NCBI GenBank assembly: GCA_003194525.1
Contig: NBIV01000017.1
Coordinates: 62,001-126,000 of the forward strand
Length of the DNA stretch: 64,000 nucleotides
Direction of reading: 5' to 3'
DNA from: Gracilariopsis chorda
Lineage: Eukaryota; Rhodophyta; Florideophyceae; Gracilariales; Gracilariaceae
This document shows positions 1-64,000 of this stretch, piece after piece. A program made the translations under genes and the position numbers. Position 1 is the stretch's first letter. The number at the start of each line of letters is the position of its first letter. The notes under the pieces were generated by a model. It was not told where the DNA came from. It saw only the letters and a program-made list of their open reading frames with translations, and ran no database searches.

Positions 1-790
1 ACCGAAGAAGGTTCTCAATGTTCTCACCAGGTGCCTTGCTTTCGATAAGCTCTTTCAGTTGACCTTCACACGCAAGGTAGGGAACAAGGAAAGAAATATT
101 GTTCTGACTTAACATATCTGAAAGCTTGCTTACCCCTTGCATAGGATTCCAAAGGGACATGTCAGCAGCTTATTCGATACATAGCCGCTCGGCCACCTGT
201 CGTACCATGTCTTCTCTCTCCTTTTCATCTGGTATCGAAGCAATTAGTCTTCCGGAAAGCTCGGCAGAGTTATTTACAGCTAAGGTTGCCCGTTGCTTCG
301 GGTATTCAATTTACTGGAGATCACATCCCAAGAACTTCAACCCGAATTCTTTCCTATCACTCGGATCTAGCTTGCTAGTAGCGATTGTAGCGCCGATAAA
401 TCTCCCTACAAACTCACCAGAGCGTTTGTAGTCAATCTCCATATCATAAAGGTTACGAACAAGTTAGTAAAAGTATTTGCAGAAAATAGTTAGCTCGATT
501 GGTAAGTCTACTAGACCATCAATTAACTCGATAATCTTTGCCTGGTGTATGATTGATCTTCAAACTCAACGTCGCCATTATTTCCTCATGTACCAAGCCT
601 TCCAAGAATTTCCTGGAGCGGTCCAGTGAATAGGCTCCTGTTATCAGAGATCCTATACAAGAAGCCCATGTCGCAGGCGGAATGCTCATCGAAAAGCTGC
701 CATAAATACCCGGCTGAGGTGGTTTTGTAGAGTTCTCTACATTTGAGTTTGACCAGACGTAGATCAAGCTTGTGAAGCACGATCGCGATT
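1..790 (-). pseudogene. Decayed coding-like sequence, family not recognised
   Basis: Read on the minus strand, one frame from about 480 down to 1 gives protein-like sequence broken by only a few stops. It includes YKRSGEFVGRFIGATIAT and, near the window edge, NNISFLVPYLACEGQLKELI. Similar-looking residues (KIIELIDGLVDLPIEL) continue upstream to about 550. The alternation of helical segments resembles an alpha-solenoid or HEAT/MA3-like protein, but I cannot name the family. At least three in-frame stops make a working gene unlikely unless introns are involved. The gene runs off the left edge. It may be the host sequence next to which the retroelements to the right were inserted. Confidence 0.35.
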
Positions 791-1100
791 CCCTATTTTC
801 CTTCTTTTCTGGCTACGCTCACCCGTTTGCACAAAGATGGCGCCAAATGACAATTATGGTATTCAAGTTGTGCTGACTTGGAGACTGGAGAGAACAGGGA
901 TAAAGGGAACGTCCTGAATCTGCGGATTTGCTGGTTGACATCCAAAATAAGGGCATATTATTGGCTACGGTAAGATCTCAAGTGTCACGGGCCCTTGTGC
1001 AGCTCGCCGTGGCACGTGCCCGCTGACTCTTTCTTTTTATTGGTTCAAATGCGCGCTGACTCCCCTACCCTATGTATGTCGTGTAGATTAGCCCTTTACC
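791..1100. other. Gap with no supported gene
   Basis: No coding region is supported here. A stretch around 975-1025 is GC-rich and contains short inverted segments (GGCACGTGCC), which could be part of an LTR or a small repeat. Nothing firmer can be said. Confidence 0.3.
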
Positions 1101-4100
1101 TGACTATATTGGCTTGACGTGCTACATGTGTGATTGTAATGTCCTCGAATAGCTTTTAGTATTACACACACCCCGTCTTTGGCTGAACCTGTCCCAGCAA
1201 ATTCTGACTGCAGTGAAAAGATGCCAAAAGTTCTTTGCAGATCGGAAGCGAAATTCGGGGAAGCCAAACTGCATCATCACGAGGTTTGCCGACGAACTGT
1301 ACTGAATAGAAAACTTTTCAATTAACTTTTTTTTGTCCAATATTGTGGAGACATCTTGTTCAACTGTACCATCGCTGCTAATCAATACATCCAGGGGCCA
1401 TGCTGGTTGCATTGAAACAACTTGAGTTCTGAAACGTGGAAGTCATCATGAGCGTGGCGCATGGTACCAGGCAGTTCCATATGGTAAGTAGCTGACGATA
1501 AAACTTCTGTAATGCGAAATGGCCCAATAAAGAGAGGTTGCGACTTCGTAGGCTTTGTTGAGCGACGTGTGAGAGACAGATTGTCAGCACGGAGAGGAAC
1601 CAACCTCCCAACTTCAAAAACAACGTAGGCAAGACTCCTGTCTACACAAAAATTCTGCTTAGATACTTCGGTAGCGCAGGTTCTCTCTGGCCAGCACAAC
1701 AAAAGCTTTGCAACGATCAATGTATTTGAGGGCTGCTTCGGAGAGTTCAGTACAGTGCCGAAAAGATCTGGTGAATGGCGTGTGGGGGATTTATCTTAAA
1801 GTGACGTCGAACGGGGCACTTCGGGTACTGCCGTGGCGAGATGCGTTGTATTCGAATTCGAAAGTCGGCAGGAAGCAGTGCCAAGCGAATTTCGAAGACT
1901 GGAGAGAAGTACAGAGTATAGACTCAAGCGTGCGAAACATGTTTTCGGACTTTCCATAGGTCTGAGGGTGGTAGGCGGAAGAAATATTGCACCTAACATT
2001 GAGACGTTGCATGAGAGATTGCTAGAATCGAGACGTGACCTTCGAATCGCGATTAGTAACGAGATTGTGAGGCACACCGACCTTCGAAAAGAGGTGCGGG
2101 CCGAAATTTTTCATAATAAACTTTGCTGTAACCTTCTTCGTCGTCGGAAAAAATAGCATACTTAGAAAGCTTATCCACGAAGCTGAGAATAGCGTCATGT
2201 TCGGAGTCGGAGCGAGGAAGTTCAGTCAGAAAGTCGAAGGTGCTCATCTCCCAAAAACGTTTCGGAATCGGCAGGGGCTTTAGGAAGCCCTTTGGTCGCG
2301 TCCTAGATGACTTGATGGACTGACAAAGGCGACAGTGGCGTACAAGGGGAAGTTTATCTCCATAAATCTGCGGCCAGTAGATGCTTTGCACAGCAGAGCA
2401 GTAGGTCTTGTCATCAACCAAGTGTCCCTCTCTGTGAAAGTAATCCATTAGCTCTGATCGCAGGTCTTGTATGGGGATATACAGCCTTAAAGAGGAGGTC
2501 TCCGTCCAGGACAAAAGGTCATCGATGAGCTTGAAGTTGGTTCCTGAACGGAGCAGACGGACCGAGGTGTACTGCGAAGTGTCTCTGAAATGCACTAGTA
2601 ATTCGGGGGCCAAGGGATCAGAGGCGTATGCAGCAAGAATGCCATCTTGAAACCCCAACAGGCATGATAAATGCAAGCGGAGCTGGGTTAAAATGTGATC
2701 GGGTATGCGAATAAGCGCTTCCGGTACAACGTTCTTCTTTCCAGAGCTGTGCCTGACGTTAAAGCTCTAAACCTGGATTTCATCAAGCTAATGACGCTGT
2801 CTCCCAATTAACTTACTCTTCGATTGGAGGAACCGGATTGGATCGTGATCAGTGAGTAGTGTGAAGCGTCTCCCGCGAAGGTAGGGACCCCAAGTTCATT
2901 GAGTTATCATCACGGCCAGCAATTCCTGATCGCCGGTATCCCAGTTCGATTGTATGCTCGAAAAGCTGTGTGACATGAATGCAATTGGGTGTCCATCTTG
3001 AGAGAGTGTTGCTCCAACAGCGTACTTGGATGCGTCCGTGGCGAGAACAAATGTCTTATCCGGATTGGCATGGGCTAAAACACGTACAGTGGTCAATGCG
3101 GTTTAGATCTCAGCGAAAGCTTTGCTTTGTTCTGTAGACCACACGTAGGCCTGATTACGGATAACATCAGTGATAGGCTGTAAGATAGATGAATATCCCT
3201 TGACGAAGCGACGACAAATGTTCGCAAAGCCAACAAACTGCTGAACATGGCAAAATGTAGATGGAGTTGACTATTCTTTGATAGACGAGATAAGACGCTT
3301 CCGAGTAGAAACACCCTTGTCCGAAACCTGAAAGCCCAAGAAATCGACTTTTGTTAGGCCAAACGCACACTTGATGAGCTTGGCATATAGCTAGTGTTTT
3401 CATAGAGCAGAAAAGACTTCTCGGAGATGCTCTTTGTGCTCTTCGTACACCGAAATGTCGTCAACATACAGAACTAGACAGAAACTGTTGAGTTGTTGCA
3501 GAACGGAGGCTATTAGGTGAGAGAAGGTAGATGGGGCGTTGCAAAGCCCAAACAGAGCAATCGGGGCTCGAAAGAGCCGACGCGAGTGCGCATGGCGGTT
3601 TTTTGGCAGTCCTTTTCCTTAATTCGCATCCGATGATAGGCCCCAGTGAGGTCTATCCGGGAGAAGATCTTCGATCCGGCAACCTCAGCTAGTGCTTATC
3701 ATCGCTGAGGGGGTGAGGCGGGGCGTCTGAAATTGTGATTCGATTAAGAACTCTGTAGTCACAGATCATGCGTAGCTGTCCCAACTTCTTTTGTACGAAG
3801 AAAACTGGTGCACCTAATAGAAAAGAAGAAGGGCAGCAGATGAACTCTTTGCTGAGGAGCTCTTCCAATGTGTTGCAGAGGAGAATGAGTTCTTCGTTTA
3901 AGAGCCGAATGACCGACCCTACTGGAGGTGGCTGGTCATGCTTTGGATTGATCTTGAAGTCTTGTTCTCGTTGAGGATGGATATCATTCGTTAATTCCTC
4001 TCTAAAGACGTCTTGGAGCTCTTCGACTATGGAGGTCAATTCGGGGTGGCAGTTGACGGAGGTAGACGGGCGTAAGCGCAAAGCGTACAGTTCGCATCCC

Positions 4101-5835
4101 TTCTGATTTGTCATGCGACAGAGGGTTTTGTAAAACACTGTTGGGACGGTGGGATTCTTCTGGCGGGTCTAAAAGGGAGTAAGCTGTCGTGGAAGCACAT
4201 TGAATTTTGAACCTTCCGCACGCTGAGCTGTGAGGCTATAGGTTTTCCAGTCGATGTGCGAGCGAGCCAAACGAAGCCATTTGCGCCGTACGGTTACCAG
4301 GGGTAGAACGTTTTCCTCATGATTCATCTCGATAATGTGCACAAAGATCGGGATGCACTAATTGCATATAGAGATATGAGTTTTTGTCTTGAGGAGGATA
4401 GCAACTGTACAATAGTTGCCAACTTCAGTGAAGGAGAATGCTGAAGCAGTGAGAGAAAGTTGGCACAGACGAGCCGTGTTCGGTGAAATTAGGGCGTGAG
4501 AGGCTCCGGGATGAAGAAAGAAGGCAATATTGTGGCCACTAAAGGGCCGTCGTAGATCATTACGGTCTTCAGAGCAGTGTCGATGGCAGAGAGGTTCATT
4601 TTAGCCGTATAGCTGCGTGAAGTTGGACTTGCATGCGGAGATTCTAGTGTTTTCCCCGGAGGTTTAGTGCGCATTGGGCAGACGCGCCAGCCACATTTTT
4701 GCGGCAAGGGTGACGAAAATCGCTCCAAGGCTTCTTGCCACATTTCATACAGAGATCGTTAGCGCTATATACGCCATTCTCGACAGCGTTTCATACATCG
4801 GCCGGTCGCCAAGAAACAGCGTCGGGATCCTTACCGATCACACTAGGATCCGAATTGTTTGGATTCGTGTTCCTCTTCACTGAATCTTTGAGCCGTTGAG
4901 AGCGCTTCGATTGCTCGGAGTCGGAAGAAGACGCAGTGTTCCACTTCTTCGGGATGTAGATCGTGCAATCGTATTTGTACACTTCAGCAATCGAGACAGG
5001 ACTACCGTCACGGAATCGTTCTGCTGCTTTCCTTCGAATCAGTAGAGTAATCTACAGTTGCAGAAACGTAATCGCTTTGGAAACCTGCGTCTGGCAGATG
5101 TCGACCAGTTCCCTGAACCTCGCAATATGGTTCTCTACGGAACTGCTGAGGCGCAATCGGATTAACGCAACACGCGCCATTGCACGTTCGTCGGCTGGTA
5201 CGAATTGTGCTAGCATGTAGTTTTGCAGAACAGAGAGATCCGGGAACGAATTGCCATCATGCGTTGCACGAGCGTACCACACATCTGCATGACTACGTAG
5301 TAAGCAGACGGCAATGTCCACTTCTTGAGTGTCGGAAATGCTTGAGCATGAGTTTGACAACTTTCGGGTACATGAAATAAAAGAACAAACCTTGACTGAG
5401 GTGCGTACAGATTCCTTTCCATGGTAAGTGGCAAACTTTGACGATTTCAAGACGTTCAGAAGAGAGAGTGGTGGCCCGCGTCGGTGCTGCTGAGGTCGGT
5501 TGACTCGGCTGTTCTGCGACGAGGGCTTCGGTACGGCTAGAGCTAAAGGCTTGGCTGAAGGAGAGAGAGCAGCAACAGTATCGTTCAGCGAGCTTACTTC
5601 AGTGGCTAATGCATCCAATGTAGCCTGCTTCTGATGCATCATTTGGAGAAGAGACGTAGAAAGATTTCCTGCTGACCCGATGATGGGCTAGGGGGTAGAT
5701 GCTTGTTCTGTAGGGGTGGTGCGGTACAGATACAGCGGCAGGCTGCTGATGTTCAGTTGCACCGTTTTGAGGCGACGGGTTTGCGGAATTGGGGGTTGAG
5801 CTGGTGGTCTGCCCTCTGAGGCGTGCTTGGAAAAG
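1101..5835 (-). mobile_element. Outer Ty3/Gypsy LTR retrotransposon fossil (main part)
   Basis: Decayed Ty3/Gypsy element on the minus strand. Parts in order from its 5' side: Gag-like region (about 5.05-5.65 kb, with a retrotransposon-gag type stretch around FRELVDICQTQ), reverse transcriptase (about 3.69-4.14 kb, with the usual PPPVGSVIRLLNEELILL entry region), RNase H (about 2.9-3.1 kb, FVLATDASKYAVGATLSQDG), integrase (about 1.79-2.68 kb, with a zinc-binding HH-CC region and the core motif SSAYHPQT) and a GPY/F-like end (about 1.4-1.7 kb, LFIGPFRI). It is heavily broken, with many breaks. A second Ty3/Gypsy element is inserted at its 5' side, so its remaining 5' end lies beyond 16246. It looks old. 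Confidence 0.8.
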
Positions 5836-6361
5836 TGTAATAGAATACTACGTCCTTTGGTTAACTGGGGTAGTAGTCTACTAGCAGGTAGTAGCGGCAG
5901 AGAGCCAACCACTGGGGTGACAATCCACTGGGTCTACTAGTGACGCAGGCACCAACTGGCAGCGAGGCGCAATTAGCGGGCTCTATCTCAAGTCCCTACA
6001 GGTTGGGAGAATGGTAGCGATGGCTTGGAGGCCTTTGGAGTCCTACTGGCTGCATATGGCGGCAAGAAGACGGTGAGGGTGCTTGTCTTTACACTTAAGA
6101 GATCGGCGGCACTCTAGCCAGCCTATATGGCTGGTGAGGCGCTCTGACCTCCTGACACTATCCTGACAAACTAAATAAAATTAGCTACATAATAAAACCT
6201 ATGGCCACAGTGCCTTGGCACTCGCACTGTCTCCTCGTATCTCCTGCATAGGCACACAGCTTGGCCACGTGGAATATTTCGGCCAGCAATGTTCTGACCG
6301 CTGCCAACCCAGCCCCATGGTTACCTCACCACTGCACCTGCCCAATGGTCATTCTCCTACA
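5836..6361 (-). repeat. 3' LTR of the inserted Ty3/Gypsy element
   Basis: 526 bp, TGTA...TACA, matching 15721-16246 along its whole length without obvious gaps. The neighbouring sequence 6362-6377 reads on the minus strand as CTTAAGGGGGGAGGTC, a typical polypurine tract adjoining a 3' LTR. Confidence 0.9.
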
Positions 6362-6811
6362 GACCTCCCCCCTTAAGAACCGACTTCCCGTCGGAAACTT
6401 CCACGTCGGTGAGCTTTCTTTTCTTCCGCTGGCGTTCTTTCCTCCCGCCCAAAGGGTTTGTTGTTCATGTGTCCTCTCTCCCGACTAGGTGTCTCTCGCC
6501 TCCTGGTTGACATGGCTGGTAGGCCCTTACACAGCAGGTAAGGCGGCGGTACCAGTTTGCGTCCATTTGGCTGCTTTTTCGGCAAGTGGCACGTGGCTGC
6601 TACCATGCCATTGGTCGCCTACGAGGGGGCCTCATTAACTATTGAGTCCCAACGGCGAGGTGCTACTCGTGCTCCTGCATCTCACCGACCCCTGGCGCGG
6701 TAGCCCATACCTCCCTCTCAATTAACTCATCCTTCTGGTCGCTCTTTTCTTCGCATACCACCTTGGAGCATCCACCATACCCGCCCTTTCGGTAGCCCGC
6801 GGTGCATTCCC

Positions 6812-8725
6812 TTGGCCTTTCAGATTCCTGACAGTTGGTCTCCCCTGGCGCCGTGTCCGCTGTGCCGGCTTGTCGATTGCGTTTACGCCATTTCCTCGGG
6901 GGCATATAAGGGCTCCCATGGCTACCTCTTCGACTATGACGGCCTCGAGCGTATCCCTCGGGTGGCAATAACTGTAGACTCGACCAACATGGCTCTGGTC
7001 CCCAGCAGGGCATATGTCCACCCCGGGGACAAGTACGACCACACTTTGGGTCGGAATCCAATGGCCGTGAGGAGTACACATCTACCCAGTTGGGTCGCCG
7101 AGTTTGTGCGGTATGTTGATCAATACTTGGACTTCCGGCGGTTCGCTGCAATCCCCAGCTATGTCCGTGCGAAGAAGAACTCCCAAGAGGACTGATGGTA
7201 CAACCGTTGGCTCCACCTTCCTGCTGATGCCCGTTCGGTTGCGCTTTGCTGCGCTCTGGTCCCACCAGTTATGCCTTTCGTCCGCGGTAGCGAGGATTTT
7301 GATTACCAATGGAGAGTAAACAAGCTCCTGGAGGACTTGTATTCGATGCATGGTGACCGTAAGGTCCCCTTTCCTCCCCCTAGTCATAGCCTCCTGGGGT
7401 TAGTCTGCTTCAGGCCTCCATACGACCGCTTGTGCTGGTTATCGAACCGGAACTATTGGAATGATATGATCGAACCCGATGGTCGTATTCGCACCAATCT
7501 CAAGTACTTCTTTTGTTGGCACCAAGTGGAATTTCACGATATGCCTCCGTCCCGCAGGCCTTCTCTATCTTTCATGCTACCTTCACTTAGCGTCGGACTT
7601 GAGGCTGCCATCTGGCACGTTTCCAATCTCCTTATGGTCCCTAGTCCGCCCGTGGTTGCCTACCACACCTATAAGCTTCAGGGGGACTTCACTAAACGTC
7701 TCCCCTGGCTGACCTGGCAGGTTCTTTTTGCCGAATGGGCCGTGTTCTGTTTGATGGCCTTTCTGGATACCGCCCGCTATGGGGTCCAAACTAACGTCCG
7801 GGAGGCCGACTGCCGTATCTGGAACGAGCGGGTTCTTCCCAGTCCTGAAGGCCGACTAGTGCCCCTTCCGCGGCCCTTGATCCGGCTCATCCGTGAGTTG
7901 GGAGTGCAGAACATTGTCCGGGGTACGGAGTACGAGAGTGAAGAGGCCGAGGCTCTATTGTATTATGTCCTTCAGGTCGACTGGGCGCAGATCCCCGGGT
8001 TCCTTTGGTACGATTATGACACGGACGCCTTCTTTGCGATTCCGAGATATCCTTTAAACAGTGACGACGGGAACATCTATCAGGCCAAACCATTGCTGGC
8101 TGTCCCCGTGTACGAGCCGAGTCAGTCCGTGCTGGATTACTATCCTCAGGCCATGGGGTTTCACGAAGATTGTCTTCGTCCTCCAGTCCTGGAGCAGGCG
8201 TTACTTCCTGTACCGGCCTTATCAGTAGCGCGGTCTTTCGTGCCGGCGCATGAGGTTGCCGTGGAAGAGCCCCCAGAGGCGTCCATCGGTCCCTTGGCTT
8301 CCCCACCTCCTACGTCCATGACAGTTTCTGCCCCTGTGGTCCCTCCTCCGCCTCCCATTCTGGTCATTTCAGAGGTCATTGCGATGGCCTTCGATGACCT
8401 GAAGAAAGTATGCACGTCCATCGGTATCCTTGAACCCACTGGTATCGTAGAGGCTCTTACTTCCACCCAATCCTGGGCTCGCCGGGCTTCGCGGTACCAC
8501 TCGCTGCTTCGGCGTAACCAAGACGTCAAAGACGCCTTAGCGACCATCCTGGAGGATAACTCTAAGGCGTTGTCCGAGCGTGTCGCGACAGACCTCGAAA
8601 ACCGCTTTGGTCTTAACCTTTCGGAGACGGAGTCCTCTGGTGGTGCCTCGTCCTCTTCCGCCCGGAATCCGGCTCGCAAGCGCGCCCGCACGGGATCTCC
8701 TTCTCAACCGGCTGCGTCTTCGTAG
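6812..8725 (+). CDS. Antisense accessory ORF of the inserted Ty3/Gypsy fossil
   Basis: An ORF-bearing region on the strand opposite to gag-pol, lying between the chromodomain end and the 3' LTR and therefore convergent with pol. It is broken about once; the main open part gives 484 residues. No known domain is recognised. The N-terminal part has YDHTLGRNPM; the middle has VLFAEWAVFCLMAFLDTA followed by a helical region ending in YYVLQVDWAQIPGFLW; the C-terminus is Pro-rich, then Ser-rich with a basic patch (ARKRARTGSP) that could be a nuclear localisation signal. A related ORF occupies the same place in the separate element at 37.5-41.6 kb. No convincing signal peptide or transmembrane segment supports an envelope role. 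Confidence 0.7.
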
Positions 8726-8859
8726 TGCTCGTCGTTATGGCTAGTAGTCCTCAGTAAACACTATGGTTCCCTTTTTGGCCCTTCTAGCGTCAAAGTGTGC
8801 GTCTTCTCTGTCGCACTCTATTGTTCTTCATCTCTACCTTTGAATACCACTAGGTCGGT

Positions 8860-11059
8860 TTAGAAACAAGTCCTGGGGTTTTGGTATATTCTCCTTATAG
8901 GTGAGCCGTCCGCGCTTTGTTCCTGAGGTTCTCGGCCTTGATGACCCAGGGCCTTGTGATTTATGTGGCGTCCAAGTTGGTCTTTGTCGCGATAAACCTT
9001 TGGAAGAACTGACGCGCGGCCAGCGACTGGGGCGGCTTGGGAGGCGGTTCCGTGAACGCCGTGGCCAAAAGCAGTGTCCCTATTGGGTGGAGGCGGATTG
9101 GGCCCGTGCTGGCCCAAATTTGTGGCCAGGGATACCGCCCTCCTTAAGGTCACGCTCCGTTTGGCCTGTTTTCGACCATAGCGGGCCACAAAATTATCCG
9201 GTATGTCTGACCTCGGAAGCCAAGTATCGTTCTTGGGCTCATAGCCATACCAACGGACTTTGTAGCGCACTCTGCCATCGTCGGTGAGCCCAACGAAGAC
9301 GATGCAGTCGACGATACACTCCCGTCGGTCATTCATTCCGGCGTCCTTCGATAGGTCCATCTGGTCGAGGAGACCGTACCCGTCAGCGTCCGACGGAACC
9401 GCATTGGGGGTTTCCCTAAGTTGTGGTACTTCTACAGGAAGTACCATTTCATCCAGGGGACCGTAGCCATAGGGGGAAGGGCCTTCTGGATCCGTGGAGA
9501 CCTGCGGTTCGTGAGGGCTTGTAGTGCAATTGACCCGTGATTGCGTAGGGATGGAGGGTGGGGTTTGGGATGAAGGGAAAGCGCGCGAGGCCAATGGTTC
9601 AGTTGATGCTGGGCGTGGCGCCAGAGAGACTGGGTCCATTGTGACTGTGTCCTGGAGCCCATCTCGGTCGATAGTAACTGTGTTCCCAAGGACTTTAAGA
9701 ACATTGAAGGGCCCACTGGACTTGGGCAACAGTTTCTTGGTGATGTGCTCGTCCTCGGGCTTTTCTTTCGGTGGTCTGTCCAAGTGGACGTAATCTCTCT
9801 CGGCCACTTGCGGTGTAAACGAAGCGGAACGATCAAAATCGGCCTTATAGCGCGCTTGCGCTTTGTCCAAAATGGTCTGTGCTGCTTTCAAGATAGAATC
9901 AATTCGCTTCCGCGAATACCGTTTGGCCTGGGCGGGAGTCATTTCCTCCGTTATGTCCTGAGGTGCTCCTAAGTCCTGTAGGTCAAACATGTACGGCGCA
10001 GGGGCCCGTACGAGGGTGAGGTCAAAAGTAGTTGTACCAGTAGACTTACGCACTTGATTATTATATGCATAGACCAGCGGCTGGAAATAGTCATCCCAGT
10101 CTAATTGGTGCTCGGAAACGTAGTGAATTAGCCTCTTGGCCAGGGTTTGGTTAAACCTTTCGGCTTGTCCATTGGTCTGAGGATGGTACGCGGTTGTGAG
10201 GAGATGTTTTAGACCTAAGGCCGAGCACACATGTTCAAAGAATTTGGAGATAAACTGAGAGCCATTGTCCGTAAGGAGATGGAGGGGCAGTCCATAGGGA
10301 TGAACCTAATGGACAAGGAAAGCTATGGCGAAGTCCGTGGCGGTTGCTGATTTGAGCGGGATTGCTCGGGTCAATTTGGTAAACCGATCGGTAATCACCA
10401 ATATTAACCGGTTGCCGTGTGTCGACTTCGGAAATGGCTCTAGGATATCCATAGCAATGAACTCCAAAGGCCCAGCCGCTGGGAATAACTTCAGTTTCCC
10501 TTGGTGGTACCGCTCTTGTCCCTCGGATCTTTGCGCATGCTGCACAAGTCCTTGCGGTCTCCATTATGAAATTGGCCATCAGGGGCCAGTAAAAGTATCT
10601 CCTCAGCGTCTGATACATCTTAGTCCCTCCAGGATGGCCAGCCAACCTCGGATAGTGCGCTAGGTAAAGAAGGCGTGCCCGTAAGGCGTTAGGCACTACC
10701 CGCTGTATCGCCCCGTCCAATGGTGACCTGCGACATAATATGCCTGGGCGGTCATAATCAAAGAGCGACCCAGTGGTCCCTACTGTTTCTCCTATCTGGG
10801 CGCAGTATTCGTCAGTTTTCTGGGCCCGAAGGAATTCTTCGAGGGGTATTGGCGTAAGGTCCGCGCTTTCCGACTGGGCTGTATGGGTATCCAACGATGG
10901 ATCTTCACAGTCCACGGGGCATAAGATCGCTGCGCCGTGTCCATCCGTCCATTCGGTCATTCTCACCTCAGCCACCGGTGGTTCCTCTCCCTCGTCCTCA
11001 GTGTACTGTGGTCCGTCCCAGATGGTGGGAATCTTATCGTCTAGGGGAGTTTGTTCCAT
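8860..11059 (-). pseudogene. Integrase with C-terminal chromodomain (Ty3/Gypsy fossil)
   Basis: Integrase region of the inserted Ty3/Gypsy element. Visible parts are the zinc-binding H2C2 region (LAHYPRLAGHPGGTKMYQ then CAACAKIRG), the catalytic core with FIAMDILEPFPKS and TTAYHPQTNGQAERFNQTL, and a chromodomain near 9185-9325 (YKVRWYGYEPKNDTWLPRSD). In chromoviruses the chromodomain reads histone marks and guides insertion. The region is part of a fossil and is broken a few times. Confidence 0.9.
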
Positions 11060-11077
11060 ACCATCCGTCAGGATGCG

Positions 11078-12412
11078 TTACAGCGCATCTGCGGCCTGAT
11101 GTTTCAGCCCTGGCCTATAGGTCACTTTGTAATCAAATTCGGCCAGGCGTAGTCTCCATCGGGCCAGACGGGAGGATGCGTCCGTCATGTTCAGTAGCCA
11201 GCGGAGGGATTTGTGGTCTGCCCTAATGGTAAAGCGAGTCCCTTCCAAGTAAGGCCGAAGATGGAGCACTGACCAAACGATGGCCAAACATTCCTTTTCC
11301 GTGGTGCTATAGTTCCTTTCTGCCTTGGTCAGGGACCTACTCCAGTAGCCAATTGGGTGATAATCCTTAGGGAACTCCTGCTCTTGTAGAAAGACACAGC
11401 CCAATTGGGTCGCAGATGCGTCTGTATCTAGGATATGCGGTTTATTGGCCTTGGGTAGCGCCAAGACCGGCGGATTAACCAAATGGTCCTTGAGGTTCTG
11501 GTAGGCCTCATAATGCTCGTCTGTGAGGTCGTCAAATTCCGAAGGGGTCCCTTTCTTCAGCATCTCATTGAGAGGTGCTGCAATTTTCGCGAACCCTGGG
11601 ACAAACCCACGGTAAACATTACAAAGGCCCAGGAAGGAGCGCAATTCCGTATGGGTCCTAGGTGTTCGTGCTTCCAGTATGGCGTTTGTTGTAACTTGGG
11701 CCACTTGGAGTTTCCCGGGCAGGACCACATGGCCAAGGTAGTCCACGGAGGGCTGGAAGAAGAAACACTTCTTCAATTTCAGTGTGACACCAGCCTGCTG
11801 GAGTAACCTGAAAACTGCCTTCAAATGTGCGAAGTGTTCCCTAATGGACTGGGAAAAGATGGTCACATCATGTAGGTAGACCAAGGCGAATTTACATTTG
11901 AACCTGGACAAAATAATGTCCATGCCCCGGTGGAAAGTAGCTGGCGCATTCAGAAGACCAAAGTGTATCCGTTTAAATCGAAATAATCCCTCATGGGTCG
12001 TGAAGGTAGTCAGCGACTTTGCCTTTTCGTCCATGGGAAACTGCCAATACTAACAATTGGCATCCAACGTGGTGAAGATTTGCGCATCCCCAAGGGAATC
12101 TAAGCAGTAGTCTATACGGGGGATGGGGTAAGTATCCCTCTTGTTCATCGCATTTAGTTTGCGGTAATCAATGCAAAACCGTACGGTCCCGTCCTTCTTG
12201 GCCACTAGGACAAACTGGCTGGCCCATTTGGCCTCAGTGGATGGTGCACGCTCAATGACCCCAGCGGATTTCATTTTCTCAATCTCCTTGGCCACCAACT
12301 CTCGTCCTTTTAGGCCAGTCCGATATGGATGCTGGTATTGGGGTGTGGCACCGTCCTGAAGGTCAATTCGATGCCTTGTAGCATCGATCTCGCCCAGCTT
12401 TCCACTCCACAT
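11078..12412 (-). pseudogene. Reverse transcriptase and RNase H (Ty3/Gypsy fossil)
   Basis: RT starts with the typical sequence of Ty3/Gypsy elements (KSAGVIERAPSTEAKWASQF, VRFCIDYRKLN, YPIPRID). The polymerase box reads FALVYLHDVTIF, in the position of the family's YxDD. The RNase H part has the ILDTDASATQLG and IRADHKSLRWLL motifs. It lies between protease and integrase in standard Ty3/Gypsy order. Broken about once. Confidence 0.9.
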
Positions 12413-12508
12413 GCTAGCAAAGTCCTTGAGGATATCAATGACTTGTTTCCTATATGGCTCAAAGTCATCGCCAAGTTTGACGTCTTTTTCCCAATTGGCC
12501 GGTGTTTC

Positions 12509-13177
12509 TCACCCGGGAAGCAACTTATCCACATCAATCTCCATAATGGCCACTAGAGCAGGCATAGACACCCCCACCACTGCACCATTGGGTAGCCTTG
12601 TGGGCTTGTCACGGAAGTTGCTCATGGTGACCGCAAAGGGCCGGTTGGGTACCACATTCATTACTCCATTGGCCATGAGGGAAAGGTGTTTCGTTACCAA
12701 CTTGGGATGGTTTTGCAACAAAATCAGACCTGAGGACTCACATACCGCTGCAGCGGCTACCTGGGTCATAGGCGGTATGACTATCGCTTTTGCCAATCTG
12801 ACCTTGTTGGACACGGTCCTCGTGGGAAACGTGACCATAGCTGGGACAGCCTCGGGTCCAGGGTGCGAGCCGATAATCGCCAATGGTCGTACTCGATGAA
12901 AAGCGACCCTCTTTTGGCCAGGATAGATTGCCTTTACATATCTATCAATAAAGCTCGTCCCTAGGATCCCTTCTGCCCCCAGGTTCGGACATACAAGAAA
13001 CCAAGTCTTAACCTTCAGGTGTCCCAATTGAACGTAAAGCGGAAGTATTCCGCGAATGTCCATCGGCCGACGTGATGCGTCCGTTACCTTCGGTGACTTC
13101 TTTTCCTGTATCATCCTTTCCCAGCCCAATGGTAAGACCTTCGTATGTACCAGATTGGAGCCTGCCCCAGTATCCAA
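12509..13177 (-). pseudogene. Aspartic protease (Ty3/Gypsy fossil)
   Basis: Begins MDTGAGSNLVHTKVLP, the D-T-G-A active-site motif of retropepsins, and ends near SMPALVAIMEIDVDKLLPG just upstream of RT. It lies between the Gag zinc-binding end and RT, as expected. Confidence 0.85.
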
Positions 13178-13473
13178 TACGGCCGTAAAAGTCGTTGTGG
13201 TATTGGCCTGTAGTCACAAGGTTCCCTGTCTCTTGTAGGTATCCTTCCTCAGGACACAAACAGCGTCCTCCAGGTCTTCCCATTGATCCACAGCATACAC
13301 CCGACTCGAGACCCCTGCCATTTCGTCCTCTGGTTTCTTTCTCTTCTCAGCTCCTGTGGTCTGCGAGTTTGATGGTTTGAGGCGGCAGTTATAAGAGGGA
13401 CGACACGCCTCTATGCGTCCCTCTGGTCGTTTTACTGCAGCGTCGGCACCGCAAGATCGCCTTGTCCATCCAG

Positions 13474-15594
13474 TTATTCGACGCTATCCCTTAGGTCTTC
13501 AACCATGTTGCCCTCAGGTTGGTTCACCGGTGTGGTCAGGGGAGTCACATACCTTGAGCTTTCTGACGCTCCAGTGGTCCTCGGAGGGAAGGTATTACGG
13601 AAGTAACCCTTGGCTCGGCGCACCTGATAGTTCTCCTCCCTTCGCGCCATAATTCCCTTGCGGACGTCCTCAGGCACATACTTTATGCAGTCACACGGCC
13701 GGGTCGTGGAAAGACAAATATAACAGGCCTGATTGTACTTCATAATGACGTCCTTCCTGGAGGCAATCGGAGAAAAACGGGGTGTCGCCGGGGCCGATGG
13801 GGTGGTCGTTCCTGACGAAAAGGCCGATGGTGCTCCTGACGGAGCTGAGGAGAAGTTCACCGCAAGAGCATCTGCGGTGTCTGAATTTCCAATGGCCGAG
13901 TCCGAGTCCGACGGGGACTCTACCATGTGGGCCTTCACTCCTCCGGTCAGGGGTCTTGCGCGACCCTTAGCATCCGCGTCACACGTTCGACGGGAAGTCC
14001 TATAGTTCTTGCCGTATCCTTCGGCATATGTGACCAGTTGACGCAATATCAAGTCCGGATGGGCAGTGTGGTAGTTTTGGACATGAGTCCGTATCGCAGG
14101 GAGCAATCCCGCGATAAAATGTCGCTTCAGCCGACCTTCGGAGAACACATTCCTTCAACTGCGGGCTCTAGTTCAAAGTTGGTCGGCGTAGCCCGTTTCG
14201 GCCATGCTGGAATTCTGGTGGTATCCAATTACGTTCTGATGGGCATCCATTATGTGCTCATCAGTCGCATACGTTTCCAACACGTAATGAACAACCTCTG
14301 GATAGGTCCTTAGGAGCTTCTGATCTCGGGCATCAATGGGGTTGGCCGAGCTGGAGATCTTGGCAACCACTTGGTCCTTCGCTTGTCCACTTAGGAAAAC
14401 CTGGAAGCAATAAAGTGCCGCTCCTTCATGGACACCATTCTGGTCACAGGCCACCTGGAAAGAGCTCAAGAACCTAAGGCCTGTAATGGGATCCGTCCCA
14501 GAAAACTTGTTCGGGACGGTCAGTTGCATTCTCTTCGCCCACCTGGCAATCTTCTTGGCGACCGAAGAGGTGTACCGCGTGGACCGATCCATCAAAGGGT
14601 TCGTTTTCAGGTTTTAGACCTTCTGGAAAAGCTCATTAGTCGTGACCAATGGTTTGAGGCGCCGAACATCCGCCTCATCCGTATCGGTATCGGAAGAGTC
14701 TGACGAGTCCCAATGGCCATCGCTCGAGTCCGAGTGGTGCCTCTTCCGAAGGTTCGTCCGCGACTTACGCCTTAGGCTGCGTCTCTTCTTCCTATGGGTC
14801 TCGGTATCTACGAGGTCCTTTTGGGCGAGCTCTTCATCGTCCTCGAGGCACTCGTTTGTGTACCAAACGCCGTGTTGTCCATTTTTCTTATCTCCCACAC
14901 GGCCTCTTTGCCTCTGGAGTCTCTCTTCTCCAGGCGGTATAGAACCCAATGGGCCTTCCTGTTCTGTACCCAGGCGAGGGGCTACTTCTATAGCTGCTCC
15001 CTGAGGTCTGGTATGTGTTGACCGATGGACATCCAATGGTAATCTTTGAGAAACAGCCCGAGGGCTGTGAAATATGCCTGCCTGGCGGGTGATTTCCCCT
15101 TGGATGGTCGTGGCAATGGACTCCACGAGAACATCTGATTGCACAACCTGAGGAACCAGTTGGTGTGCCAAAGAGGAGAGGCGCTCCTGTAGTACTCTAT
15201 CCAGTTGGTCCCTAAGGACCTGCTCCACTTGGTTTTCGCACCAAGAGCGGAGCTGCGGCCATAGGAGAGCGGCGACATCTTCCACCATACGGGGGGTGGT
15301 TACGGTAGCAGCTAAGTCCTGAGGCTGTTCTGCATCATTCCTTGGGCCTCGCGGAAGATTGAGCTGATGTATCCTCTCGCGGAGGCGAGCGACCAATGGC
15401 GAATCTCCGGTTATCCTTTCAGGATTGTCCACAGGGTCCATAACACATCCACTGGAGCGGCTGCGGGTACTCTTATGGTCACTATTATTGTCCGCTTGGG
15501 CGGCCAATGGGGTTAGGGCGACTGCGGGAGGTGCGGCTGCACCCGGGGTTCCTTGTTGGTCTTTGTTCCTTGGGTTGGGGTGTTGGCTATCCAT
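13474..15594 (-). pseudogene. Gag region (Ty3/Gypsy fossil)
   Basis: Begins near the primer binding site with MDSQHPNPRNKDQQG. The N-terminal part is hydrophilic, with a highly charged Ser/Asp/Arg-rich section. A capsid-like part follows (WAKRMQLTVPNKFSGTD) and then a Cys-rich end (CYICLSTTRPCDC). Assignment rests on position and general character more than on a clear Gag signature. Broken about twice. Confidence 0.75.
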
Positions 15595-15720
15595 GCGGTC
15601 AGTGTTCCTTTCGAGCCAGTTGCGTCGACTAATAGTCCAATGGTAGAAGTCCTATGCGTAAGCCTCTTTCCTTAAGGTCCAAACGGCTGTTCCTGTAGGC
15701 TTCTAGGTCGCGAGACCAGT

Positions 15721-16246
15721 TGTAGTAGAATACTACGTCCTTTGGTCAACTGGGGTTGTAGTCTACTAGGGGGTAGTAGCGCCAGAGAGCTAACCACTGG
15801 GGTGACAATCCACTGGGTCTACTAGTGACGCGGGCACCAACTGGCAGCTATGCGCAATGGGCGGGCTCTATCTCAAGTCCCTACAGGTTGGGAGAATGGT
15901 AGCGATGGCTTGGAGGCCTTTGGAGTCCTACTGGCTGCATATGGCGGCAAGAAGACGGTGAGGGTGCTTGTCTTTACACTTCAGAGATCGGCGGCACTTG
16001 AGCCAGCTTTTATGGGTGGCAAGGCGCTCTGACCTCCGGACACTATCCTAACAAATTAAATAAAACTAGCTACATAATAAAACCTATGGCCACAGTGTCT
16101 TGGCACTCGCAATGTCTCCTCGTATCTCCTGCATAGGCACCCAGCTTGGCCATGTGGAATATTTCGGCCAGAAATGTTCCGACCTCTGCCAACCCAGCCC
16201 CATGATTACCTCACCACTGCATCTGCCCAATGGTCATTCTCCTACA
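15721..16246 (-). repeat. 5' LTR of the inserted Ty3/Gypsy element
   Basis: 526 bp, TGTA...TACA, the partner of the LTR at 5836-6361. Just inside it, 15706-15718 reads on the minus strand as TGGTCTCGCGACC, starting TGG two bases after the LTR, as expected for a tRNA primer binding site. Confidence 0.9.
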
Positions 16247-16648
16247 AAACGTGTCTCACTTGCAGGAGGTTTCATGGTTGTAGAGGACTTGAAAGGTGCG
16301 GACGAAAGCGGATCGAAATGCAGACGCTACCAAATGTAACACTGATCACAGACGTAATGGAGAGCTGATGAATGAAGTGGTGGGGTGCCTTCTCTCGAGA
16401 AAGGCTCTATCATCTTCACTTCTTTATAGAAAACTGCAGACTGTCTTTGAGTCACAACATCTGTAGAATGAAAAACTCCTAACCGCTAGAAGAGACACTA
16501 CACGTTACAACACGAGCCTACAATGCTATGAACGTAACTCTACTGTCGACAACCAGCTTGAATTCCAAACTACATGTGACTAGACTGGCTTGAAGTGCTA
16601 CATGCGTTGTTTTACTGTCCTCGAATAGCTTGTAGTGTTGCAGTGAGC
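16247..16648 (-). mobile_element. Outer Ty3/Gypsy fossil, 5' remnant beyond the inserted element
   Basis: About 70 bases at 16577-16648 resemble 1101-1171 (shared GGCTTGA-GTGCTACATG and TGTCCTCGAATAGCTT blocks). The two copies sit at the two outer ends of the outer retroelement and would fit the start of its LTRs in the minus orientation, with a purine-rich stretch next to the 1171 copy as expected for a polypurine tract. Similarity fades outside this block, so full LTR boundaries cannot be drawn. The DNA between 16247 and 16577 should be its 5' leader and LTR. No other gene is seen here. Confidence 0.45.
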
Positions 16649-17479
16649 GCTGAATTTGACGATAGGTGTTTTACATGTGTCACTGTTTGCGTGTGCTTCT
16701 GGCTCCATAGTTGGCGGGTTTCACAATTGCGAGCTAAATACGATTTTGGGGAAGAGAATTATTGCTTTGTCACTGCATGGCTGACGCACCAGACCTATTG
16801 ACCATGATGGTGATGTCTGGGCGTGAGATGGGTACTGGAACTACTGCAGCTGATATCTCTGGGTTTGCTGCAATGTGGTAAGGTACAAAAACGTGTTAAG
16901 TGCGCTATATTGGGAAGAGCAGAAAACCGTGTGTTGGGTATGGGTGGGACAAGTTCTCTGTTCTTTCAAGAAGCTCATCCCCTTTATATATAGAAGCTTA
17001 CCTTTGCAAAACCCTGCCGAAATCAAAGATACTTCTAACTTGTGGTCAACGCTCTATAACTGAGCTGCAGGGAATCACACATATCCGATATTACATCAAC
17101 ATAAATTGAATCGTACTACTTGCGGCCGAGATGTAGACAAATCAACTCTTGCAACACTCTCACGCAACACCAAGGGGACACATCACATAGTGTGGGAGTG
17201 TTACGTGAGAACAGTGTGAGTGCTCAATGGCATACTGCTCACAACACCGTGCTCAATTGCCGGCAATGCAAGTCCTTGTCCATGACGTCACTTTTCGATG
17301 TGGGATGCAACGAAGGTTCTGCATCAAACTGTCCGTTACGATAGTAGTCTCGGTAGTTTCAAGTAGCCTGTGAGCTACTATGGTATCTTGCAGTGTGCTT
17401 ATTACTACAGAATTACGGTAACAGCAGCTCGTTGCAGCTTGTTGCCCATGCTATGCGTCAGCAATGCAAGTAGCAACCA
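16649..17479. other. Gap with no supported gene
   Basis: Only short ORFs are present and none looks like a known protein. There is a TATA-like run (TTTATATATAG, about 16982) and an imperfect inverted segment at about 17149-17225 (CAACACTCTCACG against CGTGAGAACAGTGTG). This may be degenerate LTR or other repeat DNA. Confidence 0.3.
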
Positions 17480-17687
17480 CTAGTGTCTATGTGACCAGCG
17501 ACCTCATAGGAGGTCAGTTTTAATTACTATAGGACTTTATCAAAACCTTAAACCTTTTCCAAAAACTTTTTTACTTTGATCTTCTCATCATGTCTTCCAC
17601 TCCGGCAGCGCTGAATCATGTGCACAACACATCACCAAGAGTCATAGCTGTCACATCAAGCACTATCGTCAACCACATTCGTAAAAA

Positions 17688-19794
17688 ATGGCCCCGTCCA
17701 CAGATCTTCGCAGAACTGTTGGAACAACTGTCAACAGCCGTGCTCGTCTGGTTACAAATGAAGCTGAATGCAAACGCTACTATGGATCTATATGGAAGTC
17801 AACAACGGTACAAGGTTCTGTGCTAAATATTGACATTCGAAACGTCAACAATCGAAATCTCACTTTTCTGACTGTGAAGTTTAGTCTACCAAACCGAGAA
17901 AAAGAAGTAACTCTACCTCTATCTAATATCAAACTAGGTACCAGTGTTGACAAAGCAGTCAATTCTGCAGAAGAGCTTATTACCGATGTTGAACCCATGA
18001 ATACGCAAAATATCGAGGAAGATGCTCTTGTGACACCATCTGAGATGCAAGTTTTGCAGCCGCAAACAAGTTCATTAAGCAAAAATGCACCTTTACAATC
18101 AACTGTGATTCATGGTCTTGTGTGGGAAACCTGTACGACGTTGAGTCCTCTGAATGGTTGTATGCAAATGCATCAGTGGAAAGTGGTTGGCCCAGCCGGA
18201 GATTTTATCTCACCGCGTCACGTTCCTCCAAACATGAGTGCATTAGATTTCTTCCTTTGGATGTTCCCTATGCAGCATTTGCAGTTCATAGTGAACAGAA
18301 CAAATGTTCGGTTAGAAAGCAAAGAAGTTCGGAGGACTTCAGGGGGAGAATTTGCTCAAATTATTTGGAATTCTTATCCTCATGACTCGCATTGAGTTCT
18401 CTAACATACGAGAACTTTGGAGCCTCGAGCCTTTTTCTAAGTTTATTCCTCAGGCCAATATTGGTCTTGCGATGTCACGGAACATATTTGAATCGCTTAG
18501 AAGTTCAATATGCTTCAGCGGAAATGGTGTGACTGAAGAGCAGGGAATTGCGTGTTGGTCTTTCGTAGCAGATTTTGTGAGGGCAATCAATGACCATCGT
18601 CGGTCTTTTGTCACGCCATCACATGCCTTATGTCTTGAAGAAGGAATGTCACGATGGTACGGATTAGGCGGTAATTGGATTGATGTCGGGCTTCCACACT
18701 ATACGGCATTAGATAGAAAGCCGGAAAATGGTCTTGAAATGAAGGCCGTATGTTGTGCACGAAGTGGCATAATGCTGAACATTGAGCTAAAGATGGATGC
18801 AAATATTCCGGAACAAGTTTTTGATTCTGATAACGCCCATGGAATGGCAGTCTTACTTCGCTTAGTGCAACCATGGTTTGGATCAGAAAGCTTGGTATGT
18901 GCGGATTCCTTTTTTGCGTCTTTCAGTAACGCGAAAGCATTACTGGAGAAAGGTTTAAGGTTTACTGGAGTTGTCAAAAATTCTACTCGTGAATATCCTA
19001 TGACACATCCCTCCGAAACTACTGTATCGGACAGGGGAGATTTTGTATCTATGCTATCGAAAGGAAGCATTATCAATAATGATGTAATGGCTATAATGTG
19101 GATGGAAAGAGAAAAAAGGTATTTCGTATCAACCTCTGGCACGGTTAATCCTGGTTCTCCTATTATTCGAGAAAGGTGGAGATGGGAGGGAAATATTTCT
19201 AAGAAAGTGGAATTGGAGGTCGCAATTCCCGAAGTGTGTGAAAAATATTACAAAAACTGTTCAATGGTCGATCGACATAACAGATGCAGACAAGATGATC
19301 TGAATCTGGAGAAGAAAATTGAAGTGAAAGAGTGGTCATTTCGATTGAATTGCTCTCTTTTATAGATTTGTATTGTGGACGTGTGGAAGTTGTACAAAGC
19401 CGCAAATGGAACCAGAAACGTGAAAAGTCCGCACCACTTCTATTGCCAATTGGCTGATGAACTAATTGAGAATACATGGGATACCACAGGTCTAATGAGT
19501 AGAGATGAGCAAGAATGTGAAAATGTTCATGAGAATCCAATGTTTGCAGGCACTGGCTTGCATTTAATGGAGACGAATAGAAGGAGAAAAAAAAAGGATA
19601 GCAAGATTACAAAAGCTTTATATCAAGGACGATGCAATTTCTGCAAAGGTAATACAAAGTACAAGTTTATATGTTCTGGGTGCTATATCAGAAAGGAAAA
19701 AGAACTGTTTTTATGTCACACTGGTACTAATAGAGATTGCTTTATGAACCAAATTGACGATGGTCACGGTATAATGAATTTCAGAATCACATGA
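17688..19794 (+). pseudogene. piggyBac-family transposase (DDE_Tnp_1_7), broken
   Basis: Transposase of the piggyBac superfamily, which cuts and pastes DNA with a DDD catalytic triad. Recognisable blocks: an N-terminal beta-rich part with YYGSIWKSTTVQGSVLNIDI; the core LFGILILMTRIEFSNIRELW; GLEMKAVCCARSGIMLNIEL; VCADSFFASFSNAKALLEKG (second catalytic Asp); and CSMVDRHNRCRQDDL (third Asp). The first catalytic Asp site reads CLEEGMSRW, so an Asp seems replaced by Glu. The C-terminal end is Cys-rich (CNFCKGN...CSGCYIRKE), fitting the usual zinc-binding tail. There is a frameshift near 18350-18390 and an in-frame TAG at 19363-19365. A start at 17688 is the first ATG of the long frame; a further piece in another frame at 17590-17700 may be the true N-terminus. 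Confidence 0.85.
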
Positions 19795-20113
19795 AGATGT
19801 CCACAACCTTGTCAACCTTCGTTTTTATATTAAAAATCTATGTTTGAATGCAAAAGTTTACAATAAGTTTATTTTACCTTTAGCACCCTACTAATTCAAT
19901 CCGCGTTATTTAGACTTGTTAGATAATTTAAACTCTATGACGAAACTGCCCCTTTAACAGATTTCAACGTATTATTTCTGCTGTTCAAGTGGGTGTTATA
20001 AACGTTCTGAGAATTTAAATATATTTCGAATTAGTCGAGCTGCCGAAGGAGTTTTGGAGTTTATGTAAACTCAGCGAGGTTCTAACTCATGTTTATTTGC
20101 TCGCATGTGATCT

Positions 20114-20151
20114 GACGACCACTGAGCTGCTGTTATGGCGCAGTGGTCGTC
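20114..20151. repeat. Hairpin inside the piggyBac-like element
   Basis: GACGACCACTG (20114-20124) and CAGTGGTCGTC (20141-20151) form a perfect 11-bp stem with a 16-base loop. It lies between the transposase stop and the right TIR, so it could be a terminator or a transposase-binding site. Confidence 0.6.
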
Positions 20152-20311
20152 TTCTAATAGTACTTATAGTTCAAAGACAACCTGACTGGCCATGTTTCAA
20201 GTTCGAAATTTGAAATGTGGGGCCATGCGGATCAGATTTCAATTTTTTTAATTTTGCGTGCCGTTGCGCTGACCTCATATGAGGTCAGCGCACCGGTCCG
20301 ATAGACACTAG

Positions 20312-22870
20312 TAGAACGTAGCTTAAAAGGGTGAGTCTGAGATAGACGTTGTTACTTGACCACGACTTGGATGTCTTGCCGTTACTCTGAGCAGGCTGTT
20401 GAAATCGCCTGAAGTATAGAAAAAGTAGGACTTCTTTTCCAAACTGGTCCGTAAACTTGACATGAACAACTCAAGTATCCGTAGCTATATAAAGAAGAGA
20501 GAGATATAATTCTCCTGTAATCCGCAATTCATGTTAAGTGATTAGAACGTAACCTGTCACCAACTTTTGTCAACACACCCTCTCGTTCTAAACTACTCAT
20601 TCAATCATGATTCCGAATTTCTTGCAATGAAGTTTGTGAACCACACACGATAAGGCCTTTTTCATTAGGTCAGCAAAAATTACGTCCGTCAGCACATACT
20701 TCCAAGTCACATTCTCCTTCAGAACATTTTCACGTACAAAATGATAACACATTGAACATCGATATGCTTCGTTCACATTCTAACTCACCTGAATGTTCGT
20801 ACGAAAGAGCAAGCACACCTCGATTATCACCATAGATAACCATGGCATTCTGAATTCCAATTTCAAGCACGAATAAAAGACCACGCAGTTACAGACACTC
20901 TCGGACTACATATGCAATTGCCACATACTCTGCTTTTACTGTACCCTGTGCTACAATGGACTGCATCTCTCACATCTACTAGATAACAGCGCGAAAATTT
21001 AGAAATGCGAAACCACTAGTCAATTAGTCGGTCCAATAAATCACTGGCAAATTTTGCAGCACTGTACCCAGCGAGCAAACAGTTTTTCTTCTGATTCAAA
21101 AGTCCTACAAGATTTTGTTTTTCAGGTATCACAGCAGTCTCTGCGCGGGGTTCCAATGGTTACAACTGAACTTGTCAAGGAAGCTTGATAGATAGCCAGC
21201 TGCGAAGGCAATGTTAGCTCTACAAGTGTTACTCAAACGCTGAAGCAGTCCGACAAGCTCACGATAGGGCTCATCAGCAAGTCTTTCGTCCTTTTATTCA
21301 GCCTGTAACTTAATACCTGGAACCATGGGATTCACAATGTCTGAAAAGTGTTCCATATAAAAACGAACGAGAGCATTTTCGAGTAATGGAGAATTATGGA
21401 CCTTAATCGATCCAACAACAAGGTCTTACAATGACAAAGCCCAGAAACTTGCTTTTATCTGTTTTTGCTCGATGTTGGACATGGTTGGACAGATTTTGTA
21501 GCTGAGCAGTTTTCCTTCACTTCTTCCCGGAATAATAACATCATCGATATACGCAACAAGCACCATAACAATCATGTCTTCATCCATGATCAGGTACAAA
21601 GATGGGTCACTGGAAGAGAGAGTAGAACCAAGGTTGACTTAAAGTGGATGTAAGAACTTTCGAAAAGCCCTTGAGGCTTAGTTATGGCCATAGATCGCCT
21701 GCTGTAAGCAATGTAAGAGATACTTACGACCTTGAACTTCAAATCTACGGGGTATCTCCATGTAAATGTCTTGGTCCAATGTACTGTACAGAAAAGCAGC
21801 CTTGATGTTTTACCTCATGAAAAACATACTTTGATATACAATGAGCTCCAAGACCATTCGGACTGTAGTATACTTCTCCACTGGTGCAAAAGTATCAGAA
21901 TATTATTCACTATATTGCTGCATGAATCCTTTTTCCACGAGGAGATCCCTATGCCTTTTCATACGTCCAGTCTTATCTAGCTTGCGATCTTAAAACCATC
22001 TACACGGAGTGGGGCGAGAACTGTGAGGTAGGTCAACAAGTTCTATGACTTTGTTTTGCTTAAGATTGTTCATCTCTCTTTTCATTGTATGCTACCACTG
22101 TTCTCATTCATTTCCCGAAATGGCTTCTTAGTAAGAGGACGGCAGATCCGAACCACTTTTTCCCATCAGACAGCGAAGTTGAATGGACAACATGGCCTCT
22201 GACGTGTATCTCTCTGGGGCACACCTACGTCTGCCGGATCTTCTTGATTCTGTTGCATAGTGAATGACCAGTTCAGGGTCAGCATTCCCAAATTCATCCA
22301 AGAAGTTAAGTTGCATTTGTTTACCTCTAACTTCAGCAGTATGAAATTTTTGCTTGCAGTAACAAATTCCTCATCATGTTCAGTATGATCGTTATCTTTA
22401 TTGAAGATATCTTTTTCATCTATGCCGAACAAATCTGAAATATTTGTCATCTCATCTGTCGGTGTCCTGTTTGCCCACCCAAGCCATGACTAATCAATCT
22501 GGATATCTCTAGATACAGAGAAAGTACAACTCTCTGGATAGAAGATTCGACAGGAGTTGCCTCTCTGGCATCCAACCAGTATACTTTTCCTCGCTCTTGG
22601 ACTGAACTGTCCTTCTTATTTTTCCTTCGGAACGTGAGCATAGGCTTGTGCACTAAACACCTTGATGTGGGAAATGTCAGGGCCAGTGTTGAACACTGTC
22701 TCATTGGGAGTACAATTCCCATGGGATGCTAACGTGTACGTAACATTCCTGAGGTAGTTTGCCGTATTTACCGCTCTAGGGGTCTTATAGTAGTATTGCA
22801 TGTAAATGTGGGTTTGCGCTTGGTTTTGAGGGGTGTCGGCAAGCGCTTGGTTCGGACGCAAAAAGTTGAA
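20312..22870 (-). mobile_element. Ty1/Copia LTR retrotransposon fossil
   Basis: Minus-strand Ty1/Copia remains. The integrase end is at about 22.45-22.86 kb (AVNTANYLRN, GNCTPNETVF, ISHIKVFSAQAYAHVPKE, all typical of the family). The RT region is at about 21.2-22.0 kb (with VAYIDDVIIPG), and the RNase H part follows down to about 20.6 kb. At 20562-20575 an LTR-like start (minus strand TGTTGACAAAAGTTGG) follows a purine-rich tract, and a TATA-like box lies inside it near 20485. Gag and the 5' end are missing. It is old and heavily broken, with many breaks. Its 3' LTR side abuts the piggyBac-like element. Confidence 0.75.
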
Positions 22871-23770
22871 CGAGTGGTGGAATTGCTGTATGTACGTTTT
22901 TCATTCCTTCAGTGGATGACGAAGCGCTGTGCGCCGGTTATGAAACAAACGCTTGAGCTAAAAAAACCTGGCTAAATATTATAGAATGCTTGGTTCGGCT
23001 TAAAACCAAGCGCATACATCAAAAAATTAGGATTTGACATCGCCGTTTGCGCTTGGTTTTAGTCATATATGGCACGTGCCGCGTGCATGTCGTGTAAGTA
23101 GCGTAGTTGGGCGCATATTTAAAGGTTTAGCGCGCCAATACAGGGTGCCCCAGCGCTTGGTTTTAGCCATGATTTGTCAGAGCCTTGTAGGAAGGTCCTG
23201 AAAGTGCGCGCGCGCGCATATGTGCGTGTCGGAGGCTTTGGAAGAATGGTTTCTGAGCTGGTTTCGCAAGGTTTGGTCGCATGCTCCATGCGCTTGGTTT
23301 TAGCCAGCTTTTCGCAGACCAAGCACGCGGGATGTTTTGTGGCTTATTTGTAGAATGTGGGAAAGCGCTTGGTTTTGGACTGGCTTGCAGAAACCAAGCA
23401 ACACGTCAATATTTTGCACATTGTACAAATGTACGAAAGCGCTTGGTTTTGGACACATTTGCCCAAAGCAAACATTTCGGGCATGTTTACGCACATTGTG
23501 CAAATGATCGAAAGCGCTTGGTTTTGGGCACATTCACCCAACCTAGCAGTGCGGGGGTTTTTTCGCACATTGTAGAAATATGCGAAAGCGCTTGGTTTTA
23601 GGCCGTTTAGGTGCGAGACCAAGCAAAGCGTGGACTTTTTTGCACATTGTACAAGACTGCAAAAGTGCTTGGTTTTTGCAACATTTGCTATAACCATGCA
23701 ATGCAGGCATGTTAACGCATATTGTGCAAAAGGGCGAAAGCGCTTGGTTTTGAAGAGATTTGTGGAAACC
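22810..23770 (+). repeat. Tandem-like repeat with GCGCTTGGTTTT core
   Basis: About a dozen copies of GCGCTTGGTTTT or a close variant, for example near 22814, 22843, 23048, 23153, 23289, 23365, 23433, 23512, 23587, 23661 and 23740. In the right-hand part the spacing is about 70-80 bp, and each unit also carries an inverted AAACCAAGC-type block and a TGTACAAAT-like block. It is therefore a divergent satellite whose unit can fold on itself. Short ORFs across it are by-products of the repeat. Confidence 0.75.
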
Positions 23771-25020
23771 AAGGAATGCGTTTTTTAAATGTCTGACAAA
23801 TGTTTAGGGGTTTGTAGTACTGGTCATATTTGGCCAAACGAAGAATTGCTGGCATGTTTACGGACATGGAACAAATGAGACGAAGCAGGCTTTTATTAGG
23901 GAGCCTCCGGGAAAGAATGAAGAGCGTTGATATTAAAAATTAGGGATTCCAAATCTAGCGGTTTATATTTTGGTGTCCTTAGCATTAAGAAAGGTTTTAT
24001 GTTATTGTAAGAACCTCCATATTACACTTTAGGGTTTTTTAATGTAAGGGTGTTTACGGGAATATATTAGCAGTAGGAAATGTTATATATTATTGTATTC
24101 CCTTGATATGGCAATGTTAGGAGGTTTTAGTTGTTTTAGGTGCAGTTGGAGAAAAACAGGAGAGGTACAAAATTTTTGTATGGAGGTACCGTGGGGGGGT
24201 TAAAACTGATAAGAATGTTTTCCGTATTAGGGGTTTTAGGGAGCAGGGATGTCGTTTTAAAGGAATAGCGCTACAGGGTGTGAGGTTTGTATATTTGTTC
24301 GCTCGGCAAGGTTTTAGCCGCTTCCGTCCTGGTAAGCTGCACTTTTCATGATTATGGATGTGTCAGAGTATTAAAGGTTGCACTTTGAATAATGAAAATT
24401 GCAAGATGTAAAAATATTGTGTATATGGCCTAGGTCTCTAGACGTAGAAATAGGTGATTAGAACGTCTTAGGGGTTTTTGTAAACGTTATTTTTCGTTTT
24501 GGTGTGTTTCGGTGATTTGTGTTCTGTGGAGGGGAGTGTGAATGTTTTTAAAAAAACTGTGATTGGCCGTACACTTAAGAAATGCAAGTTGTACTCAATT
24601 TTTGTATTTAAGGGTTTTGTTTTAGGGGCGTTTTTGCGATTGGGTCTAGGCGTTTTCTAGGGGGTGTATTGGTATTAGGGGTTTTACTTCTAGACACTTT
24701 GGGGGGTTACACTTAGATTCAGAGGTTTTATTTTATTAGTGTTTTAAGAAGTTTAAGGGGTTGCAGAATGTTAACAGAAACAGAATTGTCTTGCATATCA
24801 TGTGCTGTTGTGAAGGGGTTTTTTCGACTTTAGGGGGTCGGCGTTTTGTGCTGCAGAAGTGTGCAGCGGTATGCAGGCAAGTTTTGTGTTAGGGGTTTTT
24901 AATTGGAATGCTTTGTTGTGTACCGCTGTAGGCGGTGTGCATTAGGTAATAGTGCTGTGGTAAGTTTAAAAGATAGTGGCGTGGCTATGGGAATACCGAA
25001 CTCGGAGACTTTGGGGTGTT
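23771..25020 (+). repeat. AT-rich DNA with telomere-like G-rich motifs
   Basis: No gene is seen in this stretch. The plus strand is studded with TTAGGGG-TTTT-like motifs (near 24005, 24050, 24228, 24468, 24620, 24677, 24890 and 25018), always with the G-rich strand on plus. They are scattered and degenerate rather than perfect tandem telomere repeats. Similar motifs recur near 31270, 36040, 36850 and 36910. Confidence 0.5.
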
Positions 25021-25039
25021 TTAGGGTCCCTCGACCTCT

Positions 25040-25190
25040 GCGGCGATGTACGTCAGGAAGTTTTCCTGTTGTACATGAACGTAGTAGTCGCTCGACCACT
25101 GCAGCAAAAAAATAGTAATTTTTTTGGAGGGTAGTGGTCGAGCAACCACCCTGTGAATGTACGACAGGACTTTTTCCTGTCGTACATGCA
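25040..25190 (+). repeat. Left copies of the 112-bp palindromic repeat
   Basis: Two hairpins of the TGTACGACAGGA...TCCTGTCGTACA type (start 25046 and 25157, spacing 111) joined by a block with TAGTCGCTCGACCACTGCAG, then CAAAAAAATAGTAATTTTTTT, then GTGGTCGAGCAACCAC. The order of blocks is the same as in the 8-unit array at 34.8-35.7 kb, so the two sites are direct repeats on either side of a roughly 9.6-kb gene block. Confidence 0.8.
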
Positions 25191-25361
25191 TAATACAGAT
25201 AAGAATACAGTAGAAGAAAGCGGAAGGTGTTTTTCGTTTTGGTCGCACATGCGCGTTTCTCAACGTGTGAGGATGTGTGGGGGGTTTTTATACGTAACGA
25301 ATAGAAACATGTGAAGCTTATGGCCACAAATTTATTGTTATCATCATGGTGTCACGGAAAG

Positions 25362-28300
25362 CTATACAAGATCAGTTGTAGATTTGTACGAAGTGATGAG
25401 GCGTATAAGGTTGGGAACGGCCCTGCGGTCTGTTGTCGTCAACCAGGAGTGGAAAAGTTGGTCTTGTTGCTGTGCTTTAGTGGATTCGGATGTACTGCTC
25501 GTAGAAATATTGTTGAACTGAGAGTTGCGTTCTTCGTCAAAGAGGTTGAGTGCAATGATGTTGTGCATGTCTGGGTCATTGCGCCAGAGAAGCCATGGAA
25601 TCTGGGGCAGTGGGATAAACTCACATGCCCGAGTACCATATGTTTTGAGATCTGAATGGGTCTTGAGTCCCTTGCAGTATCCCATATGGCACTTGTAGCA
25701 GGTCTTGGGTTGGTTCTTGTTGTGTGGGCACTCAACCGCGTGGTGGGAGTCCGAGAAGCATCGATAGCATCGAATGGATGCATAGGAGCATACATGGTTT
25801 TCCTTGGTTACGGGAGTTTGAGCTTGGATAAGACACGGAACGCATGAAGAGTGGAGACGGCGTGCTATCTCCTGAATGTGGCGCACAATACGAGTGGGGG
25901 GAATGGAGTTGATGCGATAAAAAAAGAAAGCGGAAATGTTAGACTGAAGCGGGCTGGTGTGCCGCTCTGAAGAAGAGATAGAAGTGATGAAGGGCGGCGA
26001 AGACGAGAGGAGGTTGTTGTTTAGGCGTTTGACTGAATTGGCGGCTGCGGACGCCGAAGGGAGTGGTTGTAGCGATGGGAGAGAACCATTGTATGGCGGC
26101 ATCTGAAGGTTTGAGCTCGGCTCCGGTAGGATGAAGGGTGACATGTCAAGAGAGGCGGTACCTGTGGAGGCTATATAGGTGTCTGATTTGGAGGGGAGGG
26201 TGTGGGTTTTGCAGGCTGTGACGGTGTTTTTAGGGTAGAAGTGTTTTTAGTAGGTGCGGTTGGAAACGGGTTGGAAGTTGCGGAGTTTTTTTTCGCAAAC
26301 GTCACAGTTCACAGCGTCTTCGGTGAATAAGCAAACGCCTGGTTCGGTTCCATCAATGTGGGCGTAAAGGGCGTTACGGCGGCACACGAGCGTCAGTTCC
26401 ATCCACGTCTTCACTTGGTTCCAGAGGTCTGTGGCAAGCGAGTCGACATAAGAACGGGCGATGTCGTTGGGGTTTTGGTTGTTTGTAGAGCAAAGAAGAT
26501 CTTGTATCATTTTGAAGTATGGCATTGAGTACATGGTGATGCAGCGCGCATTTCGGCCGTCACGACCCGCTCTGCCGGCCTGCTGGGCAAGGTCCGCCAG
26601 ACTGGCACATCCTCCAAAAATTAGCACTAGCCGAACGTTTGGAGTGTCGAGTCCTGTTCCAAATGCGGAAGTGCAAGTCATGAAAATAACGGTTTGGGTT
26701 ACGGCGGCGGATGGCGGAACGGAGAAGCGATGGAGCCAGTCGTCGTGTGTTTTATCCTTTTCGTGGTCGGATAAGCCGGCATGATAGAAGAGGCAAATGA
26801 AAGATGTGGAAGGGAACTGGTGAGATAATGTTCCTTGTACGTATTGTTGAATGACGCGGTGTAGTTGTTCTGTAGCTGAGCGTGTGAGTGTGAATAGGAT
26901 GATGCAGACCAAGGATTCAGTACTTGCGGTGAGCAATGTTGAGACTTGTTGTTGGAAGTACGGGACGCCTGTCTGAAGCAGATCTTGGAACAAGCTTTGA
27001 TAGGTACCTGCGGCAGTACAAATTCGAGGAGCTTTTACGCTTGGGGAAGCGTCGTACACGGAGCAGCGGATATTGTTACGGGCAGTGGAAGTGGTATACA
27101 GGTAAGCTGTTGGTATTGAAAGCTGTGATAGCAGGCGTGGACGATCGCGGGGCGGCACGGTGGCACTGAGCAGTACACGGGGTATATGGGGGGGTACGAT
27201 GGAAAGCGCATTGTGGATGTGTGCAAGGGATGGGCAAAAGTGTTGCCATAACAGAAATAAATGCACTTCATCCACCACGATGCGGGCCAGTTTTTGTTTG
27301 TGCAACAAGCGTTGAAGCAGGGAGTTGAAAGAGGCGGAGTCAAGCACTTCGACTGACAATATATAGACATCCGCAAATGTTTCCGTGCCGCCATTAGTGT
27401 GCGGGGATGTGCTGCTCTGAAGCTGAAAGGCTGCCGCACGTTGTTCGTACTCCGTACGGAGGGCTTTGAGAGGAACGATAATGATGAAGGAATATGAGCC
27501 CTTCTCCATGTACATCGGGAGCAGTACAGACAATGTTATTCCGGAGGCGGTCGGAGTGAGCATAAGCATGTTTCCCCGCTTTTCAAACACGGCCACCGTA
27601 ACGGTAAACTGCGTAGGTGATTTAAACACTGAGGAGCCATTGGAAAGCATTTGTCGGAGTGCGTTGAGGAACGTGCCGATTCTGTGTTCGTAATTGAGCG
27701 GTGGGGGTGTATGGAGCGATGCACCACCTCTTGGGAGCTCGGATGGGGTTGGGCGGCTGTGGAGTAGGGAAGATGAGCGGGCCAGGGGTGCAAACAAGTC
27801 GTTGGGGGTTTGTAAGGGCGGTGCAGAGGTGAAATAGGTTGTGATGCGGGATTGGGGCGCTCGGCGGGAGGGGTGGTGCTCTGTTGTTGAGGCGTGTCAC
27901 GGGAAGAGCGCTTCTTTGCAGCGTGTTTGCTCAAATTGAGTAGTGAGTGCCATTTGGTGGACCATTCTTTGTACTTGCTGAGTTCGGTGTGTCGCATTCC
28001 ACTGACGTCGTGTGGGGTGCGTGCGTAGATGAGCTCCGCAGTGTGTGCCGTGTGCCCAGCTTGATTGTGGGCGGTGGAGATGAATTCTTCAAGGATGGCC
28101 TTGGAGAGCGTGTTGTCAATGTCGTTTGCGGTGGTGGAGGAAATGAGAGCGGTGATTCCTACTGTGAAATTGCGGTAGTCGGCAAAGGTGAGTTTAAACC
28201 CAGCGTCGAACAGAGTGGAGCTGATGATTCGGCAAATGTTTCGAGCGTCCAGGGGCATGCCGTGGGTTGAGAACAACATAAGCCAGTGTGCCTGTTTATG

Positions 28301-30600
28301 GGTTTCGCCATGTATAGCCGAAACGAACCAGGTTTCGAGCGGGCGAACGAGCTTCAGGTAAGTGAGAAGAAGTTCAGCTGTCTTTGGATCTGGGAAGCGT
28401 GGAATTGGGCGAGCGTCTCCTTTCGCGTTTTGAGTTTTGAGGTAACGCGTAATGAGAACGGGTTGAGAGTCAAGAAGTATGAGGCAGCGTTGGTGGAACA
28501 AATCGTTTTGCAGACGATACGACTCAATCTCGGTTCCGCGAGCTCGGGAGCCGGAGGCAAAGTGGAGAACGACGAGGAGCCGCTCCTGGGCTTTTTGTGC
28601 ATATGCGAGCCAGCGGGTGAGAGCAGATGTGTAGAAGTGGATACCAGCAATAAGAACTGTGGGGGTATCGTTGGGTGGTGGGGAGGGAGCTTGGAGCGAA
28701 TGGTGCGATGTGTTTCTGGATGGGTTCTTTAGGCATTGCAGTACTTACTGCAAGCAGGTGTGTAGAAAAGAGCCATTGTGCGGGTGTTGGAGGAAGGAGA
28801 AGCCAGGGTTTTTGTTTGATGGTTGGTCTTTTAGTGCGTGGATGTGGCTTGTGAATGCAGGGGGGAAGGGAGATCCCAATAGCCGATCATCAATGATGAT
28901 TTCTTTAATTTCGGCATGGAGCTTTTTGACAATAGAACCGAGCGCGGGCAGACCCAAGTGAATGTCGCGAACGATGCCGCAGTGTGGGTGCATATCGCAG
29001 TCGACGAACGATATGTTGATGCTTTCTTTAGTGGCGATGTTCATAGCAAAGCTGAGAGTGTTGCGGATGAAAGAAAAAGCATTGTTTGATTGCACGTCAA
29101 CTGACAATTCCACTTGCTGCATCTCGGAAGTAAGCTGATGAGGAGTTTTTCCTTGCTGCTTGGTGAGGTTATGCACGTGATGGATAGCGCATGCTGCGAC
29201 CCCGTATTGGAGAGCGGCGAGCAGATCGGTGAGCTCGTTGGCACTAGCATAGCGGTAGCGCTCGTCGTGTTGGTTGATGGCATCTTCGTTGTTGTGAACC
29301 AGCACAGAAGGGGCCGCAATGAAGTTGCGCACAGTGAGTGTATGCGTAGATGCATACGGGGGGAGCGTCTGCAGAAGCTGGGCAGTGAGCGCGCTGTGTA
29401 GGAGTTGAGGTTTTAGATTAACGCTGTGGAGGTAGGCCGTAGTGTTTTGCGCTTGTGAAACCAGGTTGACGTCATGTTCGTTGCCTTTTTTTGTGAATAG
29501 CAAGAGACGGGCAATATCGGAGGCGTAGCGTTTGATCGTGTCCTGCGAGACGCTGCGGAAGTTGCTGTCGGAACGTTGGTTGAGCTTTTGGAGAAAAAAT
29601 GGCGGAATGGTGCACATGAGAAATGGAACTTTGGTGAGGTACATGAAAACATCGTTGGTCATCGCAGCCATTGCATCGATGTCGCTTGCACATGTTGGAT
29701 TTGTGAGTATGGTTGCGTCCTTGAGGCCGACAGAAACAGACTGGAGTATGATGTCTAGCTTGGTACACGCAATGAAGAAGTTGGGTTTTTGTTGTGCTTG
29801 TGGTTGCAGATGCAGATGATTGGTTTGCATATGTGAGGTGCTTAAGCTTTTGAAGAAGTTGTTCACTGCTTATTCGGTTTTGTGTTCCGGTTGCAGTATG
29901 TGTCGGTGTCTGGAGTTTGTGTTCGGGTTGGGGGGTTGCATGGGCTTTGGCAGTATCGGTGCCGGGGGTTGGGACTGGAGGTTATGGGGTAGCAGGGGTT
30001 GCTGCATAGTGTTGACCGTTTGGATAGGCAGTTGAAGGTGTTTGCTTATGGTTCCAACGGGGGAGGCGGAGCTCACCGCAAACAGCAGACGGCGAGGGCC
30101 GCCGAATATGGTTTGCACTTTTACGGTGCTTTGCTTCGATGTTTGTTGTATTGGCCAAGAAACCGAATGCGCGTGATTGGAATGTGTGTTTGTGATGTGC
30201 TCATGGAGACGCTAAAGGTCAATGTAGCAGGAGGTGCACTGCGCGCAGCGGTAGCCGTTAAATATTTGCAGCCCAGCTAGTGGACGTAGAACAGCCACGT
30301 TTTGGCTCGGCGCTTCCGGATCATACGAATTCCATAGTGGGGGGAGGTTGTTCTGCTTAAGCATTTCGGTTCTGCCGGACCAAATGATGTCGGATGCTTT
30401 TCGAGCCTCTTCCTGGGGGAGGAAGTGCGCCTTTCGGAGATGATAGCGCACGGCACGTCACGAGGGGATGCCAGATTCACAGTTGAGGCACAGGACGAAG
30501 AAGCACATGGAGTGAATGGCAAGGTTAATAACGGTGTCGAGTGGTTTGGTGAAGAAGGGAGATGCATTTCGTGCTTCATCCGCGATCTACCCGGCTGATG
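25362..30600 (-). pseudogene. Giant OrsD zinc-finger / tyrosine-recombinase-like / RecQ-like helicase gene
   Basis: A minus-strand coding region of about 1,740 codons with the architecture known from fungal 'OrsD-RecQ' proteins. OrsD-type double zinc finger at about 30.1-30.6 kb (CLNC...YHLRKAH, CAQC...RLHEHITNTH, then VQTIFGGPRRLLFAV). Middle part with RYASDIARLLLFTKK, GSRARGTEIESYRLQN, FADYRNFTVGI and QAGHTAHTAELIYAR, which resembles a degenerate tyrosine-recombinase core. RecQ-like helicase at about 26.3-27.8 kb with DEVH box, LLSATVPP, FGTGLDTPNVRL and QQAGRAGRDGR. C-terminal Cys-rich part with a zinc knuckle (CYRCFSDSHHAVEC). The Walker A site reads TPTASGITL, lacking the usual GKS/T. 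In-frame stops lie at 30458, 30212, 29870, 28745 and 26247, and the frame changes near 27.6-27.8 kb. It is therefore a broken copy. Function (replicating or integrating the element) is inference. Confidence 0.8.
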
Positions 30601-31277
30601 TTGAGATTATGGCGGTAGCGTTGGGATTGGGACGGTTGGATTGAGGTTTGTTCGCGTTTGGAGCCGGACGAGGCTGGATATAGTCCAGTCCTATGGAGTG
30701 GTTGTGCAAATAAGAGGTTGTCCATATTGGTATGCTCGCAGAAGGGAAGGAGATAAAAAGAAAGGCAGAGCGAGAGATAGAGATGGGTTTTGGCGTGCAG
30801 TTGAGTTGTAGACGTTTTTGAGGGTAGGGGAAGAGATGGGAAGGGGTTTATTAGGGGCTGGTTGGTGGGCTTTTTGTAGTGATGATTGTGAGGGGGGCTT
30901 GCTCAAAGGCGCTGCAATGTGGGTTTTTTGGCGCGCTCATACAGTGTCGGAAGTATGAGCTCGCATAGGCTATGGGACCAATACTCGCCAAACATGTACA
31001 CCATGAGGTGCAGAGGGAAAACGGGGCTGGCGCGGCTGGAGATATGTGGGCGTTCGTTTAGGGTCACACATGACGTCATACACAAACTGTAATTGGGTTT
31101 TTGGTAAGGTGGGAGGTGTGCTGTGTGTGGGGTGATACACATGCCCATGCGCACAGTGGGAATGAGCTGGTGCACACCACAAAACGGCACAGGATTACGT
31201 AATACGTTCTTACGCACATGCAAAGGAGCAGGTTTGAGGAACTTGTTTATGAGTTTTCACCCCTAGAGAGAGGGTGT
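30601..31277 (-). other. Spacer between the helicase gene and the SET domain
   Basis: About 680 bp with only short ORFs. One minus-strand ORF (30903-31223, 106 codons) has CGVHQLIPTVRMGMC and two Cys-containing segments but no recognised family. A pyrimidine-rich minus-strand run at 30750-30900 looks non-coding. Promoter or leader of the helicase gene could lie here. Confidence 0.3.
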
Positions 31278-31898
31278 TTAGGGGTTTGTATTGTGTTTTG
31301 TAGAAGTCGAAGAATGTGTCTGGGGCGAAGGGGTACCAAGATTATTGGTCCAATCGTAAGAAGTACCGTAGTCGATGAAGAGTTCTTCTCCGCGTGCTAT
31401 ACGGCGGGTAGCTTTGATTGTTATCAGAGTGTAAGGCGTGAGGTGCTGACGTGTTTTAAGCGCAGATATCGCAGAACGATCAACGTAGACATTGGCCGTT
31501 CGTTTGGGTTTGAAATCATCACGAACGGGCTGCGCGTCAGGATCCAACTGGAGGTACCTTGGGTCATTGATGAGTCCTTCTACGCAAAAGGGAGCTGGCG
31601 AGATCCAAACGCTTGGTATTTTCTTGTCCTGGTTCAGTCCGATGAGGGAGGTGAATTCCGGAGCCCTGAGCTCCATTTGCATACAATACGTGCGGAAATC
31701 CTGTGGGGTAACGCCCATCAAGCCGGAGCCGTATGTTTTGTGGATTTCGGTTCGCTGGGACATGTCGTGATATACCAACGTGCCGTAAAATTGGCAGACT
31801 GTCTCGTCTTTTGCGAACGTACAGCCTGCAAAAACGCCAACCCCAGCAGACGGGTGCACAATGGTTGATTCAGCCACAATAAGGCGTATCGTTGAAGC
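31278..31898 (-). CDS. SET-domain segment (protein lysine methyltransferase)
   Basis: Has the SET hallmarks in order: GVGVFAGCTFAKDETV with FYGTLV (start of the SET fold), LINDPRY with ANVYVDR (position of the usual NHS-PN motif), and RRIARGEELFIDYGTSYDW (GEEL..DYG catalytic end). SET proteins methylate lysines, mostly on histones. No pre-SET or post-SET Cys clusters are seen. The conserved fold starts within about 20 codons of the amber codon that ends the methyltransferase, and the first ATG lies inside the fold, which argues for translation as an extension of the methyltransferase. Confidence 0.8.
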   Translation of the reverse strand, partial: ASTIRLIVAESTIVHPSAGVGVFAGCTFAKDETVCQFYGTLVYHDMSQRTEIHKTYGSGLMGVTPQDFRTYCMQMELRAPEFTSLIGLNQDKKIPSVWISPAPFCVEGLINDPRYLQLDPDAQPVRDDFKPKRTANVYVDRSAISALKTRQHLTPYTLITIKATRRIARGEELFIDYGTSYDWTNNLGTPSPQTHSSTSTKHNTNP

Positions 31899-34433
31899 CT
31901 AATGAGTGCGGAGCTCGTTCACGCCCATTAGGTTGAAGAGTCCTTGGTACTTCTCGGGCCATTGGGAGAAGTCCATGTGAAGGCCGGTGTTGACGAAGTC
32001 CTGTGCGCGCCATTTAGACGCACAACACGAAACTACGTGCTCTGCCAGCGTTTGGTATTGAGGGAACTTTGGCACGGCTGCCCAAGTCCGGGAGGGACCC
32101 ATATATCCCTTAACGTAGTTGTGCACCGCGTTGGCTGCATCCACCAAACCTTGCGTGACGGTTACGATGGCAACGTTTTCGGCGATGAGCCTTGAGAAGT
32201 GTTTCAGTGCGTGATGTCTGGCCTGGTGGAAGCATGCTTCGTCCTTCTTGCAACCGACAAATCTGCGTGTTTCGCCTTTCTTAAAAGACATGCAGGCGAG
32301 CGCTGTCGAGAAGGTGCCGCCAAACAGGTCAAGAACCGTATCAACTGGTTGAGAGAACATGGCAATGAGCTCCATGTTGAGTCGAATTGGCTTCTGTTCT
32401 GGACGAACAGCCTCACACTTCACATCTCCACTGTCTGTGTAGCGGGACCACATGAGACGCTCATTCACATCGACGGCCGGAACACGGTCGATGACGTTCT
32501 TGTACGCAGTGACCGTGAACGGGACGTAACGGAAGTTGGTGTAGTTCACCATTTTGTCCTTTTGCGCCCGAGTGGGGCCTGTTTTGACGCCATGCACCGC
32601 GTATTGGGTGATGGGTATCAACTCTCCAGAAGCGCGGCCCGGCGACACGGTGTTGTTACCCGGTGCACGGATCATGTGCAATGGGCAGTGGTCCACGCGG
32701 ACCATTGGGGCAACGGTACTATTGGCTTCCCTGCGATCAACGCTGTTCAACAGCTTCCGCCAACGCGGGAACTGCTCAAGCGAGCAGAAAATGAAGAATT
32801 GGCCACCAGCACGTAACAAGCGACTCATGGTTATTGTAACCCTTTTCATGTCGGCGACGGTGAGGGTGTCGTAGTCGCTGTTCGGCCTGCCACCCATAGA
32901 GCGAATAGCGTAAGGGGGGTCTGTCATTACCAACTGGGCCTGGGAGCATGGCACGGAGTCCGGGGCACGCAATTTGTCGTGCACATCCACGAGGTCGTCA
33001 AAGCCGCAGCAATACATTGCGTAATGCTTCATCATATGCTCCTGCACCAATTCCAACGCATTTAGCACGTGTACGTCGGCCAGCTGATCTGGGGGAATGA
33101 TGTCCGCCTGCTCCTTGCGGTAGGGAAGATCGCGCTCCATTTTACTCTGTGGGTCCGGGCCTAGCGAGGAGGGGGGTTGGGGCCTTTTGGGGTTGCTGCC
33201 CGTCGTTCCACCGCTGCTACTGCTCCTGGTGGGTTCTTGTACCAAGTCTATGACGTCCACTGGTATGGCGGAAGTGGCGGGACGCCCAAAAGCAGTAGTG
33301 GCAGATTTGGCACTGGCGTACGCGTTGTGGTGTTGGGTGTTGACCTCACGAATGGGTTTCCGAAGCTGCGCAGTCAGCTTAGCGAACCGTTGGGGGAACT
33401 AACGCTGCCGGGAATGCTGCGGTTCGATTGCCTTACGGTTGTCGTCTGGAAGCAACTCTAGCAGCAACTGCCATGGGCACAAGTTCGCCTCGTACAGTCG
33501 GGGATGTGAGACGACGCTGACCACATCGCTAAGGAACTCCTCACTCAGTGCGGGGAGGCTTGAATCCACCACGTCCGATTGTGTGAACGCTTTGGAGTCC
33601 ACTTGGTATGGGTCAGTGCATGATTTAAGATCCCGTATGAGAGTTTTAAGCTGCGTGAGTGGAGAGAAGCCATCTTCACGATTGCCTATTACTTCAAACC
33701 CAAAGCTGTCCGGATCGAAAATGATATACGGGTACACCATGCTCCCAACGTCAGTGAATCTGAGGAAGGTGGCAAAGCAATCCCACCAGCGAGTCACCTG
33801 TTGCACACCGTACGCAACTCGGCTGTAGGTGAACGCGTCGAAGTTTTTAAGGGAGCTCAGCGTCATCTGAGCACCCGGAATGGGTGGTCCTCGCTTTCGC
33901 TTTCCAGAAAAAGCTATGCGCTGGCCAGACAACTGTACGAACATCGTCATGTAAATCAACACCTCGAATCGCAAAGCGCGTTCTGTTGGAACATCGGTGC
34001 GTTTGTTCTTGCGCTTATTAATGCCCGTGACGGGCGATTTGATCAAGTCGCTGAGCAAGAAGCGAATTGTGAAGTTTATACCACGTGCGTTGCATATGCG
34101 GTAGTAGTCCTTCACCCTTGACTCATTTTCGGTGTCTGTTTGGTCGATCACTTTCGCAATTTGGTGCGTTTGTTGGGACGCATTGCGAGTGGTATTCGAA
34201 TTGGACAACAACGCGAGGCGTAGTTCTTCATTCCCGAAAGTAGACACGTTCGGTGTGTTGGTTGCTTGGGAGCAAAGCTCTGGCGCAGCAGTGGAGTTCC
34301 TTTGCACCCGAATTGCGTGATCGACGAGAGTGGCGTACTTGGCGTTCCTATGACGATCGCCTGGAGTTCGTTCACGCGCATACTCATCGCGTAGCTCCAA
34401 CAGAGCCAAGATGGTCTTTGTGTAGTTGGGCAT
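31278..34433 (-). CDS. Single frame: unknown domain, beta-class DNA adenine methyltransferase, SET domain, split by two amber codons
   Basis: One minus-strand reading frame runs from an ATG at 34433 to a TAA at 31278 (1,051 codons) and is interrupted only by two TAG codons, at 33399-33401 and 31899-31901. The first segment (344 codons) is of unknown family. The second holds an N6-adenine methyltransferase, the third a SET domain. Both TAGs fall between domains. The SET segment has no ATG before its conserved start GVGVFAG, so it needs either read-through or an initiation at a non-ATG codon, or the frame was once a fusion now broken. No other stop or shift occurs in 3.1 kb. TAG is used as a normal terminator elsewhere in the window. 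Whether this is programmed read-through or two point mutations cannot be decided here. Confidence 0.75.
31899..33398 (-). CDS. Beta-class N6-adenine DNA methyltransferase segment
   Basis: Contains the catalytic motif DPPYAI (residues about 114-119 counted from 33260), followed by SRLLRAGGQFFIFCS (motif V region), and, near the C-terminus, IRLNMELIAMFSQ and VLDLFGGTFSTALAC (AdoMet-binding motifs X and I) and RFVGCKKDE (motif II). The order catalytic motif first, AdoMet motif last marks a beta-class amino-methyltransferase of the bacterial/phage type, which methylates adenine N6 or cytosine N4. The glycine loop is FGGTFS rather than FxGxG. All core motifs are present, so it may be active. The first ATG in this segment encodes the Met of MERDLPYRKE; upstream of it the frame is open back to the amber codon at 33399. 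Confidence 0.85.
   Translation of the reverse strand, partial: FPQRFAKLTAQLRKPIREVNTQHHNAYASAKSATTAFGRPATSAIPVDVIDLVQEPTRSSSSGGTTGSNPKRPQPPSSLGPDPQSKMERDLPYRKEQADIIPPDQLADVHVLNALELVQEHMMKHYAMYCCGFDDLVDVHDKLRAPDSVPCSQAQLVMTDPPYAIRSMGGRPNSDYDTLTVADMKRVTITMSRLLRAGGQFFIFCSLEQFPRWRKLLNSVDRREANSTVAPMVRVDHCPLHMIRAPGNNTVSPGRASGELIPITQYAVHGVKTGPTRAQKDKMVNYTNFRYVPFTVTAYKNVIDRVPAVDVNERLMWSRYTDSGDVKCEAVRPEQKPIRLNMELIAMFSQPVDTVLDLFGGTFSTALACMSFKKGETRRFVGCKKDEACFHQARHHALKHFSRLIAENVAIVTVTQGLVDAANAVHNYVKGYMGPSRTWAAVPKFPQYQTLAEHVVSCCASKWRAQDFVNTGLHMDFSQWPEKYQGLFNLMGVNELRTH
33399..34433 (-). CDS. Unknown N-terminal segment (344 aa) of the methyltransferase-SET frame
   Basis: Starts MPNYTKTILALLELRDEY at a clear ATG. 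It is rich in charged residues, then from about residue 150 shows a more structured part (FEVLIYMTMFVQLSGQRIAF, YGVQQVTRWWDCFATFLRF, YPYIIFDPDSFGFEV). No family is recognised. A basic stretch KRKNKRTDV-like (INKRKNKRTD) and GKRKRGPP could be nuclear signals. It ends with an amber codon and the same frame stays open for 46 more codons before the methyltransferase segment's first candidate start. Confidence 0.6.
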   Translation of the reverse strand: MPNYTKTILALLELRDEYARERTPGDRHRNAKYATLVDHAIRVQRNSTAAPELCSQATNTPNVSTFGNEELRLALLSNSNTTRNASQQTHQIAKVIDQTDTENESRVKDYYRICNARGINFTIRFLLSDLIKSPVTGINKRKNKRTDVPTERALRFEVLIYMTMFVQLSGQRIAFSGKRKRGPPIPGAQMTLSSLKNFDAFTYSRVAYGVQQVTRWWDCFATFLRFTDVGSMVYPYIIFDPDSFGFEVIGNREDGFSPLTQLKTLIRDLKSCTDPYQVDSKAFTQSDVVDSSLPALSEEFLSDVVSVVSHPRLYEANLCPWQLLLELLPDDNRKAIEPQHSRQR

Positions 34434-34794
34434 AATGAAAATTGCGTTTCACAGCCGGTTGAATGAGCACGTGGTATGACAATCTTCACGTTTATATACG
34501 TGAGAAATTGGTGAGCAAGCGGTTGTCTTATTACCAATGAGGTTGGCAAGCGTGAAAGCAAGCAGCTCAAATATCCGTAAACGGAACGGTCGCTGGTGCG
34601 TAATACAGAATCGTCTGGCAACGGTTGTGAAGTACACCAATGTTCAAAAGAGGAGGAAAGGAGGGAAAGATTGGGAAGCGTAGGGAAACGGAACGTGACA
34701 CAATCGCTTAGGGGAAAGGAAGGTGAAGACGGAGGCTTAGGAGTTTGAACGTCAGGAACACATCCTGCGCGCCGACGGCAGCTGGGTAATAAGG

Positions 34795-35690
34795 CGGTTT
34801 TTCGGCCACTAGTGGTCGAGCGACCAATGCAGCTATGTACCGCAGGCAACTGTCCTGTCGTACATGGCGTTGGTGGTCGCTCGACCACTGTAGGCTAAAA
34901 AATTGTAATTTCTTGAAGCGCCAGTTGGCGAGCGACCACTGCGCGCATGTACGACAGGACTTTTTCCTATCGTACATGGCGTTGGTGGTCGCTCGACCAC
35001 TGCAGGCTAAGAAATTGTAATTTTTTGGAACGCCAGTGGTCGAGCGACCACTGCGCGCATGTACGACAGGACTTTTTCCTGTCGTACATGGCGGTGGTGG
35101 TCGCTCGACCACTACATGCTAAAAAATTGTAACTTTTTGCAGCGCCAGTGATCAAGCGACCACTGTGCGCATGTACGACAGGACGTTTTCCTGTCTTACA
35201 TGGCGGTGGTGGTCGCTCGACCACTGCAGGCTAAAAAATTGTAATTTTTTGGAACGCCAGTGGTCGAGCGAACACTGCGCGAATGTACGACAGGAAAACG
35301 TCCTGTGGTACATGGCTGTGGTGGTCGCTCAACCACTGCAAGCAAAAAAAATTGTAAGTTTTTGAAGCGCCAGTGGTCGAGCGGCCACTGCGCGAATGTA
35401 CGACAGGACTTTTTCCTGTCGTACGTGGCGGCGGTGGTCGCTCGACCACTGCAGTCTAAAAATTTGTAATTTTTTGGAGCGCCAATGGTCGAGCGACCAC
35501 AACGCGCATGTACGACAGGAAGAAGTCATGTCGTACATGGCGGCGGTGGTCGCTCGACCACTGCAAGCCAAAAAATTGTAATTTTTTGAAGCGCCAGTGA
35601 TCGAGCGACCAGTGCGGGCATGTGCGATAGGAACAATTGCCGTCCTACAAGCGCGCAGCGGTCGCTTATTCACGGATCATTATAACTTGT
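34795..35690 (+). repeat. Array of eight 112-bp palindromic repeats
   Basis: Hairpins ATGTACGACAGGA...TCCTGTCGTACAT start at 34835, 34947, 35059, 35171, 35283, 35396, 35508 and 35620, a 112-bp period. Each unit has two palindromes: the TGTACGACAGGA hairpin with a 5-base loop and GTGGTCGCTCGACCAC-like arms on each side of TAAAAAATTGTAATTTTTT. The outer units are the most diverged. Nearly the whole unit can fold, so it could form cruciforms or serve as an origin or recombinase-binding site. Short ORFs in both directions here are shadows of the repeat. Confidence 0.9.
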
Positions 35691-36262
35691 ATGTAGTGGG
35701 GACCTTTAGTGGTTAAGCGAGTACTTTGAAATGAGTTCCATCGGTTGGGCATTGTTGTGCGAGGCTGTTTTACCTGTTTCAAAAACTTAAAGTTCCCAAC
35801 AGCGTGTGGTAGCGTTTTGGGGAGCGTGTTGTGTTTGCTAGCGCGTCGAACGTCTCGCTGTTCTCAATTAACCTCCTCGCACGCGTTTACAAAAATTCCA
35901 AATACAAAGGTGTGCTTTGTCGGCGTCGAGGTATGTTAATAAAGCATCTGTGGGGGAGTATAGCCCCCGCGCTTGTTGTTCGTGGCTTTTTCAGTTTTCG
36001 CAGTCGTGGGGTGTCAGCGGCAACCCAAGGGGTGTTATAGGGGTTTATTAGGGTTATAACTTAAACATAAGCAGCTCATGGGAGCTTTGGTTGCCAAAAA
36101 GGCTGTACCACTATACCTGCCATAGGAAAGATTTGTAGAGGTTTAAGAATAGTGTAGGGCTTTTATTTGTGTGGGTGTTATTCTTCGTAGCTGTACGTAA
36201 AGCGCTGCTACGCCAAAAATTGGGTTGTATGGAGAACGGGTTCTGGTGGGTTTTTACGGTTT
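35691..36262. other. Gap with no supported gene
   Basis: No convincing coding region. Telomere-like G-rich motifs (ATAGGGGTTTATTAGGG, near 36036) occur here, as on the other side of the cassette. Confidence 0.3.
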
Positions 36263-37530
36263 TTAGTGTGGGGCATGGGCCTGCCCCCCAACGGTTCTAC
36301 GCTGTTGTTTTTTTTTCATCCTGGCAACAAGTGCTCGTGTTTTCAGCATACACGCCTCCCATTCGCCCCGTAGGTCTTCGTCCATTGTTTTCTTCACGAG
36401 ATCATTTCCTCCCCGAATGAGCAATGACATACTACCATCCGTTGCATGTGCAGAGGTTGTAGATATACGACGGGGAAGTATGTTGATTGGGTTTTCTTTG
36501 CGGTAGGGTACAGGAGAAGGAGCGTGTTGTTTTGGAAGCAGTTGTGGCGGTTGGTGCAATTGAACAGCGTTAGTAGCAGGAGAAGGGTGGCTATCATTGG
36601 GCTTGTGCAGAGCTCTCCAAGTACGAGGAAGCAAAATGGTAGTGAGGGCCCGTTTCAACCCCTGTAAAGTCGCTCCCTTTGACAGCGTCTGTCACCGCGT
36701 TGAGTACAACAGGGTCTTTAAGGATGGTGCGTAGTGTTTTGTTGTTAATATTGGATGTGGGGATGTGCTGTGTGAGCTGTGTACGGTTACGTTGAAGTTG
36801 TCGCCTCCCCTCATGGAAACCATCTCGCTTTGAAGCGGTTTTTGGTTTTAGGGGTTCACCTCGCTGATGTACGGTGTGCTGGGCGTTGAAAGCTTCTGGA
36901 CGTCTAGGGGTTTTTGTATGTGGGACACTTGGATGGGTCGTTCCGGTGGGTTGCTTCAGGGGCTGTTGAGCCGAGGCTGTGAACATGTTGCATGGTACAG
37001 GTGCCTGTCCGTTTTCCTCGAATGTGTGCATGAGAGCTTCCATACGGTGCCGAATGCAATCGGCGTAGTGCGTGAAGGTGAATTTGGTGTGCCATAGGTT
37101 GAAGTGCTTTTGCACGTCCATTTCGGAACCGTTTAGAAACGTTGAGATTTGTTCAGAAATGATCTCGATGTGGTAGGTTGTGAAGAACCCACACTCGAGG
37201 CCTTGCTGGATACTGCGTCGAAGGTGGTGAGTGGTGACGAGTGAAGATAGGGGGCGGAAGGATACGACGTTCCGTCCTGGGTACGACGCGGTTAGGTAAT
37301 GAACGATGTTTTCAGAGAGTGGAGCATGAGGAGAGTTGTTGGCCGACATGCTTTCGACACAGAACATGGTGGCTCTGCATTGTTTCAATTGTTGTTTGTG
37401 CGATCGTTTTAGCATATGAGGGGCACGCTCTAGCCTTTCAAGAAGGAGCGACAGGTTGGCAAACGCAACTAGCGTCCAATGATTGTGCCCACACAACATC
37501 ACAATGGACAGTTTCGACCGTAACATACGG
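36263..37530 (-). CDS. Unknown minus-strand protein(s) beside the cassette
   Basis: One frame (36594-37568) of up to 324 codons with GHNHWTLVAFANLSLLLERL near the start, then RNVVSFRPLSSLVTTHHLRR and CGFFTTYHIEIISEQISTF, then a long polar Pro/Thr-rich part. A second frame (36263-36658) follows with a charged C-terminus (NDLVKKTMDEDLRGEWEACM). They may be one gene with a shift near 36.6 kb or two genes. No family is recognised. The first in-frame ATG is about 15 codons inside the long frame, and the right edge meets the GC-rich retroelement at about 37.5 kb, so the true start may have been lost. Same strand and similar composition as the 25-34.4 kb genes suggest that it belongs to the same element. 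Confidence 0.45.
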
Positions 37531-38838
37531 AACACTGACCGTGGAGCACGGAGTATGTCACGCGACACTAGTCCCTCGTTCCCGGGCAGTGCTGTGCAAC
37601 AGGAACCAGACGCGCAGGCCCCGCAAAAGCGGCAAATACACCGTTTGTCACGGGAAAACGAGAAGCCTCACTCCAATACCGCAGCAGCGGAAAGGCAATC
37701 GCCCGATGCCTCGAAGCCGCCGTTGGCGGAAGTCCCCGCGGAAGCCGTTCAATCAGGTCGATCAGACCCGCGCCCTGCGGAGAAGGGGCGCCCAGATACG
37801 CCGGTCTCACAGGGGAATACCCACCCCCCTCTTGGGGAAAAAGGCGGCCAAGCTGCAGTCGAAGCTTTAAGCCCTGGCTTGCAAGCACCGGAAACGCCTC
37901 CCGTCGTTGACGGAATCAAAGCCCCCGCTACGGGGAATAATTTGCGCCAACCCCCGCATCGCTGCGGCGAAGAACCGAGGAACTCGGGAATAACGCGCGC
38001 CATCGCACGCTCGAAACCGGTCGTACCGGACGCTGCTCCTCCTCACGGAGATGGTGCACTGCGCTTAGCGGCAATTCCCCTGAAAAGGGTGTCATCGGCA
38101 CCTGCCCGGCACCCCCCAGAGGGGAATTTTGACCAAAATACCGGTGTACCGGAGTTAGCCCCAGGCAACCCGTCAGTAGCCGGGGACACCACGGCATCGC
38201 CGGAACGTATGGTGCAAAGCGCTCGTGCGCCTGGCAGGGAGGCGGTTTGTCACCCAATCACCGTGTCGCACGGGACCCCCCAGGGGATTGTGGAAATGCC
38301 GATCCCGCAGGAGCGGTCATCTTCCCGCAAACTCGCGGTTCGTGAGCGCAACCGCGAAGGCGGAGCCCAAGTCCCCCGCCGACTGGCGGTTCGCCTGTCC
38401 TACCGTGAAGACGGGAACAACGAAACCCCTCTGGGGAACGACTTGCCGGTGAAAACCGTGACACCACACATCCTCTTGAGGGATATTTTCCCGCATGAGC
38501 AGCGGCCACTAGGACAGCGCACGGCAACGTCGGAGTTATCGCCGAACACCCTGCTAAGGGACATTATACCGCACCGCCGGCAACCCTCGCCAGGGATTAC
38601 AACCACCACCCGGCACAGCCGGCAGGTCTACGAACGAGAGTTCGTAGTAGACCGACTTGTCGGACACACCTGGGACCAGGATGGTATTCTACAATACTGC
38701 GTCCGCTGGTACGGGTATGAGCCCAGTGGGGATACGTGGGAGCCAATCAAACACCTCCCACGGTCGCAGGTCCTGCGATACCACCGTCAAACGGGAACTG
38801 CAGCCCCAGCCACGCTGGTTAATGCCCAAGTTGGGTAA
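37530..38838 (+). pseudogene. Integrase C-terminal tail with chromodomain (Ty3/Gypsy fossil)
   Basis: A Pro/Arg-rich low-complexity tail with repeated blocks (LLRDIFPH and LLRDIIPH; KLAVRERN and RLAVRLSY) ends in a chromodomain: VDRLVGHTWDQDGILQYCVR, then WYGYEPSGDTWEPIKHLP. The RWYGYEP...DTW core is shared with the chromodomain of the 5.8-16.2 kb element. It is a remnant lacking the rest of pol. Confidence 0.8.
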
Positions 38839-39033
38839 CGTTGCCGCGTGAGCGGGGAGCGGAAGGAAAGGATAACAAGGCAAAGTCCGTCGAAGACGGG
38901 GAACTCAACCGAGAAGCACCGTTCTAAACGGGAAAGTTTATTCAAGGGAGCAGCTAGCTCCCCACAATACTACACTACACTAACTGGCATAGCCAGGGAA
39001 AAAAGAACCAGGAAACTGGACCAGAGGTTTCAC

Positions 39034-40815
39034 TCACCCCCATCGTCTGGGGCGTAACCCCAGCAAGGCGGTAGGCCAACGCGTCCGCCATGGTGGTGAC
39101 ATCCCCGATACCTCGGCAGCGCTAAGACCGGCACCCCGGAGGAAACGTGCGATGATCTCGTTTTCATTCGCCGTCACCCCGCTGGGGATAGAAGGTCCGG
39201 CACTTGCCGCAGAAGGGTCAACAACCGGCTCGGCCGGAGATGCCCCCTCTGGGAAAGCTTCCGCGCTAGCCCAGGTTTCCTCTACGTCCATCTCCCCGGG
39301 TTCTTCCGGTTCATTATCGACCATTGGGTCATCCCCGCCGTATGCGCGGTAGTAGTCGTCGGAATCGACGTACCCCACCGGGTGGTCTTCCGGCACATGC
39401 CGGGGCGCATCGCGAAGCTCGCGAGCCTCCTCGGAGGAAATTTCCCGGAACTCCCAGGGGTCGAAGTAGGTAAAATTTCCCGCAAGGGTGGTGTTTCTAC
39501 CGAGTCCCGGACCACCGGTGTTACCGCTACCGCCATCCAAACGACCGCTTTGCTCCAGCGGGACCTCACTCCAGATAACGCTGTCGATGTACCCAAGTAA
39601 TTGGAGGACCTCTTCATTGTTGGCCTGGCCCCCAATGGGGATGCGAAGATCCAAATTTCGGATCGCTGCCGGCACACGCGGTTGAAGGAACCAGAGACGA
39701 TACTGGTCGTACGCCTCGTTGAGGATATAAGCCGCACTGCGGGCCGCCCACTCTGTAACCACTACGGACCACAACCCCGACCGGGGATCCTGCATGAGCA
39801 GCGAGCCGAGGTACGTAAGTACCGGCGGGAGTTCTATGTAGCACCCCCGGCAGGCTTCATGGAAGCGCCACCACTCGGGGAGTGCTACATACCGACCTAG
39901 TCGGTGAGGCGGCGCAATCCGCTCTATCTCCACGTTCTGGTACGGGATAAAATACCCGAATCGGGATCGCCAACGCCGCTCGTAGCGGATGAAGTTTTGG
40001 AGAAAGTTGGACCGGTATTGCCGGGGAAGGTACCTGAACTCCGCCCCAATAATCGGTCGCTCCCAGCAAAGGGCCTCTTGCCGCGCTGCGGGGAAATTCC
40101 TCCAAGCGAGGGTCTCGAGGCGGAACAGGTTCTCGCCGTACCCAATCTCCCCGCGAGTGTGGAAGTAGCTAACGTCGAAGCCAAACTCCGGTGGGACCGG
40201 TACATCGAATGGAGCCGGGCTTTGCCGTTGATACGCCATGCGCGTCAACGCAGTCTGTGCCGCAGTGACGGTCTCGCCCGAGTTTCTTCGGAGGTGGTGA
40301 CGCGGAATCGCAATCCGGTGACGCCAATCCTACGATGTGGTGACTGCTCTGGGCAGATCCCCCGGAAGGGTGTCTGAACCATCCGCATAAGCGGTGACCA
40401 ATCCCTCATTGAGGACAGCGACCGGGTGAAACCACGGGGCAAGGCGCAAGCGCAACGCGTGATTCCGATTCATCGGGTTGAGCCCCACCAGGGTGTTGTA
40501 GGTTGGCCAGTTGGACACCGGAGCGGTTCCGGAGGATCCCACCGAAGGTGGTAATGCGAAGGGATGATCGGCTTCAGCAGCCGTATTTCCCGGTTGTACC
40601 GGAGGTTGATCGCCCTGAGGCAGGGGAACTGACCGGAAACCGGTGGTGTATCGCCCGAGAAGTCTCGGAGGTTGGCTGTGGTTGTTGATATTGTTGTCGT
40701 CGTTCATTTTTCCCTTTTGAAGGGTGGCTGTTGTTGTCGTTTGTGTGCTTGATGACTCTGGTGCAGAGGGATTTACCGGAGAACCGGAGACAAAGCACGC
40801 GCTTTTATCACCCAT
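39034..40815 (-). CDS. Antisense accessory ORF of the second chromodomain Ty3/Gypsy fossil
   Basis: Minus-strand region, opposite in direction to the chromodomain reading frame and ending next to it; it starts just inside the polypurine tract. It is broken about once; the main open part gives 404 residues. The N-terminal part contains YNTLVGLNPM, matching YDHTLGRNPM of the antisense ORF at 6.8-8.7 kb. The middle has VVVTEWAARSAAYILNEAYD followed by a helical region and LLGYIDSVIWSEVP, again paralleling that ORF. The C-terminus is acidic (MVDNEPEEPGEMDVEE). No known domain is recognised, and no clear membrane segment is seen. Confidence 0.7.
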
Positions 40816-41104
40816 TTTCGTCTGGGAATCCTCCGCGTCAGCGGTCGTTTTCCCGTCTTAAGGGGGGGATATGAAGTGCAACGCCCTCAGGGAGGGATTC
40901 TAGGTACTTGAACGCTTTCCCGATATTATCGGTTGTGTAGTGTGTATATGAACTACGCCCCACTATGGTGGATATGGACACGTGGAACACGGTTTTGGGT
41001 CAATTGGCGGTTGGCCACAGTAGTGGATGTTGCCACGGAATGTGGAGTATTTTAGTTAATATTATTTATTATTTTCACGCCCATTTCTGGGAAGCTAGTA
41101 CTTA

Positions 41105-41129
41105 GTGCGACGGCACACTGCCGTCGCAC
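41105..41129. repeat. Hairpin in the 3' LTR
   Basis: GTGCGACGGCA and TGCCGTCGCAC form a perfect 11-bp stem around CAC. It lies inside the LTR and could be an RNA structure near the 3' end processing site. Confidence 0.6.
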
Positions 41130-41660
41130 CAGTAAACCTTCCCAAACAAGGGACCCCAACCTGGGGAATTGGCTCTAGTTGTTACCGCTTGCGCGCGTAC
41201 TCTACTCCTCCTTGGAGAGAAACGCCGTAAACCACGGGACATCTAACCCCCTTGCACATCTAAAGAAACCCATCACTTGGAGTATAATTGTTCCAATCAT
41301 ATTGGTGTTTCGCCCTGTATAGGGAGTCCTGTCCACCGGAATTGCCGTATCTGCTCGTCGCTCTCGCGACCCACTTCGTCCTTCCTCTTTCCCCTTTTTA
41401 GGGTAGCACCTCCCGCTATCCGCGGCCCCTCGTGTGCGCATCCGCTCACACACCCCCACTTACGTGGAAACATACCTCTACTGAGGATCACACCCCGCTC
41501 ACGCGGATACCGATTCTTCGCCTTCACCTCCCTGCGCGAGTCGCGACAGGTGTCCCTGGTCTTACAAACCGGCTTCGCCGTGACACCTCTGGGAGGGCTC
41601 TACCCAACTGGGTTCACCTCGTGAGAGGAAGATCCCGGACGTCTTTCGGTGTTTTTCCCC

Positions 41661-42200
41661 TTTGGGGCATTGCACCACACATCCTCAAGCACATTTGTGA
41701 CTTCTTGGACTGACATAGTTGCCTCAGAGATTGCGATGAACCCAGGTCTACTACCACTTTGTCGTTCCCCGGGAGCCAATATACCTTCCCTGGTTGTGGA
41801 TGAATCAGCCAATGTTGGGCATTCCATATTACGACAAGAACGCACTTGGCGCGTTCAACACGACCGTTAACAAGAAGCAAACAACCCGCTGCGTACGTCC
41901 GCCAGGCATCAGACCTACCCGAGTTGCTGCCTTCGTGCGAAACAGCGACTGCGACGGATCTCCACAACGCGTCTGGACACCAGAAATGCTTCCTGTGAGT
42001 AGCGTTGCGTGGTCGGCGCGCGTTTTGCGGCCGGGAGTGCGCTCAATCTTCTCATCTCGACAGACTGGCGCCCGTTCTCACGTCACAAGGCTCTTCGAAC
42101 CGGAAACAAGTTTTGGAAGAAGCCGTGCAATGCGAAGCTAAGATGAAAGGGAGACAGACGTCGATGGGCGATGTTGGAAGGGATAGAACTTTGGACATTT
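41661..42200. other. Gap with no supported gene
   Basis: GC content drops after the retroelement. Short overlapping ORFs on both strands look like chance ORFs; none is recognised. Confidence 0.3.
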
Positions 42201-42201
42201 T

Positions 42202-42810
42202 GTGACTGTTTTTCGAGACTCGTTCCGCGCGATGATTTCCGTTTCATCAGACGGGGAGCCCGTACCCGTCTTACTTGCTGATGGCGAACTACGCGGGGTG
42301 GAACTGAATAGCAGAACGGCCGTAGTTGATGCACTAGACATTGGTAATTTGCTTGCACTCGGGCTTTGGATGATTGCACCCGACGAGATCGATGGGCTTG
42401 CAGAGGATGCAAAAGGTATCCCAGACAAAGACAAACTGGTGCTTGGTGCTTCTGATACCATTTCCGTAACATCAGAAGGCGCGACCAAGTCTCCCGAGCT
42501 CGCTGAAGGTGACGGTGTTGGCCGTAGCAGATATCAGCAACACCACTGTAGCGGATGCACTGCCGACTTAGAAGGGCTTATCGACATTCGCTCTGACGCG
42601 CTCACACTCGGAGTACCAGAAACACTTCCCATGCTAACAACCACGCTCGTTGATGCGCCCACAGAAACACTGACACTCGCAGTCGAAGAAATCGTTTCCA
42701 ACCACGCTGATGAGGCTGAAGGTCTCGGAGACGCACCTATGCTTGGTGTACTAGATGTGAATACCGAATGGTTTGGAGAGAGCAAAGACAAAGGGAAAAA
42801 GAAAAGTTAG
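42202..42810 (+). other. Low-complexity open frame (202 codons), function unknown
   Basis: An open frame with recurring Leu/Val/Asp/Gly blocks (LGVPETLPML, LVDAPTETLTLAVEE, GLGDAPMLGVLDVN). The opposite strand is open with Ser/Thr/Pro-rich sequence in parts of the same interval. Such mirrored, repeat-derived frames are often not genes. It ends in a basic tail (ESKDKGKKKS). No family is recognised. Confidence 0.3.
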
Positions 42811-43261
42811 ATTACACAACGCATCGCTCCACCCAGCCTAGTAGAGCTACGTTGGGCGCAACCATATTCTTCTACGCCGTGGCTGCGTCTCTTATACGTA
42901 GCTCTCACAGTGACTCTTCCCGACGAAGTTCTTCGCAACGCAATTTTTAAAGCGCGGCGCTGCAGGCGACTTTGTCGGGGGACCACCATGGAAGGGGCTG
43001 GGTGCCGCTTGGCGGAGGAGAGCCGATCGCGGCTGCGAGAAAGACTCGTGGCTTTTGAGCACACATAGAACTGTGGTGGATGCTGCTCTGCGGCTGTGTC
43101 CACGTGTCTCAGTACTGTATCTGTACTGTTGTGCCGAACTTTGGCAGCCGAAGTAGAAGCGTTTTGTGAATGAAATTGTGAATAGGTTTTTCTAAGGCGT
43201 TCTAAACACCCCTTTAGGAAACCCTCTCATACTGTACGGCATTAAAAGGTTACATGCGTAT

Positions 43262-43812
43262 GCCTGTCACCTTGAGCTTGTTGGCGGCCCGGCGAAAGCA
43301 GTGTTGCACAAGGCCGATTTGAAGGCTTCGGATCTGGATGCTGTCGTTCCGTTTGGATGCGCTAGTCGCACACCAAAAGTGCAGAGCGAGATTTGCGACT
43401 CGGTGGGTATCACCACCCTGAAAAAGAGCATCAACACTGATGAAGCTGCCGTCATGGGCGGTGTGGGTTTTGCGGCTTCTCTGAGCAGCACTTTCCGCGT
43501 TCGTAAGCTGGACTTCGAAGATGTGTATGGCGGACCCATTTCAGCAGAGATTGAGAATGAGCCCAAGTCGGGCATGTTTTCCAGTTTTGCAAAACCACCG
43601 GTTCAGAAAGTGCAGTTGTTCCCTGACGCGTGGCGAAGATGCCATCCAAGAAGACGCTCAGTCTCAACAAGAATAAGGAATTTGGCCTTCGGCTGTTCCT
43701 TGAAATGGATAAGTCTGGAGAGAGTCGTTTTTCACAACGCACACTTTACGCCAACGTTAAAGTAAAAGGGGTGGTTGATGTGCTGAAGAAATTGAAGGAC
43801 TCGTCAAAGTAA
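43262..43812 (+). pseudogene. Hsp70-superfamily fragment (HYOU1/GRP170-like)
   Basis: LELVGGPAKAVLHKADLKAS, then CASRTPKVQSEICDSVGI, LKKSINTDEAAVMGGVGFAA and SLSSTFRVRKLDFEDVYGG match the end of the ATPase domain of large Hsp70 relatives; FGCASRTPKVQ stands where VGGxTRxPxVQ is usual. A second piece in another frame (PSKKTLSLNKNKEFGLRLFL, about 43634-43812) fits the following beta domain and points to the ER-type HYOU1/Lhs1 branch. The frame changes near 43620-43640. The N-terminal ATPase part and the C-terminus are missing, so it is a fragment or pseudogene. Confidence 0.65.
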
Positions 43813-43839
43813 TAGCTGCTCAATAACAGAAAGACTGAC

Positions 43840-44181
43840 GCATTGCTAAGCTCTGACATAACTTTTTTTGATCTGGAGCAGACAATGAAAGATATGGTTT
43901 CAAAAGGAGCTCGCATAGTTGGTCGTGATATGCTCATTCACTTTACGATTGGACTTCTTGCTTTGGAGAAACTAGACGATGAATGTTTGCAGCACTTTCG
44001 TGATATGGCAGAGACGGCTATTAAGAACTACTTGAATCCTTCTGTACCAAATTCCAGGTTCACGTCACCAATGGACGTTGCTGCCGGGTCATCAGTTGAA
44101 CCGAGGTCAGTTGGAGTGATGAGCGGGGCATCTGGCTACCTTCCACGAGAAGACAAATACTTTGTGAAGGAAAGCCAGTAG
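43840..44181 (+). other. Open frame of unknown family after the Hsp70 fragment
   Basis: 112 codons beginning SSDITFFDLEQTMKDMVSKG and LIHFTIGLLALEKLDDECLQ, a helical, protein-like sequence, ending in a Ser/Gly-rich tail and TAG. It lies in the same frame as the second Hsp70 piece but after a stop, and does not resemble Hsp70. It may be the C-terminal end of another broken host gene. No family is recognised. Confidence 0.35.
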
Positions 44182-44469
44182 TAGCTCGTTCTGCGGTTTT
44201 GTTGGGACTTCAAGATGCGCAACTACTCATACAATACGAGTATAGTAAACGACAGCGCACAGAGTTCGTTCTCAATGATGAGCTTTCCTCTGCGGAATAG
44301 AACGGCCAAATGCTCCATTGCGGTCTGGTGCCAGTACCATTGTTCCTCTCACGTTCGGCAAATCTTTTTGCGCCATAGAGGAAATCAGTCCCGTTTTCTA
44401 CAACCTGTTTCGCATATGCCCGTTGGCAATGGTGAAGCGCGGCCGGTAGGGCTGCAAAGCTGTGTAGTG

Positions 44470-44850
44470 TCCACGAAGTTGGCCAGTTCTGCCGGCAAAT
44501 TGCCAAGAAGGCCACATCGGAGGATCCACGCGATCGTGCGCTTGCCTCATCCATGGCTGCTGGCTTGTGGCGAATGGCACCGGACACTGCTCACCGGCAT
44601 GCAAGCTCCATTCTGCCTTTAGCTTACATGGGTCGGCGCGAACGGACGATGACGCGGGAGATGCCATCAAGAACTGGAAGGATGTGTGGAATGATGATGC
44701 ACCAAGTAGCCTACCCAGGCCGGACTTCGCTTGTACGCGAAGGAGATTGTGGGGATATGCGAGCAAAGACTTTCCACTTCTTCTCAGTACCGCGTGAAGA
44801 GAATCGCTGCCGCCACTCTTGGAGACATGGCCGACGCGTCGAATGACGCA
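44470..44850 (+). pseudogene. ECM29: ECM29-like proteasome adaptor fragment
   Basis: Three short pieces in three frames match one part of ECM29-type HEAT-repeat proteins: DTAHRHASSILPLAYMGR, then DAIKNWKDVWNDDAPSS, then LYAKEIVGICEQRLSTSSQY with RVKRIAAATLGDMA. The order and spacing fit the family's 'ILPLA.LG ... W..VW....P ... LY..EI' segment. Frame changes near 44636 and 44728 show that it is broken. Upstream, HEVGQFCRQIAKKATSEDPR (about 44475-44535) may belong too. It is only a small part of a protein of roughly 1,800 residues. Confidence 0.5.
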
Positions 44851-45109
44851 CGTCGACGACAGCGGCGGAGCTCAGCTGTGCCGCGACAGTACTCGTGCGG
44901 CACGGCTGTTCGAGCGGAGGCTGTCGTCGCGCGCCGTCGCGCTGCGCAAGTTGTCGGTGGCGCCCGCTGCGCGTCATCGGTGCGCTGGCGGCCGCGAGCG
45001 CACGGCGCGGGTAAGAACACCGTCGCCACGGCACTGCTCGAATCGAATTGTTTCCAGCGAGTGGGCAGCGTGTGGTACACGTCGGTGACGGAACCGAGCT
45101 GCACTAGCT

Positions 45110-45480
45110 AGTTCAATGCAACAGGGTGGCCGCCTGTGCTACGTTCAGTGCAGATGGCACGCTTGTGGCGTTCTATTCGGGCTAGAACGGGTGCTTGTGG
45201 AGCCTCAGCGATGGCGTCAAGTGCTCCGAGTTCTTTGGAGGTTATGACTGCGTGCATTGCATCACGTTCAGTGCGGATGGCACGCGCGTTGCCGTCCGGT
45301 TTGCGAACCAGCCCGTGCGCGTGCTGCTCGTGAGCGATGGCGTGGAGCTGTGCTCGATTTCGTACGGAGGCGTGTCGAGTGACGTCGCGCTCAAGACCGA
45401 TGGCACGTTTGTTGCCTTTGATGCGGAGTGTGCGGGACCCGACTATCGCGGTCGGTACAAAGTTGGCGATACTGCGCAAG
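45110..45480 (+). pseudogene. WD40/beta-propeller-like fragment
   Basis: Repeating beta-propeller blades of about 42 residues: ACATFSADGTLVAFYSG, then LWSLSDGVKCSEFFGGYDCV, then HCITFSADGTRVAV, LLVSDGVELCSISYGG and DVALKTDGTFVAFDAE. An in-frame TAG at 45172-45174 follows the first blade. The sequence before it (44850-45110) is GC-rich and of uncertain frame. It is a fragment of a host propeller protein rather than a full gene. Confidence 0.5.
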
Positions 45481-45599
45481 GCGCTGTGCTGTTGTTACAG
45501 ACGCGACATGCTGCGCGAGCTGCGCGTCGTGCGCCACTCGCCGTACTTCTTCAGCTGACGTCGTGCCACGCACGCGGTTAGATACACGCGCCACAGGCA

Positions 45600-46950
45600 G
45601 CGCGGCGGGAGTGGCGGGAATGGCAAGAACGATGCAGGTGCGGAGCGAAGGCTGTACGCATCACGGAGAGTAGCGCGCGCTGGTAGGACGAGGGAAGAGC
45701 TCCGTAGGCCTCCCGTGAACACGCTAAGCTCGGGGGTAGTCGATCAGGTTGTGGATGATGATCTTGAGGCTGTGGTGAAGGTGAATGGGGCCAAGCTACC
45801 GGGAAACAGATACTGTAATAAAGGGGTTCAGATCTACGCGCCGGGAAAGCAGTGGAGATGAAACAAAGGCGCGCGTGAAGATTAAGGATGAAAGACCGCA
45901 AGGATGACGGAGGCATCGCCGCCTCTGCCATCGTGCAGAATCACAAGGTGCGTTCCGTGCAAAACGTCAACGCTTTGGGCTTTAGACTGCAGCAGTCGGC
46001 TGGCAGCGTGAGAAGAAGCTTCACGTCGATCGACAGCCATGAAAAGAACGTCACGTCGCCACCACAAGCTTCACACATAAGGCATTCGTGCTCTGTTGGA
46101 AGAAGTGTGATTAGAGTCTAACGCCTTTATTTCCATCAGAGAAACAACCCGCCGTGCCCAACGCCACCACGCCGACGCGCTCGCAAATCATTACTCTGCC
46201 ATGGAATTTCTGAGTCTGACAGAACTGTCACAGGCGGTGGCATCACACACTGCTACGCAGACTTGAAAGAGGTCACCTTCGAGCGCAAACACACCTCATC
46301 TTCGCATACCAGTATTCAGAGATGTAACTAGTTCACGAAGGCAGTCGAGGAATGCAAGTAGCACTTTCGAGAACATTTGCATCCTACACGCACGCACTTC
46401 GTAATCGAGTTGCTGCACATCGGCACGGAGCAGGAGCTCGTCTGATGATCCATGGCGTCGTGTCCACACTTGCAGCTACCTGTGCTAATTTTAGGCATGC
46501 TGTTCGACCGATTAATACACGATGCGTCCTTCGAGTTCGATGATGCAGGAGCGGAACTAGAGCGCGGCAGAGGGCCTTCGCGGCCGCCGTCGTCCAAAGA
46601 CTTCTTGATTGGTTGAACCTTTCCGACTTTTGTAGTGCGTTTCTTCATCATTGTGACCAACATCCACACATGCTAACCCGCTCCTCCGTACTCTTTTTCT
46701 CTTTATGTGCGCGATAGGGCGAAGGTACTATTAGTTGTCAACACAATCTCCATCCAATCGGTCCATGACGAATTTCTCTCTCGTGCCTCACTATTTCTCG
46801 AAGGTGAATCAAAAACTGATCTTTACTTAAGCCTTGTCGTTTGGCACGAACTTAGCAAGTTCTAACCAACAGAATCTATGCAGTTATTGGCTGAAAACCT
46901 GTATTTCCACTACTGTCATCATGATTTCAAAAGCGCCAGAGAACAGACAA
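45600..46950. other. Gap with no supported gene
   Basis: Short ORFs only. One minus-strand ORF (46328-46669, 113 codons) is Ser-rich with several Cys (GSCKCGHDAMDHQTSSCSVP) but I cannot support it as a gene. It could hold the 5' region of the kinase gene to the right. Confidence 0.3.
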
Positions 46951-47059
46951 CGCCTTGGCAGATGCATCAAAAGCGCGGCTCTGTACTCGCTTGGTGCAAA
47001 GGTTGCTTCATTTGTTCGTTTCCAACAATAATCGCTCGTCTCCCTTACCACATGCCGCG

Positions 47060-48505
47060 ATGGCTGAAGAAAACACACATGAGGAGCTCTTTTATGAGAA
47101 ATTTCCATACGAAATTCGCTTCTTGCTCTTAGGAAAGAACCGTCGCAAGGTTCTGATGACTCGTGATGGCGGGGAATGGGATCTACCTGTCGTGGAATAC
47201 CAATCGAAATCAGGTAGAAACTTGGCTACTCGATGTTGTCATGACATGGGAAAGGCGTTCAGTGGCGAATGTGAAGTTCGTTTTGCCGCTGTGATTGAGC
47301 TTTTGGGTAAATGGTTGGTCTGGAGTCGGAAGAAGAAGAAGAAGCGCGCACACGCAATGTTGGTTCTAGCTGAGTGTGTCTCTCATGAAGACGTGGAGAA
47401 TCTAGTATTACCCCATGACTCTGAATGGAAGAACTCGAGTTTTGTGTCGTCCATACTCAGTGCCTACAAAGAAAACATTCCGTTGCGTTCGCTTTTCGCG
47501 TTGGTTGCCGGTGCTATGGCACCAAGCACCGAACGTCTCAGTTCTTTTAAAGATCCACGTTATAAGTTTGGATGGTATCGAAAGGCTGCCAGCCTTCTAA
47601 CATCTACCGCCGTTGCTGACGGCGCAAAGCATATTGGTACTGTCTCGCAAGTCCAGGTTTCAGAAACGTCGACAGTGCTGCGAACCGAATCTTCCCTGGG
47701 ATATTACTATCTTAAATCACCCACTCATGGGTGTGAGGAGACTTCTATTACGCACAAAGTCGCAGAGTTGCTTCCTTTAGTCTGTCCAGAGGTGTTGAAT
47801 ATATGTACATCTCTGAATTGTTTCGTCACTCGAGGACTTGGACTACCCATCAAACAGACGGAATACCGCGTGATTGTACGCAAACTGGGATATCTTCATT
47901 TTGAGTCATTGTCGCATATCGAGAAGCTGAGGAGTTGCGGATGCCCTGTTCGAGATCTAGATAAGCTGTCAAAGAAGATCGACGTTTGGGCGGAGGGGAG
48001 GGAATTTACTCGAGGCGATCCGATTGCAGAGCAGCAAATGCGAGAGCTCAAACCTCTCCTAAAGAGAATGTGTGCACAACTTGCGTCTCTGGACATTCCG
48101 CTAACTCTTATTCACGGTGACGTAGCGCGTTCCAATTCAGCAAGAACTCATACACAGGAGACAGACGCTCTTTTGTTTGACTGGGAGTTTGCGTGCATTT
48201 CCCACCCGCTTTTTGACTTTCACCGGATCGCTGATGAAAGCAAGGGCTCCATAATGATTGATGAGTACCTGATAAAATGGTTTCCACTCGAACAGTTGGA
48301 GGAAGCCCGAAAGGCGTATGAGATTGGAGTGCATCTTGGGTATTTTGTGAAAGTGTGGGCTCTTTCAGACCGACTTGAAGAATCTGCTCCTCAACTTGTT
48401 TCGCCCCTGGCTTTCTGGGCACGTGAACTGTTAAGAGATAGATACTGGGCACTTGTCTCGCGTATAGCTGATATAGCTGGATCAGCGGCGGGGGAGGGCT
48501 CGTAG
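47060..48505 (+). CDS. Phosphotransferase of the aminoglycoside/choline kinase (APH) fold
   Basis: Intact 481-residue gene. The C-terminal half has the kinase-like signature LIHGDVARSN (His and Asp at about residues 352 and 354) and LLFDWEFACISHPLFDFHRI (metal-binding Asp at about 374), typical of the APH/choline-kinase fold, which phosphorylates a small molecule with ATP. The N-terminal 150 residues (FLLLGKNRRKVLMTRDGGEW, DLPVV) look like a separate alpha/beta domain somewhat like NUDIX folds, found before APH domains in some protists and fungi; that resemblance is weak. I chose the ATG at 47060 (MAEENTHEELF) over the upstream ATG at 46955 because homology-like sequence begins just after it. 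The 3' end is duplicated in tandem. Substrate unknown. Confidence 0.75.
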   Translation: MAEENTHEELFYEKFPYEIRFLLLGKNRRKVLMTRDGGEWDLPVVEYQSKSGRNLATRCCHDMGKAFSGECEVRFAAVIELLGKWLVWSRKKKKKRAHAMLVLAECVSHEDVENLVLPHDSEWKNSSFVSSILSAYKENIPLRSLFALVAGAMAPSTERLSSFKDPRYKFGWYRKAASLLTSTAVADGAKHIGTVSQVQVSETSTVLRTESSLGYYYLKSPTHGCEETSITHKVAELLPLVCPEVLNICTSLNCFVTRGLGLPIKQTEYRVIVRKLGYLHFESLSHIEKLRSCGCPVRDLDKLSKKIDVWAEGREFTRGDPIAEQQMRELKPLLKRMCAQLASLDIPLTLIHGDVARSNSARTHTQETDALLFDWEFACISHPLFDFHRIADESKGSIMIDEYLIKWFPLEQLEEARKAYEIGVHLGYFVKVWALSDRLEESAPQLVSPLAFWARELLRDRYWALVSRIADIAGSAAGEGS

Positions 48506-48715
48506 GGGTGACGAAAGGTGTATGAGATTGGAGTGCATCTTGGGTATTTTGTGAAAGTGTGGGCTCTTTCAGACCGACTTGAAGAATCTGCTCCTCAACT
48601 TGTTTCGCCCCTGGCTTTCTGGGCACGTGAACTGTTAAGAGATAGATACTGGGCACTTGTCTCGCGTATAGCTGATATAGCTGGATCAGCGGCGGGGGAG
48701 GGCTCGTAGGGGTGA
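48308..48715 (+). repeat. Tandem duplication of 204 bp at the 3' end of the kinase gene
   Basis: 48308-48511 and 48512-48715 are essentially identical. The unit contains the last 60-odd codons of the kinase, its TAG stop and about 10 bases of flank. The second copy lies after the stop, so the protein is unchanged. Identity this high suggests a recent duplication; 204 is a multiple of three. Confidence 0.9.
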
Positions 48716-48851
48716 CGAAAGGTATGGTCACGATCGCCGACGCCTAGATCTGGGGGAGGGGGAGGAGAATAAGCACGAAGATGATCGGGAGCCGGAGGGG
48801 GAGCAGGATAGTAGAGAATGCCATGATCACGAGCGATGGGGACTGCGCGAA

Positions 48852-49346
48852 GTGCACAAGGAGCTTGGGAAACGGCGTCTGGATCGGAGAATTGCATGTA
48901 GTGCGAATCGCCGATACGAGTATCTCGATGCGTATTTTACATTTATGTGGTATCGAATGGAATGGGTGAGAACTGTGCTTGGCAGATGGGTGGAATCATT
49001 TCATGCGAGGAGTGGAAATGAATTGTGCCAGGATGTTACAAGGGATGTTATGAAGGATGTTCGGGTTGATGTTGAGTTGAGCAAGATTATGGGTGGTGTT
49101 TCGAAAGAGCGGAAATGGAAGGAGATGCTAGGAAGACGTGGAATACTATGCAGGCTTATGTGGGAGTTGCAGAATGAGTTAGAGAACAAGGTGATGAGCA
49201 AGAACAATTGGGAGACAAGGAATGAAGAAGACAAAGAAACGAGAAATGGGGAAAAAGCTGTCAAATCAAGGAGAACGGAGATGGGAGCTACGACGATGAT
49301 GTTGATGTTATTGGCGTTTCCGGGTTTGAAAGCAGAGGTGGTCTAG
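48852..49346 (+). other. Unknown open frame, 164 codons
   Basis: Protein-like sequence with aromatic residues (YEYLDAYFTFMWYRMEWVRT, LCRLMWELQNELENKV), then a charged tail. No family is recognised. Short further plus-strand pieces follow at 49365-49604 and 49661-49861 in other frames, which could be parts of one decayed gene. Confidence 0.35.
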
Positions 49347-49949
49347 TGAGTAGACTCCGCGAATGTGGGAGTAGGAGAGCAAGCGGATTTTTCCTGTATA
49401 AATCTGGGATGTTGTAATGAAGTTGAGAGGGTATCAGGGGATGTCAGCAATAGACATGTCGAAAGCAATGGAAGCAATGGAGGGCAAGAAGTTCTTGAGG
49501 CGCCGTTAAGGAAGGCGACTGTGATGATTCGAGTGATATGTGGGACCCAAGCGATGGGAGTAGAAGCAGAGATACGAGAAAAAGGGAAGTGCACTCTTAA
49601 GTAAATGACGATGGAAGGAGGTTCAAATGAAAGTGGTGGCGTGATACTTTTCTTGGAAGGTTGGATGGACTCAAAGGATGTCAGGAGAGCATATGGATTT
49701 CAGGAGTGACACTGGAGTCGGTAAGCATAGCGTACGGTGGAGAACCTATAAAGCATGTAGAAGTGAACAAGGAGACTACGGTACGAATTTGGACGGAGTG
49801 GGGTCCGCTCTGGATAGGGTTCTGTCGATTTGAGTTGGAGGGCAATGTCTCAAGACAATGAAAATGCGCGAGAGTCGTCAACGCTGGTCCCGTTGAACAA
49901 TCTGATTTCATACAGTATGGTCAGCTAGTGTAGCTGTTCAGGAAGAGGT

Positions 49950-51612
49950 TTTACGTGTCATACGATGAAGCTGAGCAGAACGCGCTGAGGGACTCGCGCG
50001 TACTGGTTCTTGAGTCGCTGAAGAGATGGCATTAGGTTCAGATCGAAAGAATGTTCTTGTGTATGAAACAGAGCACACAAAAAACAGAGAGGAATCCTTG
50101 CCATGCCTCGAGCAACAACGGCAGCGTGACTTGTCATACCACCCCTACTGGTTACAATTCCGACTGCGGCGTGCATACCATGATATCTTCGGGGGAGGTT
50201 TCTGCACGGCATAGTATTGCCTTCCCGCCTGCGTGGGCAATTCGCTCGGCTTCATCGGCGCTGAACACGATGTGTCCTGAAAACTGCTCCGGTTGAAGCA
50301 GGCAACCCACGCGCGATGATTTGGCGCTCTGCTCTCGGGTCTAATGTGGGATGCAGCAGCTGATTAAGAAAGCTTAGATCAACTCTCATAACAGCCTGAT
50401 CGTCATTGATAACACCCTCATCCACCATATCGCACGCAATCTTCAATCTTCAAAGCAGCACTAGCAGTGCGTTTTCCGACTTGCGTTTGTAGCATGTACC
50501 ACTTCCCGCGCTGCACAGTGAATTCGATGTCCTGCATGTCCCCATAATGCTGCTCCAGGCTGTGACGCACAGCATTCAACTTCTGAAACACCTCCGGCAT
50601 GACCTCTTCCATAGCAGGTAGCTTCGAACGATGTGCTAGTTTGCCAGCAACATTCATCTGTTGCAGAGTACGGATTCCAGCCACGACAACTTCACCTTGA
50701 GCATTCACAAGATACTCACCGTATAATGCATAATCACCAGTTGCGGGATCGCGTGTAAACGCAACACCAGTAGCTGAGTCATCAACCATATTTCCAAACA
50801 CCATAGCTTGCACATTGACGGCAGTAACCCAGTCGATCGGAATGTTGTGCTGTCTTCTGTAAGTCACAGCTCGTGCATTCTTCCAAGAGCAGAAAACAGC
50901 AGCGAAAGCATCCCATAGTGGCATGTGAGGATCCTGAGGAAAGTATCGACCTGCCTGTTCATGAATCTTGAGCTTGTACTTACAGATGACGTCTTGCAAA
51001 TCATGAGATGTCAGTTCCGTATCTAAAGTAAGTCCGCAAACTTTTTGTGCTTGTGCAGTATATCTGCAAAGTGGTGATGATCGAAGCCCATCATGACGTC
51101 TCCAAACATCTGAATGAAGCGGCAATAACTGTCGTAAGCAAATCGATGATCGCCTGATTGCGTCTCCAGTTCTCTGACGGTGTGATCATTCAGGCCGAGA
51201 TTGAGCACAATGTCCATCATTCCTGGTACAGAAGCTCGAGCGCCAGAACGTACAGAAACTAATAACGGACGATGCGCATTTCCAAAACGAGCTCCCGTAA
51301 GTTTTTCCACCATCAAGAGAGACTTGGCCACATTGCTCTCCAGTCCGGGGGGATAGTTTCCACCTTGTTTACTAACAAGGTGCACAGCTCGATGGTAATC
51401 GTGAGGCCCCGGGGGTACCGGTAAGCCGAATGCAGACATCTGGGCAAGGCCGGCAACCTTGCCACCCAGAACGGCCCTCATTTCCTCATTTCCCTCTGCA
51501 TTGCCATTACCAAATGAGTACACATATCTACCCTGTTTGAACTGACTCTTGTCAGTCATCGCAAGTGGTACCTGATTGCTAAGCAAGTTGGAAAGAGTGA
51601 TAGCAGTATTCA
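49950..51612 (-). pseudogene. PPDK: Pyruvate phosphate dikinase, broken and truncated
   Basis: PPDK interconverts pyruvate and phosphoenolpyruvate using ATP and phosphate. Visible parts: N-terminal KQGRYVYSFGNGNAEG and LGGKVAGLAQMSAFGLPVPP; LLVSVRSGARASVPGMMDIV (ATP-grasp); YGEYLVNAQGEVVVAGIRT; and the phosphohistidine domain [20 protein letters not shown] with its catalytic His. The reading frame changes near 51050, near 50440 and twice between 50300 and 50180. The PEP-binding C-terminal barrel (about 350 residues) is absent. A candidate start is the ATG at 51612, preceded by an open Ser-rich leader in the same frame (to 52135) that could be a transit peptide. As it stands it is a pseudogene. 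Confidence 0.85.
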
Positions 51613-52175
51613 TGATCGAATTGGAGAAAAGACTTGAAGCAAGAAACAGAAGAGATATGTGAGAATGAGGCTGGGTGGCAGGGCTTGAGGCTCTCGATAT
51701 GCGCACAGACTCCACGATGAAGCTGTACAGCTTTTGTAGAGCATTGTTCGCGAATGAAGTTGGTGCGTGTTCTGATTGAGATCCGGTTGCCGTCGATGTG
51801 ACGAAGTGGAAGTGGAGATTGCGATTGGCAAAATGTGCTGATGGGTGGGCTGCAAATTTGTGTGAGACAGCCCTCGGCTCCCCGGAGTATGAACTGTGTT
51901 GCGTGCAGCGGAGATCTGAGGCGTGTAGTGTGTGACTCTCAGGTGAAAGAAGTGCGGGTGTGGAAAGTGAAAAGCGAGGAGGTGAATTTGGGACCGATTC
52001 AAGTTCCAAACCATCCCAGTGGCTTTTGCCGTAGGAAGGAAGTGGGATATCGCCAGCAGATAGTTCGCAAATGCCACTTTTGACGAGCTCGCAGCGCCAA
52101 TAACCAGGTCTCCCGAACCTAGATTGAGCATCCACGCAAATAACGTGCTCGGAACTTGCGACTTGGTAGCTGGCA

Positions 52176-53000
52176 CTAGATCACATCGCTGTTTCTTCGA
52201 TCACATAAAGTCAAGTCTTCGTCAGAATTAGAGCATACCTGTCGTAATTTGTTTGCTTCTGCCGCAAAACCATGTAGTGAATGTCGTTTGGATGCATTTG
52301 AAGTATCCTTGACTTCGTGAAACGGAGTCATGAAATCGTCATCAGAATCTGAATGTGTCTCGTCATTATCATTCAGATGCACGGAAGTGGTGGGCATTTT
52401 GAACGATTTCATTATCATTGGAGTCTCCTTGATTTCAGTACCAGTCGACTCGGTTGTCTTGGGTTTTGGTCTACGTTTTGACTTACGCTTGTATGTACCA
52501 AAGCCACCGATTGGGTCTACAGCATGAGCATGCGGTCTTGAATTAGAGAAATTCAAAACGTTTCGTTTTCTCAAAGAACTCAATGTAGAGTAATGCTTCG
52601 GCTGCAACTGCTGAGCTGCAATGTCAGTGCTCAGAGGTATACTGCATGGATATCTCCTTCGAAAGAGATGAGTCTTCTCCACTCCCCGGTCAAAGATTCT
52701 TATCGCCGGCACAGCAATTGCACTTTGTAATGCATTTTCATTTTGTCTCGACGGAGTTACTATTCGCTGATGTTCAGCAACACTGTCAAGTGAAAGAGGT
52801 CTTGGCATGAATTTGGGCCCCTGAAAACCATGCATTCTGTCTGGAAACTGTTCAAACAGCGCAAAGTCGTTGCTGTAGACTGGTTGTCTTCGAGAGCGAT
52901 TTCTGATTTGCAGTAAGAAGCTCTCATCGCGAAGATCTCTCTTTGCTCGGCGGCAGCGTTCGTCGAGATCTTGGCGTAAACGAACTCGACCGCATTGCAA
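52176..53000 (-). CDS. Hydrophilic protein of unknown function (274 aa)
   Basis: Open frame with a protein-like, biased composition: LRQDLDERCRRAKRDLRDES, a central part with RMHGFQGPKFMPRPLSLDSV, a basic stretch YKRKSKRRPKPKTT that may be a nuclear signal, and a Ser/Asp-rich acidic part (ETHSDSDDDFMTPFHEV). No family is recognised. The first ATG is at 53000; the frame may begin further upstream. It lies head to tail with the PPDK remnant on the same strand, and its 5' end overlaps an open frame on the other strand. Confidence 0.5.
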   Translation of the reverse strand: MQCGRVRLRQDLDERCRRAKRDLRDESFLLQIRNRSRRQPVYSNDFALFEQFPDRMHGFQGPKFMPRPLSLDSVAEHQRIVTPSRQNENALQSAIAVPAIRIFDRGVEKTHLFRRRYPCSIPLSTDIAAQQLQPKHYSTLSSLRKRNVLNFSNSRPHAHAVDPIGGFGTYKRKSKRRPKPKTTESTGTEIKETPMIMKSFKMPTTSVHLNDNDETHSDSDDDFMTPFHEVKDTSNASKRHSLHGFAAEANKLRQVCSNSDEDLTLCDRRNSDVI

Positions 53001-53520
53001 TTGCCATCCAGGCCGCCGCAGAAGCCGGCTATGAAGCTGTCGGGGACAAGTGGATCCGAGAAATCACCGTGCAGTTGTCCACCGTTGGCAGGGGTATCCT
53101 CATCACACCCACTCCCACACCGCGTGGTATCCTGCTCGGCCTCCTCGGACGCCTGATTGTCGTTCACGGAACCTCCATACACGGCCTTCCGACCGGTGAC
53201 CGCTGGTTTGCAGAAACGGAGGCAGAGTACTGCACCGATGCGCAGTCGCGTTTGAGCCTGTTGACCAATTTCCAATGCAGTGAACGTCATATGATTCGTC
53301 AACCAGTGTTCAAGCACCCCATTCGTGAAGTCCCTCGATGGATGACAAAGCTGTTGGAGAGTCTTGTTCGCGGCGAACACGAAGCATCAAACGAGGCGTA
53401 CGTGGAGATGATGGCTGTGAAGAACTCCGAGGCTTCGCCGGATGGTCTGGAGAGCGCAGTGGTGTACGAACGTTTCTTTCGAAGACTAGCGGATGAACAA
53501 AGTAGTGGCAATGGACTTGT
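52943..53520 (+). other. Open frame of unknown family leading into the 76-bp satellite
   Basis: Plus-strand frame with NELDRIAIAIQAAAEAGYEA, VGDKWIREITVQLSTVGRGI and EHEASNEAYVEMMAVKNSEA, which reads like protein, but no family is recognised. Its 3' end runs into the satellite, which supplies its last codons. It overlaps a minus-strand frame at 52943-53000, and a long minus-strand frame also covers 52760-53380, so the coding strand is uncertain. Confidence 0.3.
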
Positions 53521-54030
53521 TCAGAGCCATGGTAGACTTTTGCCGCGGTGGGCCCCAGTTTATAGTCGTGGTAGGCTTGCGTCCAAACGGACTTGTTCAG
53601 AGCCATGGTAGAATTTTGCTGCGGTGGGCCTCAGTTTATAGTCGTGGTAGGCTTGCGTCCAAACGGACTTGTTCAGAGCCATGGTAGACTTTTGCCGCGG
53701 TGGGCCCCAGTTTATAGTCGTGGTAGGCTTGCGTCCAAATGGACTTGTTCAGAGCCATGGTAGACTTTTGCCGCGGTGGGCCCCAGTTTATAGTCGTGGT
53801 AGGCTTGCGTCCAAATGGACTTGTTCAGAGCCATGGTAGACTTTTGCCGCGGTGGGCCCCAGTTTATAGTCGTGGTAGGCTTGCGTCCAAACGGACTTGT
53901 TCAGAGCCATGGTAGACTTTTGCCGCGGTGGGCCCCAGTTTATAGTCGTGGTAGGCTTGCGTCCAAACGGACTTGTTCAGAGCCATGGTAGACTTTTGCC
54001 GCGGTGGGCCCCAATCTATAGTTGTGCTAA
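53513..54030 (+). repeat. 76-bp tandem repeat, about 6.8 copies
   Basis: Units begin GGACTTGTTCAGAGCC at 53513, 53589, 53665, 53741, 53817, 53893 and 53969, exactly 76 bp apart, with only a few differences between copies. The last unit decays after about 60 bp. As 76 is not a multiple of three, each unit shifts the reading frame. Confidence 0.95.
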
Positions 54031-54686
54031 GGTTACGACAAAGGCGAAGCTTCCAAAGTGCTGCTATAAATAACGATCATACACCGAGCGACGCCAAAAA
54101 CGGCGCTAGATAGTCAAAGCTATGATGAGCTGCGCGTCAGAATGGCTGATCTTTGAGCAGCATACCGTCGCTCTCGTACGTAGACAGCAGCTGCGAACAT
54201 GTGTGCTTCTTCGAAGGGGCAGCAATCGGCGACAAAAACGACACGCACGGCGACTGTGGCGCGACGGGGGGCGCCAGACGTGAGCGCAGCTTTGCATCCT
54301 GCAGGGGTGCGCGAGCAAGAGCGACTCACAAACAGCACGCATTGTGGTCTCGGCACTGCCGACTCGGCAGCGCGCACGTCGCACATCGTTGGCTTCCGCA
54401 CACATTAACTTCGAGTGATGTCACATCATTGTCCTCGAATTTTCAAAATTTTGAACCACTGTAGGAGCCGCAGTGTCACACTGCGTGGATTTTGAACATT
54501 CGTGCATCAATAAAGGTCATTGGAGACTTTACGCCAAGCCAAATCTCGTAACAATCTCGTATACAGAGCGTACACGAATTTTACGTGACCGTCGTGGCCG
54601 AGAATTGTACCACGAATGCATACGAAATCTCGTCTGCGCTCTAGTTTCTACGAGACTCTTCTCGTACAGTCTGTGCGACAGAGAGC
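54031..54686. other. Gap with no supported gene
   Basis: Overlapping short ORFs on both strands; none is recognised. The part from 54470 on is probably the 5' region of the Myb/SANT-like gene. Confidence 0.3.
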
Positions 54687-54710
54687 GTGACAACGACTTC
54701 CGTCGACTAC

Positions 54711-55601
54711 ATGTCCACGATGAACGACTCCCATTCAGCCCCAGATATCCCACGAAGCAAGCAGCAAAACCTCTCTGACGATGTAGAACCAACGTTTCCC
54801 AAACCAAAAGAGAGAGAAACCAGCGGAAACGACTCTAACTTTTCTTCTCATACAAAGCTTAAACGCTTTCGCTTTACAGAAACTTTCGACTTGTTCCTTC
54901 TACGGGCTGTTCGGAAAGAAGACGCTCACATTCCAAAATGGGGAGAACTGGGATCCGTTTACGAAAGAGTTCTCGAAACGTTCTTAAAGCGCGTACCATC
55001 TACTGTTTTTATTAACATGAATCACCCATCAACTAAGACTCTGATAGATAGATTCAAACGTCTTGTTTCTATGCGAAGAGCAGATAATACGAGAAATATG
55101 GCATCTTCAGGAATAGCGGAAACATATGGAGAAAAAGAATCTCTGTTGGATGATTTAATACTAGAAATGGATGAAAGAGCAGAGGAGACAAAGCTAATGA
55201 AAGAAGAGCAGAACATGAACGAGCAGCGGTTAATACGAGCGGGTGAGTCCATAAGAGAGAAAGCGCTTAAGCGCTCAAGTATAACGGATCGTAGTGATAG
55301 TACCAGGAGTCAAGAGTCAAAGGTTCCCGCCAAAAAAAGAATGAAGAAGTCAAAACCATCAACTTCCGATGATGCAATCAGTACTTTTCTTATCGAGCAA
55401 GCTAAGGAGCGGCAGCGGCTGGATGCAGATCGCGTGGAAATAGAGCGGGAGAAGTTCGAATTACAACAGAAAGAATCTTTACAGCGTTTAAAACTTGATC
55501 AACAACGGTTCGAGTTGGAAAAGCGCGAGCGTATGCAGGCAATGGAAGAACGAAACAAGGTTCTTAATATTATGGACATGTTGGGTCGTAAGTTACAGTA
55601 A
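54711..55601 (+). CDS. Myb/SANT-like (trihelix-type) DNA-binding protein with coiled-coil tail
   Basis: Intact gene ending TAA. After a polar N-terminus comes a Myb/SANT-like domain (RFRFTETFDLFLLRAVRKED, KWGELGSVYERVLETF, TKTLIDRFKRLVSMRRADNT), followed by SSGIAETYGEKESLLDDLI, a basic patch (AKKRMKKSKPS) and a long charged coiled coil (about residues 215-295, ERQRLDADRVEIEREKFELQ). This layout is common in proteins of PIF/Harbinger transposons and in host genes derived from them, where the Myb-like partner binds DNA for the transposase. Start: ATG at 54711 or 54720. A PIF/Harbinger transposase end lies 8 kb away, but a link is not shown. It could equally be an ordinary transcription factor. 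Confidence 0.7.
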   Translation: MSTMNDSHSAPDIPRSKQQNLSDDVEPTFPKPKERETSGNDSNFSSHTKLKRFRFTETFDLFLLRAVRKEDAHIPKWGELGSVYERVLETFLKRVPSTVFINMNHPSTKTLIDRFKRLVSMRRADNTRNMASSGIAETYGEKESLLDDLILEMDERAEETKLMKEEQNMNEQRLIRAGESIREKALKRSSITDRSDSTRSQESKVPAKKRMKKSKPSTSDDAISTFLIEQAKERQRLDADRVEIEREKFELQQKESLQRLKLDQQRFELEKRERMQAMEERNKVLNIMDMLGRKLQ

Positions 55602-55671
55602 GTACCACTGGGACGTCCTTGCTTCGGCGCCTTGGATGAAGATCGTGAGAGAAGTCATGCACACCGCGTGA

Positions 55672-56502
55672 AAGCAAGGGGGTGCGCCAGTTTCCGTGGA
55701 TGGTGCAGAGTGTGAGTTATTCGCTATGGAAATCGACACTGAGGAGGCTATCAAGGATGTTCTAATGCTGGCTAGTGATTTTGTTGCGGAGGGTAGGCGT
55801 GGTGCCAGTGTCGATATTGCAAGTAAGCTGGGGTTGGAGGAGTTTGCTGCACTTTTGCATAATGCGCCGCCCGGGATTGACGAACTTGTTGCGCTTACGC
55901 AGGTTATGAAAGTCGTCAAGTTTGGCGATTTTGACCGGGTTGTCTTGGATACTGCGCCGGCTGGTCACACGTTACGTCTGTTGAGTTGTCCAGAGTTTCT
56001 GGACACGTTTTTGGGAAAGTTTATTCGACTCAAGAACCGACTGGACTCAGTGATTGACAAGCTGCGCAGTGTTATCGGTAGAAAAGATGGAAAACCTGAT
56101 GATGTAGATAAGGCTGCAAAAGAAGTACAACGACTGCGGGAGAACATGGAAGAGCTGAGGGACATGGTAAGAGATAAACAACGTACTCAGTATGCTGTTG
56201 TTACTGTGGCGACTGGTTTGGCTATAGCGGAGAGTGAGAGGTTTGTAAAGTCGTTGAAGAAGGACGGTGTAATGGTTAAGAAGCTTATTATCAATCAGAT
56301 TATTGGCGATACTGCCGCTACCGTGTTTGTCAGACGTATTATTGACAATCAGTCCAAGTATGTAGAACAGTTGCGTGAAGCTGGAGCTGAGAAGGACATT
56401 GAGCTAACTGAAGTGCCTCATTTTGACGTTCAGGTGCGTGGTACTTATGGTTTACAGGTTATGGCCAAATCTCTGTTCTCTCCCATTGTCCAAGCGGATT
56501 GA
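55672..56502 (+). pseudogene. GET3: GET3/ArsA-family ATPase lacking its P-loop end
   Basis: Members bind ATP and guide tail-anchored membrane proteins. The open part starts at PVSVDGAECELFAMEIDTEE and includes FDRVVLDTAPAGHTLRLLSC (switch II/DTAPTGHT motif), FLGKFIRLKNRLDSVIDKLR, a charged helical insert, KKLIINQIIGDTAATVFVRR and ELTEVPHFDVQVRGTYGLQV. The form with FLDTFLGKF and the insert resembles plastid-type GET3B; the CxxC zinc motif of the cytosolic form is absent. The N-terminal 70-80 residues, including the P-loop (GKGGVGKTT), are missing, and a TGA stop closes the frame upstream at 55669-55671. Unless an upstream exon supplies it, this is a truncated gene. Confidence 0.75.
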
Positions 56503-57690
56503 CGCCATGTAACTGATTAACGTGACATTTTTTCTTCACCACATCTTACACAATCCCTTCCATAGAAGACCTTCTATCAACAAGCAACGAGATGGCTTTG
56601 GCGAAATGGCCCAGTCATGAAGCAACTGTTGTTGTTGGTCTGATCGAAATGGTATCGAACGATTAATGATGAAATGTATCCCAATGTCTGCTTGGAAATT
56701 GACGACCGATCCAAAAACTGAGTTTGGTCAGTTTGTTAAAAGAAGGAACAGATGGAGCGACTGACCGAACCAGAGCCAAAACGTTTCACCTTCTTATGGC
56801 ACCGAACGTTCTGACTGTTATGGAACGTCACCTGAATGCGATGTCTGCAAGATACATCTATCGGAGATTGTAAACTTTCGACTATGCTTAAGCGGGACAG
56901 ATACGGTGACAGTATTACATGTAGAGCATTGAAATGGTTTAACCCTACCACACGTGCTGTAGTTCTTGGGAACCCCTTTGTCCGTAAAGGAATCGTTATC
57001 AGGATCGACCGTGGCAATAGATCAAGTCATAGAGGCGTTGGGGGTATAAACAATTGCACCACTTACTGGAAACAGACAGATTCTTGGCACCATCGATGAT
57101 TACAATCGTGGGTTAATAGCCGTTTTGACGGTGGAGATCGGCCCAACACAGATCACACTTACCAGGGAGGGACCTATACGGTGCGAATCGATGGCAATAT
57201 TCAGTTCCGGAAGTCTGAGAGCAAGGTTTCAGCATGTTCGTGGGATGGGCAGAGTGTGACAGCTTCGCAGCTACACTCTGCCTGGGAAGAGTGAAACGGA
57301 CTCTACAGGGTTGTGGGGCTGCTACGTAGGCCCGTTTAAAAACGGGAAGACCTCTAATGTGGAGGGCTTAGTGTACCAAGGGGAGAGGGACCATGAGAAT
57401 CTGCTGAGTCGCATTGACTGATAAATAAACTGCGAGCACCGTTTCAATCATTCGCTTTCTCTTTTAGACTTAGGAAGGAGGGATCAACGAGTGGAAAGCT
57501 GGGAAGGTGGGCATCCGCGGACGACATGGAATGTAAAGAAAGCTACTGCTCTACACAAAAGCGAGAAGGGTGCTATGTCATAGCATGTCTGTGGGCACAA
57601 GCGATCCGCCTTCACGTGGTGTGCCTGTCTTCTCGAAAGAGAAGCGAAACGGATCTGCGGTTGGGTCTCCAACGGAGACCAGCATAATTC
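56503..57690. other. Gap with short protein-like scraps
   Basis: No full gene. Scraps such as ALKWFNPTTRAVVLGNPFVR (near 56930) and RPNTDHTYQGGTYTVRIDGN (about 57131-57193) look protein-like but are surrounded by stops and belong to no family I know. The LINE begins near the right end; a short frame at 57570-57809 may be the end of its first ORF. Confidence 0.3.
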
Positions 57691-57702
57691 AGGCTGTGGA
57701 AG

Positions 57703-60700
57703 ATGAAAAAATCAAAAAAACGACAACGAACGAAGAACGTTACGCATACTCCAGCTTAACTGCAGGAGCCTTCTTGCGACGGGGAAAAGAAGCGAAATCG
57801 CACGACTAGCTCAGAATTGGAAGGTGGACATCCTCTGTCTCCAAGAAACGCATTTTCAGGAGTCGGATCGCACACCCCGAATCCAAGGGTTCAAATTAGT
57901 AGGAAGATGCGATAGAGATGCTGGCTATGGACCTCGCGGAGGAAGAGGGGGAGGAGTGGCAACGTACCAGAGAAACGACCTTACCATTGACCTACTGACA
58001 GACAAGCCAATCGAGAAAGGAATAGAGAGAGTGACAGTGCTAGTTAGGTCTCCCAGAGGTCCGCTTTCTATTGCTAATGTATACGTACCACCACCACTAC
58101 ACGCTTCAGAATGGTACAAGTCCGTCGACGACCAAGGCATGGTAGTCGCCGACGGCAACATGTGCGGCTCATGGTACCCATCAAGAACAGAGGCTGCTGG
58201 AATCGCATTCGAAGAATATCTAACGCAAACGGAACCGGTAGTATTGAAAATTGACGGGGTTGCCACGCACACGGACCCTAGATATGGGACGCAAAGTGCG
58301 ATTGATGTAACAGCGATGCCAGAAAAATGGTTGCCACTAAGTACATGGGAGGCATCCGAGATACCATTCTCAGATCATCACCCGTGTCTTGTGACCATTG
58401 ATATTGGACGAAAGTCCTACATTCAGAAGAAATGGAACACTTGGAGTATCAAAAAGGCCGACTGGACCAAATTTCAAAAGTTTGTAGAGGATCATCTTTG
58501 CATGATAGAGGATAGTAGTATAGAGAGCTTAGACGAACAGTATCATCGCTTTTACGAAGTAGTGTTAGCGGCAGCGAAGATGTACGTTCCATATGGGAAA
58601 AGGAAACGGGAAGCTCCGTGGTGGAGTCCAGAAGCATCGGAAGTGATTCAACTAAGAGCGGTTAAATGGAAAGAGTACCGGAAGGGCCCAAACGAAGTTA
58701 CGAAGCTAGCACTGCAACAGGCCGAACAACATGCGCGAATTGTTATCGACAAACTCAAACGAGATGCATGGCGAGACCTCACGAGTACGCTGCGCCCGAA
58801 CGATAATGATGCGAAGTTATGGCTAATCACCAAAGCTATAGAGAAAGGGAAATGGGAAGGAACATCACTGTGCCCTCCAGGGGGCGAAAGTTGGCTTGAT
58901 AAGAAGAGAGCCAAATGGTTCGTCAGGTCAGAGATCAGGAGTGTACGGACACACGCCATAAGCAAGGATGAGAGAAATGAATACAGACGCGCATTGGATA
59001 CATACCATCAACAGGCAAAGGAGTTGCAGCCAGGAACAGTATTTCAACCACAACACCTTGGCGTGGAACTGAGTAATATGGACCCAAAGAAAGTTGGAGG
59101 CCCGGATGAAGTACAAATCGCTTCCCTACAAAACCTCCCCCCTACTGGGAAGAAATGGCTACTGGAAATCATAAACAGACTTTATACCGAAGGTCGCACG
59201 CTGGCAAAGTGGAGAGTGTCCCGACTCATTCCTATAGCCAAGCCAGGCGTGAGGGGCAAGTTTCGACCGATATCACTGACATCTGTCGTCGCACGGCTCG
59301 CAGAACGAATGGTTAATCGGATATTCATGACATGGTTGGAACCAAAACTCCGTGCTTGTCAGGCAGGTTTCAGAATGAATCGAACAACAGACGAACATAT
59401 AGCAGCTCTTTGTGAGCAGATAAAACATGGCTGGCAGACACATCGACAGACTTTAGCCCTTTTTTGTGACTTCTCCAAAGCATATGACTGTTTTCAATAT
59501 TACAGACTCTTAGTCAAACTGGAAAAACTTGGGTGCCCTACTACAATGTGGAGGTGGATCCGAGCGTTTGTAATGAACCGAAGATGGACATGAAGTTGGC
59601 ACACAGCCGACACTAGGCCTTATGTAGTCGCTCAAGGTCTACCGCAAGGCGGGACTCTATCTCCAGGACTATGGCTCGCATACGTTGCAGACTTACCAGA
59701 CCGGGTCCAAAACGCGGACACACGAATCGCTGTATCTATGTTTGCCGATGACGTATCTATATCGGCCACACAAGGAAAGTTGGAATTCTGTGCGCAAGTT
59801 ATTCAGTCAGCAGTAGAGAGACTCGAGCACTACTGCGACGAGAACAACATCAAAATGAACCCCAAGAAAACTACGTTAGTTCCCTTCACGTATGCACGAT
59901 GGAAGAAAGATCGAAGCAAATACGAAGTGAGAGTGGCGGGCACGTGGATAGAACTGTCAAGCTTCACAAGGTTTCTTGGAGTCATCATGGACAGTCGCCT
60001 TACATTCCAGCACCATATCCACAAAGTAGCTGCACGATATAGATCAAGATCGCGCATTCTGCGATGTCTAACGGGGACCACATGGGGTGCTGATTGGGAG
60101 ACCATGAACATTTTCAGAATGGGCTTCGTCGAGCCCACTGCCAGATACGCAGCCTGTGTAGTCATACCGAACGCTCTTAATTACGCCATAGGAGAATTGG
60201 AAAGAGCACGAAATGAGGCAGCAAGAATTCAAACAGGCTGTGCGAAGTCTTCACCGGTGCAAAAGCTGAGAAACCTACTGAATCTACCCTCCCTTCAAGA
60301 AGTTGCTGCTACTCAAGCAGCAAAGTTGTACGAAAAAGCGAAAAGATGCTCTGAACGTGATCCGACACCTCTAGCGTTTGCGATCCACAGTGAAGCCTCA
60401 ATGCATATAAGTAAAAAGAGGTCGTCATTCAAGAAGTCAGCGGAGCAATTGCTGGCGGAGTGTGGAGTTTTGCAACTCCGTAGAGCACCCCTACCAAGAG
60501 AGAGAGGATTATACCATACCGGAAGCATCAGTTTTTCATACACGCCTTGCAAGAAAGAAGATTCTCTAGAATATCAGAGGCCCCAAGTGCTTCAAACATT
60601 GAGTACTTTGACGCCCACGGACTGTGAGATATAGAGTGATGGCTCAGTCGGTAAACCGAAATGGGTTAAGGACGCGAAACCGATTCGCGCAGCAGTAGAA

Positions 60701-61726
60701 TGGGACGAGGGATGGTACACAGGTTCCGGTCACTATCGAGACACATTTTCGTCACATGCAAGACCAGTATCAGACTTTCGAGAGAAGCATAATCGTCTAC
60801 CGAGTGTAGTTGTCAGATATGATGATGGATTTGTCATGGCTTACGAGATAGAGGAAGATAATACAGAATTGCTAGATTCAGATGGGCATAAGCTGCAATG
60901 GCGAGTACTCAACATCTCAGAGGTGGGCGGAAGTGCTTTTGCGATTTTGTGGAATGCCTCCGTGACCCCTGAAATAGGAATGGAACCAGCCGGAATAGGA
61001 ACGACTTCTTTCTTCGCAGAAACATTGGCAGTATACCATTCATTTCAGGCAGTACGAGCGAGGATAAGGGCTGGTTGGACTGGACACATCAGAGTAGTCA
61101 CGGATTCGCAGAGTGTGATGGAAAATGTTCGAGGAGCGGTACGAGGTCAGCCCTTTTCTGTGCAGCAACTTTCGATCTTACTGTATGAGATTGGTCCTTT
61201 GTGTAATATAGACATGGTTTGGGTACCTAGCCATTGTGGTTTGCACCGCAATGATCTGGTTGACAGTTTAGCCAAAGAAGCCTTGGAATTGCCACAGGAA
61301 ATGCATCTACAGGTGCCTATTGATTACAGGGATGTTAAGCGAAGAGTTAGCAACCGAGCACACTGTCGAAGCATCATCCAGTCCATTCCGGAGGAGTTAG
61401 CAAACTTAGTAACAAGAAGAGAAGCGGAGGTTACTTTGGCGCAATTTGCAGTGGGACATACCCCGCAGTTGCACCCACTTGGTTCGCACCTGCTCAGGCG
61501 AAGAATCGTGTGCGCCTGTCGACCAGGAGTGCTTAATGACGTGGACCACTTTGTTCTCAGATTTCCACTGAGAACGAGGTCTCGTCTTATCTGCCTGCCG
61601 AGTATGCTAGAAAGGCAAGGAATGACAGTTAACGATATCATCAAGAAGTGGCCTGAAAGTATGCTGGTCTTCCTAGCGAGAGAACGCTTCTTTCAAATGA
61701 AGCAGTCTACACTACGTAGGAATTAG
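57703..61726 (+). pseudogene. LINE polyprotein: endonuclease, reverse transcriptase, RNase H
   Basis: One frame interrupted by TGA at 59591-59593 and TAG at 60632-60634. Endonuclease: LRILQLNCRSLLATGKRSEI, DILCLQETHF, VVADGNMCGSW and FSDHHPCLVTI, with the usual catalytic residues kept. Reverse transcriptase: KFRPISLTSVVARLAERMV, FCDFSKAYDCF, GLPQGGTLSPGLW and FADDVSI. RNase H: SDGSVG, FAETLAVYHSF (Glu codon at 61019), VVTDSQSVME (Asp at 61103) and WVPSHCGLHRNDLVDSLAKE (His at 61232, Asp at 61253), so all catalytic residues remain. The second stop stands just before SDGSVG, where an aromatic residue would be expected. Apart from two stops it is well preserved, suggesting a fairly recent insertion. 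Confidence 0.9.
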
Positions 61727-61757
61727 ACTAGTGTGCCTGTAAAAGAGAGAGAGAGAG
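57703..61757 (+). mobile_element. LINE (non-LTR retrotransposon) with endonuclease, RT and RNase H
   Basis: A non-LTR element of the type with an apurinic-like endonuclease, reverse transcriptase and a C-terminal RNase H (I/Ingi-like layout). The coding frame runs from about 57703 to the stop at 61724-61726. A GA-rich simple repeat follows directly (AAAAGAGAGAGAGAGAG) and may be its 3' tail. Its 5' end is not defined: the frame is closed upstream by a TGA at about 57700, and ORF1 is not clearly present. Two in-frame stops interrupt the frame. Confidence 0.85.
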
Positions 61758-61934
61758 CATGTCTGTTTCAGTCTTATTCTGCATTGAAAAGACTGCACGT
61801 CTGATAGGCTTCATATCATTTTCAGTGCAGAGAATAACCGCTACCCAGGCCAACAAACGAGCACAGCAAATTCACAACGTTCTTGTGCGGATGGAAGCCA
61901 GTTGCATCGAGGACATTCTCTCTCTCTCTTTTAC
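61739..61934. repeat. Small foldback repeat with 17-bp inverted ends
   Basis: GTAAAAGAGAGAGAGAG (61739-61755) and its exact reverse complement (61918-61934) bound 196 bp. Inside, ATTCTGCATTGAAAA and TTTTCAGTGCAGAGAAT form an imperfect inverted pair. This is MITE-like, but the ends are simple GA repeats and the left end overlaps the presumed LINE tail, so chance is possible. Confidence 0.45.
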
Positions 61935-62926
61935 GAACACGCATACATTAATTCCTCGTAGTGTGGGAGTTTGCTAAGAACCCCAACAACCCATAATACT
62001 TACTCTTATACCGTAGCCTCGAACTACAAACTAGCAGCCGTGCTACACCCACTGGGCCACATATGATACGAAGAAAGTATTAGGTCCCGTAGTTGTCTTC
62101 AACCGCGGTCAAGAGTCCTTCCTCTACTTCGACGTTCTGGTTCCAAGGGTGGCCCACCTGTTTTGGTGCTTCCCAGATAAATCACGGCCACGCAGAGCAA
62201 TTAGCTTGTGGCGATGAATGTGTGCTGTTCGTTGAGAACGAGCATATCAACGCTTCAATATGGTTAGTTTCACGTTTCATATCCTACTACTTGGGCTGTT
62301 GACTTTACCAGTGGAACTGCTGAACCACAGTCTCTCATAACCTTGGGATAGATTAGGAGGTCAGGAGGACTGCTCTTAGTTGAGCACACCGGATGTAGAC
62401 TAGAAAGCATTCTATTACTAGTACTTTCGGACCATAAACAAAAGCACCGAGCGCTTCTTTTTCTGACTTCTTCAACTTGGACAGGAAGTGACGACACCTA
62501 TATACCTGTACACTAATATATCGGCCATCGCCATCGTACAGTGACGATAATGAAACAAGTTTGTGTTTCTGTTGATGAGCTAATGCAAGTCGTACTAGGA
62601 ATCATCGAGCTCCGTCTTGATGACGGACCAGTATAAACTGGTCGTTTCGTGTTCTTTGAAGTCGCCATGACCGCCTGCGACTGCATTTCGCTCATCAATA
62701 AACCTGTTCAGTACAAAACACATTTGGTCGCAAACGAAGTACATGAGATCACGAGAGTTAGAATTGTGGGTCGCTTTAGATGTGCTACATGACGCCAAGG
62801 CACATTGAAAATATGCAATGCATAGGATGCAGAAGGAAACTTACTCTGTTCCATCGACATTGTTCCATGCCCCACAATCGAAACCGTAAGGATCATCCGC
62901 GACTTCATGCAAATGCTTCATGCGTA
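61935..62926 (-). pseudogene. Decayed 3' continuation of the hydrolase gene (uncertain)
   Basis: Minus-strand scraps in several frames such as PYGFDCGAWNNVDGTE (about 62855-62905) and FVCDQMCFVLNRFIDERNAV (about 62680-62740) look protein-like and follow the alpha/beta-hydrolase frame. They could be its C-terminal part after several frame changes. Below about 62500 nothing is recognised. Confidence 0.35.
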
Positions 62927-63580
62927 TCATCTGACCAATCTGGGTACCATCAAAGCCGATAGCAATGCCATGGAACCAACCAAATATGTTACGAAGAAGG
63001 AGGTCGCGTTGACCATACGAAATAAAGGTCCAGCCACGACTTCATGCACATGTCCGTACTTGGCCCCCGGGTGGAACCAGTCCTTTGCAATCGCACCCTG
63101 CACGAAGAAAACGGTGTGAATCTTATACGGTAGTTGATGTGGCCTGTTTAACAAGCCACACAAAACGTGGGCACCCAACGAATTGGCCAGCACAAAGACC
63201 TTCTTCCTGTCTTCGGTAGCCTTCATTAGTTTACCAAGAACGCTTCCCATGACTTGACCCACTGTCTGTCCGCGTTTCATGTGCCTGCCAAACACAAAGG
63301 TTTCAAATGGACGCATCACAGTGGTGAATTTATTGTTAAGACCGCGGTTCTTAACCTCTTCCTGTGATCCTTTCTGACGTGCAACTTCGTGTTCTCGCTC
63401 AACAACGGTGTCCGGGTCGTCGTCGTCATCGTTATTGTCGTCACAGCTTTCAACGACCGACATACGCATGGCTTGCTTGAGATCGTGTTCAAAGACACTC
63501 ACATATTCGCCAATAGCACCAGTTCTTCTCAGATCTCGAAGGTAGACCGTCAGCTTATGTGGTTGTGAATGGACTCCCAT
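62927..63580 (-). CDS. Alpha/beta-hydrolase-like protein (lipase/esterase type), partial
   Basis: 217-codon frame beginning MGVHSQPHKLTVYLRDLRRT. It has an acidic loop (DDNNDDDDDPDT) and then KVFVLANSLGAHVLCGLLNR, a nucleophile-elbow motif (N-S-L-G around the catalytic Ser) as in lipases and DUF900-like hydrolases, followed by a strand-helix segment (IHTVFFVQGAIAKDWF). The later catalytic Asp and His are not identified in this frame, which ends at about the place where the rest of the fold should continue. Substrate unknown; probably a broken or intron-containing host gene. Confidence 0.5.
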   Translation of the reverse strand: MGVHSQPHKLTVYLRDLRRTGAIGEYVSVFEHDLKQAMRMSVVESCDDNNDDDDDPDTVVEREHEVARQKGSQEEVKNRGLNNKFTTVMRPFETFVFGRHMKRGQTVGQVMGSVLGKLMKATEDRKKVFVLANSLGAHVLCGLLNRPHQLPYKIHTVFFVQGAIAKDWFHPGAKYGHVHEVVAGPLFRMVNATSFFVTYLVGSMALLSALMVPRLVR

Positions 63581-63729
63581 TCACAACTATATAAGCTGAT
63601 AATACTACTAATAGTACAAACTGGTATTTTGGCCGAGTTCGAAGCTTTGCAACCGAAGTACACGCATCTGGGTGACATTTGCCGCCTTTTTTCCTTCGAA
63701 CTCCTTACCTCGCCAGTACGCAAACGCTG

Positions 63730-64000
63730 TCACAAAGTGGAGTACACATCAAAACTCGGAGCATCACAATCAAAGTAATAGCTTGCCTGTCCTCCTTTCT
63801 CGATGCAGGTCTTGAAGTTCAGGAGCAAGGCAGACGCAATGCAAAAAAGTGCAACTGGAAATTGCCTCACACGTAGTAACCTAGAAAACGCATTCCTCGT
63901 CCATATCTGTTTCAAATCTTTGTAATTCCATTCGACGGAAGTACGAATTGTATTCATCGCACAGTTGTACTTCAGCTCATCTTCTGTTGCATTTTCCCTA
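63730..64000 (-). mobile_element. PIF/Harbinger-like transposase, C-terminal end
   Basis: Minus-strand frame entering from the right window edge and ending at 63730. It reads NTIRTSVEWNYKDLKQIW, LLRVRQFPVALFCIASALLL, NFKTCIEKGGQASYYFDCD and APSFDVYSTL. This is the conserved end of DDE_Tnp_4-type (HARBI1-like) nucleases: VEW with the third catalytic acidic residue, a hydrophobic helix, NC/NFxTC, then YFxCxPPSxxxYL. About 90 residues lie in the window; the first two catalytic residues would be beyond it. Confidence 0.7.

Follow-up and report, generated by a model that had tools for sequence, protein, structure and literature searches.

In a 64,000-nucleotide stretch of the genome of the red alga Gracilariopsis chorda (the window), one minus-strand frame joins a beta-class DNA methylase to a SET domain and is cut twice by TAG. 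Does this gene use amber codons to make several products, or is it the remains of one that encoded a single protein, and what might such a protein do?

Three domains in one frame

Translation of 31278-34433 (minus strand) gave 1052 codons with just two internal stops, both TAG, and a final TAA, as the sequence-only reading had described. Translation and Pfam also agree with its account of the contents: an N-terminal domain (here D1), a beta-class methylase and a SET domain.

33402-34433, minus strand: D1, at the N-terminus of the fusion, starting with ATG at 34433; uninterrupted fusions have a homologous region there
33399-33401, minus strand: first TAG; 7 of the 8 other copies examined have the sense codon TCG
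31902-33398, minus strand: methylase frame, 499 aa, motifs DPPY and DLFGGTFSTA; PF01555 at about 32220-32936
31899-31901, minus strand: second TAG; all 8 other copies examined have the sense codon GAG
31281-31898, minus strand: SET frame of 206 aa, with the PF00856 match at about 31365-31844
31278-31280, minus strand: TAA, the normal end of the fused gene, from translation and copy comparison
34811-35632, no strand: tandem repeat upstream of the fused gene, 7.3 units of 112 bp; related repeats also at 25025-25188

Pfam assigns the middle frame to PF01555 (E 2e-13) and the last frame to PF00856 (E 5.2e-8; 33.7 bits against a cut-off of 22.4); a Pfam profile search with the D1 frame returned no family. 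As had been noticed, the SET frame starts directly past the second TAG and has no ATG close to its beginning; the longest of its ORFs that has a start codon opens at GTG.

The same arrangement occurs unbroken elsewhere. D1, methylase and SET form one uninterrupted ORF of 1060 aa in L022 and L023 and of 1035 aa in L019, and the same genome holds the uninterrupted gene both in family B, which is related to the window's family A and of the same element type, and in a Plavaka family, C. Among 84 database relatives, 67 span both enzyme domains; five name an organism, four of them red-algal and one a fragment of a Bacteroidota MAG. A fungal host, which OrsD and Plavaka had suggested, was discarded in view of these red-algal relatives and of the Gracilariopsis chorda protein P0025, whose match to this genome covers 324 of 324 residues at 100% identity. 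Because the D1-methylase-SET order is found unbroken in other copies and other data sets, it is not a product of chance. These data support the view that the adenine-type methylase domain and the SET domain belong to one gene. The earlier proposal that a 6mA writer and a histone methylation writer share a gene therefore holds for the two domains, while their enzyme activities are predicted from sequence.

The window holds a decayed mobile element

The fused gene lies inside a large repeated unit, with these further features:

22784-37509, minus strand: entire mobile element of family A, 14.7 kb; a second insertion, G000:C152, shares both end points
28745-29866, minus strand: N-terminal half of the recombinase-like region, a fragment of the broken second gene; L012 and L021 have it in frame with the piece that follows
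27536-28501, minus strand: tyrosine-recombinase-like catalytic region, likewise from the broken second gene; motifs read by eye only
26247-27797, minus strand: RecQ-type helicase part of the second gene; PF00270 1.1e-12, PF00271 5.3e-10
25362-26144, minus strand: conserved part adjoining the helicase; same frame as the helicase in L013 and L028; Cys/His-rich in L028
23354-23599, no strand: 74-bp tandem repeat near the other element end, within the element

The C152 insertion is 97.7% identical to the window element inside and its flanks outside are unrelated, so we rejected the idea that C152 is the second allele of this locus. L013 and L014 also share the end at 22783/22784. We conclude that the window contains the decayed remains of a large mobile element, the first gene of which encodes a single protein, D1-methylase-SET.

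Besides the fused gene, family-A elements contain an OrsD zinc finger, a recombinase-like region and a RecQ helicase. The helicase part matches BLM structures with E 2.6e-21. In the recombinase-like region we read by eye the order RGTE, KT, YRN, GH, Y; profile searches of the region against PDB, PHROGs, Pfam and NCBIfam gave no match. Comparison of the two ends in two insertions of family A revealed no terminal inverted repeat, direct end repeat or target-site duplication. Cryptons are recognized by the absence of a terminal inverted repeat and of a long target duplication, and the ends of families A and B, judged from two insertions, have the same properties. In its lack of inverted ends the family-A element resembles Cryptons.

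The amber codons are random damage

If the two TAGs were retained for programmed read-through, one-, two- and three-domain proteins could be made from this gene, as the sequence-only reading had suggested. Such a design would suit a frame in which both internal stops are TAG while the terminal stop is TAA, and in which the second TAG sits just before the SET region. The eight other copies of family A point elsewhere: a stop stands at the first site in only one of them, the near-twin insertion, and at the second site in none. Between them, seven of the eight carry another 19 internal stops, with every stop codon represented (9 TAA, 7 TAG and 3 TGA), scattered over many places and in some cases shared by descent. 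This is the pattern of many copies with randomly placed stops that had been named in advance as evidence against read-through. Each stop in the window copy is either its own or common to one twin only, a neutral test found that the changes in family A fit the neutral expectation, and the 1060- and 1035-aa copies have no stops at all.

The position of the first TAG is also at odds with read-through. Both TAGs had been placed between domains, which is correct for the second. However, the first cuts a conserved N-terminal stretch and is not at a domain border, because the conserved sequence crosses this site in relatives without the stop. We therefore rejected amber read-through, on the sense codons of the family-A copies and the neutral test, and regard it as extremely improbable. 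The two TAGs of the window are random damage, and this copy no longer makes the whole protein; the copy comparison bears out the plainer alternative, that a former fusion gene was hit by chance mutations.

Two unrelated transposon classes carry the gene

Family C is a DNA transposon of a different class. A complete Plavaka element, G000:C53:85235-97085, has inverted ends CGTCGGTGTT and carries, beside the fused gene, an ORF of 775 aa and a transposase frame of 1156 aa with a Plavaka match. In L023 the transposase matches PF18759 with E 1.8e-21 (77.1 bits against a cut-off of 26.3). Genome-wide this domain has 114 matches, 4 of them under the cut-off, and it has none in 14 control genomes. Plavaka elements are marked by terminal inverted repeats with a 2- or 3-bp target duplication, and the motifs C(2)C and H(3-4)H are named for their transposase in the available text (PMC12730594). 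Consistent with this, family C combines its inverted ends with 2-bp duplications in all three copies with both ends read (CT, CA and AT). The published termini are CATCA..TGATG for PlavakaB and TGT..ACA for PlavakaA (PMC12730594, available text); family C ends in CGTCG..CGACG and is therefore assigned to neither.

We merged methylase and SET matches into 146 places. With 12 kb as the limit, 69 of them have a Plavaka place nearby (about 3.1% of the genome falls in this range) and 31 a recombinase-RecQ place (about 1.5%); 2 are near both transposon genes. The fused gene is thus carried by two unrelated transposon classes, Plavaka and the recombinase-like/RecQ element. One might instead suppose a host chromatin gene alongside which unrelated transposons inserted by chance, and 48 of the 146 places do have neither listed transposon gene within 12 kb. 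One of these 48, L024, is a Plavaka copy with an internal deletion. Against a host gene, the fused gene is enclosed by the ends of copies that are nearly identical yet sit at different sites, and the twin insertions share both ends. For the copies read, this enclosure refutes the host-gene explanation, to which we give almost no credence.

Between two Plavaka subfamilies, dN/dS is 0.09 for D1, 0.15 for the methylase and 0.25 for SET, demonstrating purifying selection on all three domains. The youngest family-C copies give a dN/dS of about 1, from 10 and 4 differences only.

Enzyme motifs of the methylase and SET domains

In the methylase, DPPY is followed after about 200 aa by DLFGGTFSTA, which is the beta-class motif order. 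Motif IV (DPPY) indeed precedes motif I (FxGT) in a PF01555 match, and the best PDB profile matches include DpnA, MboIIA, RsrI and CcrM. The window gene shares motif order and PF01555 with bacterial beta-class adenine methylases such as DpnA, CcrM and RsrI, its nearest solved relatives, but differs from them in its added D1, long linkers and C-terminal SET domain. DPP[YFW] is kept in 67 of 72 database relatives with residues there, and DPPY in 6 of 9 family-A sequences. The domain would be expected to methylate adenines in DNA. In family B, DPPY is lost in all five copies read (DAPT, as in L019, DAPA or DALT), so adenine methylation is not always needed. A look for viral carriers in IMG/VR yielded two loci with a 40-residue match at one methylase motif.

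In the SET domain, GxG is kept in 66 of 76 relatives with residues there and the late Tyr in 65 of 73. At the N-H-x-C motif, Asn is present in 66 of 74 relatives; 59 of the 74 have D directly after it, and none has H. Because this position holds mostly D and never H, we speak of a SET-domain protein, with lysine methylation as its presumed activity. The L022 match to PF00856 is barely above the cut-off (23.3 against 22.4 bits); with the absence of N-H-x-C, this means that substrate or activity may differ. Predicted structures for the fusion and for the recombinase-like protein had mean pLDDT of 43 and 28, too poor for a fold search.

A possible role in marking the element

As a whole, the locus is very probably a decayed mobile-element copy in which D1-methylase-SET, a transposon accessory gene, was damaged by chance stops. 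The gene most likely serves to mark the element's own DNA and chromatin and would be comparable to TET genes on fungal DNA transposons and to cytosine methylases on dinoflagellate retrotransposons. The methylase would place N6-methyl groups on adenines in or near transposon DNA, the SET domain would methylate a lysine on adjacent histones, and D1 would do the targeting. A new copy bearing both marks would stay transcribable or be distinguished from host DNA, a mechanism to which, in this form, we give somewhat less than an even chance. A single protein with both writer domains, borne by two unrelated transposon classes and having 67 two-domain database relatives, would make a direct connection between adenine and histone methylation testable in a seaweed; the fused gene is a concrete candidate for how red-algal transposons handle chromatin.

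More tentatively, the dual writer, with N6-adenine methylase and SET in one polypeptide, may be an old mobile cassette of two unrelated red-algal transposon classes, a self-propagating marking system that sets the elements' own epigenetic state. In family B, with DPPY lost but the long frame kept, the methylase would perhaps be a DNA-binding guide for SET.

This anatomy would also be compatible with self-restraint or with a part in transposition. An element might put 6mA and repressive histone methylation on its own copies, limiting harm or excluding competitors. Selection on the domains fits this equally, and retrotransposon-borne methylases are capable of de novo CG methylation, according to the available portion of PMC5890265. 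Yet eukaryotic 6mA is tied to permissive chromatin in the accessible part of PMC12695648, a text in which red-algal terms do not appear. We infer anti-silencing rather than self-restraint as the direction, and consider a silencing module unlikely.

Less likely again is that the protein acts in transposition itself, by timing through end methylation or by shielding excised DNA, and not on host silencing. Bacterial transposons time transposition by adenine methylation, and the fused gene rides with two unrelated transposition machineries, both of which speak for such a role. It would, however, leave the conserved SET domain without a function, and the five family-B copies without DPPY dispersed anyway. 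Marking of the element's DNA and chromatin remains our preferred reading.

Relation to known transposons

Fungal DNA transposons, Plavaka included, carry TET/JBP genes (Kojima 2025, PMC12730594, as far as its available text goes). As there, more than one transposon class bears a gene that acts on DNA-methylation marks; in contrast to those dioxygenases acting on 5-methylcytosine, the red alga couples an adenine-type methylase domain to SET, and a recombinase-RecQ element is one of the two carriers. Dinoflagellate and charophyte retrotransposons likewise encode DNA methylases, in hundreds of copies, but these are C5-cytosine enzymes on retrotransposons, and the available portion of PMC5890265 mentions no SET domain. 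SET genes on DNA transposons are known from HarbingerS and MuDR of Phytophthora (cited in PMC12730594), where the part consulted mentions no DNA methylase alongside. Transposons with DNA-methylation genes or with SET genes are thus known separately; none of the open-licence papers that literature searches listed showed a methylase-SET fusion in a transposon, which is no proof of absence from print.

The family-A element also pairs a helicase with a putative transposition function, as do the DNA transposons AcademH and KolobokH (PMC10799480, available text). It differs from these and from Cryptons in its RecQ-type helicase with OrsD, a recombinase that is putative by motifs only, and the extra methylase-SET gene.

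Copies of the fused gene

The sequence-only reading had described a 3.16-kb minus-strand frame with two TAG codons and a final TAA, and translation agrees:

31278-34433 (-): D1-methylase-SET frame; 344 aa, TAG, 499 aa, TAG, 206 aa, TAA

In domain searches its middle part matched N6_N4_Mtase (2e-13) and its last part SET (5.2e-8). That an adenine-type DNA methylase and a SET domain share a single gene is borne out by uninterrupted ORFs of 1060 aa in family C (Plavaka DNA transposons) and 1035 aa in family B (a relative of the window's element), and by 67 two-domain proteins among 84 database relatives. The proposal that both TAGs lie at domain borders holds for the second (31899-31901), near the start of the SET region, but not for the first (33399-33401), across which the relatives' conserved sequence continues.

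Searching the 91.3-Mb assembly (1081 contigs) with the methylase piece gave at least 94 matches, 86 of 278 candidates being scored. Identity to the window is about 70-97% in family A, its own element type, 44-49% in family B and 34-38% in family C; a few decayed places lie at 50-60%. We compared the window copy codon by codon with eight other family-A copies. The first TAG reads TCG in seven; the eighth, C152, which is another insertion of a nearly identical element (97.7% to the window), also has TAG there. The second reads GAG in all eight. Internal stops are scattered over seven of the eight: 19 (9 TAA, 7 TAG, 3 TGA) when the terminal TAA and the common first TAG are excluded, some being common by descent. 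Single-base insertions or deletions occur in five copies, a 24-bp deletion in one, and about 60 bases are missing at the end of one; C152 shows none of these. The DPPY motif is kept in the window and five of the eight, altered in two and unmatched by the pattern in one. Single-base departures from the commonest codon among the nine sequences (0.276 synonymous, 0.695 amino-acid changing, 0.029 stop) are close to the no-selection expectation (0.275, 0.686 and 0.039), so family A, judged by these comparisons, is decaying freely and its stops require no special cause. With sense codons at both sites in the other copies, except for the first TAG of C152, and changes that fit neutrality, the idea of meaningful amber codons falls: as far as sequence can tell they carry no meaning, and a true claim of fusion had been combined with a false one about amber.

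The first TAG is common to window 22784-37509 and G000:C152:11803-26528 (same genome), which are separate insertions; a copy already unable to encode the full protein was therefore probably mobilised further, presumably in trans.

The intact gene and its relatives

The family-C gene is a 1060-aa ORF from ATG at two loci, L022 and L023, and the methylase-piece search gave 1065-aa open frames at four places: C53 (L022), C332 (L023), C241 and C745. The family-B ORF of 1035 aa lies in L019. The fusion also occurs in two proteins of other data sets, P0001 and P0002.

The 84 relatives come from a profile search over 5.8 billion proteins. Both enzyme domains are covered in 67 of them (62 of which also cover the D1 core), the methylase alone in 8, SET alone in 8 and neither domain in 1. 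Five rows carry an organism name: Chondrus crispus, Gracilariopsis chorda twice (one, P0025, is 100% identical to the genome over 324/324 residues, which makes this species the very probable host), Pyropia yezoensis (a weak match, SET only) and a Bacteroidota MAG fragment. Among relatives with residues at each position, DPP[YFW] is present in 67/72, the SET GxG in 66/76 and the late tyrosine in 65/73; at the position following Asn in the canonical NHxC motif, 0/74 have H and 59/74 have D. In family B, DAPT, DAPA or DALT replaces DPPY in all five copies read (L019, L020, L021, L027, L028), and L019 retains its open frame although DPPY is gone. From these sequences, loss of the catalytic motif seems to have preceded the spread of the subfamily.

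Two transposon carriers

Five family-C copies, at different sites, are about 99% identical or more over aligned parts. Their ends are CGTCGGTGTT inverted repeats, with 2-bp duplications (CT, CA, AT) in all three copies with both ends read. One complete element was:

G000:C53:85235-97085: 11,851 bp, inverted ends; fused gene and 775-aa ORF on one strand, 1156-aa transposase frame and 252-aa ORF on the opposite strand

The L023 transposase matches PF18759 (1.8e-21). Plavaka matches number 114 in the genome, four of them under the cut-off, and 0 of 14 control genomes had any. According to PMC12730594, Plavaka duplications are 2 or 3 bp, which ours fit, but the PlavakaB ends CATCA..TGATG are not matched. 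D1 is deleted in L025, leaving a 590-aa ORF, and in L024, whose 608-aa open frame has a truncated SET match. Upstream of the fused gene, L022-L026 carry palindromes of 43-47 bp inside the Plavaka element.

The family-A element has identical end points in the window (22784-37509) and C152, with unrelated sequence outside; that comparison revealed neither inverted ends nor a duplication. Its second gene is broken in the window and has longer frames in L012, L021, L027 and L028. It comprises an OrsD zinc finger (PF12013, 4.9e-8 in L021), a recombinase-like region, a RecQ helicase and a conserved cysteine-rich piece beyond. The recombinase-like region, which no profile matches, shows by eye the motif order of tyrosine recombinases. 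At L012:1642-1750, about 109 bp like one family-A end directly abut the next copy's 112-bp repeat array, as if copies had joined head-to-tail or a new one had landed next to another. A DEAD_2 helicase frame at L020:8574-9998 (PF06733, 7.2e-42) adjoins a family-B element.

Merging two genome search lists, both lower bounds, gave at least 146 methylase/SET places. With 12 kb as the limit, 69 of them have a Plavaka place nearby, 31 a recombinase-RecQ place, 2 both and 48 neither; the two kinds of neighbourhood cover about 3.1% (Plavaka) and 1.5% (recombinase-RecQ) of the genome. In the other direction, a methylase/SET place is near 68 of 113 Plavaka and 32 of 52 recombinase-RecQ places listed, the remainder having none in these lower-bound lists. 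Distances to Plavaka cluster at about 1.4, 3.3 and 4.7 kb, and to recombinase-RecQ fall between 2.6 and 3.5 kb, as expected if gene order is fixed.

Selection, descent and role

Between two Plavaka subfamilies (L022 and L039, 793 codons) dN is 0.18 and dS 1.03. By part, dN/dS is 0.09 in D1 (180 codons), 0.15 in the methylase (305), 0.20 in the region after it (95), 0.25 in SET (110) and 0.31 in the linker (95). Family-C copies compared with one another give a ratio of about 1, based on just 10 and 4 differences, and family-B copies give 0.5 to 0.9, a range that fits decay.

In the tree, which has 71 rows, seven form a supported group (100/100): families A and B, two Plavaka-type rows, P0001, P0002 and P0003; Chondrus falls in a separate group. 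Within the seven, the two recombinase-type rows form one clade, and the Plavaka-type rows with P0002 (no carrier assigned) another. The fused gene thus seems older than either family in the genome, and this grouping requires either two captures or a transfer from one transposon class to another.

The D1-methylase-SET gene is better accounted for as transposon cargo than by the amber reading. Earlier cases are TET genes in fungal DNA transposons, Plavaka included (PMC12730594, which also cites SET genes of Phytophthora transposons), and cytosine methylases within retrotransposons (PMC5890265). We tentatively favor, as the most likely role, that the fused protein would mark the element's own chromatin in favor of expression, because PMC12695648, whose text lacks the red-alga terms, ties 6mA to permissive chromatin. 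That the gene instead serves self-restraint of the element we regard as doubtful, and a part in transposition itself as less probable still.

Other elements in the window

At 5836-16020, a chromodomain frame lies between two 300-bp repeats that are 94% identical and 9.9 kb apart; together they are probably a Ty3-type chromovirus with its long terminal repeats. Matches at 57824-60634 probably mark a LINE-type retrotransposon in two broken parts, and the PPDK_N frame is perhaps a host gene exon.

8860-10230 (-): chromodomain frame with sub-threshold integrase match (domain search)
57824-60634 (+): frames matching reverse transcriptase and, weakly, endonuclease
51023-52135 (-): PPDK_N domain frame
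46955-48715: APH-type kinase frame, its end overlapping an exact 204-bp tandem duplication (48308-48715)
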